Notes under the pieces: generated by a model
What the model was told of the DNA's origin: nothing
The model's input: the letters and a program-made list of their open reading frames with translations, nothing else
Databases searched by the model: none
Part shown: positions 1-64,000 of the stretch, piece after piece
Layout: every line of letters begins with the position of its first letter
Numbering within the stretch: position 1 is the stretch's first letter
Position numbers and translations under genes: made by a program
DNA from: Lachnospiraceae bacterium
Lineage (GTDB): Bacteria > Bacillota > Clostridia > Lachnospirales > Lachnospiraceae
DNA: 64,000 nt
Reading direction: 5' to 3'
NCBI GenBank assembly: GCA_030524525.1
Contig: JAUNGI010000001.1
Location: 1 to 64,000, forward strand

Positions 1-935
1 CCGTGGGCCGCCAGACTAATCTCCCCCGGCCGCGCCTCCCTGCCGCCTCCGGTCAGAGCCTGTACGGTACACGAGTGATGCGGCGCACGGAACGGACGCT
101 CCCGGATCAGAGAACCGCCCTCCGGAAGAAGTCCCGCCACGCTGTAAATGCGGCTTACCTCCAGCGCCTCCTCCGTCGTCATTTCCGGCAGGATGCCGGG
201 AATGCGCCGGGCAAGCATCGTCTTGCCGGCTCCGGGCGGTCCCAGCAGCAGCAAATTGTGCCGTCCGGCAGCGGCAATCTCCGCCGCCCGCCTTGCCAGA
301 TGCTGCCCCTGCAGCTCCGAAAAATCCTCCGACGACCGAACGACGTCTCCGACCTCCCCGTCCGTTTCCCTCGGTCCCGGAAACGCCGCCGCGGGCGCTT
401 CGCTCCCCGGTGCATTTACGGGAGGCGCTCCAAGGAAGCAGGCTGCCGCCTCCGTAAGGTCCCGCACGCCCCATACCTCGACGCCGTCCAAAACCGCCGC
501 CTCGCGGGCGTTCGCCGCCGGAACGAGAATCCGCCGAAAGCCCCGCTCCCTTGCGGCGTAGGCGCAGGAAAGCACGCCGGGAACCGGACGCACTCTTCCG
601 TCCAGTCCCAGCTCCCCGACCATACAGCTTCCGGCAAGCAGCTCCTCCGGAAGGTAGGAAAGCCCGCACAATATCCCGAGCGCAATCGCCAAATCGTAGC
701 CGGTCCCGGCTTTTCGAATGTCCGCCGGAGAGAGATTAACGGTCATTTTCCGGGCGGGCAAAACAAAGCCGGAGTTTTTGATCGCCACCCGGACCCGTTC
801 CTTTGCCTCCCGGACCTCGCCCGACAGCGAGCCCACCATCTCAATGCCCGGCAGACCGCCGCTGACGTCGATCTCCACCTGAACCAAGACCGCGTCGATC
901 CCGCGCAGGGCGTAGCTGTAGGTTTTGCATATCAT
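1..935 (-). CDS. comM: Mg-chelatase-like AAA+ ATPase ComM/YifB, N-terminal part (runs off left edge)
   Basis: Translating the minus strand from the ATG at 935 gives a protein starting MICKTYSYALRGIDAVLVQV and staying open to the window edge, about 311 codons. The first 170 residues match the ComM/YifB N-terminal domain (VEIDVSGGLPGIEMVG, then AREAKERVR-like and PVPGVLSCA segments). A Walker A follows (LLLGPPGAGKTMLARRIPGI), then FRAPHHSCT. Family members are ring ATPases; in naturally competent bacteria ComM is a helicase that helps branch migration during DNA uptake, elsewhere the role is unclear. About 200 C-terminal residues lie outside. It is followed upstream by nrdR, separated by a terminator. 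Sure of the family, unsure of the role here. Confidence 0.93.
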   Translation of the reverse strand, partial: MICKTYSYALRGIDAVLVQVEIDVSGGLPGIEMVGSLSGEVREAKERVRVAIKNSGFVLPARKMTVNLSPADIRKAGTGYDLAIALGILCGLSYLPEELLAGSCMVGELGLDGRVRPVPGVLSCAYAARERGFRRILVPAANAREAAVLDGVEVWGVRDLTEAAACFLGAPPVNAPGSEAPAAAFPGPRETDGEVGDVVRSSEDFSELQGQHLARRAAEIAAAGRHNLLLLGPPGAGKTMLARRIPGILPEMTTEEALEVSRIYSVAGLLPEGGSLIRERPFRAPHHSCTVQALTGGGREARPGEISLAAH

Positions 936-969
936 CTTGCCTTGTCCCTTCCTCCGTTTTCCTGCCTCC

Positions 970-975
970 ATTATA
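970..975 (-). promoter_or_regulatory. candidate -10 box for comM
   Basis: TATAAT on the minus strand, 35 bases before the comM ATG. No good -35 box lies at 17 bases spacing (TGGGAA), so the call is weak. Confidence 0.35.
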
Positions 976-1018
976 GCGGACCCGGCGCCTTCTTCCCAGC
1001 GGCTTTTTCAACAAAAAA

Positions 1019-1050
1019 GGACGCCCTCCCTGCAGCAAGGGAGAGCGTCC
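1019..1050 (-). terminator. intrinsic terminator after nrdR
   Basis: An inverted repeat with arms GGACGC and GCGTCC, continued by CTCCCT/AGGGAG with one mismatch. On the minus strand it is followed by TTTTTT (1013-1018); there is also a T run on the plus-strand side. It ends the nrdR transcript before comM. Confidence 0.8.
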
Positions 1051-1121
1051 GCCGTATTTTTTCCTCCGCGCTTCGGGCATAATGCCCAAATACGCCTTGA
1101 TTTTTTGTCGATTTTATCCCA

Positions 1122-1580
1122 TCAATTTTCATGTTCAAGAAGGGATTTCAATTCGTTCATGAACGTATTCACGTCCTTGAACTCCCGGTAGACCGAGGCA
1201 AACCGTACATAAGCCACCGGATCCAGCTCCTTGAGCTTTTCCATCACCAGCTGTCCGATCACGCTGCTCGGGATCTCCTTATCCTCCCGGTTGAAGATCT
1301 GCGTTTCGATCTCGTCCACAAGACGCGTGATCTGCGTTACGCTGATCGGACGCTTGTGGCAGGAACGGAATACGCCGGATTCGATCTTGCTGCGGTCGTA
1401 AGGCTCCCGGATATTATCCTTTTTTATCACGACGAGGGGGATCGCCTCCACCTTCTCATAGGTAGTAAAGCGCTTCCGGCATGCGTCGCACTGTCTCCTG
1501 CGGCGAATGGAGTTGGACTCCTCCGCAGGCCGGGAATCAATCACCCGGGTATTTTCTGCACCACAAAAAGGGCATTTCAT
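1122..1580 (-). CDS. nrdR: transcriptional repressor NrdR
   Basis: A 152-residue protein, the usual length for NrdR. The N terminus is a zinc ribbon (MKCPFCG at 1-7 and CDACRKRF near 31) followed by the ATP-cone domain (VIKKDNIREPYDRSKIESG). NrdR senses ATP/dATP through the cone and represses ribonucleotide reductase genes at NrdR boxes. No nrd gene lies in the window, so its targets are elsewhere. The start is supported by GGAGG six bases upstream. It has its own terminator at 1019-1050 and diverges from the ylmC-like gene. Confidence 0.97.
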   Translation of the reverse strand: MKCPFCGAENTRVIDSRPAEESNSIRRRRQCDACRKRFTTYEKVEAIPLVVIKKDNIREPYDRSKIESGVFRSCHKRPISVTQITRLVDEIETQIFNREDKEIPSSVIGQLVMEKLKELDPVAYVRFASVYREFKDVNTFMNELKSLLEHEN

Positions 1581-1662
1581 AGCATACCTCCATGTTTTCG
1601 GAACCTTTTTCCGGGCCCTCTCATATACTGGTCATAAGCGAATCCGGAATCGAGGCGCTCCG

Positions 1663-1929
1663 ATGCGTTTCTGCGAACTGCGACAAAAAGAAGTCATCAA
1701 CTGCTGCGACTGCGAACGTCTGGGCTTTGTCTGCGACGTGATCTTCGACCCCTGCACGGGATGCATCGAAAAGCTGATCGTTCCCGGTCCGTGCCGCATC
1801 TGGGGACTTCTCGGTCATGAGCAGGAATATATCATTCCGTTTCGCTGCATCTGCAAGATCGGCCCCGACGTGATTCTCGTGGACATCAATGCAAAGGAGC
1901 TGCTGTTCCCCTGTAAGCTGGATGTCTAG
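1663..1929 (+). CDS. YlmC/YmxH family PRC-barrel protein
   Basis: 88 residues, starting MRFCELRQKEVINCCDCERL. It resembles the YlmC/YmxH family, small PRC-barrel proteins of spore-forming Firmicutes with the pattern RxxELRxKEVINxxxGxRLG. This copy has several cysteines in the first 35 residues (C4, C15, C17, C23, C31, C34), more than I expect for the family. The ATG at 1663 gives the family-typical N terminus; longer in-frame starts reach back into nrdR and are unlikely. The molecular role of the family is not firmly known; it is tied to sporulation by name and distribution. Confidence 0.85.
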   Translation: MRFCELRQKEVINCCDCERLGFVCDVIFDPCTGCIEKLIVPGPCRIWGLLGHEQEYIIPFRCICKIGPDVILVDINAKELLFPCKLDV

Positions 1930-1979
1930 CAGCTCCCAAACGTCTTTGCGCCGCCTTCCAAGCGGCATTGTCCCAACGG

Positions 1980-2621
1980 TCAGATCAGCTCCGCAATGTC
2001 GATGTTTTCCCCGATCAGTCCCACGACCGCGCCGTTCTGTGCCTCCGGCGCCTCCGCATGGGCGATCAGCCACTTGTTGGCGGCGAACAGCCGAGCGTCG
2101 TCCCCGTTCTTTACGGTGATCTCCGGCTTTGCGTAATTGGTACCCTTCGGCAGAATGATCGCAACGCGGAAATGCTCTCCGAGCTTTGCGCTGCACGGCG
2201 CGTAATGCAGCGTCGTGGCATACAGCTCCACTGCCGTCCCCTTCGGACAGAAGAACGCCTCCACCTTGGCGGTATCAAGCTCCCGTCCCATGCAGTCCTG
2301 CTGTCTTGCCAGCAGAAGGATGCAGTCCTCGCCCGCCACGTCGATCTCGCTGTCCCGATGATACTCCAGACAGTTCAGCCGCGTATTGACGCCGTTGCAG
2401 TAGCCGATCTGGATCGGCATTCCGCCGTAGCAGTTGTTTTTGAAGTCCTCCACTGCGGGGGTCGCCTCCAAGCTTGCGTCTCCGGGTACATAATCCACTC
2501 CGGTCATGGAGACCGGCGTCTTTCCAAGCGCCTCCAAGAGCGCCTCCATGTCGTAGCCCTCCACAACGCGTCCGTAAACCGCAAACGTCGGGTCCGTTAC
2601 CTTTTGAATTTTCAATGCCAT
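1980..2621 (-). CDS. DUF4867 family protein
   Basis: 213 residues without signal peptide or membrane segment. It looks like the DUF4867 family, cupin-like proteins of unknown function that often sit beside sugar isomerase or uronate genes. Visible features are YHRDSEIDVAGED (about 107-119), a GRELDTAKVEAFFCPKGTAVELY stretch typical of a cupin core, and a conserved end, GLIGENIDI. It is divergent from uxaC with about 230 bases between the starts. The start is supported by GGAAAGGAG upstream. The neighbourhood suggests hexuronate metabolism, but no activity can be assigned from sequence. Confidence 0.8.
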   Translation of the reverse strand: MALKIQKVTDPTFAVYGRVVEGYDMEALLEALGKTPVSMTGVDYVPGDASLEATPAVEDFKNNCYGGMPIQIGYCNGVNTRLNCLEYHRDSEIDVAGEDCILLLARQQDCMGRELDTAKVEAFFCPKGTAVELYATTLHYAPCSAKLGEHFRVAIILPKGTNYAKPEITVKNGDDARLFAANKWLIAHAEAPEAQNGAVVGLIGENIDIAELI

Positions 2622-2666
2622 ATGTATCTTTGCTCCTTTCCTTTTTTCCCAATCTTATTCCCAAAA

Positions 2667-2705
2667 AACGACTGCTCCGCGCATCGCGCTCCCGCAATCG
2701 TCGTT
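2667..2705 (-). promoter_or_regulatory. hairpin plus T run in the leader of the DUF4867 gene (possible attenuator)
   Basis: Outer arms AACGAC (2667-2672) and GTCGTT (2700-2705), continued inward by TGC/GCA and a GCGC-ATC-GCGC hairpin. On the minus strand the hairpin is followed directly by TTTTTT. It lies between the promoter at 2716-2744 and the start codon at 2621, so transcription must read through a terminator-like structure. Confidence 0.5.
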
Positions 2706-2715
2706 CATGACTTTT

Positions 2716-2744
2716 ATAGTAGCATAACGGGAAAAAACCTGCAA
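2716..2744 (-). promoter_or_regulatory. promoter of the DUF4867 gene
   Basis: Minus strand: -35 TTGCAG (2739-2744), 17-base spacer, -10 TACTAT (2716-2721). Confidence 0.5.
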
Positions 2745-2796
2745 TAGGACAACGGAAAAAACTCCATATTTAGTGGGATTTTTTTCGATTTTCCCC

Positions 2797-2825
2797 TTGT
2801 GATACAACGTCTTGTATGATATGAT
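2797..2825 (+). promoter_or_regulatory. uxaC promoter with palindromic operator in the spacer
   Basis: -35 TTGTGA (2797-2802), 17-base spacer, -10 TATGAT (2820-2825). The spacer holds the 16-base palindrome ATACAA-CGTC-TTGTAT at 2802-2817. A repressor bound there would block RNA polymerase. GntR-family uronate regulators use TTGTA/TACAA half-sites, so this is a plausible UxuR/ExuR-like operator; no regulator gene is in the window. Confidence 0.55.
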
Positions 2826-2850
2826 TAGGAGCGGATTGGAGGTATTCTTT

Positions 2851-4263
2851 ATGAGGAACTTCATGGACAAGGATTTTCTGCTGACGACGGAATTTGCACA
2901 GCGGCTGTATCATGAATTTGCGGCGCAGATGCCGATCATTGATTACCACTGTCATATTCCCCCCAGAGAGATCGCGGAGGACGTGCATTTTTCCACGATT
3001 ACGCAGGTCTGGCTCGGAGCCGATCACTATAAATGGAGACAGATGCGCACCAACGGCGTTCCCGAACGGTACATAACCGGAGACGCTTCGGATTTCGAAA
3101 AATTTGAAAAATGGGCGGAGACTTTGGAACGCGCCATCGGAAACCCGCTCTATCATTGGAGCCATTTGGAGCTGCAGCGCTATTTCGGGATTTACGAGCC
3201 GCTGACCAAGGCGAACGCCGCCCGGATCTACGAGGAGTGCAACAAAAAGCTGCAGGAGCCTTCCATGTCGGCGCGGGGACTGATCCTTCGTTCCAACGTA
3301 AAGCTGCTCTGCACGACGGACGATCCCACCGACGATCTGCACTGGCACAAACAGATTGCCGACGACGCTTCCTTCCCGGTCAAGGTGCTTCCGGCATTCC
3401 GTCCGGACAACGCGCTGTACATCGAAAAGGATTCGTTTGCCGCATATTTGGAAAAACTCGGAACGGTCTGCGGCCGTACCGTCGCTTCGTTTGCGGATCT
3501 GACGGCATGCCTGACCGAGCGGCTGGAATATTTCCGTTCGTTCGGCTGCAAGGTTTCCGATCACGGGCTGGCCTATGTGATGTACGAGCCCTGCACCGAA
3601 GCGCAGGCCGACGCCATTTTACGGAAAAAGCTTTCCGGCGGACAGATCTCCGCTTCGGAGGAGCTTCAATACAAGACCGCGCTGCTCTCCTATCTGGGAC
3701 GGGAATATCACCGTCTCGGCTTTGTCATGCAGCTTCATTACGGCGTAAAGCGCAACAACAACCGCTTTGTCTTTGAAAAGATCGGCCCCGACACGGGCTT
3801 TGACTGCATCGACAGCCACACGCCCAGCGCCAGTCTTGCGGATTTCCTGAACGGGCTGGCGGAAACGGAGCAGCTTCCGAAGACCGTTTTGTATTCGCTG
3901 AATCCCGCCGACAACGCCGCCATCGGCACGATCATCGGCTGTTTTCAGGACGAATCCGCCGTCGCCAAAATTCAGCAGGGCTCCGCTTGGTGGTTCAACG
4001 ACAACAAGACCGGCATGGAGGAACAGATGACCAGTCTTGCCAACCTCGGTCTGCTTGCGAATTTCATCGGGATGCTGACGGATTCCCGCAGCTTCCTCTC
4101 CTATACGCGCCACGAGTATTTCCGCAGGATCCTCTGCAATCTCATCGGTCAGTGGGTGGACGCCGGCGAGTACCCGGCGGATCTGGCGTTTCTTGGCTCG
4201 GTCGTTCAGGATATCGCTTTCCGCAACTGCAACCGATATTTTGATTTTCAGCTTTCGGACTAA
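2851..4263 (+). CDS. uxaC: glucuronate isomerase
   Basis: 470 residues from the ATG at 2851, which has GGAGG eight bases upstream; an in-frame ATG 39 bases earlier lies within the promoter and is rejected. UxaC belongs to the amidohydrolase-like superfamily and isomerises D-glucuronate to D-fructuronate (and galacturonate to tagaturonate). The metal-binding motif is in [15 protein letters not shown] (about 30-44). [10 protein letters not shown]-like and [10 protein letters not shown] segments are also family-typical. It completes the pathway with aguA, uxuA and uxuB at 58-64 kb. A terminator overlaps its stop codon. No sign of damage. Confidence 0.96.
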
Positions 4264-4281
4264 ATGTCCGAAGGCTTTTTT
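4251..4281 (+). terminator. intrinsic terminator overlapping the uxaC stop codon
   Basis: Arms TTCGGAC and GTCCGAA with loop TAAAT, closed by GC/GC, then TTTTTT. The TAA stop codon lies in the loop. Confidence 0.85.
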
Positions 4282-4328
4282 GCGTCTGCAAAACCACACC
4301 AAAAACTAAAACCGATTGGGAGGTAACC

Positions 4329-5255
4329 ATGAAGCATGTAATCACTCCTCTGGACTTGTCCGTTGAGGAAATTGACGACATCCTTGCGCTTGCCAAGGAT
4401 ATCATGAAACATCCGGAGCAATATGCCCACGCCTGCGAGGGCAAAAAGCTGGCGACCTGCTTTTACGAGCCGAGTACGAGAACGCGCCTGAGCTTTGAAG
4501 CCGCCATGCTGAACTTGGGCGGCCGGACGCTGGGCTTCCACTCCGCCGACTCCAGCTCCGCCAGCAAGGGCGAAAGCGTCGCCGACACCATCCGCATCAT
4601 CTCCTGCTACGCCGACATCTGCGCAATGCGTCATCCGAAGGAGGGCGCGCCCTACGTTGCCTCGCAGTTTTCCCGTATCCCGGTCATCAACGCGGGGGAC
4701 GGCGGTCACAACCATCCGACCCAGACGCTGACCGACCTGCTTACGATCTCCGAGCTGAAGGGACGGCTGGACAACCTGACCATCGGGCTCTGCGGCGACC
4801 TGAAATTCGGCCGCACCGTCCACTCGCTGATCAACGCCATGGTGCGCTATCCCAACGTCCGCTTTGTGCTGATCTCTCCGGACGAGCTCCGCATCCCCGC
4901 CTATCTGCGGGAGGAAACGCTCGACGCAAAGGGAATCCCCTACAAGGAGGTCTCCCGGCTCGACGAGGTCATGCCGGAGCTGGATATCCTGTATATGACC
5001 CGCGTCCAGAAGGAGCGCTTCTTCAACGAGGAGGATTATATCCGGTTAAAGGATTCCTTCATCCTGACCCGCAAGAAGCTGGACGCCGCCAAGGACGATA
5101 TGTACATTCTGCACCCGCTTCCCCGTGTCAACGAGATCTCGGTGGATGTGGACGACGATCCGCGCGCCGCTTATTTTCGGCAGGCGCAGTTCGGCGTCTA
5201 CGCAAGAATGGCGCTGATCCTCACTCTGCTTGGACTGACCGGAAAGGAGAACTGA
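4329..5255 (+). CDS. pyrB: aspartate carbamoyltransferase catalytic subunit
   Basis: 308 residues, the standard length. It makes carbamoyl aspartate from carbamoyl phosphate and aspartate, the committed step of pyrimidine synthesis. The carbamoyl-phosphate loop is [13 protein letters not shown] (about 46-58); SSASKGES (about 77-84), HPTQTL (about 132-137) and LHPLPRV (about 259-265) are the other signature segments. GGGAGG lies four bases upstream of the ATG. pyrI follows one base after the stop codon, so the two subunits are translationally linked. No clear promoter or PyrR-type leader is visible in the 65 bases after the uxaC terminator. Confidence 0.97.
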
Positions 5256-5256
5256 T

Positions 5257-5685
5257 ATGCTGAACATCGGCGGACTTCACGAAGGCGTGGTCATCGACCA
5301 CATCGTTGCCGGACAGGCAATGAACATCTATGAATATTTAGAACTCGGAAAGCTGGACTGCTGCGTTGCGATCATCAAAAACGCCAGCAGTAAGAAAATG
5401 GGGCGAAAGGACATTATCAAGATCGAGGGGCCGTTCGCGCTCGATCTCGATACGCTTGCCGTCCTCGACCCGAACATTACCGTCAACATCATTAAAAACG
5501 ACGTCATTGTGGAAAAACGGAAGCTGCGGCTTCCGGAAAGGGTCACGAACATTCTGCGCTGCAAAAATCCGCGCTGCATCACCTCCATTGAGCAGGAGCT
5601 GCCCCATGTTTTCGTCCTGACCAATCCGGAAAAGCAGATTTACCGCTGCGCTTACTGCGACCAGAAATATAAGGAGCAGAGCTGA
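5257..5685 (+). CDS. pyrI: aspartate carbamoyltransferase regulatory subunit
   Basis: 142 residues. The N-terminal nucleotide-binding domain is followed by a four-cysteine zinc domain (CKNPRCIT and CAYCDQKYK) that contacts the catalytic chains. Its presence implies an allosteric PyrB-PyrI holoenzyme with nucleotide feedback, unlike the PyrR-controlled unlinked PyrB of Bacillus. Its RBS (AGGAG) lies inside the end of pyrB. The downstream region carries an inverted-repeat arm and a bidirectional terminator at 5773-5808. Confidence 0.97.
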   Translation: MLNIGGLHEGVVIDHIVAGQAMNIYEYLELGKLDCCVAIIKNASSKKMGRKDIIKIEGPFALDLDTLAVLDPNITVNIIKNDVIVEKRKLRLPERVTNILRCKNPRCITSIEQELPHVFVLTNPEKQIYRCAYCDQKYKEQS

Positions 5686-5710
5686 GATCGGACAAGGTAT
5701 CTTAACCAGA

Positions 5711-5764
5711 ACAAAAAAAACACACGGTCGCTGCCGTTTAAGAACGCCAGATAAGGAAGTATTT
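5711..5764. repeat. left inverted-repeat arm
   Basis: Pairs with the reverse complement of 7031-7080. The core is 5742-5764, beginning GAACGCCAGATAAGGA; the matching core on the other side is 7031-7053, with one mismatch in 23. Confidence 0.7.
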
Positions 5765-5772
5765 TATCAGCA

Positions 5773-5808
5773 AAAAGGTGTAACACCTAAAAGGGTGCTA
5801 CACCTTTT
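5773..5808. terminator. bidirectional terminator between pyrI and the phosphotransferase gene
   Basis: Arms AAAAGGTGTA (5773-5782) and TACACCTTTT (5799-5808), extended inward by CACC/GGTG. It has A runs on one side and T runs on the other and serves the two converging genes. Confidence 0.75.
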
Positions 5809-5893
5809 CATTATCTTTGGAAACTGTCCGCACAATCTCCCTGCTTGTTACGGTAAAAAACATACCGGAAGCTGCCGCCACTGTGCTGAAGGA

Positions 5894-6931
5894 TTAAAGA
5901 GTCATTTCAGGGCGGAATACTGTACGTCTATGGATTTTTTTCATCCATTTATGCACAGACTCTGTATCTCCTGCCTCAATGGCATAACAAAGGCTGTCTT
6001 CATCAAATCGAATGCTGCCGAGCCAGAAAGCGGAAATGATAGCGTACAGATATGGAAAAACTTCTTTTTGCTTGTCTGTAAAAGGCCGTTCCCGATGATA
6101 CCCACGTAAAAATGCGGGAAGGATCACGCCTTCCTGATTTCCGTCGATTTCTTTTGAGTAATCCATAAGCCTCGATTCAAAAATCGCCTGCATGATTGCA
6201 TCATAGTAGAGAACATTATCACCGCATCGATTGAAATCAAATACGCCGACCTCACCGTCAGCGGTTTGATACAAATTACAGTTGCTGATATCTCCCTGAA
6301 CAGCATATCTCGGTTCATTTTCAAAGACACGAATCTTTTGATAAAGATTGTCATATTCTTTCACGATATCATTATAAAGGGGTTCATCCACAGACAGCAA
6401 ACAATCTTTTTGCTTTTGAAAATCCTGAAAGCTGAAAAGCTCGTTTTTGCTTAAGGGATCAAACAAGACACTGTTCTGAACATGGAACTTGCCGGCTTCT
6501 GCCATGTTGTGCATCTGTGCCAATAGTTTACCGGTTTTTTCGGCAATTTTCTCACTGACCGCATGGATCTCTCCGGTTACAAACTCTTCTACGGTCACGA
6601 TTACATCGTATCTGTTTATGGTATACCATCGGGCGTATTCATGATTTGCCATAAAGAGTGCGGGCGTTTTAATACCGTTATCCGCTAGGGACTTGGCAAA
6701 TCGGCTCTGATCATTGATGACTTTCAGAGTGACACCCGATTCATTTTTGAATCTAACAACAACAGATTGTCCGTTGTTAAGGTTCGCTTTAATAATCAGG
6801 CGGACATCTTTTGATGCTGGATTATTTTTCTCATAATTATATCTTTGTAACTCTGAAAAAGTTATGACATCCGAAAAAATACCAAAATCATTTAGTATCA
6901 GTGCAATATCTTCTTTTGTGACCGTAAACAT
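5894..6931 (-). CDS. APH/choline-kinase-like phosphotransferase, substrate unknown
   Basis: 345 residues with a protein-kinase-like small-molecule phosphotransferase fold. The catalytic loop is QGDISNCNLY (about 213-222), a variant of the usual HGDxxxxN with Gln for His, and the metal-binding segment GVFDFNRCGDN follows about 10 residues later. FKNESGVTLKVINDQ near the N terminus fits the nucleotide-binding lobe, and VTVEEFVTG the hinge. Substrates of the family include aminoglycosides, homoserine, choline and methylthioribose, and nothing here selects one. The gene is visibly AT-richer than its neighbours and is framed by inverted repeats, which points to transfer. RBS GAGGAGG precedes the ATG. 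Confidence 0.85.
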   Translation of the reverse strand: MFTVTKEDIALILNDFGIFSDVITFSELQRYNYEKNNPASKDVRLIIKANLNNGQSVVVRFKNESGVTLKVINDQSRFAKSLADNGIKTPALFMANHEYARWYTINRYDVIVTVEEFVTGEIHAVSEKIAEKTGKLLAQMHNMAEAGKFHVQNSVLFDPLSKNELFSFQDFQKQKDCLLSVDEPLYNDIVKEYDNLYQKIRVFENEPRYAVQGDISNCNLYQTADGEVGVFDFNRCGDNVLYYDAIMQAIFESRLMDYSKEIDGNQEGVILPAFLRGYHRERPFTDKQKEVFPYLYAIISAFWLGSIRFDEDSLCYAIEAGDTESVHKWMKKIHRRTVFRPEMTL

Positions 6932-7030
6932 GAAAAGTACCTCCTCTATTATGGATGCACACTGTTCACTGCGATTTATTGGTAAAACATAGGTCGTTTG
7001 GTATGTAATTAGTCGATCAGATTGTATTCC

Positions 7031-7080
7031 AAATACATCCTTATCTGGCGTTCACTTTAGACAGGCCGTGTGTTTTTTTG
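7031..7080. repeat. right inverted-repeat arm
   Basis: Inverted partner of 5711-5764. It abuts the stop codon of the ABC ATPase gene at 7082, so any insertion spared that gene by two bases. Confidence 0.7.
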
Positions 7081-7081
7081 C

Positions 7082-8098
7082 TTATGACTTCTGCCGGTCG
7101 GTTTCCGTGGGCGATACGACAATCGTCCCGTTTTCGACCTTCAGCTGTACGCGGTTGCTCTTTACCCCGATCTCGTCGAGCATTTCCCTCGGGATCTGCA
7201 CACGCCCGGCGCGATCCAAAATCACATACTCGTCGTGGGTGTCTTCCTCCTCCGTAAAGCCCTTCAATTCCTCCCGCTTCTTCTCGCTGCGCAGGATGCG
7301 CTCGCTGCTCGTCTTGCCGTCCCGTATCATGACGACGCGGCTTACCTTGGTCGCCAGATTGATGTCGTGGGTAACGATAACAATCGTAATGCCAAGCTCC
7401 TTGTTCAGATAGCGGAAAACGTCCAGTATGGCGTCCGACGTTTTCTGGTCTACGGATCCGGTGGGTTCGTCCGCCAGCAGAAGCTTCGGCTTATTGGCAA
7501 GCGCAATGGCAATTGCGATCCGCTGCTGCTCGCCGCCCGAAAGCTGACTGAGCTTACTGTCCCGCTTGTGTCCCATACCGACGAGATTCAGCAGATCCAT
7601 CGCCCGCTGCTCCATATTCTTCCCATCCATAAACATCATCGGAAGCTGTACGTTCTGGAGCGCCGTCAGGTACGGAAAGAGGTTTCTTGCGTTGTTCTGC
7701 CAGACAAAGCCCACGGTCTGCTGCTTGTAGGTAACGAGCTGCTTTTCGGTCAGCTTGAACAGATCCTTCCCGTCCACATACAGCTTTCCGGCGCTGGGCC
7801 GGTCAAGACCGCCGATCATATTCAGGAAGGTGGACTTTCCGCTGCCGCTGCTGCCGATGATCGCAACAAATTCGCCCTTTTCGACCTTGAGCTCCAGCCC
7901 CTGCAGGGCAAGCACCTCGGTCTCCTTTGTCTTAAATATCTTCACGAGATTCTCGCAGAGGATCATCACGTTGTCGCCCAGCTCATCCTCCAGCTCTCCG
8001 TTTGTGGACTTCGCATAGGCCTGCATAAAGGAATCGCGCAGCGCCTCAGACAGCATCGGCGCCTGATAGCTTTCTGTTTCCTGCTTATTCACGGACAT
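7082..8098 (-). CDS. ABC transporter ATPase with C-terminal AbrB-like domain
   Basis: 338 residues. Residues 45-265 are a MacB/LolD-type ATPase: Walker [10 protein letters not shown] (82-90), Q134, signature [12 protein letters not shown] (186-197), Walker [10 protein letters not shown] (206-214), H-loop VTHD (242-245). An unusual 40-residue charged N-terminal extension precedes it. Residues 289-330 ([20 protein letters not shown] and following) have the swapped-hairpin AbrB/SpoVT pattern, normally a DNA-binding or dimerisation module. The gene overlaps the previous ATPase gene by 14 bases. It should pair with that ATPase to drive the FtsX permease at 8814. The tail is the odd feature; it could tie transport to gene control or merely dimerise the protein. 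Confidence 0.9.
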
Positions 8099-8792
8099 CG
8101 CCTCCCTCCTGCGTCTGCTTTGCGGAAATGATCTCTCCGTCGCCGATCTCGTAAACCACGTCGCCGTATTCCATCAGCTTCGGGTCGTGGGTGGTCATCA
8201 CGATCGTGATGCCCTCCTTTTCGATCAGCTCCTTGAAAATGGCGATGACCTGCAGCGAGGTAGCGGAATCCAGCGCGCCGGTCGGCTCGTCGGCATAAAT
8301 GATCTTGGGGTTATGCGCAATGGATCTGGCGATCGCCACGCGCTGCTGCTCGCCGCCCGAAAGCTCCTCCGGCATGTGGGTGGCGCGCTTGCTGAGCCCC
8401 ACCAGACGCAGACATTCCATAACCCGTTCCCGGTAATCGCCCTTATAGCCCGCCAGCCGAAGCGCGTATTCCACGTTTTCGTAAGCGGACATAACGGGGA
8501 TCAGCGCAACCGACTGAAAGATATAGCCGATCTTTGTGCGCCGCAGCTTTTCCCGCTCGCTTTCGCCTGCGCCCGCAATATCCTTCCCGTCAAAAAATAC
8601 CTGCCCTTCGGTCGGCGCGTCCAGCGCCCCGATGATATTCAGCAGCGTCGTTTTTCCGGAGCCGGAACGCCCCTTCAAAATCGTCAGAGAAGCCTCCGGC
8701 ACCGTAATGTCAATGCCCTTCAACGCCCAGAACAAGCCGCCCGCCACCGGAAAGCTTCGTTTTACCCCTATAGTTCTAAGTATTTCGCTCAT
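8085..8792 (-). CDS. MacB/LolD-type ABC transporter ATPase
   Basis: 235 residues, a full ATPase domain with nothing added. Walker A GRSGSGKTT (41-49), signature [13 protein letters not shown] (144-156), Walker B IIYADEPTG (164-172), H-loop MTTHD near 208. The family powers FtsX-type mechanotransmission permeases for export of lipoproteins, peptides, antibiotics or lipids. It lies 21 bases after the permease gene and overlaps the AbrB-tailed ATPase gene, so the pump probably uses a heterodimer of ATPases. Confidence 0.93.
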   Translation of the reverse strand: MSEILRTIGVKRSFPVAGGLFWALKGIDITVPEASLTILKGRSGSGKTTLLNIIGALDAPTEGQVFFDGKDIAGAGESEREKLRRTKIGYIFQSVALIPVMSAYENVEYALRLAGYKGDYRERVMECLRLVGLSKRATHMPEELSGGEQQRVAIARSIAHNPKIIYADEPTGALDSATSLQVIAIFKELIEKEGITIVMTTHDPKLMEYGDVVYEIGDGEIISAKQTQEGGDVRE

Positions 8793-8813
8793 ATTCTTTT
8801 ACCCAGTCCCCCC

Positions 8814-11669
8814 TTAGTCTTCTCCAAGCTTCAAGGCCTGATTGATCTTGATCTTCGACAACAGCACGGATATTGCGCCGATGCATACCAGCAGCATCAC
8901 GCATACGACAACGCCGATCCGTATCATATCCGTATTGGACGAGAAGGTCCGGACCTCAAGCGTCTGAATCGTAGGCGAATATGCGATCTCGATGAGCGGA
9001 ACGAACAGCTTGGATGCAACGATCCCGACGCCTGCCCCGAACAGGATCGGCAGAACCGAACCAAACAGATGCTCGTTGATCAGCATGGCGATCAGCTCCC
9101 GCATCGACATGCCCATCGCGCGGTAAATACCGAAAATCAGCTCTCTCGAACGGATCGAGGTGAGCCAGTAGATCAGAAAACCGATCGCGCAGATCAGGAT
9201 GACCACGATAAAGGTAATCGTCAGCATACCGTTCGTAACTTGGAAATACGGGTCGTTTTTCATGTTCTGAATGTCCGCGGACGTATCGGTCAGCATTTGC
9301 AGCTTGATCCCGTTCTCCTCCGCCCAGTCGTAGATAAAATCGGTGGAGCCGTCCACATGCATCCAAACCTCATACGGGCGAACGTCAAAATCGCGCAGAA
9401 GATTTTCCAGATTCGTCACAACAAGGAAGTTCTCCTCCAGCGTCGTTCCTCCGTCCTCGTTCACGGTCTCCCGCTTGTCTTCATAGCCGGGCCAAAGATC
9501 CACCACGGCAACGACGGTCAGCTTCTGATTGTTGTTCCCCTGCCGCTGATAATCCCAGCGATAGATCGTAAACGTGCTTCCGACCTCCAGTCCGGTGCTT
9601 TCCGCAAGGTTCGAGGAAATGATCGCGCCGTCCGGCCGCTGGGAAAGCGCGTTCAGATCGTTGAACCAGTGGGACTCGGTATAACCGTCCGGCATCCATG
9701 CGGTATTTCCGAAATCCTTGGTATGGATCGCCATCAGCATCGTATTCGGGAAGGTTCCCCTTCCGATGTTGACCTCCACGTTGTCAACCAGCACCTTTGC
9801 CATCGCAACCAGACGGTCGGGATTCTCCTCCTGCAATTTTTCGTAGCGTTCGAAGGACGGCTCCTGATAGACCAGCTCATCGACGTAGCCAAGCTGGTAG
9901 CTGCTCTCGTTGCTCGGCCACTTTTCCTGCAGAACCACGTCCGCGCCGTTGTCGTAACGCAGGCGGATCTCCTCGTTTTCGTTCACCGTCCGGGCAATGT
10001 TCGCGTTGAAGATTCCCAAGGCGATGGTCAGCACAAGGAAGACCGTAATGAAGCTCTGCTTTCGGCTGTCTCTTGTGATCTGCAAAAACGAAGCGTACGC
10101 CGCCGGTCTCCAAAACTTTCTTCCCAGACGGAAGATCACGTAGGAAAGCAGCGGGATCACACGCAGGAAGCAGATCGCGCAGCTAAGGATAAACAGGGAC
10201 GCCGACAAAAAGAGCATCGGGTCAAGCGCCTCGCCGTCCGCGACCTTCTGAATGAGCAGGTCGGTCTGCGAATTAAAGTTATAAAAGCCGTAGAGCGAAA
10301 TGGCAAGCAGCGCAAAATCCAGAAACAGCCTCTGCCACATGGGGCGTTTTGCCTTCCGCTTATTCGCCTTCTGCTCCACAATGCTGAACCGGGCGTATTT
10401 CAGCACCGGCAGCGTCATAATGAGCACGCCCGCAAGCGCCGCCAGCAGCGCGAACAGGAGCGCGGTTCCGGTGACCTTGACCTTCATCGCCTGCCGTCCG
10501 ACAAATTCCAGAAAGGCGTTCGCGGAACCGAAAACATGACAGAGCAAAACGCCAAGCGGAATCCCGATGACCAGCGCGATAAGCGCCAGAAAGAGCGACT
10601 GGAAGAAGTACGTTCCGATCAGCTGCCGCCGGCTGACGCCGCGGCTCTTCAGCATCGCGATCTCTCCGGCTTCGATCGTAATGACCTGATTCGACACCAT
10701 AAAGATAAACACGGCGAGCAGCACAAGGATCGGTACCTGCAAGATCCACATCGTGCGCGAAATGCGCCCGGATTCCGACTGGAACGACCGAAACGTCTCC
10801 TCGTACATGCTGACCGGAGTATAGAGCTGCCCCTGTCCGGCATAATCGTTGCTGAGGCGTTCATGCACCGCCAGCATCTGCTCGACCTCCTCGATCTCCA
10901 CGCTCGTGTAGTCGAACAGCGTGTACCAGCTTGCGGTAATGTTTCCGGAGATCTTTCCGTCCTTCATGAAAAGTTCTTCATAAAGACTCTGGTCGATAAA
11001 GAACTCCTCCTCGTAGCTCAGCGGGTCCTTGACCCAATAGGTACTTTCCGTATCCTTGGCGCGGAACACGCCGCAGATGCGAAGCCGCACCGGCTCGCCG
11101 GAAAGATCGGTGTAGGATTTCAGGGCGATCGTCTCTCCGATGATCATGTCCGTGGAAAGATAGACCGTCTCGTTGACGATACAGTCGATAACGCCTTCCG
11201 CGTCGGGCTGAGCGGAATACATCTCGCCCGAAATGATCTCCACATGCTCTTCCATGTCGGAGAGCGCCGCCAGCTTCAGCTCCAGCGCGCTGCTGCCCGC
11301 CGTGGCGCGTTCGGTTTCAAACTTGGCTTCCTGCGCGTTGCTCAGATCGTAGAGCGTCACGCTCTCTATCGGCTCGATCTCATAAAGCTTCTCCACCGTT
11401 TCCGGAACCGAAAGATAGTCGGAGAAGATGGTCGAGCCGTAGCGCCCCAGACGCGTATCGCTCAGCTTTGCCGTGATCACCTCCATGCAGGGATAGCGGT
11501 TTTCCTCCTGAAGCGACTGATTCATATTCTTTGTCAGCATCTTTTGCAGCGCCGCCCGCGTGTACATCGGGTTGCAGCAGGCAATTCCGACAAGCAGGAT
11601 ATTGCCGATCAGAATACAGAGGACCAGCCACTTTTTGTTCAACAGCTTTTGAAAAATAAATCGTAACAT
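8814..11669 (-). CDS. FtsX-family ABC permease, large (951 residues)
   Basis: Residues 14-34 are the first membrane helix (WLVLCILIGNILLVGIACC), followed by a large extracytoplasmic domain to about 305. A first FtsX core follows (WILQVPILVLLAVFIFMVSN and following helices, with EIAMLKSRGVSRRQLI, typical of the coupling helix). A second extracytoplasmic domain spans about 540-800. The last FtsX core holds SRELIFGIYRAMGMSMRELI and ends QALKLGED. It is therefore a double-FtsX permease of the ABC3 type, one chain doing the work of a dimer. RBS GGGAGG precedes the ATG. It sits between the adaptor genes and the two ATPase genes. Confidence 0.92.
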   Translation of the reverse strand: MLRFIFQKLLNKKWLVLCILIGNILLVGIACCNPMYTRAALQKMLTKNMNQSLQEENRYPCMEVITAKLSDTRLGRYGSTIFSDYLSVPETVEKLYEIEPIESVTLYDLSNAQEAKFETERATAGSSALELKLAALSDMEEHVEIISGEMYSAQPDAEGVIDCIVNETVYLSTDMIIGETIALKSYTDLSGEPVRLRICGVFRAKDTESTYWVKDPLSYEEEFFIDQSLYEELFMKDGKISGNITASWYTLFDYTSVEIEEVEQMLAVHERLSNDYAGQGQLYTPVSMYEETFRSFQSESGRISRTMWILQVPILVLLAVFIFMVSNQVITIEAGEIAMLKSRGVSRRQLIGTYFFQSLFLALIALVIGIPLGVLLCHVFGSANAFLEFVGRQAMKVKVTGTALLFALLAALAGVLIMTLPVLKYARFSIVEQKANKRKAKRPMWQRLFLDFALLAISLYGFYNFNSQTDLLIQKVADGEALDPMLFLSASLFILSCAICFLRVIPLLSYVIFRLGRKFWRPAAYASFLQITRDSRKQSFITVFLVLTIALGIFNANIARTVNENEEIRLRYDNGADVVLQEKWPSNESSYQLGYVDELVYQEPSFERYEKLQEENPDRLVAMAKVLVDNVEVNIGRGTFPNTMLMAIHTKDFGNTAWMPDGYTESHWFNDLNALSQRPDGAIISSNLAESTGLEVGSTFTIYRWDYQRQGNNNQKLTVVAVVDLWPGYEDKRETVNEDGGTTLEENFLVVTNLENLLRDFDVRPYEVWMHVDGSTDFIYDWAEENGIKLQMLTDTSADIQNMKNDPYFQVTNGMLTITFIVVILICAIGFLIYWLTSIRSRELIFGIYRAMGMSMRELIAMLINEHLFGSVLPILFGAGVGIVASKLFVPLIEIAYSPTIQTLEVRTFSSNTDMIRIGVVVCVMLLVCIGAISVLLSKIKINQALKLGED

Positions 11670-11681
11670 AAGCGCCTCCCC

Positions 11682-13838
11682 CTATGGCTTGATCACGACG
11701 TCGTCTTCGCTCAAACCGTCGATGATCCATGCGTTTTCGTAATAGCTTTCCCCGACCTCGACCTCTCTGCGAACAGCCACGCCGTTTTCATCATAGACCC
11801 ATACGTAATAATACGAAAATACCTGCTGCGGCTCGTCTGCATCGCTTGCGTCCCAGACGTTGTCGGCATTTTCGCCGCTCTCGACCGAAACGCTTGCCGT
11901 CCGGAGCGCCTTTGTCGAAAGGAGCAGCACGTTCGACACCTCGCAGCGCTGGAACAAAAGCGTTCCGGTGTTGTTGGCCTGCAGGTACATCTCCGGATCG
12001 TCAAGCGCGATCACCGTCTCTCCGCTCCAATTTCCTCCGGGAACGCCTTCCGCAAACAGAACGGTCGCCTCCGAAGAGATGCTCTCCCCGTTTTTCGTTG
12101 ACTGATAGATCAGCTTCTGACCGTAGTGAAGCTGCCCCTCCGGGTCGTTCACACGGATCGTAAACGTATTGTCGTCGAGCAGATTGCAGATAAAATCGTT
12201 TTCCGCCAGCTCGCTCCCGACCCGCAGACTCGAAAAGCTCTCCACAACGCAGTCCTGTTCGGCGTATACCGTAACGTCCTTTCCCTGCCATTCGGCAAAG
12301 TTTTCCGCGCGTTCGGCAAGCGTTTTCAGGTTTTCCGTCCCTTCCTCGACATATTGGTCGTATTCCTGCTGCATCGCCTCCAAATCGCTCTGCGCCAGCT
12401 CCTTTTCGGTCTTGTCGGTAATTTCCTTAATGAGCGCCTTCTGGTTTTTGATCTGCTCCTCGTACTGCGCAGTCTGCTTGTCGTATTCCTTCTGGGCGTT
12501 TTTCAGATCGAGCTGCGCCTGCGCAACGTCCACGTCCGAAATGTCAGCCGTAATCACGTACAGCGCCTGCCCTTCCTCTACGCAGACCTCGGAAACGTTC
12601 TGGATCAGCAGCTCCTTGATCGTGCCGGGGACCTTATTTTCCAGCACTCCGAGCCAAGCCGCGTGACGCTCGGCTCCGGTCATTTTGTATTCGCGTACAA
12701 AATCGCCCCGCTGCGCCTGCACCGTCTCCGGCTTTGCGGAATAGCTTTCGCGGTTTTTCGCCACAAAGACCTGCTCCTGCTCCTGAATTCCCTCGGTGAT
12801 CTCCGTCCGGTTCAGACTGCTCTGTCCAAGCTCGACCTCCCGACGTTCCAGATTTCCGTTTTTATAGATATTCACATAATTCCGACCGTTCTCCGACTCG
12901 ATCGCCTCCGTCGGAACCGTCAGCACATTTTCCTTCACCTTAGTGAACAGAAATGCGACGTAGTCGCCCGCCTGTACGGAATCCGGCAGCGAATCGGACC
13001 GGAAATTGCTCTCCGTCGGCCCGCCTGCCTCCTCCAGCTCATAGAGCTCCTCCTCGGTATAGGGCAGATGCTCCACGTCGTAAAGCTCCGCGCCGATCTG
13101 CACTTGGATCTGCTGATACGAATCGACGGTATTCTCGGAAAGATACTCGCATACCAGATGCAGCGCATCGTCCTTTGCCAGCACCAGATAGACGATGCCG
13201 GCGTCGATCTGCTGTCCCTCTTCCGCGGACAGATACGACACGGTCCCGTCGCAGGGCGCGGTAACGACCGATCTCTTGGCCTCCTCCTCGCAGTCCGCAA
13301 GCGTCTCCTTCATCTCCTCGATCTGCCGCTGCGTGTCGGCGTTGCGGAAAGAAAATTCGTATTCCGACTGCCGGATGGAAATGTCCGTCAGCTTGGCGTT
13401 ATAGTTGTCGCCCATATCCTGAAACATTTTTTTCTGCTGCTTCAGCGCGTCAAGCTGTTCCTCCTGCTGCTTCTGCAAAAGCTCGTACGCCCTTTCCTGC
13501 GCCTTCAGTTCGCGCTGCAGCGTCTCCATCTGCTCCTGCAGCTCCGCATTCAGGCGCAGAAGCTCCTGTCCCTCGCTCACCTTGTCGCCAAGCTTGACCT
13601 CCAGCTCCGAGACCGACGTGGTAAACGACGGCTCGAACGTCACATACTCCGGCGAGACCCAGCCCTCCTTGTATGTGACCGATTTCAGATCCTCCCGCGT
13701 CACCGTATGTATGGCATCCCGGTTTTCGACCGGCTCCAGCAGCTCCGGAACTTCCGCATCCTTTTTGCCGCAGGCAAGCAGAGAGAGCGCCAGCGCAAAG
13801 CATAACCCCATGCGGATCCCTTTTTTATACCCCTTCAT
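11682..13838 (-). CDS. lipoprotein efflux adaptor with two HlyD/MacA-like modules in tandem
   Basis: 718 residues. Lipobox LLAC with Cys23. The first module has a coiled coil at about 95-190, a lipoyl-like half VVTAPCDGTVSYLSAEEGQQ and a beta domain ending near 370. A second coiled coil (about 430-515, rich in Gln, Lys and Glu) begins a new lipoyl-like and beta-barrel set that runs to the C terminus. Standard MacA-type adaptors are 350-420 residues, so this looks like a fusion or internal duplication. It should link the permease to extracellular partners or substrate. It lies 12 bases before the permease gene and 13 after the smaller adaptor gene; RBS GGGAGG. Confidence 0.85.
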   Translation of the reverse strand: MKGYKKGIRMGLCFALALSLLACGKKDAEVPELLEPVENRDAIHTVTREDLKSVTYKEGWVSPEYVTFEPSFTTSVSELEVKLGDKVSEGQELLRLNAELQEQMETLQRELKAQERAYELLQKQQEEQLDALKQQKKMFQDMGDNYNAKLTDISIRQSEYEFSFRNADTQRQIEEMKETLADCEEEAKRSVVTAPCDGTVSYLSAEEGQQIDAGIVYLVLAKDDALHLVCEYLSENTVDSYQQIQVQIGAELYDVEHLPYTEEELYELEEAGGPTESNFRSDSLPDSVQAGDYVAFLFTKVKENVLTVPTEAIESENGRNYVNIYKNGNLERREVELGQSSLNRTEITEGIQEQEQVFVAKNRESYSAKPETVQAQRGDFVREYKMTGAERHAAWLGVLENKVPGTIKELLIQNVSEVCVEEGQALYVITADISDVDVAQAQLDLKNAQKEYDKQTAQYEEQIKNQKALIKEITDKTEKELAQSDLEAMQQEYDQYVEEGTENLKTLAERAENFAEWQGKDVTVYAEQDCVVESFSSLRVGSELAENDFICNLLDDNTFTIRVNDPEGQLHYGQKLIYQSTKNGESISSEATVLFAEGVPGGNWSGETVIALDDPEMYLQANNTGTLLFQRCEVSNVLLLSTKALRTASVSVESGENADNVWDASDADEPQQVFSYYYVWVYDENGVAVRREVEVGESYYENAWIIDGLSEDDVVIKP

Positions 13839-13851
13839 ATGCTCCTCCCTC

Positions 13852-14931
13852 TCATCGAATGATCACCGTTTCTCCCGGCTCAACGCCGCTCAGGATCTCC
13901 ACGCGGTTTTCGTCCGCCGTCAGGCTGCCGCTTACAAGCAGCCCCACCTCCACATAGCGGATCTCGCGCAATCCGTCGTCGTTGACGACATAGACGGCGT
14001 ACTGATCTCCCATTTTTCGCAGGGCGGCATAGGGCACATAAGTGACGTTTTCCGCGGAATTCAGGACGAAATCCACGCTGCCCCTGAGCTGCAGCACAAG
14101 CTTCTTATCCGGGTTCTGCACCTCCATCACAAGGTTCGTCTTCCCGTCCTCCAGTTCGGTAAGCCGGGTGACCTTCGCCTCGTATACGCCCACGTCGGTG
14201 GTGACATTCACCTCGTCTCCCTCGGAAAATAACTCTCCCTTGTCCGTCGAGCAGACGAAACCGGCGTCCTCGCTTTCGACGGTCACCACGGTCTCGCCCG
14301 AACGCAGCCACTCCCAGCCGTTAAACTTCTTCACATACGTGACCACGCCGTCAAATTCCGCAACGAGCTGTCGGTTTCCAAGCTCCTGCTTGACCTCCTC
14401 CAGCGCCAGCTCCGCGATATGGAGCTGATCCCGCAGGCCGTCAAGCTGTTCCTCATAGGCCGAAAGCGTCCCGTCGTCAAATTCCCTGCCGTACTGCTCC
14501 GCAAGCGACTGCCGTTCCTTTTCCAGCTCCAGAAGCGTTTCGTAATAGCCGACCTGCTTGGACAGCTCGTCGTAAGCCGCCTGCTTTTCGCCGACCTCGT
14601 CGTCAAAGCTGCCAAGCCCAAGCTCCGCAAGCAGGGTGCCTGCCTTTACCTTATCGCCCTCCTGAACATAGATCCCCTCCAGCGTCGTGTTCTCGTCCAC
14701 GACCGGAAAGCCGTACTCCGCCGTATCCTGCTTGCGGTAATAGCAGTACACCTCAATGCGTTCCACCACGTCCCCGGTCTTTACCTCCTCGGTGCGGAAA
14801 TATTCCTCCTCCATGGAAGAAACGATCGGGGCGGTCCGCAGCTCCTCCTCCTCGGGCAGGATGCCGCAGCCGCAAACCAGAAGCGCCGCCGTCAGGCACA
14901 GACAGGCGATCCTTTGTCTGCTTCGTTTCAT
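13852..14931 (-). CDS. lipoprotein efflux adaptor, HlyD/MacA-like
   Basis: 359 residues. The N terminus MKRSRQRIACLCLTAALLVC continues GCG, so Cys22 is the likely lipidated residue. VDENTTLEGIYVQEGDKVKAGTLLA is the first lipoyl half (about 80-105), a coiled coil lies at about 112-195, and LVAEFDGVVTYVKKFNGWEW is the second half. DKKLVLQLRGSVDFVLNSAENVTYVPYAAL and the final GLREIRYVEVGLLVSG...GVEPGETVIIR segment match the beta-barrel and membrane-proximal domains. It is the first gene of the export set and lies 40 bases after fhs without a visible terminator. RBS GGGAGG. Confidence 0.88.
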   Translation of the reverse strand: MKRSRQRIACLCLTAALLVCGCGILPEEEELRTAPIVSSMEEEYFRTEEVKTGDVVERIEVYCYYRKQDTAEYGFPVVDENTTLEGIYVQEGDKVKAGTLLAELGLGSFDDEVGEKQAAYDELSKQVGYYETLLELEKERQSLAEQYGREFDDGTLSAYEEQLDGLRDQLHIAELALEEVKQELGNRQLVAEFDGVVTYVKKFNGWEWLRSGETVVTVESEDAGFVCSTDKGELFSEGDEVNVTTDVGVYEAKVTRLTELEDGKTNLVMEVQNPDKKLVLQLRGSVDFVLNSAENVTYVPYAALRKMGDQYAVYVVNDDGLREIRYVEVGLLVSGSLTADENRVEILSGVEPGETVIIR

Positions 14932-14971
14932 GAAATCAACCTCCCATAAGCGTTACAATTTTTTTCTTCTC

Positions 14972-16642
14972 CTAAAACAAACCCAATATCGTTCCGTCGT
15001 CGTCCACATCGATCCATTCCGCCGCCGGACGCTTCGGAAGTCCCGGCATGGCGATGATCGTGCCGGTCAGCGCAACCACAAAGCCCGCTCCGGCGGATAC
15101 ATAGACCTCGCGGACATGCAGCGGAAATCCCTCCGGGCGTCCGAGCTTCGTCGGATCGTCCGACAGGGAATACTGATTTTTCGCGATGCAGACCGGAAGC
15201 CTGCCGTAGCCGAGCGCCGTCAGACGTTCCAGCATCTTCTCCGCCTGCGGATCGAAGCTCACGCTGCCCGCTCCGTAGATCTCCCGCGCGACGGTCTCGA
15301 TCTTTTCCCGCAGCGGAAGCTCATCCTCGTACAGCAGACGAAAATCGGAGGGCTTCGTTTCCAGCGTTTTCAAAAGCTGCTCCGCCAGCTCTCTGCCGCC
15401 CTCGCCGCCCTTTGCCCAGACCTCGGACAGGGCAAAGTCGCAGCCCCGCGCCAGACAGAAGTCGCGGACATACCGCAGCTCGGCGTCCGTATCGTCGGTA
15501 AAGCGGTTCAGCGTGACCACCACCGGCACGCCGAATTTCCGCAAATTTTCCATGTGTTTTTCCAGATTGCAGATGCCCTTTGCCAGCGCCTCCAAGTTTT
15601 CTTCGGAAAGCTCCGCCTTCGGGACCCCGCCGTTGTATTTGAGCGCGCGGACGGTCGCCACCAGCACGACCGCGTCGGGAGCCAGTCCCGCCGTCCGGCA
15701 CTTGATATTGAAAAATTTTTCCGCTCCCAGATCGGCTCCGAAGCCCGCCTCGGTGATCGCAATGTCCGCCAGCTTCCGCGCCGCCTTCGTCGCGCGCACG
15801 CTGTTGCAGCCGTGGGCAATGTTCGCGAAAGGGCCGCCGTGTACGAGCGCCGGCGTATTTTCCACGGTCTGCACCAAATTGGGACGGATCGCGTCGCGCA
15901 GCAGCGCCATCATCGCGCCGACCGCGCCCAGCTCCTCGGCATAGACCGGAGAACCGTCGTAGCGGTACGCCACAAGCATCCGGGAAAGCCGCGCCTTCAG
16001 ATCGGCGGCGTCCTCCGCCAAGCAAAGGATCGCCATGATCTCGGTCGCCACGGTAATGATAAAGTGATCCTCTCGAACAACGCCGTCGGTCTTTTTCCCC
16101 ATGCCGATCACAATGTTTCGAAGCGCACGGTCGTTCATATCGAGACAGCGCTTCCAAACGATCTGCTTCGGGTCGATCCCCAGCTCATTGCCCTGCATAA
16201 TATGGTTGTCGAGCATTGCCGCCAACAGATTGTTTGCCGAGGTGATCGCATGAAAATCCCCCGTAAAATGCAGGTTCAGCTCCTCCATCGGCACGACCTG
16301 CGCATAGCCGCCGCCGGCAGCGCCGCCCTTCACGCCAAAGCACGGGCCAAGAGAAGGCTCCCGCAGCGTAATCACCGCTTTTTTGCCCATCCGAGACAGC
16401 GCCTCGCCCAGACCGACCGTGATCGTCGTCTTTCCCTCGCCTGCCGGAGTCGGGTTGATCGCGGTAACGAGCACCAGCTTGCCGTCCGGCCGGTTGGAGA
16501 GTCGGCGAAGCAGTCCGTCGGAAAGCTTCGCTTTATAGCGTCCGTACGGCTCCAGCTCCTCCGCGCCGATTCCGAGCTTCTCTCCGATCTCCGTAATCGG
16601 CAGCATTGCCGCCTCCTGTGCAATTTCAATATCTGATTTCAT
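14972..16642 (-). CDS. fhs: formate--tetrahydrofolate ligase
   Basis: 556 residues, the standard length. It makes 10-formyl-THF from formate, THF and ATP for purine synthesis or the acetyl-CoA pathway. The ATP site is [18 protein letters not shown] (about 61-78); [20 protein letters not shown] and [15 protein letters not shown] are signature segments. RBS AGGAG precedes the ATG. The adaptor gene follows by 40 bases with no terminator, so read-through into the export system is possible, an odd pairing. Confidence 0.97.
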
Positions 16643-16711
16643 CTTCGTTCTCTCCTGACAAAAGAAATTACATTTTTCCCCATTTGACCAAAATAAAAAC
16701 TATACTAAACA

Positions 16712-16720
16712 ATTATACCA
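16712..16720 (-). promoter_or_regulatory. fhs promoter, extended -10
   Basis: Minus strand TGGTATAAT, a perfect extended -10 box (TATAAT at 16712-16717), about 70 bases before the fhs ATG. No good -35 box. Confidence 0.55.
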
Positions 16721-16779
16721 AACCGCCCCCAAAAAGAAAACAGCATATCCTTTCTTTTTTTCAAAAAAACGGATAGGAA

Positions 16780-16808
16780 TTTACATTTTTTCGCGGAACG
16801 GTTATAAT
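16780..16808 (+). promoter_or_regulatory. promoter of the HAD phosphatase gene
   Basis: -35 TTTACA (16780-16785), 17-base spacer, -10 TATAAT (16803-16808). Confidence 0.7.
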
Positions 16809-16843
16809 GCCCTTGTAAAAAAGCGCTGAAGGAGACAAAGCTC

Positions 16844-17506
16844 ATGAAATATCAGACGGTGATCTTTGATTTGGACGGAACCCTGCTCTATACGCTGGAG
16901 GACCTGCAGGCAAGCGTCAACGCCGCGCTTCGGGCGCATCGGCATCCGGAACGTTCGCTGGAGGAAGTCAAACATTTTATCGGAAACGGCGTTGCCGTCC
17001 TGATGCGCCGCAGCGCCCCGGCGGGAACATCCGAGACCGAGGCGGAGGAGCTCCTCTCGCTCTTTCGGACCCACTACCTGCGGCATATGTACGACCATAC
17101 GATCCCCTACGAGGGCGTTCCCGAGCTGCTGGCAGGGCTGCACGCCGCGGGGATCCGGACCGCCATCGTCTCCAACAAGCTGGACGAGGCCACGAAGCAG
17201 ATGAACCGCCGTTTTTTCGCGCCCCTGAACGAGGTCGCCATCGGCGCTCCGCCCGACAAAAAAAAGCCCCATCCCTACAGCGTCTTTCAGGCGATGGAGC
17301 TTCTGCACGCCTCCCCGGAGCGAACCGTCTATGTCGGCGATTCCGACGTGGACGCCGAGACCGCCAAAAACGCCGGAATCCCCTGCATCGGCGTGGCGTG
17401 GGGGTACCGCGGCAGGGAGTTTCTTGAGGGTCTCGGGCTGGAAGCGGTCGTGGACACGCCCGGCGAGCTGCTGGCGCTGCTGACCGCCGAGGCGGAACGC
17501 GGATAA
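16844..17506 (+). CDS. HAD-family phosphatase, phosphoglycolate-phosphatase-like
   Basis: 220 residues with all four HAD motifs: DLDGT (9-13, nucleophile D9), VSNK near 110, KKKPHPYS near 140, and VGDSDVDAETAKNAG near 165. The cap domain between motifs I and II is of the Gph/PpaX type. Candidates are phosphoglycolate phosphatase or pyrophosphatase PpaX; the exact substrate cannot be read from sequence. It stands alone on the plus strand with its own promoter and converges on manA over a shared terminator. RBS AAGGAG. Confidence 0.88.
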   Translation: MKYQTVIFDLDGTLLYTLEDLQASVNAALRAHRHPERSLEEVKHFIGNGVAVLMRRSAPAGTSETEAEELLSLFRTHYLRHMYDHTIPYEGVPELLAGLHAAGIRTAIVSNKLDEATKQMNRRFFAPLNEVAIGAPPDKKKPHPYSVFQAMELLHASPERTVYVGDSDVDAETAKNAGIPCIGVAWGYRGREFLEGLGLEAVVDTPGELLALLTAEAERG

Positions 17507-17514
17507 CCGACGTT

Positions 17515-17570
17515 TGCTCGAGAACAAAGATTCTCGCAGTGCGCTCCCCGCGAAGCGGTTTCCCAGAATA
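17515..17570 (+). repeat. degenerate copy of a hairpin-rich intergenic repeat
   Basis: Shares GAACAAAGA and the GCAGTGCG-TCCCCGCG-AGCG block with the copies at 49019, 52290 and 63768, but its first and last hairpins are shortened. It lies just after the HAD gene. Confidence 0.5.
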
Positions 17571-17572
17571 AA

Positions 17573-17610
17573 AAAACAGCTTTCCGGGGCAAGTCCCGAA
17601 AAGCTGTTTT
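17573..17610. terminator. bidirectional terminator between the HAD gene and manA
   Basis: Arms AAAACAGCTTT (17573-17583) and AAAGCTGTTTT (17600-17610), extended by CGGG/CCCG with one mismatch. T runs on both sides. Confidence 0.85.
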
Positions 17611-17626
17611 TATTTGCAAAAACTTT

Positions 17627-18562
17627 TTATTCCACCGAGGAAACGATCAGCGACAGGTTTCCTTCCAGCGTAAATTCGCCGTAGTCCGCAGGCAGGATAA
17701 AATGATCGCCCTTGCGGACGGGAGTACCGTCCAGCACGCCCTCTCCCTCATAAACGCTGACGTTTAAGAACGGCTTATCCTGAACGAAGCGCGCCGTACC
17801 GTCCAGCGTGATCTTCTCGACCGAATAATACGGGCAGGTCACAAGATGCTCAACCGACGCGTCTCCGACGGCGGTTACCGTCCTCTGCTCCGCAGCCTCC
17901 GCCACATACGGCGCGCGGATCACGGCGATGCTCTGCTCCACATGGAGCTGTCTGGGCTTCCCGTTTTGCAGACGGCCGTAATCGTAAACGCGGTAGGTGA
18001 TATCGCTGTTCTGCTGCGTCTCAAGGATCATCGTTCCGCCCTTGATCGCGTGTACGCAGCCGGGGTTGATCTGGAAAAAGTCGCCCTTCTTCACGGGGAT
18101 CTCCCGGATGAATTCGCTCCAGCGTTCCTGACGGATCATGTCCGCCACCTCCTGCGAATTCTTTGCGTTATGCCCGATCACGATCGTCGCATCCGGATCG
18201 CAGTCCAAAATATACCAGCACTCCGTCTTGCCGTAGGAGCCGTTTTCGTGCTCCATCGCGTAAGCGTCGTCCGGATGGACCTGAATGCTCAGATCCCCCT
18301 TTGCGTCGATGATCTTCACGAGCAGCGGAAAACGGTCGCCCTTCAGGCTGCCGAACAGCTCCCGGTGCTCCTGCCACAGCTCACTCAGCCTGCATCCCGC
18401 AAAGCGGCCGGAAACCACGGTTCCGTCGCCGTTGGGATGCGCGCTGATCGCCCAGCATTCGCCGGTGCTGTCCGAGGGGATCGCATAGCCGAATTCGCGC
18501 AGACGGCTGCCGCCCCAGACCATTTCCTTAAAAACCGGGTTCAAAAATAAAATCTCTTTCAC
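17627..18562 (-). CDS. manA: mannose-6-phosphate isomerase, class I
   Basis: 311 residues from the GTG at 18562, chosen because GGGAGG lies five bases upstream and the protein then starts with the family-typical KEILFLNPVFKEMVWGG. An in-frame ATG at 18586 would sit inside the end of the mutase gene. The enzyme turns mannose-6-phosphate into fructose-6-phosphate. Metal-site segments are LSIQVHPDD (about 86-94) and GKTECWYIL; GCVHAIKGGT follows later. This is the last gene of the mannan locus and carries its product into glycolysis. Confidence 0.95.
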   Translation of the reverse strand: MKEILFLNPVFKEMVWGGSRLREFGYAIPSDSTGECWAISAHPNGDGTVVSGRFAGCRLSELWQEHRELFGSLKGDRFPLLVKIIDAKGDLSIQVHPDDAYAMEHENGSYGKTECWYILDCDPDATIVIGHNAKNSQEVADMIRQERWSEFIREIPVKKGDFFQINPGCVHAIKGGTMILETQQNSDITYRVYDYGRLQNGKPRQLHVEQSIAVIRAPYVAEAAEQRTVTAVGDASVEHLVTCPYYSVEKITLDGTARFVQDKPFLNVSVYEGEGVLDGTPVRKGDHFILPADYGEFTLEGNLSLIVSSVE

Positions 18563-18575
18563 GGCATCCTCCCGA

Positions 18576-20303
18576 CTATTTTGCAAGCTCCATCAAAGCC
18601 TTGTTCAGTCCCGCAAGCTTCTCGTCGGCGTCGGCAAAGCTGCTGCCCTTCACGCCCATATAGAACTTGATCTTCGGCTCGGTACCGGAAGGACGCACGC
18701 ATGCCCACGCGTCGTCGGTCAAGTCGAAATACAGCACGTTCGAGGTGCGCAGTCCGGTGGGCCGGGTCTCGCCGGTCGCCAAATCGGTAATAACGCCCTT
18801 CGCATAATCCCGGAACGAAACGACCTGATAGCTTCCAAGGCTCTTGGGCGGGTTGCTGCGGATGGCCTCCATCATGCTCTTGATCTTCTCCGCCCCCTCA
18901 AAGCCCTTGAGCGTAAGCGTTTCCAGACCCTCGCGGAAATAGCCGTACTTTTCGTAAATGTTCATCATCTGATCCCACAGCGTCAGACCCTGCGTGCGGT
19001 AATATGCGGCAGCCTCGCAGAGCGCCATAACCGCAACGACCGCGTCCTTGTCTCTCGCATGGGTGCCGACCAGACAGCCGTAGCTCTCCTCAAAGCCGAA
19101 TTCGTAGGTGCCCTTGCCGGATTCCTCGGCAAGCTTGATCAGTTCGCCGATAAACTTAAAGCCGGTCAGACACTCCTTGAGCTCCACGCCGTAAGCTTCC
19201 GCCACCTTGTCCGCCATATTCGTGGAAACGATCGTCTTTACGATAAAGCCGTCCTTGGCGATCGTGCCCAGCGCCTGCTTCTGGCTCAGCAGATATTCGC
19301 AAATCAGCATACCGGACATGTTTCCGGTAAAGGACATATATTCGCCGGTCTTGGAATCCTTTGCGTATACGCCGAGACGATCCGCGTCGGGGTCGGTCGC
19401 CAGAACCAGCTCCGCGCCCTCCTTCTTGGCAAGGGCAAGCGCCAGCTCGAACGCGCTCTTGTTTTCCGGGTTCGGGCTTGCCACCGTCGGGAAGTTGCCG
19501 TCCGGCAGCTCCTGCTCCGGAACGACATAGACCTGCTCAAAGCCGATCTCCTTCAGGATGCGGCGCACCGGCAGATTGCCGGTTCCGTGCAGCGGCGTAT
19601 AAACGACCTTCATCGTCTTGCCGACCTCGCGGACAAGCTCCGGCTTGATCACAAGCTTTTTCAGCTCCTCCATATAGCGGTCGTCGATCTCCTTGCCGAT
19701 CACATGATACAGTCCGGCAGCCTCGGCTGCGGCTCTGTCCATGATCTTGACCGAGTTCCAGTCGGTCACCGCATTGACCTCGTCGATGATCTGGCTGTCC
19801 TTCGGCGGCGTGATCTGCGCGCCGTCCTCCCAGTAGACCTTGTAGCCGTTATATTCCGCCGGGTTATGGCTCGCCGTTACGACGATGCCGGCAATGCAGC
19901 CAAGCTCCCGCAGAGCGAACGAAAGCTCCGGCGTGGGGCGAAGGGAATCAAAGCGGTACGCCTTGATTCCGTTTGCGCAGAGGCAGAGCGCCGCCTCCTC
20001 GCTGAACTCGACGGACATGTTGCGGGAGTCGTAGGCAATGGCAACGCCGCGGTCCTGACCGCCCTCCTTGATAATAAAATTGGCAAGTCCCTGCGTCGCC
20101 TTCCGTACCGTATACAGGTTCATGCGGTTCGTTCCGGCTCCGATAATGCCGCGCAGACCGCCCGTACCAAACTCAAGGTCACGGTAAAAGCGCTCGCGGA
20201 TCTCGTTTTCGTCGTTTTCGATGGCTTTCAGCTCCGCTCTCGTCCCCTCGTCGAAATAAGGGTCTTCGCACCAAAAGCGATAGGTTTCCATATAATTCAT
20301 CAT
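18576..20303 (-). CDS. phosphohexomutase (phosphoglucomutase/phosphomannomutase)
   Basis: 575 residues, alpha-D-phosphohexomutase superfamily. The phosphoserine loop is VVTASHNPAEYNGYKVY (about 137-153), the metal loop LATDPDADRLG (about 302-312), the sugar loop FEESYG (about 397-402) and the phosphate loop RPSGTEPKIKFY near 540. Between a mannosyl phosphorylase and manA its role should be mannose-1-phosphate to mannose-6-phosphate, though many of these enzymes also take glucose-1-phosphate. It ends 13 bases before the manA start. RBS GGGAG. Confidence 0.93.
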   Translation of the reverse strand: MMNYMETYRFWCEDPYFDEGTRAELKAIENDENEIRERFYRDLEFGTGGLRGIIGAGTNRMNLYTVRKATQGLANFIIKEGGQDRGVAIAYDSRNMSVEFSEEAALCLCANGIKAYRFDSLRPTPELSFALRELGCIAGIVVTASHNPAEYNGYKVYWEDGAQITPPKDSQIIDEVNAVTDWNSVKIMDRAAAEAAGLYHVIGKEIDDRYMEELKKLVIKPELVREVGKTMKVVYTPLHGTGNLPVRRILKEIGFEQVYVVPEQELPDGNFPTVASPNPENKSAFELALALAKKEGAELVLATDPDADRLGVYAKDSKTGEYMSFTGNMSGMLICEYLLSQKQALGTIAKDGFIVKTIVSTNMADKVAEAYGVELKECLTGFKFIGELIKLAEESGKGTYEFGFEESYGCLVGTHARDKDAVVAVMALCEAAAYYRTQGLTLWDQMMNIYEKYGYFREGLETLTLKGFEGAEKIKSMMEAIRSNPPKSLGSYQVVSFRDYAKGVITDLATGETRPTGLRTSNVLYFDLTDDAWACVRPSGTEPKIKFYMGVKGSSFADADEKLAGLNKALMELAK

Positions 20304-20356
20304 TTTAATCTCCCTTCCGGAGCAAATTTATTTTCGAAGTGCAGCGGCGCAATGCT

Positions 20357-22705
20357 TCACTCTGCCTTCGATCCATTCAGCAGCTTCCGGTTCTTTTCTA
20401 TTAAATCACATCTTTGCCGAACGCACAAGACCGAACGCAGCGGATCCTCCGGCGTATTGAAAATATAATCCTCCAACTGCGCCAGCGTCGTCTTGGCAAC
20501 GTGCATACGCGTATCCGAAGAAGCGTAGTAGATCAGCACGTCCCCGTTGTCGTCCGCGATCGCGCCGTTCGTGAACACGACGTTCGACACGTCGCCGACA
20601 CGTTCGCCGCCGTGGGGTCCAAGCAGCATTCCGGACGGCTCGGCGATCACCTTGCTCGGATCGTTCAAGTCGGTTGCGAACGCATACAGCACATACCGCA
20701 GTCCGGCAGCCGTATTGCGCACACCGTGCGCGATGTGCAGCCAGCCCCGCTCGGACTTGATCGGTACCGCGCCCGCGCCGTTTTTCGACTCGGTGATCGT
20801 GTGATACTTCCGTTCGCTCGTAATGATCTCCTCGTCGATCACGGCGTTCGTAATGTCGCCGCACAGTCCGAAGCCGATGCCGCCGCCCGAACCGGTCTCA
20901 ATAAAATCGTCCATCGGCCGGGTGTAAAACGCGTATTTCCCGTTTACGAACTCCGGATGCAGCACAACGTTTCTCTGCTGCGGCGAACGAAGCGTCCGGA
21001 GATTCGGCAGACGCTCCCATGTTTTCAGATCCTTCGTCCGAACGATCCCGGCAGCCGCCACGGCGGCGGACAGATCGTTTACGCTCGTATCCTTGCTCTC
21101 CGAGCAGAACACGCCGTAAATGTAGCCGTCCTCATGCTGCGTCAGACGCATATCGTAGACGTTCGTCTCCTCGGGACAGGTATCCGGCAGCAGGATCGGA
21201 TAATCCCAGAAGCGGAAGCCGTCCACGCCGTTGTCGCTCTCCGCCACGGCAAAGAAGGACTTCCGGTCGTTGCCCTCGGTGCGGACGACAAGATAATACT
21301 TTCCGTTCAGCTTGATCGCGCCGGAATTCATCGTCGCGTTGACCGACAGGCGCTCCATAAAGAACGGGTTCGTCTCCAGATTCAGATCGTACTTCCAAAA
21401 CAGCGGCACCATCTCCCGCGTCAGCACCGGATATTGATAGCGCGTATAAACCCCGTTGTATTCCTCGGTCGGGACGTTTTTCCGGTTCAAAAGCGCCTCC
21501 TGCTTTTTCAGCTCCTCGTAATACTTCGGATGCACCACGTCCCGCGTCAGCAGCTCAAAGCACATGCGGCCGTTGTGATACGGACACTTCCAAGGCTCCA
21601 CGATCGGCTTGCCCGCGATGGGCTCCAGCTCCTCGTCGAGGCACCAGAACCATTCCGAGCCCTCGCGCCGGTCGGTCAGCTTTTCCTGAATCATTTGGAA
21701 AATATCAAGCGCCGCGTCGAGATAATGCACGCTGCCCGGATTTTTCTGGTAGCCGTTCAGGAAGCCCACAACCGCCTCCGCCTGCACCCACCAGATGCGC
21801 GTCGTATTGTCCACGCCGTTTTCGCATTCGTTCAGCAGCGAATGGTTCCGATATGCCCGTTCATAGATCCTCTGCGTCAGCGCCTTCGTGATCGGGGACA
21901 GCCGCTCGGTCAGCAGCCGGTCTCCCAGCACCTCCAGCGTCCGGTCCACCAGCCAAGCCGTTTCAATGTCGTGCCCGTACGAATGCAGATCAATGATCGA
22001 ATGCATCTCGGCGTCAAAAAACACCTCCTGACGGCGCAGGATCGGATTATAGACCTTCGTTTCGACGGTTTCCAAGATCCAGCGAAGCTTTTTTGCCACC
22101 TCCGGTCTCGGAGCGACGCGGTAAAACTCGGTATAGGCTTCCAAAACATGCAGCAGCGTATTCATTGTCTTTTCGGCGATCACGCCGTTTTCCGAAAGCT
22201 TGTCGTTGACCTCCGGCACAAATTCCCGCGAAAACGCCTCCATGTAGCCGTTTTCGTCCTTCATGCGTTCCTCGATCGTCCGGTACAGCGCCTCCGCCAA
22301 GGAAAGCGCCTCCTCGCTCTTTGTCAGCTCATAGTAAGACGACAGCGCATAAATGGCAAACGCCTGATTGTAGGTGTGCTTCGTCGTGTCCTCGGGCTTG
22401 CCGTCGTAAGTGACCGACCAGTAAACGCCCCCGTTTTCCCGGTCGAAGCAGCGATCGCGCAGAAATTCAAAGGCATGATCCGCATAGGGGATCAGCGAAT
22501 CGTCGGAAAGCACCTTTGCGGCATTGCTGAAAAACCACAGAATGCGGCTGTTTAAGATGCAGCCCTTCACCGCCTGCCGGTCAAGCTTCAGATCGTAGTC
22601 CAAATAGCCGTAATATCCGCCGCAGGCGTCGTCCTTCAGCTTCTTCCAAAACGGAAGGATCACGCTGCGGAGATGGTCTCCGGCCTGTTTCTTTATTGAG
22701 ATCAT
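20357..22705 (-). CDS. fusion of cellobiose/mannobiose 2-epimerase and GH130_1 mannosylglucose phosphorylase
   Basis: 782 residues in one frame. Residues 1-400 form an AGE-family (alpha/alpha)6 epimerase: R53 in [10 protein letters not shown]186 in [11 protein letters not shown]245 in [11 protein letters not shown] and H377 in [11 protein letters not shown] match the expected catalytic set. Residues 420-782 form a GH130 domain with [32 protein letters not shown] (D518 the likely general acid), [28 protein letters not shown] and [14 protein letters not shown], close to 4-O-beta-mannosylglucose phosphorylases. The first half should turn mannobiose into mannosylglucose and the second should phosphorolyse that to mannose-1-phosphate and glucose. 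These are usually two proteins. No signal peptide, so cytosolic. RBS GAGGAG. Confidence 0.93.
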
Positions 22706-22745
22706 GTTGTCTCCTCACATCTTTTTCAAATTTGCCGCCCCTGTT

Positions 22746-23879
22746 TCAGCAGCAGATCAATGAAACGAAATAAAAGGGCGCGCCCGGCTGCTTCGGCACC
22801 TCCGTGATCCGGACGGTCACCAGATGCTCCGCCGCCTCCTCCGCTTCCCAAACGTCCTGCAAATACAGGCAGTCGCCCCATGTCTCGTCAAAGTCGGACA
22901 CAAGCTCGGCGACCCGCGTTCCGTCGATCAGCACCTCGGCCCGGGGCGCGGGATGCGCGATCGTCTTCCGATACTGCACGCTGACCTTTCGGGCGTTCAC
23001 ACGGTACGCAAGAACCGCGCCCTCGCGCTCCGCCGTAAAGCCGTTTTTGAACACGTCGCGGACGCCCTGCTGTTCCCGCGGATCCTCCGCAAAACCCTCG
23101 CAGACGGCAAGACCTTCTCTGCCCTGAATGCGGCGGGAATTTTCGTAACGGTTCTGCGTGAGCGGCTGCCGAAGCGTCCAAGGGGTCAGCACCGAGGCGT
23201 CCCGTTCCCGGTATTTCTCATAAATCAGCGCAAGACAGTTTTCCAGCACCTGCGCGACCAGCCCGTGTCCCAGATCGTTCGGATGCAGATTGTCCGCAGT
23301 GATCTCCTCCCGCGCCAAATTTCCGAGCTGGATCTCCTCGTAAATGCTGTCCTTCATGCTGACGACCGGCACCCCGTAGTGGAGCGCAACGGCGTTGTGC
23401 GCCGCCTGCGCGTTTTCTCCGGTGTCGTATACCACGTTGTTGAACACCAGCAGCGCCGGCTCCTTCGCGTCGGAAAGGATCCTCCGCAGAAGCCCTTCAA
23501 AGCACTCCCGGTAAAACGGCGTGTCGGCGTCGTTTACGCTGAATTCGCAAAACACCACGTCCGGTCCCTTCGAAAGCAGATCCGCCTCCACCCGGGCGAC
23601 GCCAAACTGCGAGGTTGTGGCGCCGATCCCGGCGTTGACGTAGCGCACCTCGCTTTTCGGGAACTGCCGCTTCCACCAGAGATACGTCCGATAGGCATAA
23701 CAATTTTCGTGCCGGGTCGCCGCCGAATCCTGCGTGATCGAACCGCCGAGGAAGCCGACCGTGATCGGCTCCCCCTGCTCCGCCCTTGCAAACACGCGGG
23801 CAAAGCGTTCCAGATTTCCCAGATCCACAATGCCGCGATCCAAGGCGCTTTGTTCCAAAGCTTGATTACATAATTCCAA
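22746..23879 (-). CDS. SGNH acetylesterase, CE17-like, with C-terminal CBM35-like module
   Basis: 377 residues, no signal peptide. SGNH blocks: GGSIT (45-49, Ser47), GIGATTSQFGV (84-94), FSVND (113-117, Asn116) and DNLHPND (196-202, Asp196 and His199). The last 130 residues look like a beta-sandwich carbohydrate-binding module. The layout and locus match CE17 mannooligosaccharide 2-O-acetylesterases of gut Firmicutes, which strip acetyl groups before phosphorolysis. The start looks like TTG overlapping the end of the GH130 gene by 14 bases; a start slightly further in is possible. Confidence 0.85.
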   Translation of the reverse strand: MELCNQALEQSALDRGIVDLGNLERFARVFARAEQGEPITVGFLGGSITQDSAATRHENCYAYRTYLWWKRQFPKSEVRYVNAGIGATTSQFGVARVEADLLSKGPDVVFCEFSVNDADTPFYRECFEGLLRRILSDAKEPALLVFNNVVYDTGENAQAAHNAVALHYGVPVVSMKDSIYEEIQLGNLAREEITADNLHPNDLGHGLVAQVLENCLALIYEKYRERDASVLTPWTLRQPLTQNRYENSRRIQGREGLAVCEGFAEDPREQQGVRDVFKNGFTAEREGAVLAYRVNARKVSVQYRKTIAHPAPRAEVLIDGTRVAELVSDFDETWGDCLYLQDVWEAEEAAEHLVTVRITEVPKQPGAPFYFVSLICC

Positions 23880-24888
23880 TCTGACCGTCGTCTCCGTTCT
23901 CTACATGATTTGCTTTTACGTATTCCACGATCTCGTCCACGGTCGTAAACGCCAACCCGACATAGCTGTCGGCAGCGCCGTAGTAGATCGCAATGCGTCC
24001 GGTGTCCGCGTCGCAGAGCGTCGATACCGGGAAGATGACGTTCGCAACGAAGCCTCTCTCCTCGTACCACGTCTCCGGCGTCAGAACAAAGTTTTCGGAG
24101 CGGTACTTCACCCGGCTCGGCTCGTCCTTGTCAAGGATGCACGCGCCCATGCTGTAAACATAGCCGTTGCACGTTCCGGTCACACCGTGATAAAACAGCA
24201 GCCAGCCCTCGCTCGTCTCGATGGGAGCGGCGCCGCCGCCGATCTTGAGCGACTGCCACCACTGGTTGTAGCCGCGGGTCATCACATGCTTATGCTTGCC
24301 CCAGTAAACAAGGTCGGGACTCTCGCTGATAAATACGTCGCCGAACGGCGTATGACCGCTGTCCGAAGGCCGCGAAAGCAGGCAGAAGTTGCCGTTCAGC
24401 TTGCGCGGGAACAGCACGCCGTTCCGGTTGAACGGCAGAAACGGATTGTCCAGACGGACAAAGGTCTTAAAATCGGTCGTCTTTGCCAGTCCAAGCGCGG
24501 CTCCGTAAAAGTCGGTGCACCAGATGATATAATAGGTGTCCTCCACCTTCACGAGACGCGGATCGTAAGCGTAGCGCGGCATAAACGGTTCGCCCTTTTC
24601 GTTGACAAACGGGATCTTCTCGGTGTCGTACGTCCAATGGATACCGTCCTTGCTGCGTCCGAGATAAATGTGCGGAACTCCGTTGACCTGTTCTCCTCGA
24701 AAGACGCCGATGAACCCGTCCTCCCACGGCACGACCGCGCTGTTGAAGATGCGGGCAACTCCCGGAAGCGGGTTGCGGTCAATAATCGGGTTCTCCGAAT
24801 ATCTCCATACCGGTCCCACCGCGTCCGCAGGCCTCTCCTGCCACGGCATGTTTGCCATTGGCTGACCAAAAATCTTTACCTTGCTCAT
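23866..24888 (-). CDS. GH130_2 beta-1,4-mannooligosaccharide phosphorylase
   Basis: 340 residues, the compact size of subfamily 2. The five-bladed propeller contains FNSAVVPWEDGFIGVFRGE (48-66), RYAYDPRLV (105-113, D109 the likely general acid), HGVTGTCNGYVYSMG and FPVSTLCDADTGRIAIYYGAAD. Such enzymes remove mannose from the non-reducing end of beta-1,4-mannooligosaccharides with phosphate, giving mannose-1-phosphate. No signal peptide, so it works on imported oligomers. Together with the epimerase-phosphorylase fusion it takes manno-oligomers down to mannose-1-phosphate and glucose. RBS AAAGGAG. Confidence 0.94.
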   Translation of the reverse strand: MSKVKIFGQPMANMPWQERPADAVGPVWRYSENPIIDRNPLPGVARIFNSAVVPWEDGFIGVFRGEQVNGVPHIYLGRSKDGIHWTYDTEKIPFVNEKGEPFMPRYAYDPRLVKVEDTYYIIWCTDFYGAALGLAKTTDFKTFVRLDNPFLPFNRNGVLFPRKLNGNFCLLSRPSDSGHTPFGDVFISESPDLVYWGKHKHVMTRGYNQWWQSLKIGGGAAPIETSEGWLLFYHGVTGTCNGYVYSMGACILDKDEPSRVKYRSENFVLTPETWYEERGFVANVIFPVSTLCDADTGRIAIYYGAADSYVGLAFTTVDEIVEYVKANHVENGDDGQIGIM

Positions 24889-24921
24889 AATTTATCTCCT
24901 TTCCATTTTAAGATTCAAAAA

Positions 24922-26604
24922 TCACTGTCCGTAGGTCGTCAGATCCGGCAGCTCGTCCAGAGTGATGACCGTACTGTGGTTGTACACCTTATCCCACATT
25001 TTCGCTTCGTTATAGACTTCCGAAAGCTCCGCGCCGTCCACGACGAACTCTCCCGACCAAACGCAGAACCAGGTCCAGCGCGCGTTATCCCGGATCATCA
25101 GATCGGGGTCGGGCAGACAGCCGTTTTCCGAAAGCACAACGGGCAGCTCCTTTTCCGTATAGGCGCTCGCCTCGTTGTATTTGATCGACTGGGAGGAATA
25201 GACGCGGTTGCCCGGATAAATGTCCTCGCCGATCATATCCACATACGCATCGCCCGGATACCATGCGGCGTCCTGTCCGTTCCATACCCAGATCAGATTA
25301 TGGATGCCGTGATAGTTCACAAGGCGGTCGTACATCGCCTGCCAAAGCTTGCAGTAGGTCTCGGCTCCGAAATTGCCCCACCAGAACCAGCCGCCGCTTG
25401 CCTCGTGCAGCGGTCTCCAGAGGATCGGCACGTCCTCCTCGGCGATCTGCTTGAGATAAAACGCGATGGAGTCAATGTCCTTCATCAGCGCCTCGTAGCC
25501 CTCCGGGTCGTCCCCGTTCATGATGGCGGTCAGATCCATATCGACCGCCTCGGTGCGGAAGCCCTCCCACCATTCGGCGTCGGACTTTATGTACTGCGCG
25601 GGCGCGTTCCAGTGCCACGAAACCGTAACGATGCCGCCCTGCTTTTGGTAGAAGTTGATCGCCCGCTGAACGACGTTGTCCGGCATCGAATGCGAAGCGC
25701 GCGAAGGCGAGTAATCGATCAGATCAACGCCCAAGATCGCGGGCGTTCTGCCCGTCGTCTCCTCAATGGCGGAGAACTCGCTGCTGCTCGTCGCATTCTG
25801 CGCGTACTGACCGGACAGCGTGTAAAGCCCGTCGATGTCGCAGATAAACTGATAGAGCATTTTGGTACGCAGCGTCGCATACGGATCCACCAGAACCGCG
25901 GTCGTCAGCTCCTTCTCTCCCGCTTCCGGCTGCTCCACGCCCGACACCGTGACCGAGTCGTAGAAGATCCAGCCCCATACCGCCGAAACGGCAAGCTCAT
26001 GCTCTCCGCGCGTAATGTAGATGCCGTCCAGCGGATAGTCCGCGAACGTGTCGTTATTCGGACAGGACACCTCGCCGATGCTTACGCCGTCCAGCAGGAT
26101 CGCGTTTGCCTTTTCGCCCATCGGCGTTGCGATCCGGAAGGTCAGACGGTAAAAGCCGTCCGCCGGCACGGAAACCGTGACCGAAGCGCCGTCGTTGGTA
26201 GAGGCGTCGCGCAGGAACACATAGCCGGTCCCGCCAAAGCCGGAGGCGCTGCTCTCCACGGTCGCCGCTCCGCTTTGCGCTCCCGATTCCGCCTCCACGG
26301 TCTGCGAATAGGAAACGTCGTAGGTTCCGGCGTCCGCATCCGGCACATATTCGTATTTATCTAAATCCGAAGAAAGCGTCAGCTTGTCCAGCCGATCCTC
26401 CTTCGGGTTATATTCCACTTTCTCCGGCGCCTCCGTAGGGGAAGGCGTCTGTTCGCCCGCAGGCGTCTGCGTCGCTTCCGGCGTGCTTGTCGCCGCCGTG
26501 TTTTGGGTCGGCTCCTTTTCGTCCTTGCAGCCCCAAAGCGCAGTCATAAGAAACATAAACATACACAGGATCAGAAAAGTTCTTCTTTTCATTGTCGTCT
26601 CCAC
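24922..26604 (-). CDS. surface GH26 beta-mannanase lipoprotein with CBM35 module
   Basis: 560 residues from GTG at 26604 (GGAGG six bases upstream); an ATG five codons in is equally possible. Lipobox ending at Cys26 (LWGC), Thr/Pro linker 30-62, a CBM35-type module about 100-225 (TVEAESG start), then a GH26 domain about 240-550. Catalytic residues are E401 in WRPLHEASGGWFWWG and E493 in VVLSENG. It should cut acetylated beta-mannan on the cell surface and feed the adjacent binding protein and permeases. It is downstream of the binding-protein gene and separated from it by a strong hairpin. Confidence 0.94.
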   Translation of the reverse strand: METTMKRRTFLILCMFMFLMTALWGCKDEKEPTQNTAATSTPEATQTPAGEQTPSPTEAPEKVEYNPKEDRLDKLTLSSDLDKYEYVPDADAGTYDVSYSQTVEAESGAQSGAATVESSASGFGGTGYVFLRDASTNDGASVTVSVPADGFYRLTFRIATPMGEKANAILLDGVSIGEVSCPNNDTFADYPLDGIYITRGEHELAVSAVWGWIFYDSVTVSGVEQPEAGEKELTTAVLVDPYATLRTKMLYQFICDIDGLYTLSGQYAQNATSSSEFSAIEETTGRTPAILGVDLIDYSPSRASHSMPDNVVQRAINFYQKQGGIVTVSWHWNAPAQYIKSDAEWWEGFRTEAVDMDLTAIMNGDDPEGYEALMKDIDSIAFYLKQIAEEDVPILWRPLHEASGGWFWWGNFGAETYCKLWQAMYDRLVNYHGIHNLIWVWNGQDAAWYPGDAYVDMIGEDIYPGNRVYSSQSIKYNEASAYTEKELPVVLSENGCLPDPDLMIRDNARWTWFCVWSGEFVVDGAELSEVYNEAKMWDKVYNHSTVITLDELPDLTTYGQ

Positions 26605-26612
26605 TCAAAACC

Positions 26613-26641
26613 TCCGAAAGCCCGGCAAAATACCGGGCTTT
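26613..26641 (-). terminator. intercistronic hairpin between binding-protein and mannanase genes
   Basis: Arms CGAAAGCCCGG (26613-26623) and CCGGGCTTTCG (26631-26641), 11 base pairs, loop of 7. On the minus strand it is not followed by a clean T run, so it more likely protects the upstream binding-protein mRNA and trims downstream expression than stops transcription fully. The mannanase RBS begins right at its base. Confidence 0.6.
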
Positions 26642-26658
26642 CGAAGAAAACCAAACGA

Positions 26659-28071
26659 TTAATTTCCAAAGTTGGTATCAAGATAATCCTGAACAAGCTG
26701 CTTGTTCGTCTCGATTACCTGAGCAACCTCGCAGGAACCGTCGATCAAACCACGGATGTTGTAGTCGTCGGAAAGCTTAACCTGATCCCACAGCTCGATC
26801 GTGAAATCGGAGTCTTCATCGGTCATGGAGCAAAGAACGTCGAAGTTGGTCTCGCTGTTCTTGCTTCCTGCCATCCACTCCTCTGCCCACGTGGTCTTGT
26901 CGCGGAGCGTAAGATCATCGCCGTACCATGCGGTATAGTCGCGCAGTACATAGTAGATCTGCTTCGGATCGTCAATTCCCTTCGGGATCATGTAGAAGTT
27001 ACCGCTCGTCTGATTGTAGGAAGCAACCTTCTGTCCTTCCGCTACATCCGGACCGGTCGGCCAAGGAACGATACCAAGGTCGATCTGATGCTCCGGATCG
27101 GCAGACTGAACGATCCAGCATGCAGCCGGGAAGAATGCAACATTGCCCTTGCCGAATGCATATACGTTGCTGTCCCAGTCAGCGTCGCAGTCAGCGTTCC
27201 AGAAGGATACGCCCTTGTCAACATAAATTTCCTTCATGAAGTTCAGTACGTTGGTCGTTGCCTGAGAGCTCAGACCCTCAACAACCTGACCGTCTTCGTT
27301 CGGAGACGGGGACGCTACAGAAGCGCCGTTCGAGAACAGAAGCTGCGTAAAGGTGTTCGTCCAAGCGCCTCTGTAACCATACTGTCCTGCGGACGTATTG
27401 GTCAGCTTCTCCATGTACTCCATCCACTTGGACCAAGTCCACTCGCCTCTAAGGTAGAGCTCGTAAGGATCTTCCAAGTTGGCAGCCTCGATGAGCGCCT
27501 TGTTGTAGCCCAGAGGGTAGCCGTTCGTGTTCTTTGCCTTTCCGTAGAACAGATAGGTCTTATCGGAGCCCGGAAGCTTGAGTCCCTGGAAGGACTCGTT
27601 GTTCATCTCTTCTTCGGTCAGGAAATCTTCCAAACCTTCCGCATAGCCTGCCAGAACTGCAGGAAGACCGAACTGCAGGTCTACCTGATAAACTTCACAG
27701 TTCGGGGAACCAGCCATGATGGAGGTATTGATCGACTCGATAACACCGTTCCATGTCAGGTTCTTAAAATAAAGTTCAATGTTGTAGCGATGCTCGATTG
27801 CTCTCATGTTGTCGAGCTGCATCTGCGCCTCGTCCAGATTGTTTACGTTCGGGTTTGCATCAACCGACTGATGTGCAGAGGTATAATACTGCTCGAACCA
27901 AGTACCGATGTTGATCGTACGCTTCTCTGGATGCGCCAGTTCGCTGGTCGGCTCAACCGCTTTCGTGGGGGTGTTGTCCTTATTCTTGTCATCGTCCTTA
28001 TCCCCGCAGGCCACCATAGCGAACACCATGGAGAGAACCAGCATCAAGGCTAAAATTTTCTTCATTTTCAT
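26659..28071 (-). CDS. sugar ABC transporter substrate-binding lipoprotein (mannooligosaccharide candidate)
   Basis: 470 residues. Lipobox MVAC with Cys22, acidic linker, then an extracellular solute-binding fold of the family-1 (MalE-like) type. ASVASPSPNEDG, FGKGNVAFFPAACW and LGIVPWPTGPD are typical of large oligosaccharide-binding proteins. It lies next to MalF and MalG genes and right before the mannanase gene, which makes beta-manno-oligomers the likely ligand. No ATPase gene is in the locus, as is common where a shared MsmX-like ATPase serves many importers. RBS AAAGGAG. Confidence 0.92.
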   Translation of the reverse strand: MKMKKILALMLVLSMVFAMVACGDKDDDKNKDNTPTKAVEPTSELAHPEKRTINIGTWFEQYYTSAHQSVDANPNVNNLDEAQMQLDNMRAIEHRYNIELYFKNLTWNGVIESINTSIMAGSPNCEVYQVDLQFGLPAVLAGYAEGLEDFLTEEEMNNESFQGLKLPGSDKTYLFYGKAKNTNGYPLGYNKALIEAANLEDPYELYLRGEWTWSKWMEYMEKLTNTSAGQYGYRGAWTNTFTQLLFSNGASVASPSPNEDGQVVEGLSSQATTNVLNFMKEIYVDKGVSFWNADCDADWDSNVYAFGKGNVAFFPAACWIVQSADPEHQIDLGIVPWPTGPDVAEGQKVASYNQTSGNFYMIPKGIDDPKQIYYVLRDYTAWYGDDLTLRDKTTWAEEWMAGSKNSETNFDVLCSMTDEDSDFTIELWDQVKLSDDYNIRGLIDGSCEVAQVIETNKQLVQDYLDTNFGN

Positions 28072-28086
28072 TTTTCTTTAACTCCT

Positions 28087-29364
28087 TTACTCCGGAAGCT
28101 CGCCAATGGTAACCTTGTAGATGTTGATCGCAGCGCCTCTGTCGGCAACGCCGAGGAAGCTGCAGTAGGTCTTCCAATCCTCGCCGGTCGTGCCGAAGCC
28201 CTTGTTCAACGCCTCAGCGATCTCCTCGTAGGTGTACTGAACGATCGTGCGGGCATTGTTTCTGCGGTCGGTCTCAAGATAATCGTCGGTAAAGTTCCAA
28301 ACATCCGCACTGCCGCCGGCAAAGCTTCCGTCCTCGGTCGCCCATGCCTGTGCACGGAGATACGGGATCTGGTAGCGGTTTTCATCCGTATGTTCAAACG
28401 GCTGATCATAGTAAATCGTCATGACCATACCCGGCTTGAAATCGTCCGGACTAAGCTGCGCGCCGTAACCGTTCTCTTTTGCAACGCCGTCCACGAAGCT
28501 CATGGAGTTCTTTGCATCCGGCCACCAGCCGCTTCCGGTCTTCACGCCGGTCAGGACGATCTTCTCGTTGACGGGCTCCTTCGTTGCGTTGTCCCATACA
28601 AGGTTGAGCCAGAAGCTCTGGTCGATTCCCTCTACGGTGTTGAACTTCACGGATGTGTCCGGAGTAATAACGTTGCCGTCCTTATCACGGAACACAATGT
28701 TGTCGAGAGCCACGTCAAAATCCGTGGACTCGATCGGGTTTCCGTCGATGACCGTAAAGCAGATGTAGTTCTTTGCTCCCGTTACAAAGCCGCCTTCGGG
28801 AACGTCAACCGTGTAAGTCTTCGGGTTCTGCTCCTCAAGGTAAACGGACCACGGGGTCGTTGACTCTACATTGCCTTCGCCGGTGTACATCAGCAGAGAG
28901 CCGGCAACGGCCTGGAAAGCGCCGCCCTTGTAGTCGATACCGATGTCAAACTGGATCTTGGCTACATCGGCTGCCTTCTCGCCGAGCATTCCGACAACGT
29001 CGATCGCGATAAACGGATGCTTACCGGAAAAGATGTTGTCGCTGGCCGGAGAGGTCGCAACCAATCCCTTGGAGCCTGCAAAGTCCTTAACGCTCAAGGT
29101 CGATGCAAGATCGCATGCCGCGTTGCTCAGCGCAATTACGGCAAAGTCTGCATTTCCGTCCTCAAAATTCACATAACTGGATGCGTCTTCCGGAAGGTCG
29201 GTACGTTCCTTCACTTCCGGGGTCGGAGTTGCAGACGGCGACGAAGAAGGCGCGCTCGTGGGAGTTACGTCTTTGTTTTCGTCGTCTGATTTCTTGTCGC
29301 CGCATGCTACAAGTGCCATGGACATGGTAGCGACAAGCATCAGTGCAAGAATTTTTTTAAACAT
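28087..29364 (-). CDS. lipoprotein with two CBM-like beta-sandwich domains, function unassigned
   Basis: 425 residues from the ATG at 29364, where AAGGAGGAG stands at good spacing; a longer open frame upstream is ignored. Lipobox LVAC with Cys21, then a Ser/Thr/Pro linker (about 35-52). Two domains of about 170-190 residues follow: YVNFEDGNADFAVIAL and KFNTVEGIDQSFWLNLVWDN, each rich in aromatic residues (GSGWWPDAKN, YYDQPFEHTDENRY). No catalytic motif is visible. Placed between MalG and the binding-protein gene, it is best read as a surface carbohydrate-binding protein. Its signal peptide is nearly identical to that of the next binding protein. Confidence 0.7.
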   Translation of the reverse strand: MFKKILALMLVATMSMALVACGDKKSDDENKDVTPTSAPSSSPSATPTPEVKERTDLPEDASSYVNFEDGNADFAVIALSNAACDLASTLSVKDFAGSKGLVATSPASDNIFSGKHPFIAIDVVGMLGEKAADVAKIQFDIGIDYKGGAFQAVAGSLLMYTGEGNVESTTPWSVYLEEQNPKTYTVDVPEGGFVTGAKNYICFTVIDGNPIESTDFDVALDNIVFRDKDGNVITPDTSVKFNTVEGIDQSFWLNLVWDNATKEPVNEKIVLTGVKTGSGWWPDAKNSMSFVDGVAKENGYGAQLSPDDFKPGMVMTIYYDQPFEHTDENRYQIPYLRAQAWATEDGSFAGGSADVWNFTDDYLETDRRNNARTIVQYTYEEIAEALNKGFGTTGEDWKTYCSFLGVADRGAAINIYKVTIGELPE

Positions 29365-29387
29365 GATACTCCTCCTTGGATATTTTT

Positions 29388-29415
29388 TCAAGAAAAACCA
29401 CTTGTTTTTTCTTGA
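29388..29415 (-). terminator. intercistronic hairpin between MalG and CBM-like lipoprotein genes
   Basis: Arms TCAAGAAAAA (29388-29397) and TTTTTCTTGA (29406-29415). It lies just upstream of the lipoprotein RBS. More likely an mRNA processing or stability element than a full stop, since the genes on both sides belong together. Confidence 0.5.
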
Positions 29416-29449
29416 TATAACAAGAGAGCTCCGCTCTCCTATTACCATT

Positions 29450-30397
29450 TTAACCTACAATACCGCTTCGTTCAACACCTTCGATGAAGAATTTCTGAAG
29501 GACGCAGTAAATCAGGATCACCGGAATCAGGATCAAAACGATACCGGCATACAGGTACATGGTCAAAAACGCAGGGTTTTCGATCTCGTATACCGCTCCA
29601 ACCTCCTGCGACAGCGCGCTGATCCGCATCGAAACCGCGCTGGACAAGCCGAAGAGCTTGGAGTAAAACAGGTCGTTGTACTGCCATACGAGCGAGAACA
29701 CGGCAACCGTGATTACCGAAGGCATGGCGTTGACAAGCATGATCCGGAAATAGGTGTAGAAGCTGCCCGCGCCGTCCACGAACGCCGCTTCCTCGATCTC
29801 CTTCGGAAGTCCTCGGAAGAACTGGTTGAACAGGTAAATGTACAATCCGGAACGAAGTCCGCTGCCGAATACCGTCAGCAGATAAAACGGCCAGATCGTA
29901 TTGTACAGATTCACCGTCTGCGTGAAGGTCAAATACAGCGGCAGCATGATGGCGTGGGTCGGAATAACGATCATTACGACAACGCAGCCAAAGAGAACGC
30001 CCTTCAACGGGAAATCAAACCGTGCAAAGCCGTAGCCGACCATCGAGCAGATAAAGATCTGGATCAGCATCAAGGCGAAGTCATTGCCGAGCGACTTCAG
30101 GATCGTCGTGGGATACGGCAGAACCTTCCATGCGGCAACGTACTTCTCCAGCGTCGGCTGGGTCGGAATAATGTACACCATCGGATTCGTCAGGTCGGTG
30201 TCCGAAAAGAACGACTGGGCGATCATTCGAATCAACGGGCTCAAAATGACGTACGAAACGCCGAGCAGGATACAAAAGCGGAACACGAAGAACAAAAATT
30301 TCTTAAAGTACTTGAGCGCACGCCTTTTGTCGTTCTGGAAGAACTGATCGTTTTGCAGTTCCTGATAACGAAGCTTTGCTTTTGCAATAGATACCAT
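29450..30397 (-). CDS. MalG-type sugar ABC permease (second pair)
   Basis: 315 residues. Six predicted helices, the first at about 36-58 after a basic N terminus. The EAA loop that contacts the ATPase is EIEEAAFVDGAGSFYTYFRI (about 205-224), and the protein ends near FFIEGVERSGIVG, typical of MalG (FxxGLxxGAVKG variant). Pairs with the MalF-type gene 17 bases upstream. RBS AAAGGAGG. Confidence 0.93.
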   Translation of the reverse strand: MVSIAKAKLRYQELQNDQFFQNDKRRALKYFKKFLFFVFRFCILLGVSYVILSPLIRMIAQSFFSDTDLTNPMVYIIPTQPTLEKYVAAWKVLPYPTTILKSLGNDFALMLIQIFICSMVGYGFARFDFPLKGVLFGCVVVMIVIPTHAIMLPLYLTFTQTVNLYNTIWPFYLLTVFGSGLRSGLYIYLFNQFFRGLPKEIEEAAFVDGAGSFYTYFRIMLVNAMPSVITVAVFSLVWQYNDLFYSKLFGLSSAVSMRISALSQEVGAVYEIENPAFLTMYLYAGIVLILIPVILIYCVLQKFFIEGVERSGIVG

Positions 30398-30414
30398 ATT
30401 TTTGTCCTCCTTTC

Positions 30415-31329
30415 CTAGTTATAGTAGAATGTTCGCTTCTGTATGATCGCGACGACGATGAACAGCACCGCGCACACAACGATCGTGCTGACCAAGCTCA
30501 TCGCGCTTCCGTAATCGTAATGGTTGTTGCTGAAAATTTCGTTGTAGGACAGCGTTACGACCTCGCTGTTTGCGAAGGAATCCACCACCGTATAAACCAA
30601 GCAGGTGATGATGTGCGGCATTACCATCGGGAAGGTAACCTTCCAGAAGGTCTCGTACCCGGTCGCTCCTTCGATCTTCGCCACCTCGTACAGCGAGCCT
30701 GCAATGGACTGCAGCGCCGCAATGAAAATAACGATCTGAACGCCGGAAAGCGAAACCACATCCGCCAGCCGCTCTACCGCGCCGACAACGTAATCCAAAA
30801 TACCGGACGGAAGTCCAATGTCCTTGAACAGCGCCAAATAGTAATCCACATTGATGGACGACGAGGACGCTGCGACAATATCGGAGGCCGTCGAGCTGAC
30901 GCCGCCGACCATGGCGGAACGCGCATTTTCAATCGCCTGTGTGATCGCCGCGGACCCCATAATGACCGGCAGGAAGAAAACGGCACGAACGACGGTTCTT
31001 CCTACAAACTTCTGGTTCAGAAGCATTGCCATCAGCAAGCTGAAAATAATGATCAACGGTACGTCGATAAAGACGTTCTTCATGGAAAGAACCAGCTGCT
31101 GATTGAACGTAGGGTGCTCAAGGAAAATATATTTCAGATTCTTCAGCCCTACAAACTTTGCTTCATAACCTCCTACCGAGGGGCTGACCTCGCTCAAAGA
31201 AAACTGCACGGTCATGTAAATGCTTCGAACGTAATAAACGAGGAAGCCGATCAGCCAAGGGCTGATAAACAAAAGACCGGTTATGGCACGTTTATGAGCA
31301 AGGGACATTCTATGCTTCTTTTTGTTCAT
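30415..31329 (-). CDS. MalF-type sugar ABC permease (second pair)
   Basis: 304 residues with six or so membrane helices; the first follows a basic N terminus (KRAITGLLFISPWLIGFLVY). The EAA loop is EVAKIEGATGYETFWKVTFP. A Ser-rich insertion (GGVSSTASDIVAASSSSINV, about 136-155) sits between helices and is longer than usual. It follows the DUF5696 gene by 15 bases, which ties the second permease pair to the accessory genes. RBS AAGGAGGGG. Confidence 0.92.
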   Translation of the reverse strand: MNKKKHRMSLAHKRAITGLLFISPWLIGFLVYYVRSIYMTVQFSLSEVSPSVGGYEAKFVGLKNLKYIFLEHPTFNQQLVLSMKNVFIDVPLIIIFSLLMAMLLNQKFVGRTVVRAVFFLPVIMGSAAITQAIENARSAMVGGVSSTASDIVAASSSSINVDYYLALFKDIGLPSGILDYVVGAVERLADVVSLSGVQIVIFIAALQSIAGSLYEVAKIEGATGYETFWKVTFPMVMPHIITCLVYTVVDSFANSEVVTLSYNEIFSNNHYDYGSAMSLVSTIVVCAVLFIVVAIIQKRTFYYN

Positions 31330-31344
31330 GATACGCTCCCCTCC

Positions 31345-33960
31345 TTACTCAAAGCGATAGGTTTCGGTGGAACCGTTTCCGGTCACCGTTACCGTATTGC
31401 TGCTCTTGTCAACAGTAATCACAACGCCGTTGCTGTAGGTGATTTTCGCGCCGTTTTCCGTCAGTTCGTGGCGATCCATCGTGGAATTTGCCACCTGACG
31501 AAGCACTGCATTGACCTGCGTGTACATCGCTACGGCGTCCTCATACCAAGTGTCAAACGTGGTGCTGAAATAATTGTTCAGTCCCGTGTATTTCAGTTCA
31601 GAAGAATCTTCCCATGTAAACGTGAAATGCGGGTAAGCTCCGTTTTCAATCATTTCCAAGCACTCTTCTGCCATCGGCAGGTTCTTGTTCAGGTTATAAG
31701 ACTTTCCGCAGTAGTCCACATAGCCGTGGATCACCATTTCATAGAACGGAACCTCCTCGTTGATATATACATACGAGTTTTTGTAGAAGGTCACGTTCAA
31801 AACGTCGTCCGCGTACGGAAGCGCATAGCCGAGCGCATTGTTGAACATCAGGTTCTCCTGCGCTTCGTCGGATTTCTCGATCATGGCAAGTATGATGTCC
31901 TTTGCCATGTCTCTGGTAATGAATTCCTTCCGCTTCTTGTCGGAGTATACGATCGTGCCAAGGTCGCGGAACGAAATGCCGGAAACCTCCAGCTTTTCCA
32001 TATCCTTGAGCATCGGCTCAACATATCTCGGCAGATACTTCGGAGAAAGCAGATCGTACAGGTTTTCGATATAGCCAAGCGACGCCGAGCGGCTGTAGGT
32101 GGTCGGAGAAAGCTTTCCGAAGCCCGCCACATAGCCCTTGCCGTAATACCGGGCGCCCTCTGCGGTGTAGTTAAAGTCGTCGTCCGCGTAGGTCACCTGC
32201 TGGATCGCCATGTCTCCGTAAAGCAGACCGCCGTTCTCCTCCAAAAGCTTTTTCAGAGACGCCAGACCGCTCTTGCCGCCGAGCTTCCGAATGACCTTGA
32301 TGTCGTCCGTCGCATCGTGGTAATAGCCGCCGTTCATCCAGCCCTGATAATTGACGATCAGATTGTGAACCGACTGCTCCTGAAGCTTCTTTACGATATC
32401 CTCCGCCTGTTCAAACGTGGTCATCGCAAAGACTTCGTCGTACTTAAAGCCCGCAAAAGAGGATTCTCTCTTTACGGCTCCGAGAATGTCAAGGTAAAGC
32501 TTGATGTCCTCGCTCTCGTTGGTGATCAGCGCCGCCGCTTCCTCACCGAAAAGCATTTCGCGGTAATATTTTGCCATGCCCGAATAGCCGTCGTATTCGT
32601 CCGTTTCCGGAAGCACATGGTAGGTCTGCACAAGATAAGCGTCATACAGATCCTTCTCAAGAACCGGCATCGGGTCCGCGGAGCCTGCGACCGTAACGTT
32701 TTCGATGTGACGCAGGCGGAATCTCGTATAAATGTAGTTATAGTAGTTCAGAACGTCCGATACCGTCGCATTGATCTGAGCAAAGGTCTCGCCGTCGTCG
32801 ATCGTGACAAGCATCGTGCTGTTCTCTTTCTGGATTCCGTAAAGCGCAAGCTTCACATCCTCCGTAATGTCCTGCTGCGTCCGGTCAACGTCCAGAAGGT
32901 CTTCTCCGTAAACAAACTCGGAATAGGTGCTGTTGCTTGCCATCAGACCGTTGTTGAAGTTGATGAGCGCTCCGGAACCGTTCGGTACAAAGAAGTAACC
33001 GTCGCTTCCGTCCTTCTTTTCCGCATTGAAGAACGGCAGTACCGTCAACTCATAGAGTCTTGCGCCGCCCGCCTCCTCGATCTTCGTGGTGGGTACGGAA
33101 ACCTTCAGACCGTCGTCGGTCAGACGATATTCGAGCGGAACCGTCAAAGCGATCGGAACCGTTGCTTCGGCTCCCGCCTCTTCCATATCGTTCTTGTAAT
33201 CGTCGTAGGTGTAACCGATTCCCGTCAGACACGATTCCAGCTTGCTGATGTGGAACGCCGACTTTCTTGTTACCTCCGGCAGCTCCTTAAAGCCCTCGTG
33301 CGTCTTCGAATCGATGTAATAGCCTTTGAACAGAACGGCAAGCGAATGGTCGGTCGCTTCCATCTGTTCGAGCAGCTCGTCGTAGCGGTCGCTGCTCAGA
33401 TAGAGCGGAACCATGCCGGTGTCGTTCGAGGAGCTCTGCATCGTGTAGACGATCCGCAGGCCGTCCTTGATGCTTTCCAGCTTGTAGCGCGGCTCCTCTC
33501 CGTCGCGCAGCTCCACGTCAACGCAGAACTCAAAGGAATTGAAGGTCTGCAGCGCCTCTGCGTTGCCATCCATGTAATAGGTGGCAATGAGCTGGGACTG
33601 AAGGTTGTAATAATTCATATCGGAATTCGTACCTTCGTCCGCTTTCTGTCCCAGATTCAGAGGGTTTGTGCTGTATACCTGCCCGGTCTTCTTGTCCGTC
33701 AGAGCGACCACGCAGGTCTCTTCGTTGACGTACAGCCGAAATCCGTCGTTCTCCGCCGCCAGCACGAAGCCCTTCGCCGGAGCCGAGGCGTCCGTTTTTC
33801 CGGCAAATTCCGTTCCCTCCTCGTACACGCTGTAATCCTCGACATATTTCTTGTACTCATCATAGAAGGTATATTTTACCAGATAATGAATCACATACGC
33901 CGCTACGCAGACCACAACGAGTGCAACAAGACCGAGGATAATTTTTTTGTATCGTTTCAT
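31345..33960 (-). CDS. DUF5696-type membrane-anchored extracellular protein
   Basis: 871 residues. One N-terminal membrane helix (about 7-27), the rest extracytoplasmic. It matches the DUF5696 family as I know it: large proteins beside sugar ABC permeases in Firmicutes, with a middle region that looks like a TIM-barrel glycosidase (NLIVNYQGWMNGGYYHDATDDIKVIRKLGG, YGDMAIQQV, SGISFRDLGT). Whether it keeps catalytic residues is unclear to me. Its place between two permease pairs suggests it processes or presents substrate at the cell surface. RBS AGGAGG. Confidence 0.82.
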   Translation of the reverse strand: MKRYKKIILGLVALVVVCVAAYVIHYLVKYTFYDEYKKYVEDYSVYEEGTEFAGKTDASAPAKGFVLAAENDGFRLYVNEETCVVALTDKKTGQVYSTNPLNLGQKADEGTNSDMNYYNLQSQLIATYYMDGNAEALQTFNSFEFCVDVELRDGEEPRYKLESIKDGLRIVYTMQSSSNDTGMVPLYLSSDRYDELLEQMEATDHSLAVLFKGYYIDSKTHEGFKELPEVTRKSAFHISKLESCLTGIGYTYDDYKNDMEEAGAEATVPIALTVPLEYRLTDDGLKVSVPTTKIEEAGGARLYELTVLPFFNAEKKDGSDGYFFVPNGSGALINFNNGLMASNSTYSEFVYGEDLLDVDRTQQDITEDVKLALYGIQKENSTMLVTIDDGETFAQINATVSDVLNYYNYIYTRFRLRHIENVTVAGSADPMPVLEKDLYDAYLVQTYHVLPETDEYDGYSGMAKYYREMLFGEEAAALITNESEDIKLYLDILGAVKRESSFAGFKYDEVFAMTTFEQAEDIVKKLQEQSVHNLIVNYQGWMNGGYYHDATDDIKVIRKLGGKSGLASLKKLLEENGGLLYGDMAIQQVTYADDDFNYTAEGARYYGKGYVAGFGKLSPTTYSRSASLGYIENLYDLLSPKYLPRYVEPMLKDMEKLEVSGISFRDLGTIVYSDKKRKEFITRDMAKDIILAMIEKSDEAQENLMFNNALGYALPYADDVLNVTFYKNSYVYINEEVPFYEMVIHGYVDYCGKSYNLNKNLPMAEECLEMIENGAYPHFTFTWEDSSELKYTGLNNYFSTTFDTWYEDAVAMYTQVNAVLRQVANSTMDRHELTENGAKITYSNGVVITVDKSSNTVTVTGNGSTETYRFE

Positions 33961-33970
33961 TCTTATCCTC

Positions 33971-34600
33971 CTATCTGAACAACAATTCGGTGTAAATGCT
34001 CTGGAAGAAGCCGACTACCTGACTGACAAGGCTGAAGATCATCATGGCGCAGAAGATAATAATGAGCATGGCCACGACCGTCAGTACAACGGTGATCAGG
34101 GTCTTCAGCAGCGTGTAGTTGTGGATCGTCATAATTCCGATCAGCATTAACAGCAGAGAATATGCAGTTCCCAGATAAACTATGATGTAGTAAAACGCTT
34201 CCTCGTTCTGCGCAACGATCTTGGAAATGATGGTCGCCGGGATCAGCGTCAGGATCATCGGCAGCAGGGAATAGCCAACGATGATGGCAATATCCTTCAA
34301 GCGCCCTTCTCCGGACATCAAGCAGGTGATCGACCAGTTTCCGACGCAGATCAGCAGGAACAGAAGGAGCACGCCGAACAGCTCCGAGACCGCATCCACG
34401 TTTCTCGGGTTGGTGTCGTTTACGATAAAGCTTGCGCCCAACCGGTTCCACGAATAGCACAGCGCATAAAGGACAACGTATATAAGCGCAATCGGCACGC
34501 TGCCGCGGTTCCGGTGGCGTATCTCATAAAAACCGTCCGCAGGATGAGTCAGACAGTAAAAACTGAATTTCCATTTGTCCTTGGAAAAATACTTTTTCAT
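33971..34600 (-). CDS. Yip1-like multispanning membrane protein
   Basis: 209 residues with five or six helices (about 38-52, 73-93, 105-130, 138-160, 165-190). The start KWKFSFYCLTHPADGFYEIRHRNRGS is the usual opening of Yip1/DUF1282-type proteins in these loci. No catalytic residues. It lies 10 bases before the DUF5696 gene and 16 after the NHL gene. A scaffold role in the membrane is plausible but unproven. RBS GGAGGAG. Confidence 0.8.
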   Translation of the reverse strand: MKKYFSKDKWKFSFYCLTHPADGFYEIRHRNRGSVPIALIYVVLYALCYSWNRLGASFIVNDTNPRNVDAVSELFGVLLLFLLICVGNWSITCLMSGEGRLKDIAIIVGYSLLPMILTLIPATIISKIVAQNEEAFYYIIVYLGTAYSLLLMLIGIMTIHNYTLLKTLITVVLTVVAMLIIIFCAMMIFSLVSQVVGFFQSIYTELLFR

Positions 34601-34616
34601 ATCTTCTCTCCTCCTG

Positions 34617-36134
34617 TTATTCTAACGTGTCGGCACTGTCGTCGCGATACTTCTTTCGATTGCGGATCTTCTTCACCACAACCACGGCAACGATCAGAAC
34701 CGCAAGCGCGCTCAGCATCCACTCAAGGTTTTCCACGAGGAATTCGTTTCGGTACCGGCGGTATGCGATCGAATAATACTGGCGGCTCATGCCGTTTTCA
34801 AGATATTCCATCGCCTTCTTGTTCTCTCCCGCCGACAGGTAGGACTTTCCAAGACCGATGTAAGCCAGCTCAAAGTTGGCGTCGAGCTTCAGAACCTCTT
34901 CCCAGAGCGGAACCGCCAGCTCCTCGTTTCCGTCGAAGCGAAGTCCCACGGCTTCGTTGATCAGCGAGCCGTATTCCGTCGGCTTGAACAACAGAATAAT
35001 GTTCTGGTTCCGGTCCGCCACCATGATCTGCCCGTTCGTATTCTGCTCGATGGAGGACGGCGCTTGGAAGCAGCCCTCCTGAACACCGAGACCGCCGAAA
35101 ATATACAGCAGGTTTCCTTCGTGATCGTAGGTGAAAATTCTTCCTCTCTTGGAGTCGAGGAACGAATAAATTCCGTTGTCCCGGTACACGACGTCAACCG
35201 CCGTGGATTTTCCGCTGTAGGAGTTTGTCTCCACGATGTCAATATCGCCGCCGATATTTGCGTTTACGCCCTTTTTGATTACGTCGTTGCCCTTCGGGTT
35301 CAGACGCATGACTGCCTGCAAACCGTTCTCGTCAAGATAGGACGCATAGATAAAGCCGTTCGGGTCCACGTCCAGACCATTGTACTCGGTGGAAATACGG
35401 AGCGTCTGCTTATCCTTCTGCTCTCTCGTGGACAGATGATACCAGATTCGCTGCCACGTCGTGACTACAACGGGGATCTGTCCGTAGAACGCCTCGAACT
35501 GATAATCTGTATTGAAAATCATGATACCTTCTTCGGTATTCTTTGCGATAACGTAAATTCGTTCCGCATAGTCTACGATGACCTTCAGCGGTGCGAAGAT
35601 AAAGCCGTCTTCCAAGACGTTGTCGCCCTGCTCCGGATTTTGGATCACATGTACGAATTCATAGTCCTGATCCAGAATGACGACGCGGTTGTTGCCGGTG
35701 TCCGCAATATAGAGGTTTCCGTCCGGGGATTCGGAGTGGCATACGCCCTGCGGTTCATTGAATTCGCTCCACTCCCCGTTTTCATCGGTAAATCCGGTAA
35801 TAACAGAAACGTAGGAGTAATCCTCGCTGGATATTACAACGATCCGGTTGTTTTTTGTATCCGCAATATAAATATTGCCGTCCGCCGCCAGATAAACATC
35901 CTCCGGTCCGCTGAACGCGCCGATGGAGTTGCCCTCGGCGTCCTTGATCGAAGTTCCCTCGATCTTGCCGTCCGGAATATAAGCCGCCGGCGTATAGACC
36001 ACGTTTTCCCAATAATCGTAGTTATAGGTAACGTACGGCACGTCGTCCGCGGCGCACACGGAGGTCATCACAAGGACGGCAGCCAGCGTCAGGAGAATAA
36101 GCTTCTGAAATATGGATTTGCTTTTTCTTTTCAT
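34617..36134 (-). CDS. NHL-repeat protein with TPR segment and C-terminal membrane anchor
   Basis: 505 residues. Signal peptide (about 1-29, ending VCAAD), NHL beta-propeller repeats from about 60 to 370 (GPEDVYLAADGNIYIADTKN, EPQGVCHSESPDGNLYIADT, APSSIEQNTNGQIMVADRNQ), a TPR-like pair (AVPLWEEVLKLDANFELAYIGLGKSYLSAGENKKAMEYL, about 400-440), then one membrane helix at about 471-487 and a basic tail. The propeller therefore faces outside on a tether. Propeller plus TPR suggests protein or glycan docking, not catalysis. [13 protein letters not shown]. Confidence 0.85.
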   Translation of the reverse strand: MKRKSKSIFQKLILLTLAAVLVMTSVCAADDVPYVTYNYDYWENVVYTPAAYIPDGKIEGTSIKDAEGNSIGAFSGPEDVYLAADGNIYIADTKNNRIVVISSEDYSYVSVITGFTDENGEWSEFNEPQGVCHSESPDGNLYIADTGNNRVVILDQDYEFVHVIQNPEQGDNVLEDGFIFAPLKVIVDYAERIYVIAKNTEEGIMIFNTDYQFEAFYGQIPVVVTTWQRIWYHLSTREQKDKQTLRISTEYNGLDVDPNGFIYASYLDENGLQAVMRLNPKGNDVIKKGVNANIGGDIDIVETNSYSGKSTAVDVVYRDNGIYSFLDSKRGRIFTYDHEGNLLYIFGGLGVQEGCFQAPSSIEQNTNGQIMVADRNQNIILLFKPTEYGSLINEAVGLRFDGNEELAVPLWEEVLKLDANFELAYIGLGKSYLSAGENKKAMEYLENGMSRQYYSIAYRRYRNEFLVENLEWMLSALAVLIVAVVVVKKIRNRKKYRDDSADTLE

Positions 36135-36146
36135 TTCTCCTCCTCC

Positions 36147-37037
36147 TTAATCCTTCATACCGGACGACGTCATGGTTTCCAGAATGTTGCTCTGGCAAAT
36201 CAGGAAAAAGATGACCGGTACGGCTGCCAAAACAAAGGTAACTGCCTGTGCGGCGCCCGCTCTTGCCGCGCCGCCGCCCTGAATCTGCAATAACGCGTAC
36301 TGCATCGGCTTCAGCTGCTCGCTTCGCAGGTAAGTGGAACCGGTGTTGCCCCACATGGACTGGAACTGGAAGATCGCCAGCGTCAGCCATGCCGGCTTTA
36401 CGTTCGGCATTACGATGCTCCAAAATACCCGGAACTCGGATGCGCCGTCCAGCCGCGCCGACTCCATCAGGGAGTTCGGCAGCTGCTCCATAAACTGCTT
36501 CATCAGGTAAAGACCGAGACCGTACTGCCAAGCGGTCAGTATCAGCGCCCAGTAGGTATTGTTGATATGCAGATACGAAACGATCATATAGATCGGGATC
36601 TGCGTTACCGTCCACGAGAACATCAGGGACAGTTCAACCAAGTTGAACAGCGTGTTCTTTCCGGGGAAGTTGTGCTTCGCCAGCGGATAGGCTGCCAGCG
36701 AGGCGATCAGAACGTGTCCGAGCGTACCGCCGCCGGTAATGATGATCGTGTTGGCAATGTATCGCGAGAACGGCACCCAAGTATCGTTCATGCTGACGAA
36801 CAGGTCGGTGAAGTTATCCAAGGAAGGGTTTCTTACGAAAATCTTCGGCGGATACTGGAAAATTTCGTCCAGAGGCTTCAGCGCGTTGTTGATAATCATG
36901 ACGAGCGGCAGCGCCATAAAGCAGCCGCAAATAATCATGAAGGTAAATATCAGCGTATTGCCCGCTGCGGAACGGTTCAACTGCTTTTGACGGTGGAATA
37001 GTCTTCTTTTTGGCTTTTTCATTTTTTCTTTTGCCAT
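36147..37037 (-). CDS. MalG-type sugar ABC permease (first pair)
   Basis: 296 residues. Basic N terminus, six helices, EAA loop SLMESARLDGASEFRVFWSI, C terminus near FFLICQSNILETMTSSGMKD. This end is the one common in the YteP/YtcP-like polysaccharide importer branch (SSGMKD/GSVKG type). It follows its MalF partner by two bases and precedes the NHL gene by 12. Confidence 0.93.
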   Translation of the reverse strand: MAKEKMKKPKRRLFHRQKQLNRSAAGNTLIFTFMIICGCFMALPLVMIINNALKPLDEIFQYPPKIFVRNPSLDNFTDLFVSMNDTWVPFSRYIANTIIITGGGTLGHVLIASLAAYPLAKHNFPGKNTLFNLVELSLMFSWTVTQIPIYMIVSYLHINNTYWALILTAWQYGLGLYLMKQFMEQLPNSLMESARLDGASEFRVFWSIVMPNVKPAWLTLAIFQFQSMWGNTGSTYLRSEQLKPMQYALLQIQGGGAARAGAAQAVTFVLAAVPVIFFLICQSNILETMTSSGMKD

Positions 37038-37039
37038 GC

Positions 37040-37960
37040 TTACTCACCCACCCTTCTTAACAGTCTCTGTATTAACTTGTTGGATACGACCATCATCAGG
37101 AACAGCACCGTTGCGATCGCCGACGCATAACCCATTTCAAAACGGTAGGTACCGTAGTCCAACAGGTGGGTTACGATCGTGGCGCCCGCATAGTTGACGC
37201 TTGGGTTGCCCGCAAGCTGGATGGAAACGTCCGATACCGCAAAGGAGTTCGTGATCTGCATAACCGCACCGAACCTCAGCTGCGGCTTCATTGCCGGCAG
37301 GGTCACATACCAAAGCTCCTGCCAACGGTTCTTTACGCCGTCCATGGCAGCCGCTTCGTAAAGCGACTTATCGACGGTCTGAAGACCCGCGATGAACGAC
37401 AGGAAGCCGGTACCGAGACTCAGCCACAGCTGGACGATCATCAGACACGGAAGCACATACGCCTCGGTCTGGAACCAAAGGATCGGCTCGTCAATGATGC
37501 CCCAGCGGATCAGGAAGCCGTTCAGATAGCCGTAACGGTCGGAGCTGAGGATCAGGCTCCATACAAGGTACGCCTGACCGCAGATGGACGGCGCGTAAAA
37601 GATCAGCGTCAGGAACGCTCTGACCTTTCCCTTGAATTCGTTGATGATCCATGCAAACAGCAGACACATCAGGTAGCTGATCGGACCGGTGATCACGGCA
37701 AACAGCAGCGTGTTCTTCAGCGCGATCAGGAAAATATCGTCCTGCAGGAAGAGCTTTACATAGTTATCCCACCCGATAAACTGGGGAGCTTCCAACATGT
37801 TGAAGTATGTAAAGCTCAAAACGATGGATGCCAAAACCGGCAGGATCGTAAACAGGAAGAACAGAATAAAGTAAGGAGCCAGCATAATGTAGGAATATCT
37901 AGCACGATAAATTCTCTTCTTCAGCGTCCACTCGTTTTTCGCTTTTTCTAAGTTATCCAA
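37040..37960 (-). CDS. MalF-type sugar ABC permease (first pair)
   Basis: 306 residues, starting at a TTG codon with GGGGGAGAG upstream; no ATG is available nearby. Six helices, the first about 26-48 (YIMLAPYFILFFLFTILPVL). EAA loop SLYEAAAMDGVKNRWQELWY. Pairs with the MalG gene two bases downstream and follows the large binding protein gene by 16 bases. Confidence 0.92.
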   Translation of the reverse strand: MDNLEKAKNEWTLKKRIYRARYSYIMLAPYFILFFLFTILPVLASIVLSFTYFNMLEAPQFIGWDNYVKLFLQDDIFLIALKNTLLFAVITGPISYLMCLLFAWIINEFKGKVRAFLTLIFYAPSICGQAYLVWSLILSSDRYGYLNGFLIRWGIIDEPILWFQTEAYVLPCLMIVQLWLSLGTGFLSFIAGLQTVDKSLYEAAAMDGVKNRWQELWYVTLPAMKPQLRFGAVMQITNSFAVSDVSIQLAGNPSVNYAGATIVTHLLDYGTYRFEMGYASAIATVLFLMMVVSNKLIQRLLRRVGE

Positions 37961-37976
37961 TGCTCTCTCCCCCTCT

Positions 37977-40900
37977 CTAATCCAAGTTGAATTCTTTTCT
38001 CTTATATGCGATCTCGTCGTTGATGTAAATAACGCGATCCATCAATTCCTCACGAGGCGTCGCAGAGTCGGTTTTTGTCGTAACGGCGTAGAACGCGTTG
38101 TTGACATTTCTCCAAGAGAAATATCCGCCGGGCACCTGACGGATGCCGCGTACATGTTCGAACTGCTCCTCCAATACCTCGGCGATATCCGTCGGCCAAG
38201 GGATCAGTCCGAACGCTTCGATGTTCGCCGTCGCCACACGGGCGGAGGCGCCCATCAGGGACTCCATCTCGCTGCTGTACAGGTACTGCGTCTCGGCGCT
38301 GGTCCACCATTTCAGGAACTCCCAGCAAGCCAGCTTGTTTTCGGAGGCTTCCATAATAACGCATGCGGTGCCGGAGCTTGCCACGGTATTGTCGATGTAT
38401 TCGTTTCCGTTCTCATCGACTCTGACTTCTCCCGGAACGACCGCCATGCCCCACAGACCCTGAATATCCGGCGCGGAAACCTGCAGCGTATTATAATAGG
38501 TATAGTCGGTAATAATGATCGGAGCCTCACCGGTACGGAAGCGTTCCTCCACGGACGTTACCGTGTCCATCTTGAAGTCCGTATAGAACTCGGTAAACTT
38601 CCGGAATGCCGTTACCGATTCTTCCGAATCAAGCGCCGACTGCGAACCGTCTTCGTTGTAATATTCTCCGCCGTTCTGATAAAGAAGCATCGCGAAGTTC
38701 GACTCGGTGGGCATCATGCCCAGATCCATATTGTTCTGGCTGAGCTGGGTCAGCACGACCTTCATTTCTTCCCATGTGGTCGGAAGCTCAAGACCAAGCT
38801 CCTTCAAAATATCCTTGCGGTAGAACATCATCGCAAAGGTCTGCGTCTCCGGCAAGCCGTAAACCGCGGTATGCCCGTTGCTCGTAAAGCGGAAGGCCTC
38901 CATCGCGCTCTCACGGAAACGCTCCGAGATGATCTGCTCGCAATCCGCAAACTGGGAGAGATCCGCCACGGCGTTTCGCAGACCGTAGTTCATCGGCACA
39001 TCGTTGCCGACTTGGATCGCCACGTCCGGACCGGAGCCGGCAAGGGTCGCCTGCAGCAGCGTTCCCATGTCCACAAGCATAACGTTCACGCCGATAAAGT
39101 ATTCCTCTCCGTTTTCGTCGGTGTAGGACTTTGTCGAGAAGGTCTCGTCCAGCATCGACTTGATTACGTTCGCCTGATCTCGGCCGGTGCCGACCCAAAG
39201 GGTAATCAGCGTCTGGTTGCCGCCGTCGGACACGTCGCCGATCATGTTGTAGTCAATAACGAAGGAATAGAACAGACGCTTGATCTCGTGGAGCAGCTTC
39301 TGCCACCAAGAATCCTTCATCTCCGGCAGCTCGTCTTTGTCCGAAACGAGGTAGATCGCATCAAGCGCCAGCGGCTGCTCGATAACCTGCGTGATCCAAG
39401 TACCGCAGGCACGAATGTTCGTACGGAACGAGGATACGACCTTTACTACATACTCCGGATCGTCGATAATATCGTTCAGCTGGTCGCGCATCGTGATCAG
39501 CACGGTTTCCTTATCGCTGCCGGAACCAACCAGCTCGCGAAGTCTCTTGATCGTATCGTCCAGCAGATCTCTTACAACAATACATTCCTCCTGCAGCTCC
39601 GGCAGGTTGCGGCGAATCTGGTAATCCTTCCAGCTGTCCGGCGACGTACTGGTCACGCAGATGATCTCACGGTAGATGGCGTTCAGCTCCGTTACGGCCT
39701 CCTGCACATCCGAAACGATGGAGGAAAACTCGCCGAGCACGACTTCCATGCGGAGCGTGTGCTCTCCGGCTTCCAGATAAATGCTGAAAGCGCCGTCCTC
39801 ATTTCCCAGAACCTCCTGCCGCCAGTTCGACTCGTACTGGAAGCCGTATGCGTTAAATTCGTCGAACGGAACAACTCCGTCAATGGAGATCTTCCGGGAA
39901 ACATAAATACCTTTGCTAAAATTTTGTTTGACCGCAAGCGCCAGATTATAATATCCGGTCTCCGGTACGGTAATGTCCCATTCGATCCACTGACCGACCA
40001 ATCTCCAAGAGTTGCCGCCGATCGTGTTGTTCAGAAGATAACGGGGGCTGTACGGGGAAATCGCCGGCGACGACTGATCCTGCTGCGGATAAAGCATCTG
40101 AGAGGATTTTCTTACCGCCTGCTCCGCCTGTACCTCGATCATCTGATTCGACGAAGCCGTTGCTCCGGCAGCGTCGTGCTGCGCCTTATAGTCCGCGTAG
40201 CTGATCGTCGAACCCACATAGTCCATCGTAATATTATAAAGAAGCATCGGCTCCTTGATGGAAACCATCGTCAGAACATGCTCTCCTGCTTCTATGTAGA
40301 TCGGAAGACAATGCGAAATATATCCGTTACTGTCATAAAGATAGGAATGCATCCAGTCCGGCGCTTCTGCCTGAGACGGTTTCAGGTGATTGCCCTGATT
40401 GTCCGAGCTCCACTCCCACGCTTTTGCGGTGCCGTCATAATTCACCTCGTTTACCCAAATACGAGAAAACTTAATATTGGTCATTTCCGCATAAGGAAGA
40501 GCGCCGTCCAAGAAGAAAGCGCGTTCGATATCCGCATTCTTGCCCTTCACCGGGAAATAGGTAAGGGAAACATAATAGTAACCGCTCTGCTCTGCCGTAA
40601 ACTTCCAAGAAACGAATCCCTCGTCCGCGGTCAGCAGCGAGTCCGACAGACCGGTCTGCTTCCATGCCTCCGCGACCTCCGAATAGTCGCTGTTCGGCTT
40701 CACCTCGGTCTCCATGTCGCTCGCCTCGGCGTAGTAGTCCTTGGCTGCGATCTGGATCGAAGCGTCCGTCTTGGTATCCGGGAAGCGTTCGGTGTATTCC
40801 TTATACGTCAGAACGCTGTCGTCGATGTTGTAGGTTCCAAGGATGTCTTTGTACATGTCCAAGGTCATATCTTCTACAGCGGTCTTCTGTTCCGTCGGCT

Positions 40901-41099
40901 CTTGTTCGTCCGCATCGTCCTGCGAAGCGTCGGTGCCGTCATCGGGCGTAGCCGTGTCCGCAGGTTCCGAGCTTTCCGTGGGCGCCGAATCGTCGCCGGC
41001 GGCCTCGCCCTCTGCAAAACACAGGGAAGCTGTTTCCAACATCATCGAAATCACCAAAAGCATTACGATTCCTTTTTTAAACAGTTTCTTGATTTGCAT
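37977..41099 (-). CDS. very large solute-binding protein with N-terminal carbohydrate-binding-like modules
   Basis: 1040 residues from the ATG at 41099 (AAGGAGGA five bases upstream), overlapping the DUF624 gene by 23 bases. A Sec signal ends near SLCFA-EGE; no convincing lipobox. An acidic Pro/Thr linker (about 30-75) leads to two CBM-like beta-sandwiches (about 115-300 and 325-470, each with AGEHVLTMVSIK or AGEHTLRMEVVL near the end) and a helical stretch. The last 400 residues are a family-1 binding protein (LITLWVGTGRDQANVIKSML, GSGPDVAIQVGND, PTTWEEMKVVL). Ordinary binding proteins have 420-550 residues. It should capture polymer or long oligomers for the first permease pair. Confidence 0.88.
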   Translation of the reverse strand: MQIKKLFKKGIVMLLVISMMLETASLCFAEGEAAGDDSAPTESSEPADTATPDDGTDASQDDADEQEPTEQKTAVEDMTLDMYKDILGTYNIDDSVLTYKEYTERFPDTKTDASIQIAAKDYYAEASDMETEVKPNSDYSEVAEAWKQTGLSDSLLTADEGFVSWKFTAEQSGYYYVSLTYFPVKGKNADIERAFFLDGALPYAEMTNIKFSRIWVNEVNYDGTAKAWEWSSDNQGNHLKPSQAEAPDWMHSYLYDSNGYISHCLPIYIEAGEHVLTMVSIKEPMLLYNITMDYVGSTISYADYKAQHDAAGATASSNQMIEVQAEQAVRKSSQMLYPQQDQSSPAISPYSPRYLLNNTIGGNSWRLVGQWIEWDITVPETGYYNLALAVKQNFSKGIYVSRKISIDGVVPFDEFNAYGFQYESNWRQEVLGNEDGAFSIYLEAGEHTLRMEVVLGEFSSIVSDVQEAVTELNAIYREIICVTSTSPDSWKDYQIRRNLPELQEECIVVRDLLDDTIKRLRELVGSGSDKETVLITMRDQLNDIIDDPEYVVKVVSSFRTNIRACGTWITQVIEQPLALDAIYLVSDKDELPEMKDSWWQKLLHEIKRLFYSFVIDYNMIGDVSDGGNQTLITLWVGTGRDQANVIKSMLDETFSTKSYTDENGEEYFIGVNVMLVDMGTLLQATLAGSGPDVAIQVGNDVPMNYGLRNAVADLSQFADCEQIISERFRESAMEAFRFTSNGHTAVYGLPETQTFAMMFYRKDILKELGLELPTTWEEMKVVLTQLSQNNMDLGMMPTESNFAMLLYQNGGEYYNEDGSQSALDSEESVTAFRKFTEFYTDFKMDTVTSVEERFRTGEAPIIITDYTYYNTLQVSAPDIQGLWGMAVVPGEVRVDENGNEYIDNTVASSGTACVIMEASENKLACWEFLKWWTSAETQYLYSSEMESLMGASARVATANIEAFGLIPWPTDIAEVLEEQFEHVRGIRQVPGGYFSWRNVNNAFYAVTTKTDSATPREELMDRVIYINDEIAYKRKEFNLD

Positions 41100-41751
41100 C
41101 GTATTCCTCCTTATTTTTCTTGTCATACCACTGCTCCTGACCGTCCGCAGGTTCCGGTATGATGTTTTGATATATTTTTTCCGTCAGAAACGAAATAAGA
41201 AAACATGCGGCGCCGGGAACGAACAGCACCGTATATGGAGATAAGAAAATCAATCCGACCGACGTTCCAAGGATCAGCGCGATCCCGACGGAACTCGGCA
41301 GGTATCGGAATTCCAGAAAGAAACTGATTTTCAGCACGTCCCGGAACCCCATCTCAAATCGGGAGATCAAAGAAAAGACGTAAACTGCGGAAACTGCCAG
41401 AAGCAGCATCGCGGCGGCACAGATAAGGAAAAGAAGCATTCCCCTTTTCGTACCCTCCTCATGCCAAGCAATAACGTCCAGCAGCAGAAGCGCAAAGGCA
41501 AGCAGATACAAGACGCCGAACAAAAGCCCCTGCTTCCACTCTCTCCGCAAAGCGCCGTAATACTGGCTCAGTACATAATCCCTGTCGTTTCGGATCGCTT
41601 TTACGACCGAATAATACAGAGCCGTGCTGGCCAGTCCCGTGGTAACGATCGGGATCGAGGTCAATAACCATAACATCGAAGCGATCATCACCTTACCGAC
41701 TTTGTCAAAAAAACGAAGTAACGGTCCGTCCCAGGAAAAGAAATGTTTCAT
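41077..41751 (-). CDS. DUF624 family membrane protein (YesL-like)
   Basis: 224 residues, about five helices. The N terminus MKHFFSWDGPLLRFFDKVGKV is the family signature, followed by LLTSIPIVTTGLASTALYYSV. DUF624 proteins sit in many rhamnogalacturonan, xylan and mannan loci next to MalF/MalG genes; their role is unknown. It is the first gene of the mannan locus, with a promoter at 41845-41873 and an 87-base leader. Confidence 0.88.
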   Translation of the reverse strand: MKHFFSWDGPLLRFFDKVGKVMIASMLWLLTSIPIVTTGLASTALYYSVVKAIRNDRDYVLSQYYGALRREWKQGLLFGVLYLLAFALLLLDVIAWHEEGTKRGMLLFLICAAAMLLLAVSAVYVFSLISRFEMGFRDVLKISFFLEFRYLPSSVGIALILGTSVGLIFLSPYTVLFVPGAACFLISFLTEKIYQNIIPEPADGQEQWYDKKNKEEYDANQETV

Positions 41752-41844
41752 ATCGGCTGGTTCATCTCCTTACTTCAAGTAAAAATCGTATGACAATATT
41801 AAAAAAACCCCTCCGCCCTTTTTCGAGCACAGGTCGTTTTAAGT

Positions 41845-41873
41845 ATAATAGCACATAATAGGCAATTTAGCAA
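41845..41873 (-). promoter_or_regulatory. promoter at the head of the mannan locus
   Basis: Minus strand: -35 TTGCTA (41868-41873), 17-base spacer, -10 TATTAT (41845-41850). All downstream genes to 17.6 kb run the same way. No clear operator palindrome was found beside it. Confidence 0.6.
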
Positions 41874-42062
41874 TTCTTTTTTTGTGGTTTTTTACTAATA
41901 TCGAAGGGCTTTTTTCTGGCATTTTTATGTAATTCTGTTGGTTTTTGCCATTCTACAGAGTGTTTTTTTCTTTTTATCGTATAAATCTCTTATAGAATTG
42001 TATCTTTATGGATTTTTTACGGTTTTTTTACCCCTTTTTTCATGGAAAAAAATTTGTCAAAA

Positions 42063-42100
42063 AAATTCTCCTCCTCTAGGATTCTACAGGAGGAGAATTT
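42063..42100 (-). terminator. strong terminator after the GH-A gene
   Basis: Arms AAATTCTCCTCCT (42063-42075) and AGGAGGAGAATTT (42088-42100), a 13-base-pair stem with a 12-base loop. On the minus strand a T run continues past the stem. Confidence 0.88.
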
Positions 42101-42120
42101 CTTGGGTTTGCATTCTACAA

Positions 42121-43560
42121 TCAAAGAATCGGTTGGTAACGGATCCGAAGCTTGGGAAGCGACTTGATCTCGCGATAATAATTGGTCTGCCAGTCCCCGC
42201 CCTGCGACGGATCGTTCTCCCCGGAAGCAGGCGGAGCGTACAGAGACAGCGTCAGCTCCGCAGGCGCGGTCAGCGGCTTCTCAAAAAACGCCCCCGAAAG
42301 GTCAACGCACTTCACGCCCGGAGCCTTATAGAACCAGCGGTTGTTGATGCAGAGCATCAGGTTTTCCCCCGCAAGCTCGTCCTCAAAGTACGCCTCGAAG
42401 AACACCGGATTGGCTTCCAGCTTCACCGGGATCGCCAGCCCCTCAGAATCCTCCGCGCTGCCCCACCGAAGCGTCAGCGGAAGCGCCGCAGCCTCGCCCA
42501 CCGTCTGAGAGGGCGAGAAGAACTCGTCGGCAATGATCTTCTTATACGCGCCCAACAGCGGCTGCTCGATCCCGACCTCCGGATTGTTCGGGCTTTCGAT
42601 CTCCAGTCCGAGCCGTCCCCGGTCGCGGAACTGGTAAGTCGTAAAGCCGGAAAGCCAGCGCTCCGGATCGTTTTTCAGAAGATCGCAGAACTCCGTGAAC
42701 ATGTCCGCCTGATCGTACGGGCCGGTCACGTCCCCGTCCGCGTTCAGCTCCGACATGACCATCGGCTTGATCACGCCGTCGTTCATGACGATATAGCGCT
42801 TATAGGATTTCTTTGCCATCTCATAGATGTCCTTCACCTTGCTTCTGCCGAACGTCGTTCCGCCCGGCTCCGCAATATCCACCGGCCAGCCCCAGTGAAG
42901 CGCCATGTAGCGGTCCACCGAAACGATGTCCGCCGCCTTTGCAGCCTCGGTGAAGATCTCCTCCATGACCATTTTTTCTTCGGAAGCGTCCTTGCAGCCG
43001 TCCAGACAAAGCACGACCTGACAGTTCTTTGCTTCGCGGTGGATGATCTCGCAGCAGTGAACAAAGAACGCCGCCACCTGCTCATAGGAGGCGCGTTTGT
43101 TGAAGGAAAACCAGTTGCCGGTCGCCTCGTGGTTGATGCGCAGCGTCACGCGTCCGAACTTTGCCATATCCTTTGCGATCGCAACGATGTGCTCGTCGCC
43201 GACAAACGGGTCGATCGTCAGGGTCAGGCAGACGTCCTGACCGTGTCGGCGGACGTCGCGCATAAAGGTGAACGGCTCCCCGTCCAGATTTCCGCCGATG
43301 CCTCCGCCGTAGGGAAAATAGTCGTCGTAAGGATAGTCCCAGACGTCGTTCAGGTCGTCGTGGGCATGCGCCTTGCTTGCGCGCTCCGGCCAGCCCTTGT
43401 CCAGAGGGTAATAGCAATACATCAGATTGATCGCGCGGTGCGGCCGTCCGAGCCGCTCCAGAATGTAATCCTGATTCACATATTCGCCGCGCTCGCTGCC
43501 GTCGCCAAGGTCGACCGCGCAGGCGGCGGGTCCCAAATGAATTTTATATGCCTCGCTCAT
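42121..43560 (-). CDS. putative clan GH-A glycoside hydrolase (GH26-like)
   Basis: 479 residues, no signal peptide, so cytosolic. A TIM-barrel hydrolase is suggested by RINHEATGNWFSF (E145 as acid/base) and KPMVMSELNADG (E271 as nucleophile), the spacing and context of clan GH-A enzymes such as GH26. DIVSVDRYMALHWGWP and WLSGFTTYQFRDRGRLGLE lie where substrate contacts are expected. The last 130 residues form a separate beta-rich domain. It shares a transcript with the alpha-xylosidase gene 19 bases upstream. The substrate is unknown; beta-linked oligosaccharides carrying xylose are one guess. Family placement beyond GH-A is uncertain. Confidence 0.65.
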   Translation of the reverse strand: MSEAYKIHLGPAACAVDLGDGSERGEYVNQDYILERLGRPHRAINLMYCYYPLDKGWPERASKAHAHDDLNDVWDYPYDDYFPYGGGIGGNLDGEPFTFMRDVRRHGQDVCLTLTIDPFVGDEHIVAIAKDMAKFGRVTLRINHEATGNWFSFNKRASYEQVAAFFVHCCEIIHREAKNCQVVLCLDGCKDASEEKMVMEEIFTEAAKAADIVSVDRYMALHWGWPVDIAEPGGTTFGRSKVKDIYEMAKKSYKRYIVMNDGVIKPMVMSELNADGDVTGPYDQADMFTEFCDLLKNDPERWLSGFTTYQFRDRGRLGLEIESPNNPEVGIEQPLLGAYKKIIADEFFSPSQTVGEAAALPLTLRWGSAEDSEGLAIPVKLEANPVFFEAYFEDELAGENLMLCINNRWFYKAPGVKCVDLSGAFFEKPLTAPAELTLSLYAPPASGENDPSQGGDWQTNYYREIKSLPKLRIRYQPIL

Positions 43561-43579
43561 GTTCTACTTATGTCTCCTT

Positions 43580-45871
43580 TTATTCTACAGCAGTAATTTC
43601 TGTTTCCAGATCGCCGACAAAGCTTACTTTCCGGCTTCCGATCACGATCTCGCCCATCGCCGAGCCTTTGACCGCGATCCGGTAGGAATCGCCCGTTCTC
43701 GTCACCGAAGCCTCCAGCCGTTTTGTCCGGTCCTGTCCGTAGACAACTGTAGAAGCATTCTCTCCGTCACCCAGCTCGTAGAGCTTCAGCGTGACATTGT
43801 CCTCGTAATCGTAGACCGCCTGCTCCTTTGCGCCCAGAGCCAACAGCGTGCCGGGCTTTACATAAAGCGGGATCTCGGTATACGGTACGGATTCCCGATA
43901 CCACTTGCCGCCCTCTTTCACCTCGCCGGTAAAATAGTTCGTCCACTTGCCTTCCGGCAGATAAAACTTCGCCATACTCTTGTCGTTGAAGATCGGAGCC
44001 ACCAGCAGCGAGTCGCCGAGGAAGTACTGCTTGTCCAAATACGCGCAGGTCGGGTCCTCAGTATATTCCAGAACCATGCTCCGCATCATCGGGATGCCGG
44101 TCTCATGGGTTTCGATGGCATTCCGGTACAAATACGGCATCAGCTTTCCTTTGAGCTTTGCAAACGTGCTGACGACCGTAACCGCCTCCTCGTCATAAGC
44201 CCACGGCACCCGATAGGAGCTGCTGCCGTGCAGACGGGAATGGGGCGAAAGCAGACCGAACGCGCACCAGCGCTTGTAAACGTCCGGCGTCGAGGTGCTC
44301 TCAAAGCCGCCGATGTCGTGGCTCCAATAGCCGAAGCCGCTCATGCAAAGCGAAAGACCGCCGCGCAGGCTCTCCTCCATCGACTCGTAATCGCTCCAGC
44401 AGTCGCCGCCCCAATGAACCGGGAATTTCTGACCGCCGACCGTTGCCGAACGCGCAAACAGAACCGCTTCGTTCTTGCCGCGCTTGCGTTCCAGAAGCTC
44501 GAATACGCACTTGTTGTAAAGGTATGTATAGTAATTGTGCATCTTTACGGGATCGGAGCCGTCATAGTAAGCGCAGTCGGTGGGGATGCGCTCGCCGAAG
44601 TCGGTCTTGAAGCAGTCCACGCCCATGTCGAGCAGCCGCTCCAGCTTCTTCTGGTACCAGCTCCATGCCTCCGGGTTCGTGAAATCCACGATCGCCATTC
44701 CCGGCTGCCACATATCCCACTGCCAAACGTCGCCGTTCTTCCGCTTGATAAAGTAGCCGTTCTTTTTTCCTTCCTCAAACAGCGCCGACTCCTGACCGAT
44801 GTAGCTGTTGATCCAAACGCAGATCTTCAGCCCCTTTGCCTTCAGACGCTTCAGCATGCCCTCCGGATCGGGGAAGACGCGGCTGTCCCAAAGGAAATCC
44901 GACCACGAAAATTCCTTCATCCAGAAGCAGTCAAAATGGAATACCTGAAGCGGAATGTCCCTTGCAAACATCCCGTCCACAAACGAATTGACGGTCTCCT
45001 CGTCGTAATTCGTCGTAAACGAGGTGGAAAGCCAAAGACCGAACGTCCACGGAGCCGGAAGCGCCGGCTTGCCGGTCATATCGGTGTAGCGGCGAAGAAC
45101 ATCCTTCATCGTCGGTCCGTTGATGATAAAGTAATCGAGCGATTCGCCCGGCACGGAAAACTCCACCCGCGTGATCATCTCGGTGCAGACCTCAAATTCC
45201 ACCTTTTCCGGATGGTTCACGAACACGCCGTAGCCCCGGTCGGAAATATAGAACGGAATATTCTTATAGGACTGCTCCGTGGAAGTACCGCCGTCCTCGT
45301 TCCAGATCGCCACGCTCTGCCCGTTTTTGATCCAAGGGGTAAACCGTTCGCCCATACCGTAAATATGCTCGTCCACGCCGATGGAGAGCATTTGACGCAT
45401 ATAGGTGTCGCGCTCGCTGCCGTCGTCATAAGGCAGTCCCTGCCAATCGGTCTTCATATAGCCCATATCGCGGCCCGAGGAGGCGGTCAGCTTCTCTCCG
45501 TCCCGGTAATAGGTCATGGCGGCGCTGCTCTTGTCGATCACAAGGCTCAGTCCCCCGTTGGTCACCGTAAGCCTCTGTTCGTCTTCGTCAATCGAAATTG
45601 CCGCATTCTCGTCAATGGTCAGCTCAAAAGAAGGTCCCTTCTTCTGAACTCCCAGATAATGCGCTGCCTGTACGCGCAGAACCTCCGGCGCCGGCGCCGT
45701 GATGCGGATCGTCAGATTCACTCCGCCAAGCGTATCGCCGCGATGGCGGATATGTTGGGTGGGTGCGCAAAGAGTCAAAGCATTGCTCTCTTTTTTGGTA
45801 AAATAAATTTCCGCCGGAGAAAAGCAGGCAGTTCCCTGCTTTTGCAGCCAGCAACCATTGCTGAATTTCAT
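43580..45871 (-). CDS. yicI: GH31 alpha-xylosidase, YicI-like
   Basis: 763 residues from the ATG at 45871 (GGAGGT four bases upstream). GH31 nucleophile D424 in CFKTDFGERIPTD and acid/base D490 in HWGGDCWSDYE, as in YicI. FDCFWMKEFSWSDF is the alpha-xylosidase-specific segment. Cytosolic. It removes alpha-xylose from isoprimeverose or xyloglucan oligomers; no xyloglucanase or importer for these lies in the window. Promoter at 45931-45959 with a palindrome in the leader; the GH-A gene follows. Confidence 0.92.
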   Translation of the reverse strand: MKFSNGCWLQKQGTACFSPAEIYFTKKESNALTLCAPTQHIRHRGDTLGGVNLTIRITAPAPEVLRVQAAHYLGVQKKGPSFELTIDENAAISIDEDEQRLTVTNGGLSLVIDKSSAAMTYYRDGEKLTASSGRDMGYMKTDWQGLPYDDGSERDTYMRQMLSIGVDEHIYGMGERFTPWIKNGQSVAIWNEDGGTSTEQSYKNIPFYISDRGYGVFVNHPEKVEFEVCTEMITRVEFSVPGESLDYFIINGPTMKDVLRRYTDMTGKPALPAPWTFGLWLSTSFTTNYDEETVNSFVDGMFARDIPLQVFHFDCFWMKEFSWSDFLWDSRVFPDPEGMLKRLKAKGLKICVWINSYIGQESALFEEGKKNGYFIKRKNGDVWQWDMWQPGMAIVDFTNPEAWSWYQKKLERLLDMGVDCFKTDFGERIPTDCAYYDGSDPVKMHNYYTYLYNKCVFELLERKRGKNEAVLFARSATVGGQKFPVHWGGDCWSDYESMEESLRGGLSLCMSGFGYWSHDIGGFESTSTPDVYKRWCAFGLLSPHSRLHGSSSYRVPWAYDEEAVTVVSTFAKLKGKLMPYLYRNAIETHETGIPMMRSMVLEYTEDPTCAYLDKQYFLGDSLLVAPIFNDKSMAKFYLPEGKWTNYFTGEVKEGGKWYRESVPYTEIPLYVKPGTLLALGAKEQAVYDYEDNVTLKLYELGDGENASTVVYGQDRTKRLEASVTRTGDSYRIAVKGSAMGEIVIGSRKVSFVGDLETEITAVE

Positions 45872-45886
45872 GTGTACCTCCATGCT

Positions 45887-45908
45887 TTTTCTCATACCGA
45901 TGAGAAAA
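45887..45908. promoter_or_regulatory. palindromic operator or leader hairpin upstream of the alpha-xylosidase gene
   Basis: Perfect inverted repeat, arms TTTTCTCAT (45887-45895) and ATGAGAAAA (45900-45908) around ACCG. It lies about 15 bases after the predicted transcription start and 7 bases before the RBS, so it may bind a repressor or fold in the RNA. Confidence 0.6.
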
Positions 45909-45930
45909 TGATGTTTTTTGCCTTTCTCTA

Positions 45931-45959
45931 AGTATATGATAAAAATGCATCAGATTCAA
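45931..45959 (-). promoter_or_regulatory. promoter of the alpha-xylosidase operon
   Basis: Minus strand: -35 TTGAAT (45954-45959), 17-base spacer, -10 TATACT (45931-45936). Confidence 0.7.
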
Positions 45960-46011
45960 TCCGTAAGTTCCGTTTTTTTTCGTCAAATGCAGTAAAATCG
46001 TACAAGTTTGC

Positions 46012-48822
46012 TCAACGATTCCGGATCGCATCGACCGGCGCTTTGGAAGCGATCCGCTTCACCGGAAGGAAGCTGGCAACGACCGCCGTTCCCATGCTGA
46101 CCGCAAGCAGCAGCAGAACCTGCCGGACGCCGAAATGCAGCACGGTAATGAGGATCCCCGTATCGTACCGGAGGATGCGGTTCAGCGCATATACGCCCAG
46201 CGCCGTCAGGATCGTGCCCAGCACCAGATTCACCGAAGCAATGATAAAGCTCTCCGAGAAGAAGATCCGGTACACGTCGTTGCTTCTGGAGCCGATCGCT
46301 CGCAGAATACCGATCTCCTGCTTTTTGTGTACGATCGAGGTGCCGATAAAGTTGGAAAACAGCAGGATGGCAAAAATCGCGAATGCAAAGCCGATCCAGA
46401 AAAAGACCTTGGAAACCACGGTCAGCGTGCTGTCTACGATCTCCAGCTCATATACCGCCGAGTTGACCAGCCCGTAAGCATGATCCTCGTCGCGGTCGTA
46501 ATAGTTGACATACGAAACAAGCTCTTTCAGGTCCCGCGTATCTTCGGGCATGGCGGTCACGACAAAGTCGTAAATTCCGTTGTCCGGCTCGCCGCAAAGC
46601 CGCGTAAACAGCTCGTCCGGGATCACACTCGTCCCATTGGCATAATAACGTTCGCTGTTGATGACGCCCACGATCTTCATATCGTAGTTCTCGACTTCCT
46701 CCCCGTTCCCGTTCCAGAAGTAACCGTAGAGCTGCAGATCGTCGGGATACGCGCCGCTTTTCACGCCCTCGATATATTCTTCGATCACGGAATCCTGATA
46801 ATCCGCATAGTCTTCCTCCGTCATAGGCTGGTCTTGGGAATCCCCCGTCACGACATTGAATTTTTCCTGCAAAAGCTCCGACCAAACGATGATCTCGTTT
46901 TCCGCAAGCTCCTGCTTTTCTCCGTCCAGCCATGCGATCTCAACGCCTTCGACATTTTTTACCGCGCCGAGCGTGAGGAATTCGCTGCCAAACCAGAAAT
47001 CGTCCGTAAGCACCAGATCTCCGTTCAAGGAGGTGGAGGCGGGAAGTCCGTGGAACGGAACCGCGTCCGTATCTCCGACGAAAAGCACCGTCGCCAGACT
47101 GTAATTCTTGGCGTAGCTCAGCTCCTCCGACATGGCGTACGCGGTCAGGCTCTCCACCGTGCTCAGCGTATCCACGTCTCTTGTCAGAAGCTCCTCGTAG
47201 CGTTCAATGTCAAGATTCGTATCCACCACGCCGCAGATCGTAAACGTCATGTTGGAAAGCTCCAGCTTTTTTCCAAGCAGATCCTCATAGCTCTTAACGG
47301 AAACCTCCGTCCCGTCCTGAAGCATGCCGTATTTCAAAAGAATGTCCGCATGGTACTTGCTGATCGCCGCGTCCTGCGTTCCCGCCTTGGGAAGCGCTCC
47401 CGCAGCAAGCGAATAGTTCATGACCGAAAGCTCTTGCTCGGTGGTCACGGTATAGCCCTGAAAACTCGGATCCGTCAGCTCCTGTGCAAACCAGTTATAA
47501 ACCTCCGTTTCGTGTTCCGCAAGCTGCTCGGAGAAGCCGATCGACATATCGCCCGAAAAGCGATTGACCTTTATCATCGACAAACCGGTATCCTTCTCGA
47601 TCTCCGCTACGTCTTCTTCCGAAAATCCCACGGGCGACCAATAAAAATGATCCTCGCCGTCTCCCCAGTCCATGTTCTGCCGCACGACCTTTTCAAACGC
47701 GGCATATTTCACCTCGCTGTCTTGGAGCGAGTCCATTAAGCTCTGTTCAAAATTAAAGCTTCCGCAGGTGTCGGCAAACGCAAAGAGCGTAAAGCTGACA
47801 ACCGACAGCAGAATCGTAAAGAAGAGCCGCAGCTTCTTATATTTCAGGCTGCTCGCCCCCATGGCAAACGCCTTTTTCATCGGCAGCTTTGATTTTATCA
47901 TGGAAAACTGCTCGCTCAGACGATTGACGATTCGGCTCTCGTCGGTGGCGCGAAACCTTTTGTTATGCCCCTTCGACGTTTTGACCGAAACGACCGCCTC
48001 GTTCTGGGAAAGCGCAAGCAGATATTCGTTAATGGCGATCCGATCCGCCTCGGTCAGCTGATAACGGCTGGGAATGCGAATGGCGTTTTCCTCAAAAACG
48101 ATTTCCGTATCGGCGGTTCGAAACTCCGCCGTCTCCTCGCCGCCCTCTTGATCCCACTCCACGTCGGAAACGATCTTTCCGTCCGCCAGCTCAATGATCC
48201 GGTCGGCATAGCGCTCCGAAAATTCCCGGTCGTGCGAAACAATAATGACAAGACGCTCCTTCGAGAGACGCTTCAGCGTGTCGAACACCTGCTTTCCGGT
48301 ATTGCTGTCCAGCGCTCCGGTCGGTTCGTCCGCCATGATGATGCGCGGATTTTTCACAAGCGCGCGGGCGATCGCAACACGCTGCAGCTGTCCGCCGGAA
48401 AGCTCGTTCGGCTTCCGATCTCCGTAGCCCTCAAGATCGACTTCTTTCAGAATGGCGTTGATCTCCTCGTCCTCCGCCTTTCTTCCCTGCAGTTCGATCG
48501 CCAGCGCAATGTTGGCGCCGACCGAAAATTCCTTTAATATGTTATATTCCTGAAAAATAAAGCCGACATAGGTATTCCGATACGAGTCAAAATCGCTCTG
48601 CGAAAACTCCTTCGTGGAAGTTCCCGCAATCACAATATCTCCGGACGAGTACCGATCGAGACCGCCGAGCAGATTCAGCAGCGTCGATTTGCCGCTTCCC
48701 GACTTGCCAAGCAGAAACACCATGCCGGTATCCGGGAATTTGATCGACACATGATCCAGCGCCTGCACCGGCACGCCTTTTTTAGGCTTATACACCTTAC
48801 ATAAGTCCTTGACCTCTAACAT
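46012..48822 (-). CDS. fused ABC ATPase-FtsX permease
   Basis: 936 residues. Residues 1-220 are a MacB-like ATPase: Walker [10 protein letters not shown] (39-47), signature [13 protein letters not shown] (141-153), Walker [10 protein letters not shown] (161-169), H-loop VSHD. A linker of about 100 residues precedes the first membrane helix ([17 protein letters not shown], about 333-350). A large extracytoplasmic domain follows, then three C-terminal helices ([20 protein letters not shown] and following, with [22 protein letters not shown], the coupling helix). One chain thus carries half of a MacB-type transporter and should dimerise. Export or signalling of an envelope stress or peptide is possible; no two-component partner is nearby. 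RBS GGAGG. Confidence 0.9.
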
Positions 48823-49018
48823 TTCTTACCTCCGAAATCTGAAAGCGTTTTTCAGCAGAGCCCCATTGCGGCAGACACGTTCCGCGCAGGCACACAGACC
48901 TCCGACCGCTCTGCGACGCTCCGGCGCAAATCGGTTAAAATACAGTTTACCATAGATCGTGCGAAAAGTCCATGCCGCTCTCCCGGTTTTGTCCTGCGCG
49001 CCGCTCCTTTCTCCCTGT

Positions 49019-49077
49019 CGCAGTGCGATCCCCGCGGAGCGTTTTTTGTTTCATAGGACGCATTTTCCTATGAAACG
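49019..49077 (+). repeat. copy A of the hairpin-rich intergenic repeat
   Basis: Contains the CGCAGTGCGATCCCCGCGG block and a hairpin with arms GTTTCATAGGA (49048-49058) and TCCTATGAAAC (49066-49076). The same parts occur at 52350-52420. It marks the left side of the accessory island. Confidence 0.7.
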
Positions 49078-49083
49078 AAAAAA

Positions 49084-49108
49084 GGACAGTCGATTTTTTC
49101 GGCTGTCC
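49084..49108 (-). terminator. terminator of the ATC-hydrolase-like gene
   Basis: Arms GGACAG (49084-49089) and CTGTCC (49103-49108), extended inward by CGA/TCG. A T run follows on the minus strand. Confidence 0.75.
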
Positions 49109-49168
49109 TCACAGGCTTGCATCGGACGGCTGCCGCCCGATGCCCCGGAAGCCGTCGCGCTCCTGCCG

Positions 49169-49798
49169 TCAGCGCTCCCGGTCCCCGGTAATGTAATAAT
49201 CGCAATAATCACCGTCCACGGCGATCGTATGCTCCCGATGCAGAACGCCGTGCTGAAGCGTAATCATCACATTGTCCAGCTCGCAGAACAGCGGCATCAG
49301 TTCCTCCACTCCCAGCCTTTTCGTATAGGCACAAATAGGGCAGCGGGTAATACGATAGTAGCAGGCTCCCTCGTGGGGCTGACCTGCAAAATCCACCTTA
49401 AAGGAAGAGGGATACTGTTTTTCCCTTTCCGGCGTATACCATTTGACATACTTTGTGATGCTCTTTTTGTTGGCGGCCTTGCCCTTCGGGGTGTTCAGAT
49501 CGGTCATGCCGAAATACCACTTCACATGATACAACGCCCGACGCATAAGCTCCTGAACCGTTTCGGGCGGAATCTTCTTTTCGCTTGCCACATACGGCGA
49601 GACAAAGACCAAGGCAAATAACTCATTGTATGCCATCGGATTATCGTCGCCGATATCGTCGGCCTCCTCTACCAGCTTTCGGTAAACGCCTTTGCTCTTT
49701 TTCATGATCTCATTTGCATAAGCCTTGCCGTACTTCTCCGTAAGCGTCTTTTTCATTGAGCCCCGAAACAGCCAAAAGTAAAATCCGTTATACTTCAT
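49169..49798 (-). CDS. L-2-amino-thiazoline-4-carboxylate hydrolase family protein
   Basis: 209 residues, no signal peptide. It resembles the ATC hydrolase family (pfam ATC_hydrolase): CRITRCP-like YYRITRCPICAY (about 147-158), LGVEELMPLFCELD and the end VDGDYCDYYI. The founding enzyme opens L-2-amino-thiazoline-4-carboxylate on the way to cysteine; most family members in Clostridia have no known substrate and lie beside TetR-type regulators. Here the promoter carries a TetR-like palindrome though no TetR gene is present. RBS GGGAGA. Confidence 0.8.
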   Translation of the reverse strand: MKYNGFYFWLFRGSMKKTLTEKYGKAYANEIMKKSKGVYRKLVEEADDIGDDNPMAYNELFALVFVSPYVASEKKIPPETVQELMRRALYHVKWYFGMTDLNTPKGKAANKKSITKYVKWYTPEREKQYPSSFKVDFAGQPHEGACYYRITRCPICAYTKRLGVEELMPLFCELDNVMITLQHGVLHREHTIAVDGDYCDYYITGDRER

Positions 49799-49889
49799 CT
49801 CGTTTCTCCCTTCTACGGCAACGACACAAAGACACCGGCGTCAGAAGGAAACAGCAAGCCCGGAAGCTCTCCTTTGTCAAGCGGTCTTC

Positions 49890-49905
49890 GTTAGCGTGCG
49901 CTAAC
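49890..49905. promoter_or_regulatory. TetR-like operator in the ATC-hydrolase promoter
   Basis: Perfect 16-base palindrome, arms GTTAGCG and CGCTAAC around TG, four bases after the -10 box. TTAGCG/CGCTAA half-sites are typical of TetR/AcrR repressors. Confidence 0.65.
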
Positions 49906-49908
49906 CTC

Positions 49909-49937
49909 ATTTTACTACGTCCCTCCGCCTTTTTCAA
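49909..49937 (-). promoter_or_regulatory. promoter of the ATC-hydrolase-like gene
   Basis: Minus strand: -35 TTGAAA (49932-49937), 17-base spacer, -10 TAAAAT (49909-49914). It begins just after the flavin reductase stop codon. Confidence 0.7.
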
Positions 49938-49941
49938 TACG

Positions 49942-50529
49942 CTATGGCTGAAAATCCCTTGAAATGTGCAGGTGTTTTTTCCACTCTCCCATCTCGCCCA
50001 GCTTCTTTCCGATTGAAAAATAGCAATACGGTGCGTAGACTGCGGGCCGCAGCTCTTCCAGATCAATTTTCTTCATATTCATATTCTCAAACTTCTTGTC
50101 GATCTGAATGTTCTTTATCTCCGCCAAAAAAAGATGAGCGCCGTCAAGCTCAACAACTTTTGTCACCTCGCATTCATAAGCCCAATGACATTCGTTAATG
50201 ACAGGAACCTCTGCCCGCTCTCCCCATGTATAACCATAGGCAACTCCCTTTTTCTCTGCGTCCTCCCCTCTCGTATTTCCGAAATAGTCCGCCAGCCACA
50301 GAATATCTTCGGTAATCATATTCGCAGAAAATTTTCTTTCACGCAGAATATTCGTTTTTGTCAGCTTGCTTCCCCCTATGGTCAACATCAGATGAGGAAC
50401 CTTGTCAAAGGAAAAGCCGATCCATGTGATCACGCAAAAATTCGGGCTTCCGGTTTCATTTTTTGTTCCGATAATATACATCGGCTGTGGACTGAATACC
50501 CAATCCGGCTGCATACTGACCTTTTCCAT
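49942..50529 (-). CDS. flavin reductase-like FMN-binding protein
   Basis: 195 residues from the ATG at 50529 (AAAGGA upstream). Split-barrel flavin-binding fold: NFCVITWIGFSFDKVPHLML (about 30-49) and KLTKTNILRERKFSANMI (about 54-71) match the FMN site of the flavin reductase/DIM6 family. It should use or supply reduced FMN. It is the last of three genes with the MarR regulator and PPOX-like protein; together they look like a redox or electrophile response unit. Confidence 0.87.
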   Translation of the reverse strand: MEKVSMQPDWVFSPQPMYIIGTKNETGSPNFCVITWIGFSFDKVPHLMLTIGGSKLTKTNILRERKFSANMITEDILWLADYFGNTRGEDAEKKGVAYGYTWGERAEVPVINECHWAYECEVTKVVELDGAHLFLAEIKNIQIDKKFENMNMKKIDLEELRPAVYAPYCYFSIGKKLGEMGEWKKHLHISRDFQP

Positions 50530-50569
50530 ATAATTTTCCTTTCTTTGTTTCGTACGCTTCACCGCACGC

Positions 50570-50998
50570 TTATTTCAATTCTTCCCAAACAAAGCTTTCC
50601 GACTTCAAGTCGCAGTAGTGCCTGCCCCCAGTCGCCGTAAATTTCAGCACGCAGTAGTCCGGGTCGTCCACTCCCTGCCGATAATACATCGTATCGCCGG
50701 TACGCCAGATTTCCCTCCTGCTCGCCGCATCCTGCAACACCTCCATGGTTCCTGTCAGCATAAGTCCTTCGTAGCGAAAGCGCCCCTTATTATAAAAATA
50801 GATGCTTGCTTTCGGATTATTCCTATACTGCTGCGCACGCAGGGAGGAGGTATTTGTCGTAAAGTAAAAGCAATTCCCCTCTATTTTGCGCGGTACAAAC
50901 ATAGCCTTCATATTCGGAAACCCGTCTTCGTCTACCGAAGCCACAAACGCTGCCTTCTGCTTCTCTATAAACTCCAAAAGCTGTTCCCTTGTTTTCAT
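50570..50998 (-). CDS. pyridoxamine 5'-phosphate oxidase-like flavoprotein
   Basis: 142 residues. Split beta-barrel: VDEDGFPNMKAMFVPRKIEGNCFYFTTN (about 19-46) is the FMN/F420-type core, followed by ASIYFYNKGRFRYEGLMLTGTMEVLQD. True PdxH is longer and has a different C terminus, so the substrate is open. Start codon overlaps the MarR stop (ATGA), so the two are translated together. RBS AAAGGAGG. Confidence 0.87.
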   Translation of the reverse strand: MKTREQLLEFIEKQKAAFVASVDEDGFPNMKAMFVPRKIEGNCFYFTTNTSSLRAQQYRNNPKASIYFYNKGRFRYEGLMLTGTMEVLQDAASRREIWRTGDTMYYRQGVDDPDYCVLKFTATGGRHYCDLKSESFVWEELK

Positions 50999-51462
50999 AA
51001 AAATTCCTCCTTTGTTTTCGACTCATTTTTGTCATGCTCCGCCTTTGTCAGCGTGGCAAGAATTTTTGCCAGACAGCCTTCAAAGCTTTCCCGCTCCCTG
51101 TCGGAAAACCCCTGATAAAATAAGGCGTTCATTTGCTGCGAAACGGTCTCGTACCTTTCCCGCAGGGATTTCGCATATTCCGTAAGGGAGATCAGCGTTT
51201 GACGGCGGTTTTCCGGATTGATGTTTCTCTCCACCATCCCTTTTCTGACCATTCCGTCCACTACGACGGAAACCGTATTTTTCGCCAGAGAAGTTTTTTC
51301 ACTGATTTCGCCGACCGAAAGGCTGTCCGTCTTCCAAAGAATAAATAAAATACGCCCCTGCCCGCCGCTGATCTCAATTCCGTTTTCCAACAGCAGTCTT
51401 TCAAAGATCCTGTCCTGAAGCTGTTTGATCTGAGAAATATAAAATCCTCCCTTTGTTTCCAA
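50995..51462 (-). CDS. MarR family transcriptional regulator
   Basis: 155 residues starting at TTG (51462) with GAGG eight bases upstream; no ATG start fits. Winged helix at about 35-100: ISGGQGRILFILWKTDSLSVGEISEKTSLAKNTVSVVVDGMVRKGMVER, then wing INPENRRQTLISLT. It probably represses its own operon through the palindrome at 51491-51506 and responds to a small molecule, as MarR proteins do. Confidence 0.92.
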   Translation of the reverse strand: METKGGFYISQIKQLQDRIFERLLLENGIEISGGQGRILFILWKTDSLSVGEISEKTSLAKNTVSVVVDGMVRKGMVERNINPENRRQTLISLTEYAKSLRERYETVSQQMNALFYQGFSDRERESFEGCLAKILATLTKAEHDKNESKTKEEFL

Positions 51463-51490
51463 GACGCTTACCTCATGATCTATTTAGAAT

Positions 51491-51506
51491 TGTTCCATAT
51501 AGAACA
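51491..51506. promoter_or_regulatory. MarR-type operator
   Basis: Palindrome TGTTC-CATATA-GAACA, six bases after the -10 box of the MarR operon and overlapping the expected transcription start. Confidence 0.7.
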
Positions 51507-51511
51507 GTTCC

Positions 51512-51540
51512 AGTATAGCGCTTCTCCCCAAAAAATGCAA
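51512..51540 (-). promoter_or_regulatory. promoter of the MarR operon
   Basis: Minus strand: -35 TTGCAT (51535-51540), 17-base spacer, -10 TATACT (51512-51517). Confidence 0.75.
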
Positions 51541-51664
51541 CTATCATCCTATTTGAAATAGGAGCCAACATTGAGTATAAGCGTCACCGCTCATACTATC
51601 TGTCGTTACAGGGATTCTAATCATCGGTTGTTCATGAAAACTTATAGAAATGGACATGGCTTTG

Positions 51665-51673
51665 TGCTATAAT
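51665..51673 (+). promoter_or_regulatory. extended -10 promoter of the small orphan gene
   Basis: TGCTATAAT, 26 bases before the ATG; GAGAGG serves as RBS. The -35 region is weak. Confidence 0.55.
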
Positions 51674-51698
51674 CTTCTGGCAAGAAGAGAGGTGCAGT

Positions 51699-52136
51699 AT
51701 GAAAAAGAGGTTTATCACAATCTCCGTTATATGTTGTGCGATTATCACAGTGGTTGTTGGGATTATAGCTGTTCAAAAATATATGCGCAAAGCAGAAATG
51801 TCCGCAGAATATCAGGTCGTATCATTCGCTTCCGAAGAAGAAATGATAGCAACAATTTCCGGTAGTTGGGTTCGGACATACCATCTGTCAGGCGGTACTT
51901 CGGAGTCATACCTTAATTTTAATGACTATGTATGCAGCGAGTGGAGTAGTACATCGGATGTCGAAACCAAAAGCTACACCTTGGATTACCAAAATGGCAG
52001 AATTGTATTTGACACCGGATATTACTATGATATTGTCATATATAAAGAAAAGACATATGTACGAATTACGCCAAATGCGAAACAGGAAGAATACTACTTC
52101 CTGTTTAAGAACAGCAATAAATCTGTTCCCGAATGA
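51699..52136 (+). CDS. small membrane-anchored protein, no recognised family
   Basis: 145 residues. One N-terminal membrane helix or uncleaved signal (about 5-26), then an outward-facing domain of about 110 residues rich in Tyr, Ser and Thr, with WVRTYHLSGGTSESYLNFND and a beta-rich end (YYYDIVIYKEKTYVRITPN). That pattern suggests a small lipocalin-like or DUF barrel, but I do not recognise it. It is AT-richer than the core genes and lies between the MarR operon and a hairpin repeat, in an accessory island. RBS GAGAGG. Confidence 0.75.
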   Translation: MKKRFITISVICCAIITVVVGIIAVQKYMRKAEMSAEYQVVSFASEEEMIATISGSWVRTYHLSGGTSESYLNFNDYVCSEWSSTSDVETKSYTLDYQNGRIVFDTGYYYDIVIYKEKTYVRITPNAKQEEYYFLFKNSNKSVPE

Positions 52137-52289
52137 TATTTAACAGGGCAATTAGAATCTTACCCACGGGATTAGCTTCCCCAAGCCGTCCCCCGTTTTG
52201 AGTTGGAATTACACCGCATTCGCTCCGCTGCGGAAAATCCGCCCGGCAGGGAGACCTGCGTCTCGCCGCCTTTTCGCGCCAATTTAACA

Positions 52290-52420
52290 GAACAAAGAAT
52301 CTCGCTTGCGAGATTCTCCGCCTGCGGCGGGTCGCTCTAGCGACACAGTTCCTCTCCGCCGCAGTGCGATCCCTGCGGAGCGTTTTTGTTTTATAGGAAA
52401 CGCAGTTTCCTATAAAACAA
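52290..52420 (+). repeat. copy B of the hairpin-rich repeat, the most complete
   Basis: Three hairpins in tandem: AGAATCTCGC/GCGAGATTCT (52296-52317), CCGCC/GGCGG (52318-52330), GTCGCT/AGCGAC (52331-52344). Then the CGCAGTGCGATCC block and a 16-base-pair hairpin around 52386-52420 (arms TTGTTTTATAGGAAAC and its complement). The first part recurs at 63768, the last at 49019. Confidence 0.8.
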
Positions 52421-52425
52421 AAAAT

Positions 52426-52455
52426 CGGACCGCCGCACTTGCGTGCGGCGGTCCG
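52426..52455. terminator. terminator of the mutS operon
   Basis: Arms CGGACCGCCGCAC (52426-52438) and GTGCGGCGGTCCG (52443-52455), loop TTGC. T run on the minus-strand side and CTTTT on the other, so it may serve both directions. Confidence 0.85.
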
Positions 52456-52554
52456 GCTTTTGTCTCTCTGCAATTTTTCTTTGGTAAGTCCTCTTTGGTA
52501 CGGGACTAGCATACCACAATTTCGTGTAGAAAAAAAGTGGAATTTGTAGGAAAA

Positions 52555-55218
52555 TCAATCGTTCAGCTCCTGCTGAAGCTGAAAAATAAAATTCAGCGCT
52601 TCGATCGGCGTCATCGTCGTGACCGGACAGTTCCGCAGCTTTGTCAGCACCGGATGCTCCGACTCCTCGGAAAACAAGCTGAGCTGTCCTTCGATCTCGC
52701 CGGACGCGGTCCGTTCCGAACGCTGATCGTCCCCGGCTTTTTTCGACCTGCCCGCAGGCTGCGCCTCGGCGATCTCGCGGGCGCGTCCCGCCAGATCGTT
52801 GCTGACCAGCTCCGCTACGATCTCCTTGGCGCGGGCAAGCACCGGCTCCGGCACGCCCGCCAGCCTTGCGACCTGAATGCCGTAGCTCTTGTCGGCTCCG
52901 CCCCGAATGATCTTTCGCAGAAACACAATGTCGTCGCCCTGCTCCTTTACGGCAATACAGTAGTTTTTGACCCCCGCAAGCTTTCCTTCCAGCTCGGTCA
53001 GCTCGTGATAATGCGTCGCGAACAGCGTTTTTGCGCCGATCAGCTTCGGATTCGCCACATGCTCGATGACCGCCCATGCGATCGCCAGACCGTCAAACGT
53101 GCTCGTACCCCTGCCGATCTCGTCGAGGATCAGCAGACTGTTTTTCGTCGCGTTCCGCAGAATGTTTGCCACCTCGTTCATTTCGACCATGAACGTACTC
53201 TGCCCGCTTGCCAGATCGTCCGAAGCGCCCACGCGCGTGAAGATGCGGTCCACCAGCCCGATCTGCGCCTCCTTTGCCGGGACAAAGCTGCCGATCTGCG
53301 CCATTAAAACGATCAGCGCGGTCTGCCGCATATAGGTCGATTTTCCCGCCATATTCGGACCGGTGATAATGGCGATGCGCGATTCCTTATCGTCCAGCCG
53401 CGTATCGTTCGCAACGAACAGATCGCCGGAGATCATGCGCTCAACGACCGGATGCCTGCCGTCCAGAATCGTGATCGTCCCTTTTTCGGTAATTTCGGGA
53501 CGCACATAGCGGTTGCGCTCCGCCACATACGCCAGCGACGCCAGCACGTCGATCACGGCGATCGCCTTCGCCGTCCGCTGGATGCGGGTCACTTCGGCGG
53601 CGACCCGTGCCCGCACATCGGAAAACAGCTCGTATTCCAAGGCGAACAGCCGATCCTCCGCGCCGAGGATCGTATCCTCCAGCTCTTTCAGCTCCGGCGT
53701 CGTGTAACGCTCCGCATTGACAAGCGTCTGCTTGCGGATCCAATGCTCCGGCACCAGCTCCTTGAAGGAATTCGTGACCTCCAGATAGTAGCCGAACACG
53801 CGGTTGAACTTGATCTTGAGGTTTTTGATGCCGGTGGCTTCCCGCTCTCTCGCCTCCAGATCCGCCAGCCACTGCTTGCCGTCGGTCTTTGCGGCGCGCA
53901 GCCGATCGACCTCCTCCGAATAGCCGCTGCGGATGATGCCGCCCTCCTTGACCGCGATCGGCGGTTCGGGGTCGATGCTCGCGGCGATCAGCTCCGAAAG
54001 GTCGGTCAGCGGATCCAGCCGATCCTCCTCCTCGCGCAGCAGCGCAGCGGAACAGTCCTGCAAAAGCGTCTTGATCGGCGCCACCATCGCGATCGAGGAC
54101 TGAAAGGCGATCAGATCCCGCGGATTCGCGTTCTGATAACTGACGCGGCAGACGAGCCGCTCCAGATCGTAAATCGCGTTCAGATATTCGCGCAGCTCCT
54201 CCCGGTTGATCAGGTTTTCGTTCAGCTCGGCGATCGCTTCCTGCCGCCGCACGATCTCCTTTTTTTCCAGAAGCGGCTGTTCTATGTAGAGACGCAGAAG
54301 ACGCGCGCCCATCGCGGTCTTCGTCTTGTCCAGCACCCACAGAAGCGAGCCCCGCTTCTGCTTTTCGCGAAGCGTTTCGCACAGCTCCAGATTCCGTCTT
54401 GTCGCGCTGTCCAGCACCATATATTTCCCGGTGGTATACGGATGTATGGCGGTAATATGGTTCAGCGCGATCTTCTGCGTTTCGTAAAGGTACTGCAAAA
54501 CCGCGCCCGCCGCGTTGACGCCGATGCCCGTTTCGCTGATTCCGAGTCCCAGCAGCGACTTGACATGAAAATGCGTCAGCAGCAGCCGTTCGCAGTTCCC
54601 GGTCTCGTAATACCAGTCGTCCAGCGGAGAAACAGCGATGCCGAGCCGGTTCTTTAAGTCCTCGACGTCCAGCTCGGACATAAAGAGCGAGGGATTGCAC
54701 ACGATCTCCACCGGCGCGAATTTGGTGATCTCGTCCACCGTCTTGCGCACGCTGTCCACCTCGGTCACAAAATAGTCCCCGGTCGAAACGTCCACGGTCG
54801 CAATGCCGTACTTGTCGTCCAGCCAGATGATCCCCATCAGGAAGTGGTTTTTCGCATCCTCCAAGCTTTGCTGCGCGGTGTTGGTGCCGGGCGTGACGAT
54901 CCGCGTGACCTCGCGCTTGACCATTCCCTTCGCAAGCTTCGGGTCTTCCACCTGCTCGCAGATCGCGACGCGATAGCCCTTTTCCACCAACCGGGACAGG
55001 TACGAATCGACCGCATGATAAGGGACGCCGCACATTGGCGCGCGCTCCTCCATCCCGCAGCTCTTTCCGGTCAGCGTCAGCTCCAGCTCCTTGGAAACGA
55101 CCTGCGCATCCTCGAAAAACATCTCGTAAAAATCGCCGAGGCGGTAAAACAAAATACAGCCCGGATACTTTTCCTTCGTCTCCAAGTAATGCTGCATCAT
55201 TGGTGAAAGTTGTGCCAT
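52555..55218 (-). CDS. mutS: DNA mismatch repair protein MutS
   Basis: 887 residues, full length. The mismatch-binding motif near the N terminus is GCILFYRLGDFYEMFFEDA (about 20-38; Phe-x-Glu is FYE). The ATPase has Walker A GPNMAGKSTYMRQTA near 620 and DEIGRGTSTFDG near 695. The C-terminal dimerisation region follows a Lys/Arg-rich linker. No mutL gene is in the window. It starts four bases after rnhA and is the third gene of a set with rnhA and the membrane MutS-like gene. RBS GAGAGG. Confidence 0.97.
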   Translation of the reverse strand: MAQLSPMMQHYLETKEKYPGCILFYRLGDFYEMFFEDAQVVSKELELTLTGKSCGMEERAPMCGVPYHAVDSYLSRLVEKGYRVAICEQVEDPKLAKGMVKREVTRIVTPGTNTAQQSLEDAKNHFLMGIIWLDDKYGIATVDVSTGDYFVTEVDSVRKTVDEITKFAPVEIVCNPSLFMSELDVEDLKNRLGIAVSPLDDWYYETGNCERLLLTHFHVKSLLGLGISETGIGVNAAGAVLQYLYETQKIALNHITAIHPYTTGKYMVLDSATRRNLELCETLREKQKRGSLLWVLDKTKTAMGARLLRLYIEQPLLEKKEIVRRQEAIAELNENLINREELREYLNAIYDLERLVCRVSYQNANPRDLIAFQSSIAMVAPIKTLLQDCSAALLREEEDRLDPLTDLSELIAASIDPEPPIAVKEGGIIRSGYSEEVDRLRAAKTDGKQWLADLEAREREATGIKNLKIKFNRVFGYYLEVTNSFKELVPEHWIRKQTLVNAERYTTPELKELEDTILGAEDRLFALEYELFSDVRARVAAEVTRIQRTAKAIAVIDVLASLAYVAERNRYVRPEITEKGTITILDGRHPVVERMISGDLFVANDTRLDDKESRIAIITGPNMAGKSTYMRQTALIVLMAQIGSFVPAKEAQIGLVDRIFTRVGASDDLASGQSTFMVEMNEVANILRNATKNSLLILDEIGRGTSTFDGLAIAWAVIEHVANPKLIGAKTLFATHYHELTELEGKLAGVKNYCIAVKEQGDDIVFLRKIIRGGADKSYGIQVARLAGVPEPVLARAKEIVAELVSNDLAGRAREIAEAQPAGRSKKAGDDQRSERTASGEIEGQLSLFSEESEHPVLTKLRNCPVTTMTPIEALNFIFQLQQELND

Positions 55219-55221
55219 GAT

Positions 55222-55710
55222 CTACCTCTCTGTTTCGTATGTATCCTGCTGCAGCCGGCTCTCGTCCGCGTCGGCAGCCGTCGTCGCCAGCCGGTCGCAG
55301 CGCTCGTTTTCGGGGTGGCCGTCGTGTCCCTTGACCCAGCGGAAGGTCACCTGATGGGGCTCCGCCGCCGCCAAAAGCCGCAGCCACAGATCTTTGTTTT
55401 TGACCGGCTCCTTTTTGCTGTTTTTCCAGCCGTTCTTCTTCCAGCCCTCGATCCAGTGCTGCGTAAACGCATGGACAAGATACTGCGAATCGGAAAACAG
55501 CTCCACCTGACAGGGGCGATTCAGCGCCTCCAAGCCGACGATGGCGGCAAGCAGCTCCATCCGGTTGTTCGTCGTCTTGACAAAGCCGCCGGAAAGCTCC
55601 CGCTCATGAAGCTGCCCCGCGCCGTCAACATATTGCAGGATCGTGCCGTAGCCCCCCGGCCCGTCCGGATTGCCCCTTGCGGAACCGTCCGTATAGATCG
55701 TCACTTTCAT
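55222..55710 (-). CDS. rnhA: ribonuclease HI
   Basis: 162 residues. The catalytic set D8 ([12 protein letters not shown]-like), E52 (NNRMELLAA), D74 (FSDSQYLV) and D139 (ERCDRLA) is complete, with H129 in [12 protein letters not shown]. It cuts RNA in RNA-DNA hybrids. Its ATG overlaps the stop codon of the membrane MutS-like gene (ATGA), so those two are translationally coupled. Confidence 0.96.
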
Positions 55711-57395
55711 AATTTTTCCCAGTCCCCCGTAATCAAAAACCGCTCCACCGTCTTCTCCGACTCGCGGATAATATGCTCCGGATAGGAAAGCATTGCCAAA
55801 AGCCGAATGGCGTTGCGCGAGACCGCCTTGCCCCGCCGCAGCCGATAGTCAAAGACAACGTCCTGCCCGACGATCTGCTCGCTGAAATGATAGTTGTCGT
55901 AATAGGAGGCAAGAATGTCGGTCAGCTCCAGATCGTGGGTCGCGGCAAAGGGCAGCGCCTTTCTGCCCGCCAAGTCCGCCAAGATCCGGGAGGACGCCGC
56001 GATCCGCTCCGCCGTGTTCGTTCCCCGAAGCACCTCGTCCACAAAGCAAAGCACCGGAAGCGTTCCGTCGGCGGCGTCCAGAATGCGTTTCAGGGACTTG
56101 ATCTCCACAATATAATAGCTCTCGCCAAGCTCCAGATCGTCCCGGAGCGCCATGGAGGAAAGCACGTGCATATAGCGGCTCTCGTAGGAATCCGCCAGCA
56201 CCGTATGAATGGTCTGCGCAAAAACCGCGTTCAGCGCCACCATCTTCAAAAACGTCGATTTTCCGGAGGCGTTCGAGCCGGTCAGCAGCACCGGACGCTT
56301 GGCGTCGATCGAATTTTTTACCGGCTCGGCGATCAGCGGATGATACATTTCGCTTGTCCGAAGCGTGACCGCGCCCTCCGCCCGCAGCACGGGCTCGCAC
56401 CACGTCTGCTTATACTGCCGGTAGGAAGCGACCGCCAGCGCCGCGTCGAGCCGTCCGGTCAGGAAAAACAGCCGATCCAGCTCCTTCTGGTGACCGAGGA
56501 AAAACCGGTACATCGAATTGAATTTGATGAGATCGACGTGAAAAAGCATCCGCACATAGTCCATGATCATGTCGAGCAGACTGCCCGTGGGCGACGCGGG
56601 CGTCAGCAGCGACGCGCCCCGGCGAAAGCCCGAAAAGACCCGTGCCGCCGCCCGCAGCTCCTTCCCGTCCTCCGCGATCGGCGGCTCCTTTGCGGCGTCC
56701 GTTTTTTCCAGCCGTTCCACCTCTTGAAGCCAGCGAAGCAGGTAGGAAAATACGAGCAGATACGGCTCGATCTCTCCCTTTCGCTGATAATAGGACAAAA
56801 TATTGCAGAGCGCAGCCGTCAGAACGATCCACACGCCCCACATGCCGTAGCCGAAGGGAAAACAGAGCAGCCCCGCCGCATAGCCGAGCAAAAGCGCGAA
56901 ATGCCGCAGATTGCTTTCCGGACGCACGTCGGCAATGCGCGACAGATAGCCGTACAGACTGATCGCGCGCAGCTTGCCCATCCGCGCAAAAGAGACCGCC
57001 AACTCCTCGCGGCAGCGCTCCCGCTCGGAAAAAAAGCGGACGCGCTCCTCGAACTCGGCAAGCGGCCCGGCTTCGGTCTCCGGCCGGTGAAGAAGCGCGT
57101 AAAGATATTCTTCACCGACCGCCGAAAAGGTCGTATTGAGTTCCGTAAATACCCGATCCAGATCCAGATCGTTCCAAGTGACGCCGTCCACATCGTTTCG
57201 GCGCTTCGGAAGCGACTCCAGATACGCGTTGATCGTCCGAAGCCGTATCTCCTGCGGATCCACGCTGCCGGGCTTTCCCCAGCGCTCCCGCACGAGCGAC
57301 AGCAGACGATTTTTCTCTCGCCGTCGGTCCCAAACCGCCAGCAGTACGATTCCGACGGCGATCGCCGCGCCGATCAGGATATATTCCAGCTTCAT
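55707..57395 (-). CDS. membrane-anchored MutS-family ATPase
   Basis: 562 residues. Helix at 4-21, and a hydrophobic pair at about 165-203 ([20 protein letters not shown] and following). The MutS ATPase core is in the last 200 residues: Walker [10 protein letters not shown] (373-381), Walker B with [13 protein letters not shown] (about 447-459) and ATHDLELT. The mismatch-binding and connector domains of MutS are absent. Such short membrane MutS-like proteins are widespread in Firmicutes and Bacteroidetes, but their role is not known to me. Coupling to rnhA and mutS suggests nucleic-acid work near the membrane. Confidence 0.88.
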
Positions 57396-57421
57396 ATGGA
57401 AATTTCCTCGTCCCTTCCAAG

Positions 57422-58960
57422 CTACAGGTTCTGATATTCAAACCATGCAAAATACGCCTTGTTGCCCCGGTCCCATCCGTTTCCGGATGCGTACATGCCG
57501 ACGGTGCAGCCCACAAAGCCGCCCGCGCGCTCGGTGCTCAGATAATGCGCGTCCACGACGGCGGAAAGCTCCTGCTCCGGCTGGTCGTCAAGCGCCGCAA
57601 AGAAGCGCACCTGCTGTCCTCTCTGGCAGAGCCGCAGCTTGATCCGCTCGGACTTGGCGGGGATCGAAACCACAAGCATTTCCTGTCCCTTTTCGCAGCG
57701 AACGACCCGAAGCTCCGTACCCTCGCCGCTTTTCGTGTAGGTCAGACGCAGGTTTGCCTCGTTGCTCTGCACGAGCGCCAATCCCGCCTCCTCGCCCGCC
57801 TCCGGCACAAAGCGCAGCATCGTTTCCGCCGTAAATTCCATGGAGGTCTGCCGCACGCCGATATACGACGGGTTGGACTGCTCGCGAAGCGAGGGCTTCC
57901 GAACCGAAAGCCGCAGCCAGCCGTATTTCTCGGTCAGCGAATACATATCCGGCTCCGGGTTGCGGAGCATCAGCATCTCGTACGGCAGCCGGTTTTCGTA
58001 AAAATGATACGAGGTCCCGTCGGTGTAGGACTTCCCCTCCGGCAGCGGCAGCGTGCCGCTCTCCAAAAGCCGCCCCTCTCCGGGATTGAAAACGGGCCAG
58101 TCGTTCTGCCACTCGACGCGCGCGACGAAGGTCTCGCGTCCGAGGTTCGAGCAGCCCTCCATGGGACGCATGGCAAGCATTACGGCGTACCAGTTGCCGT
58201 CGGCGTCGTCCACCAAGTCCGCATGTCCCACGGCAACGACCGGACAGGTATAGCCCATGTGCCGGTGCGTCATGACCGGATTCGACTTATAGCCCTCGTA
58301 AGGCCCGCGGATATCCCGGCTTCTTGCCACAACGACCGCATGATCCGGCCCCGTCCCGCCTTCGGCGTTTACGACATAATAATACCCGTTTCTTTTATAA
58401 ATATGCGGTCCCTCCGGCCACGCCGCATCGCGCAGCGCGCCCTTCCACGCAACGAATTCTTCTCCGACAAAGGTAAAGTCCGTCACATCCAGCTCCCTGA
58501 CATAAATAATGTTGTCTCCATAATAGGTTCCGTTCGGATCGCCCTTGGTGCCGCAGTAATAGCATTTTCCGTCGTCGTCAAAGAACAGGCTCGGATCGAT
58601 GCCGTCCGCCTCCGGCAGCCAGTGCGGGTCGCTCCAAGGCCCTTCGGGACGCTCCGCCGTCACGATAAAATTGCCGCCGTTCTCGATGTTCGTGGTGATC
58701 ATGTAGTAGGTCCCCTCATGATACCGGATCGTCGGCGCGTAAATACCGTTCGAGTGCGCGCAGCTTCCGAGCGGCAGATTCTCGTTGCGCGACAGCACGT
58801 TGCCGATCTGGGTCCAGTTGACCAAGTCCCGGCTCTCGTAGATCGGCACGCCGGGGAAATAGGCAAACGTGGAATTGACCAGATAGAACGTATCGCCCAC
58901 GCGCGTGACCGAAGGATCGGGATGAAAGCCCGGCAGAACCGGATTTTTATATTGTACCAT
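57422..58960 (-). CDS. GH43 beta-xylosidase/alpha-L-arabinofuranosidase
   Basis: 512 residues, no signal peptide. Five-bladed propeller at 1-310: base Asp in GFHPDPSVTRVGD (about 15), DGIDPSLFFDDDG as the middle Asp, and WPEGPHIYKR with the acid Glu near 186. Residues 325-512 form a C-terminal beta-sandwich typical of xylosidase-type GH43 enzymes. It should trim xylo-oligosaccharides left after aguA removes glucuronate. It lies 11 bases after uxuB. RBS AGGGAGG. The membrane MutS-like gene begins 26 bases downstream with no terminator seen. Confidence 0.9.
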   Translation of the reverse strand: MVQYKNPVLPGFHPDPSVTRVGDTFYLVNSTFAYFPGVPIYESRDLVNWTQIGNVLSRNENLPLGSCAHSNGIYAPTIRYHEGTYYMITTNIENGGNFIVTAERPEGPWSDPHWLPEADGIDPSLFFDDDGKCYYCGTKGDPNGTYYGDNIIYVRELDVTDFTFVGEEFVAWKGALRDAAWPEGPHIYKRNGYYYVVNAEGGTGPDHAVVVARSRDIRGPYEGYKSNPVMTHRHMGYTCPVVAVGHADLVDDADGNWYAVMLAMRPMEGCSNLGRETFVARVEWQNDWPVFNPGEGRLLESGTLPLPEGKSYTDGTSYHFYENRLPYEMLMLRNPEPDMYSLTEKYGWLRLSVRKPSLREQSNPSYIGVRQTSMEFTAETMLRFVPEAGEEAGLALVQSNEANLRLTYTKSGEGTELRVVRCEKGQEMLVVSIPAKSERIKLRLCQRGQQVRFFAALDDQPEQELSAVVDAHYLSTERAGGFVGCTVGMYASGNGWDRGNKAYFAWFEYQNL

Positions 58961-58971
58961 ATTTTCCTCCC

Positions 58972-60564
58972 TTATTTTGTATATTTTGCAAGCGTTGCGC
59001 GAACCGCGCCGGGACCGGCGTACAGCTCGGCAACCATGCCCTCGATCTTTTCGCCAAGGCCGATCTCATACAGATCGACGGCGAAAATGTCCTTCCGGGC
59101 GTACAGCGCCTTCAGGCAGGAATAGTCGTTGTCCCCGCCGACCGTAAGACCGGAGACGATCGCCTTCAGCTCCGCCAGCATCGGGTCGCCGCTCTGCTCA
59201 AACGGCTGTCCGTTGTCGTCCACGCCGCACAAATATCTTGCGTAGCCCGCAAGCACCAGCGGGATCATCGTCAGACGGTCGAGCGAAAGCCCGCCCGCAG
59301 CGTACGCCTTTAACGTCTCACCGAAGCGGATCGGCAGCTTCTGGGAGGTATCGGTGGCGATACGCTGCGGCGCGTCCGGCATAAACGGGTTCGGAAGCCG
59401 CTTCGTAAGCACCGCGTCGATAAATTCCTCCGGCTTCAAAACGCCCGGATTGACAACCACCGGCATCGCCTCGTCGTAGCCCATGCGCGTGATGAGCGTC
59501 ACCAGCTCGCGGTCCTTCATCTCCTCGGAGATCTTCGTATAGCCCAGCATACAGCCGTAGATCGCCAGCGCGGTATGCAGCGGGTTCAGACAGGTGCAGA
59601 CCTTCATCCGCTCGACCTTATCGACGGTTTCGCGGTCGGTGTAAAGCACGCCGCCCGCCTCAAGCCCGGGACGTCCGTTCGGGAACGTATCCTCAACGAC
59701 CAGATACTCGGTCTGCTCCGCGTTGACAAACGGCGCGGTATAGGTATTGCGCCCGGTAACGATCAAATCGGTGTCCGTAAAGCCGTCGGCTTCCAGCATT
59801 TGCTTTACCGTATCGTCCGGCCGGGGCGTGATCTTGTCGATCATGCTCCACGGGTAAGCCACCTTTGCCGGATCGGTCAGATACTCGTAAAAGCTCTGCG
59901 GCACAAGCCCCTGCTCCGTCCACGCCTTCGCGTAGGTCAGCACCGCCTCCTTTACCTTGTCCCCGTTGTGCGAACAGTTGTCCATGCTGGAAATCGTGAT
60001 CGGAGCCGCGCCCGCCTGAAATCTCGCATACAGAAGCGCCGTCACCTTTCCCATGATCAAAACCGGCTCCAGACCTCTTTCGGAAAGGTCGGCCTCCGCC
60101 ATCGCGCCTTTGACCGAATAGCCCTTCTCGGTGATCGTAAACGTGACCATCTGCAAAGAGGGATTGGCGAAGATCTCCTGCAATCTTGCCCAGTCCGCGC
60201 TCTTTTCATCGGCGCGGAGCGCCTCCGCCACGCTGCCGACGACGCGCTTTTCGATCTCGCCGTCGGACTTCAAGACGACGAGCAGGCTCAGGTTGTCGTA
60301 CGGCTCGTACGCCTTGTCGATGATCTCATAATCGAAGCCCTCCGCCACGATCACGCCGGTATCGGCGCTGCCGTCGCAGAGCATCTGCTCCAAGATCGCC
60401 GCCGGGAACGCGCGGAAAATATTGCCCGCGCCGAAGTGGAGCCAAGTCGGCTGCCGCTTCGTTTTTTCGATCATCGCCTCGCGGTCATAGGTCGGAACCC
60501 GATAGCCCTTCCGCGTCCACTCGGAAAGGTCGGCTCCCTTTTTGGTCAAATCCAGTAACTGCAT
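58972..60564 (-). CDS. uxuB: D-mannonate oxidoreductase (fructuronate reductase)
   Basis: 530 residues, long-chain mannitol dehydrogenase family. The dinucleotide segment is WLHFGAGNIFRAFPAAIL (about 40-57). The C-terminal domain contains KVCTCLNPLHTALAIYGCML (about 320-339), whose catalytic set of Lys, Asn and His is family-typical. It reduces fructuronate to mannonate with NADH. It lies 12 bases after uxuA, which fixes its function. RBS GGGGGAAG. Confidence 0.93.
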   Translation of the reverse strand: MQLLDLTKKGADLSEWTRKGYRVPTYDREAMIEKTKRQPTWLHFGAGNIFRAFPAAILEQMLCDGSADTGVIVAEGFDYEIIDKAYEPYDNLSLLVVLKSDGEIEKRVVGSVAEALRADEKSADWARLQEIFANPSLQMVTFTITEKGYSVKGAMAEADLSERGLEPVLIMGKVTALLYARFQAGAAPITISSMDNCSHNGDKVKEAVLTYAKAWTEQGLVPQSFYEYLTDPAKVAYPWSMIDKITPRPDDTVKQMLEADGFTDTDLIVTGRNTYTAPFVNAEQTEYLVVEDTFPNGRPGLEAGGVLYTDRETVDKVERMKVCTCLNPLHTALAIYGCMLGYTKISEEMKDRELVTLITRMGYDEAMPVVVNPGVLKPEEFIDAVLTKRLPNPFMPDAPQRIATDTSQKLPIRFGETLKAYAAGGLSLDRLTMIPLVLAGYARYLCGVDDNGQPFEQSGDPMLAELKAIVSGLTVGGDNDYSCLKALYARKDIFAVDLYEIGLGEKIEGMVAELYAGPGAVRATLAKYTK

Positions 60565-60576
60565 ATGTGCTTCCCC

Positions 60577-61650
60577 CTATTTCTCGTTCTTATGAATGGC
60601 TTCCCACAAACCGTTCAGATATGCGACGCCGAGCGCCCGGTCGTAAAGGCCGTAGCCCGGTCTTGCCTGCTCGTTCCAGATCATGCGTCCGTGGTCGGGA
60701 CGGATAATGCCGTCAAAGCCCACGTCAACCAGCGCCTTTGTGATCTCGTACATGTCAAAATTCCCGTCGCTCGAAAGGTGGCTGCTCTCGTGGAACACGC
60801 CGGGCGCTTCAAACTTGATGTTGCGCAGATGCGCGAAGTGGATGCGCGGCGCGATCTTCGGGTTGCGGATCACCTTCGGCAGATCGTTTTCCAGATTGGA
60901 GCCGAGGGAGCCCGTGCAGAGCGTAAAGCCGTTGTAAATGCTGTCGTTCAGCGACGCGATCTTCTCCAGCGCCGCTTCGCTCGTTACGATTCTCGGCAGT
61001 CCGAACACCGGCCACGCCGGATCGTCCGGATGCACCGCCATCTTGATCCGATACTTTTCGCAGGTCGGCATGATGCCGTCAAGGAAGTATTTGAAATTTG
61101 CCATCAGATCGTCCGCGGTGACTCCTTTATAGCGCTCGAACAGCTCCTTGATCTCGTCCTTGCGGTTCGGCTCCCAGCCGGGAAGCACAAAGCCGCCGCT
61201 CGCCTCCTCCATGCGCCGGAACATGTCGTTCGGGTCGATGCCGTCGATCATGCTCGAATCGTACGCAAGCGCCGTGGAGCCGTCCGGAAGCGGCTGCGCC
61301 AGATCCGTCCGCGTCCAGTCGAAGATCGGCATAAAGTTGTAGCAGACCATATGAATGTCGTTCTTTCCTACCGCCTCCAGCGACTTGCAGTAATTTTCGA
61401 TGTACATGTCCCTTGTAGGCGCGCCGAGCTTGATGTCCTCATGGACGTTGATGCTCTCGATGCCAAGCAGCTTCAGCCCTGCGGCCTCGACCTCGTCCTT
61501 CAGTTCCTTGACCTGCTCGTACGTCCATGCCTCCCCCGCAGGCACCTTGTGCAGCGAGCTGATCACACCGGTCACTCCCGGGATCTGCCGGATCTGCTCC
61601 AGCGTAACGCTGTCCATGTCCTTTCCGTACCAACGCAATGTCATATCCAT
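60577..61650 (-). CDS. uxuA: mannonate dehydratase
   Basis: 357 residues, the standard length. It dehydrates D-mannonate to 2-keto-3-deoxygluconate. TIM-barrel signatures include MTLRWYGKDMDSVTLEQIRQIPG at the N terminus, VHPDDPAWPVFGLPRIV near 200 and RIHFAHLRNIK near 255. KdgK and KDPG aldolase, the next steps, are outside the window. A small hairpin (GCGGC-AGA-GCCGC, 61667-61679) precedes its RBS, GGAGGG. Confidence 0.96.
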   Translation of the reverse strand: MDMTLRWYGKDMDSVTLEQIRQIPGVTGVISSLHKVPAGEAWTYEQVKELKDEVEAAGLKLLGIESINVHEDIKLGAPTRDMYIENYCKSLEAVGKNDIHMVCYNFMPIFDWTRTDLAQPLPDGSTALAYDSSMIDGIDPNDMFRRMEEASGGFVLPGWEPNRKDEIKELFERYKGVTADDLMANFKYFLDGIMPTCEKYRIKMAVHPDDPAWPVFGLPRIVTSEAALEKIASLNDSIYNGFTLCTGSLGSNLENDLPKVIRNPKIAPRIHFAHLRNIKFEAPGVFHESSHLSSDGNFDMYEITKALVDVGFDGIIRPDHGRMIWNEQARPGYGLYDRALGVAYLNGLWEAIHKNEK

Positions 61651-61726
61651 AATACAAACCCTCCGTTCTGCGGCTCTGCCGCATTTTAATTTATTGTAAT
61701 TTTATAGCTTCCGTCCCAATGCCGGT

Positions 61727-63667
61727 TCAATATATAACGCGCCCCTGCGCGTCCGGCTGTTCGGTCATTCGATAGAAATAGGTGTTGATCCGATCCCGCC
61801 ACTCGACCGCGCTTTCCAGCTGCTCCTCCAGCCTTGCCCGCACCCGCGCAAAGCGTTTTTCGTCCAGAAGCTCCCGGCACGAATCCCATGCCGCAAGCAT
61901 CCGCTTCACCTGCTCCACGCCCTCGAAATGCGTGTCGTAAATATATTGCAGCAGCGTCCTTCCGTCCTTGAGACGGTAGTCGTAGGGAATCCGGTGGAAA
62001 AACAGCAAAAGCTCCTCCGGCGTCGTCTCCGGATGCTCGTACATCGACGCGTTCGGCTCGCGGTACTGCGCCGCATAGCCGGTTCCCCGGCTCGAACGCT
62101 CCACGCCGATCGCCGTCCGGGTCGCCCGGTGATACGTTCCCCAACGGTCGTATTCATAGCCCTCCACATTCGGCCCGTAATGGTGGCTCGGATTGACCAT
62201 CCAGCCGATGCCAAGTGGCGAGGTGTAGTTTTCGTAGGCTCTCCACGAGCCGAGCAGGATACCGCCGATCGCTTTCCGGAGCTGCGGCTCCGTCCCGAAC
62301 GTCTGCCCGATCCATTCCGCCGCGATCTCCTCCGCCGACAGCTCCGTGTCCCAGGCGAGCCGTCCGAAGCCGTACCAGTTGGCGGCCGCCAGATCGTGCC
62401 CCGTCCAGTTCGGGTCGTCCCCGGTGTTGGCGACGGCGCACATGCCGCAGTTTTTCTGTCCGAACGTCCGTCCGGCGACGATATCCGCCACCGTGTCGTC
62501 CTTCTTCGTCACATAGGTGCGGAACGAAAGGATTTCCTTCCACATCGGGATCAGATAGCAGACATGTCGCTGCTGCCCGGTATATTCCTGCGCCGCCTGC
62601 ACCTCCAGCATCTGGTTCGTGCGCGTCATGCCGCCGAACAGCGGCGAGACCGGCTCCCGTACCTGAAAATCCATCGGCCCGTTTTTGATCTGCAAAATGA
62701 CATTGGGAAGAAATTGTCCGTCGAGCGGCGCAAAGTGATCGTAGCCCGCCCTTGCGCGGTCGGTCTTTGTGTCGCGCCAATCCTGCGTACAGTTATAGAC
62801 AAAGCAGCGCCAGATCACCAACCCGCCGTACGGCTGCAGGCAGCGCGCCAGCAAATTGGCTCCGTCCGCATGCGTCCTGCCGTAGGTAAACGGCCCCGGA
62901 CGCCCCTCCGAATCCGCCTTGACCAGAAAGCCGCCGAACTCCGGGATCTCCCGGTAAACGATCCCGACCTGTCTGCGCCAGTACGCCTCCACCCGCTCGT
63001 CCAGCGGATCGGCAAGCGGGAGCCCGCCAAGCTCCATCGGCGCGGCAAAATTCACGCTCAAAAAGGTTTTGATCCCGTAGGAGGCGAGGACGTCGGCGAT
63101 CTCCCGCACCCTCGGAAGATATTCCTCGGTGATCAGATCGGTCGCCCTCTGCCGGACGTTGACGTTGTTCAGAACCACGCCGTTGATCCCGACGCTCGCG
63201 CAGAGGCGGGCATACGTCTTTATCCGCTCCCCCGAAAGCACCTGCCCGTCCGAAAAGAAAAAAGAGCGGCCGGAATAGCCCCGTTCGATGGAACCGTCGA
63301 TATTGTCCCAATGGTTCAGCATCCGCAGCGGATTTTTTGGCGCCTCCTCATAACAGCCGTCGGCAGACGCGCCCATCCGCATCCTCCGCAGCAGCCCGAA
63401 CACGCCGTAGAGGAGCCCCGTGGTGGAGCCTCCGGCGATCCGGATCTCCGGTGCAGTAATATGGAAACGATACGCTTCCCTTTCCAGCGATTCCGCCAAT
63501 TCCAGCCGAATGCGCGTCCCTTCCGGCAGTTCTCCCGCCGCCAGCGCCAGTTCCTCCTTTGCGCGGGCGAGAACGGCGTCCTCCTCTGCGGAGCAGAAAA
63601 TCGAAATGCGGTTTGCATCCGCCGGGCTGCGGTAAGCAAGCCACGCGGCTTCCCAACAGGTTTGCAT
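61727..63667 (-). CDS. aguA: GH67 alpha-glucuronidase
   Basis: 646 residues from the ATG at 63667, which has AAGGGA upstream and falls 35 bases after the promoter; a longer frame upstream would start within the promoter. It cuts (4-O-methyl)glucuronic acid from the ends of xylo-oligosaccharides. Visible family segments are [20 protein letters not shown] (the acid Glu), [30 protein letters not shown] (the Asp and Glu bases) and [16 protein letters not shown]. No signal peptide, so substrates are imported oligomers. It heads the aguA-uxuA-uxuB-GH43 set. Confidence 0.95.
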
Positions 63668-63701
63668 GGTTGTCCCTTTCTCGGTAAAAGTAATCAACAG
63701 T

Positions 63702-63730
63702 AGATTAACACATGTCGCCGGAAAATTCAA
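63702..63730 (-). promoter_or_regulatory. promoter of the aguA-uxuA-uxuB-GH43 set
   Basis: Minus strand: -35 TTGAAT (63725-63730), 17-base spacer, -10 TAATCT (63702-63707). Confidence 0.65.
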
Positions 63731-63767
63731 TTCAAGCGCCAAAGAAATAAAAAAAAGAATCGAACTC

Positions 63768-63840
63768 GAACAAAGAATCTCGCTTGCGAGATTCTCCGCC
63801 TGCGGCGGGTCGCTCCAGCGACACAGTTTCCTATAGAATA
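63768..63840 (+). repeat. copy C of the hairpin-rich repeat
   Basis: Carries the same three tandem hairpins as copy B (AGAATCTCGC/GCGAGATTCT at 63774-63795, CCGCC/GGCGG, GTCGCT/AGCGAC) and then CACAGTTTCCTATAGAAT, a shortened fourth part. It lies between aguA and the gene at the right edge. Confidence 0.8.
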
Positions 63841-63843
63841 AAA

Positions 63844-63868
63844 AAAGCCCCCGCAGAGCAAGGGCTTT
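63844..63868 (-). terminator. terminator of the right-edge gene
   Basis: Arms AAAGCCC (63844-63850) and GGGCTTT (63862-63868). On the minus strand a T run follows the stem. Confidence 0.75.
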
Positions 63869-63875
63869 CCCGATC

Positions 63876-64000
63876 TTATTTTGCGCTTCCCGTCGTCCAT
63901 CCGTAGGAAAGCTTCACCTTTCCTATGGCGAGGTACGCGGTCTGTTCTCCGTCCTTCACCTCCACAAACAGAGGCGCGTCCGGATCGTCGGTAAGGACTG
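63876..64000 (-). CDS. C-terminal fragment of an unidentified gene (runs off right edge)
   Basis: The minus strand is open from the window edge to a TAA at 63876-63878, encoding about 40 residues that end [18 protein letters not shown]. It has a terminator right after the stop. The fragment is beta-rich, compatible with the end of a beta-sandwich domain, but no family can be named. Confidence 0.5.

Follow-up and report, generated by a model that had tools for sequence, protein, structure and literature searches.

The window analysed here, a 64,000-nt stretch of contig JAUNGI010000001.1 from a Lachnospiraceae bacterium, carries two MalFG-type permease pairs on either side of a trio of genes for an NHL/TPR protein, a Yip1-like protein and a DUF5696 protein, in the vicinity of genes for mannan enzymes. 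Uptake of large glycans by Gram-positive gut and soil bacteria is usually described in terms of enzymes and one simple ABC importer. The locus raises the question of whether the two pairs and the trio form a single uptake system, and whether that system belongs to mannan at all.

Open reading frames and Pfam matches place all genes of the cassette on the minus strand, in the transcription order DUF624, SBPg, F1, G1, NHL/TPR, Yip1, DUF5696, F2, G2, CBM-like lipoprotein, SBP2 (Table 1), and bear out the original prediction of a trio with these domains between two permease pairs. The last two genes of this series lie just beyond the 29450..41751 range. The predicted short spacing of most neighbours was likewise recovered, with successive gaps from SBPg to SBP2 of 16, 2, 12, 16, 10, 15, 17, 1 and 15 bases (1–17 bases throughout); the exception is the DUF624/SBPg pair, whose genes overlap by 50 bases. 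The region of the hairpin that follows SBP2 (26600–26660) folds at -28.7 kcal/mol, with a z score of -5.7 against shuffled sequences. A promoter scan was not informative (19 found, 13.0 expected).

Table 1. Features of the cassette and of the adjoining genes, in transcription order.
Feature	Position	Strand	Evidence and remarks
DUF624/MusI-like small membrane protein	41077..41751	-	PF04854, 48.2 bits; optional, outside the invariant core
SBPg, giant binding protein	37977..41126	-	SBP_bac_8, 75.3 bits, residues 688-952
F1, MalF-type permease of pair 1	37040..37960	-	BPD_transp_1; AlgM1 match, E 3e-18; EAA motif kept
G1, MalG-type permease of pair 1	36147..37037	-	BPD_transp_1; EAA motif kept
NHL propeller with TPR-like part and C-terminal TM-like stretch	34617..36134	-	PF01436, 62.5 bits, above cut-off
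Yip1-like protein, five TM-like stretches	33971..34600	-	PF04893, 60.2 bits (cut-off 28.6)
DUF5696, N-terminal TM-like stretch and GH129/GH101-like part	31345..33960	-	PF18952, 585 bits
F2, MalF-type permease of pair 2	30415..31329	-	BPD_transp_1; SugA/AlgM1 matches; EAA motif kept
G2, MalG-type permease of pair 2	29450..30397	-	BPD_transp_1; EAA motif kept
CBM-like lipoprotein, variable part	28087..29448	-	CBM65_1, 18.8 bits, below cut-off; lipobox
SBP2, lipoprotein oligosaccharide-binding protein, variable part	26659..28071	-	PDB 6rjy, E 8e-6; lipobox
Hairpin and T-run after SBP2, terminator- or attenuator-like	26611..26647	-	17-bp stem
GH26 with CBM35, substrate-specific neighbour	24922..26604	-	PF02156, 236.6 bits; CBM_35, 60.3 bits
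GH130 manno-oligosaccharide phosphorylase	23866..24888	-	PF04041, 256.7 bits
GDSL esterase	22746..23879	-	PF13472, 64.8 bits
2-epimerase fused to GH130	20357..22705	-	PF07221 and PF04041; EpiA, 274.5 bits, below cut-off 800
Phosphomannomutase-type and mannose-6-phosphate isomerase genes	17627..20303	-	Pfam scan

The four permeases have the features expected of CUT1-type ABC importers, namely paired BPD_transp_1 domains, found by Pfam in F1, G1, F2 and G2 alike, with EAA loops. In the cassette relatives, the Gly of this ATPase-coupling motif is kept in 100% of F1, G1, F2 and G2, and its Glu in 100% of F1, G1 and F2 and in 84–91% of G2. The best solved relative of F1 is AlgM1; the match of F2 to the same protein is weak (E 2e-5). 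A classifier trained on 139 permease sequences separated F1, G1, F2 and G2 as four classes on those same training sequences, with one G2 misassigned, and the F1 matches as well as the top F2 matches were confined to cassette genomes. An extracellular sugar-binding protein accompanies each pair, recognised by Pfam for SBPg and by PDB match for SBP2, which has no Pfam match at E<=0.001 and whose relative in PDB is an arabino-oligosaccharide-binding protein. A single ATPase of the UgpC subfamily (498 bits, cut-off 432) is encoded in the genome, away from the cassette, and may serve both pairs.

The two binding proteins differ in their anchoring. SBPg has a signal-like N-terminal stretch by simple hydropathy and no lipobox; a lipobox-like N-terminus is found in only 2 of 85 SBPg relatives, whereas 68 of 85 SBP2 proteins have one. 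SBPg therefore probably needs another anchor. Ahead of the SBP domain, its sequence can be read as two regions of beta-sandwich type and a helical one. SBP2 is variable (mean identity 0.23 across cassettes). The idea that SBPg, by comparison, is near-invariant whatever the substrate was weakened by identities of 25–42% in 14 of 15 pairs; the exception, at 53%, is the pair formed by the window and locus L105, both with GH26-type genes, and the mean of 44% was obtained over a set rich in window relatives. The DUF624 protein scores 82.2 bits with MusI_fam, below the cut-off of 160, and was rejected as a core member, only 51 of 182 loci having a match to DUF624.

To follow the parts across genomes, we used profile searches for DUF5696, NHL, SBPg, F1 and F2 in 200 genomes from this family, with score cut-offs of our own setting (DUF5696, at least 300 bits). 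All five are present in the identical 43 of the 200 genomes, and at these cut-offs no genome has SBPg and F1 without NHL, DUF5696 and F2, or vice versa. Thirty-six of 79 family genomes have weaker DUF5696 matches only and were not counted as cassette genomes. Of 15 stretches with weaker matches, ten were scanned; GH101/GH129-type models match eight of them, and the other two (L226, L227) are solo relatives of shorter length. In the phylum, the DUF5696 marker was found in 37 of 398 genomes. Carriers among the relatives include a Lachnoclostridium phytofermentans strain (L138) and Thermoanaerobacterium butyriciformans (L181). The fetched sets cover 62 of the 73 family places above 300 bits and 40 of the 55 non-own places of the phylum survey; one fetched comparison locus was set aside for a masked run.

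Linkage was measured on 102 fetched cassettes, with denominators that vary by part. NHL and Yip1 immediately precede DUF5696 on its upstream side in 95 of 96 cassettes, and F2 and G2 lie directly downstream in 95 of 95. One locus, L070, has no NHL gene. F1 and G1 lie upstream of the trio in 73 of 87 loci and downstream in seven, which puts them within reach in 80 of 87; SBPg-F1G1 is out of reach in six and rearranged in one. This arrangement is far beyond chance. The gene-neighbourhood comparison proposed in the original prediction thus found the trio co-inherited with both MalFG pairs, in identical genomes and with near-fixed linkage, contrary to the separate inheritance that would have refuted the prediction. 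The tie is uneven, F2G2 being inseparable from the trio and SBPg-F1G1 sometimes displaced. Nine genomes checked further all carry SBPg and F1, including the four that hold the six loci without F1G1 in reach, and DUF5696 genes outnumber those for SBPg and F1 in five of the nine (10, 4 and 4 in G261). Displaced loci and unequal copy numbers led us to reject a strict one-to-one tie between SBPg-F1G1 and the trio; the cassette does not amount to a machine of eight parts with all its genes strictly at a single site, and the shortage of SBPg and F1 genes relative to DUF5696 fits F1G1 as a shared partner.

The displacements would also fit two ordinary, independent CUT1 importers, SBPg-F1G1 and SBP2-F2G2, that take up different oligosaccharides of one polysaccharide and are held together by operon inheritance, with the trio serving F2G2 or the surface only. 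The fixed place of F2G2 after the trio, the clearly unequal numbers of the two blocks in five of nine genomes and the retention of EAA loops by F1, G1, F2 and G2 alike suit such an arrangement. We nevertheless consider it rather unlikely, as none of the 200 genomes splits the two groups of genes at the cut-offs used, both blocks are kept in all nine further genomes, and SBPg lacks the usual lipid anchor.

Two further observations bear on whether the products work together. Pairwise distances among the eight core proteins correlate at 0.92–0.98 in 85 dereplicated cassettes, and those of SBP2, which diverges faster, correlate with the core at 0.76–0.84; genes that lie side by side should diverge together through shared descent alone, and SBP2, itself part of the operon, is the sole internal control. 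In addition, NHL and Yip1 are encoded as a single fusion in 44 of the 101 primary cassettes (44 of 182 loci), an arrangement that needs six state changes on the tree of DUF5696, no fewer than five of them on starred branches. The fusion lends indirect support to the putative eight-protein complex. A Yip1-DUF5696 fusion suspected in one locus (L049) was rejected, Yip1 being encoded there in another, overlapping frame.

Simple hydropathy agrees with the signal and anchor topology first proposed. The NHL/TPR protein has a signal-like N-terminal and a TM-like C-terminal stretch (at 12 and 469), from which we infer that its propeller lies outside the cell. The NHL family profile matches NHL and TPR proteins in PDB, and the TPR_2 match of the window protein is only 17 bits, below the cut-off of 27. 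The Yip1-like protein belongs to its family by score and by its TM-like stretches (Table 1). Yip1 family members function in eukaryotic membrane trafficking, and in the kinase PknD the part of known structure is an NHL propeller (1rwi).

DUF5696, with a single TM-like stretch at its N-terminus, is a sequence-profile relative of the GH129/GH101 glycosidases. Its family profile finds the Zobellia enzyme 5opq (E 5e-11) and NagBb, 5wzn (E 4e-9), with hmmsearch, and hhalign against GH129 gives 98.9% (E 4e-17), or 96.0% from the close subfamily; three of 182 DUF5696 proteins are not full length. Unlike those enzymes, it carries the N-terminal TM-like stretch and has no family-wide catalytic residues. 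The catalytic nucleophile and acid/base of NagBb are D435 and E478. Among 104 DUF5696 sequences of less than 60% identity, Asp occupies the Asp666 column in only 51; a short gap leaves the alignment to the nucleophile column uncertain. Glu stands at the position aligned with the acid/base in only 24 of them, and the HxD ahead of GW is not retained. At the aligned acid/base pair, the window protein carries Asn. The lack of conserved catalytic residues makes it more likely that DUF5696 binds or guides glycan than that it cuts. Of the surface machine originally proposed to capture, process and hand over glycan, the processing step loses its support, as the family does not conserve the catalytic positions of GH129. 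An active DUF5696 of unusual mechanism, in a trio that would trim glycan at the membrane ahead of its uptake, could draw on the clear kinship to these enzymes and on Asp666, which is invariant in the 55 sequences of the close subfamily A3 and may lie at the nucleophile strand; in view of the catalytic columns and the Asn pair, we find it improbable. Still less probable is a sensing or envelope-assembly device, with the propeller as sensor and Yip1 as transducer, that regulates or places the importers and moves no glycan: PknD and the trafficking role of Yip1 speak for it, and against it the order with the permeases is nearly fixed and Pfam finds neither a kinase nor an anti-sigma or regulator domain in the three proteins.

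The cassette was at first taken for a feature of mannan use, which did not hold up, since mannan enzymes surround some copies only. Other copies adjoin GH28, GH32, GH43 or GH106 genes. Within one genome (G173), one copy (L038) lies beside GH26/GH130-type genes, and copies also lie beside GH28, GH32 and GH43 genes together with arabinose isomerase genes. These neighbourhoods suggest a general platform, not specific for mannan; as evidence for the substrate, adjoining glycan enzymes are indirect.

We conclude that the cassette probably represents a platform for polysaccharide uptake that is conserved in Bacillota and of which the window carries one copy. Its core would comprise the unlipidated SBPg, F1, G1, the NHL/TPR protein, the Yip1 protein, DUF5696, F2 and G2, and its exchangeable parts SBP2, the CBM lipoproteins and the glycan enzymes. 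In the window, mannan would be cut by surface enzymes, here GH26, and the chain held and channelled at the membrane by the tethered propeller, SBPg and the DUF5696 pseudo-glycosidase. F2G2, loaded with oligosaccharides by SBP2, would be the substrate-specific conduit, and F1G1 with SBPg the common partner, which could be a second gate for import or, within the same assembly, an arm driven by ATP, fewer F1G1 copies serving more trio units in some genomes. Yip1 may act as the membrane hub that links the NHL protein, and hence the scaffold, to the permeases; both pairs would be powered by a shared UgpC/MalK-type ATPase encoded elsewhere, and mannan finished inside the cell by GH130, epimerase, esterase, PMM and PMI. 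This division of labour is predicted from sequence, as is import as the direction of transport; the role of the platform could be import or surface retention. More tentatively, it is possible, if less than probable, that all eight proteins make up a single machine, with the two permease pairs acting jointly on a polysaccharide: F2G2/SBP2 would be the substrate-specific conduit and F1G1/SBPg a shared ATP-driven arm that pulls or passes on chains held by the pseudo-glycosidase and the propeller. The excess of DUF5696 genes over F1G1 units in several genomes fits a shared arm. In that case the energy of the ABC permeases would be spent on mechanical work on the outer side of the membrane, and the machine would be a Gram-positive counterpart of SusCD-TonB.

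The original prediction knew of no assigned function for the trio, and neither do we: a literature search on DUF5696, or on Yip1 or NHL with sugar transporters, found no relevant paper, most subscription journals being outside its coverage. The eight-gene set, which many Bacillota inherit as a unit, looks like an undescribed general platform for plant polysaccharide uptake, at present scattered in annotation over the labels 'DUF5696', 'YIP1 family' and 'NHL repeat'. If so, a general uptake system has been copied and re-used beside different polysaccharide enzymes in 43 of 200 family genomes. Such a platform would give DUF5696, Yip1 and NHL a testable role and provide a marker for polysaccharide loci in Bacillota.

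Among the known systems close to the cassette are CUT1-type ABC sugar importers of Bacillota with a shared MsmX/MsmK-like ATPase. The cassette resembles them in its MalFG-like pairs with EAA loops, its lipoprotein SBP2 and a candidate ATPase encoded elsewhere, and differs in having a recurring set of two dedicated pairs with three non-transporter proteins, and an unlipidated binding protein of about 1000 aa. AlgM1M2 of Sphingomonas (PDB 4tqu, 4xtc), which provides the best solved relative of F1, imports a polymer, alginate; to our knowledge, it has one permease pair and no NHL/Yip1/DUF5696 trio. The MULL/MULS mannan loci of Roseburia intestinalis, as described in PMC6385246, share with the window GH26, two GH130, an epimerase and esterases together with an ABC importer; the importer presented there has one binding protein and two permeases, whereas the window has two permease pairs and the trio. 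Among the operon proteins scanned with Pfam, no SusC or SusD domain was found, and the cassette is without an outer membrane or TonB part. The SusCD systems of Bacteroidota consist of a conserved uptake core with many paralogs, each accompanied by different hydrolases, and the cassette likewise is one conserved core with many paralogs beside different hydrolases. The proposed likeness to outer-membrane glycan complexes fits as one of role, since paralogous cassettes occur several times in one genome, next to different glycan enzymes, and on the best reading the cassette is comparable to SusCD in role, not in parts.

The original prediction would fail if the trio of NHL/TPR, Yip1-like and DUF5696 proteins were not inherited together with two MalFG permease pairs; common inheritance was borne out when 200 genomes of the family, the window's own among them, were searched with five different parts of the cassette. 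Under cut-offs that we set ourselves, those for DUF5696 and F2 after score gaps had been seen, 43 of the 200 genomes were recovered with each of DUF5696 (at least 300 bits), the NHL protein (E ≤ 1e-40), the giant binding protein SBPg (E ≤ 1e-60), F1, the MalF of pair 1 (E ≤ 1e-70), and F2, the MalF of pair 2 (at least 207 bits; the next score, 183 bits, fell in non-cassette genomes). The DUF5696, NHL and SBPg lists were identical, F2 gave the same set and the same 43 were named for F1. At E ≤ 1e-3, DUF5696 matched 79 family genomes, 36 of them with weaker matches only, and F2 at 1e-30 matched 126, other sugar permeases included. In a phylum survey at E ≤ 1e-30, DUF5696 was present in 37 of 398 genomes, whereas all 14 well-known genomes used as controls were negative. 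Two controls did match in the family survey at E ≤ 1e-3, both below the family's cut-off. Among the named carriers are Lachnoclostridium phytofermentans, Anaeromicropila populeti and Thermoanaerobacterium butyriciformans.

In the window, the transport part is transcribed from the minus strand in the order DUF624, SBPg, F1, G1, NHL/TPR, Yip1, DUF5696, F2, G2, CBM-like lipoprotein and SBP2 (a lipoprotein oligosaccharide-binding protein), with spacing of 1–17 bases except for a 50-base overlap at its beginning. The genes for GH26-CBM35, GH130, a GDSL esterase, an epimerase-GH130, a phosphomannomutase-type protein and phosphomannose isomerase follow. Because of the hairpin and T-run after SBP2, expression of the mannan enzymes could differ in level from that of the transport part, and the hairpin may keep transcripts of the transporter more abundant than those of the enzymes. 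The 479-aa protein encoded upstream of the operon, for which Pfam, NCBIfam and PDB gave nothing within the cut-offs applied, is judged rare because matches occur in only 3 of 182 loci, and is possibly an enzyme lacking an assigned family.

Features of the window and of one comparison locus
Position	Strand	Feature	Remark
7082-14931	-	Two HlyD-like proteins, FtsX permease, two ABC ATPases, all consecutive	Export-type block
26647-26611	-	17-bp hairpin with T-run, strong	3' of SBP2, before GH26
26600-26660		Folded segment	-28.7 kcal/mol, z -5.7
31345-33960	-	DUF5696 protein
42121-43560	-	479-aa protein
43580-45895	-	GH31 protein	Scores 1215 bits with the NCBIfam model for alpha-xylosidase, above its cut-off of 606; odd next to mannan genes
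52555-57395	-	Full MutS near second protein with MutS_V domain only
6521-7849 (locus L070)		Sensor-like reading frame (our reading)	Directly upstream of Yip1

Of the family survey's 73 cassette places, 62 (the window and its genome's second copy included) entered the comparison of gene order, as did 40 of the phylum survey's 55 non-own places; each count was restricted to loci with enough flanking sequence on the relevant side. The place of the trio between two MalFG pairs was without exception on one side and usual on the other: F2G2 lies directly downstream of DUF5696 in 95/95 loci, and F1G1 lies upstream in 73/87, downstream in seven more, and in neither arrangement in the remaining seven, of which L084 is rearranged and six have no F1G1 in reach. 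SBPg and F1 are present in all nine genomes checked, namely the four holding those six loci and five others. NHL and Yip1 directly precede DUF5696 in 95/96 loci, L070 being the sole locus without NHL. With 80 further named loci, selected for resemblance to the DUF5696 protein of the window and lying in part on contigs already covered, the totals over all 182 loci agree with the first set (Yip1 161/161, NHL 160/161, F2G2 166/166). In genome G000, NHL-Yip1-DUF5696-F2 lies on contig C59, starting at its end, and SBPg-F1 on C61; the second cassette of this genome may be divided between the two.

The genome searches scored few candidates per genome and so report presence, not copy number. Full counts of DUF5696, SBPg and F1 matches in nine genomes, all blurred by genes split at contig breaks, were 10, 4, 4 in both G261 and G334; 8, 4, 4 in G364; 19, 10, 8 in G281 and 11, 6, 6 in G239 (fragments included in both); 6, 5, 5 in G161; 3, 3, 3 in G300; 2, 2, 2 in G488; and 1, 1, 1 in G438. 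By these counts SBPg and F1 travel together and DUF5696 clearly outnumbers both in the first five genomes, where expansion seems to have favoured the trio part over the F1G1 part. Extrapolating from the fetched loci, every extra DUF5696 gene would have its own trio and F2G2.

Across 85 dereplicated cassettes, drawn from the 103 of 182 loci in which all nine genes were found, pairwise identities of the eight core proteins (SBPg, F1, G1, NHL, Yip1, DUF5696, F2, G2) correlate at 0.92–0.98, which we read as no shuffling of the core because shared descent alone can produce such values. SBP2 correlates with the core at 0.76–0.84 and has a mean identity of 0.23 versus 0.34–0.59; we read it as the changing part of the cassette. 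NHL and Yip1 form a single protein in 44 of 101 cassettes. A FastTree built from 97 DUF5696 proteins shows six changes between the fused and separate states, of which five or more fall on strongly supported branches. Since the NHL C-terminus past the last TM-like stretch and the Yip1 N-terminus are both rich in basic residues, both should be intracellular; fusion at these ends is topologically sensible and suggests contact.

The cassette, first noticed in one mannan locus, is not a mannan feature, judging by its neighbours elsewhere. Among the several cassettes of genome G173, one adjoins GH26/GH130-type genes (labelled with models built on the window's proteins), L055 lies by GH28, L083 by GH32, and L084 and L085 by GH43, one of these two with an L-arabinose isomerase gene. 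In other genomes, GH106, GH95, apiosidase and GH43-CBM genes occur within the fetched stretch. These assignments come from 20 neighbour proteins of our choosing, some unrelated (e.g. an rRNA methyltransferase) or without a match, and point to a general platform.

The EAA loop, which contacts the ATPase, is retained in F1, G1, F2 and G2, so both permease pairs should be powered. The genome encodes two TOBE_2 ATPases: one, of UgpC/MalK type, at a distance from the operon, the other, by our reading, PotA-like and beside its own permease. By a simple pattern test, a lipobox occurs in 2/85 SBPg relatives versus 68/85 for SBP2, and the SBPg N-terminus is signal-like; because a Gram-positive cell would lose a binding protein left unattached, it is probably the assembly or its own N-terminal segment that retains SBPg.

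Together, the data support an uptake platform of eight proteins that is put to repeated use for many polysaccharides, within which we infer a division of labour. SBP2-F2G2 is favoured as the substrate-specific conduit, since F2G2 stays with the trio while SBP2 varies. SBPg-F1G1 would be a partner required in the same cell, adjacency being unnecessary, and may be common to several trio units, as copy numbers suggest.

A DUF5696 profile of 18 diverse members matched the 3,6-anhydro-D-galactosidase from Zobellia (PDB entries 5opq and 8rzg/8rzk, E 5e-11) and the GH129 enzyme NagBb (5wzn, E 4e-9); by hhalign DUF5696 matched a GH129 alignment at 98.9% (E 4e-17), that alignment itself scoring 998 bits to NagBb. 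The NagBb nucleophile is D435 and its acid/base E478, and these residues stand at those positions in the alignment. The proposed processing of polysaccharide by DUF5696 finds no backing in 104 members under 60% identity: the column nearest the nucleophile (window D666), uncertain because of an hhalign gap, holds Asp in 51/104, Gly in 21/104 and others in the rest, and the acid/base column (N707) holds Asn in 26, Glu in 24, Ser in 13 and Asp in 13. His and Asp of an HxD before GW are absent from the common residues of these proteins; conservation is strongest at P738, G746 and N756 (104/104 each). Two short solo relatives (L226 and L227; 560–584 aa, 166–181 bits) are without the N-terminal part. 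D666 is kept in 55/55 of the window's own subfamily. Because the catalytic columns vary among the 104 proteins, the family as a whole is probably not an enzyme of the GH129 type.
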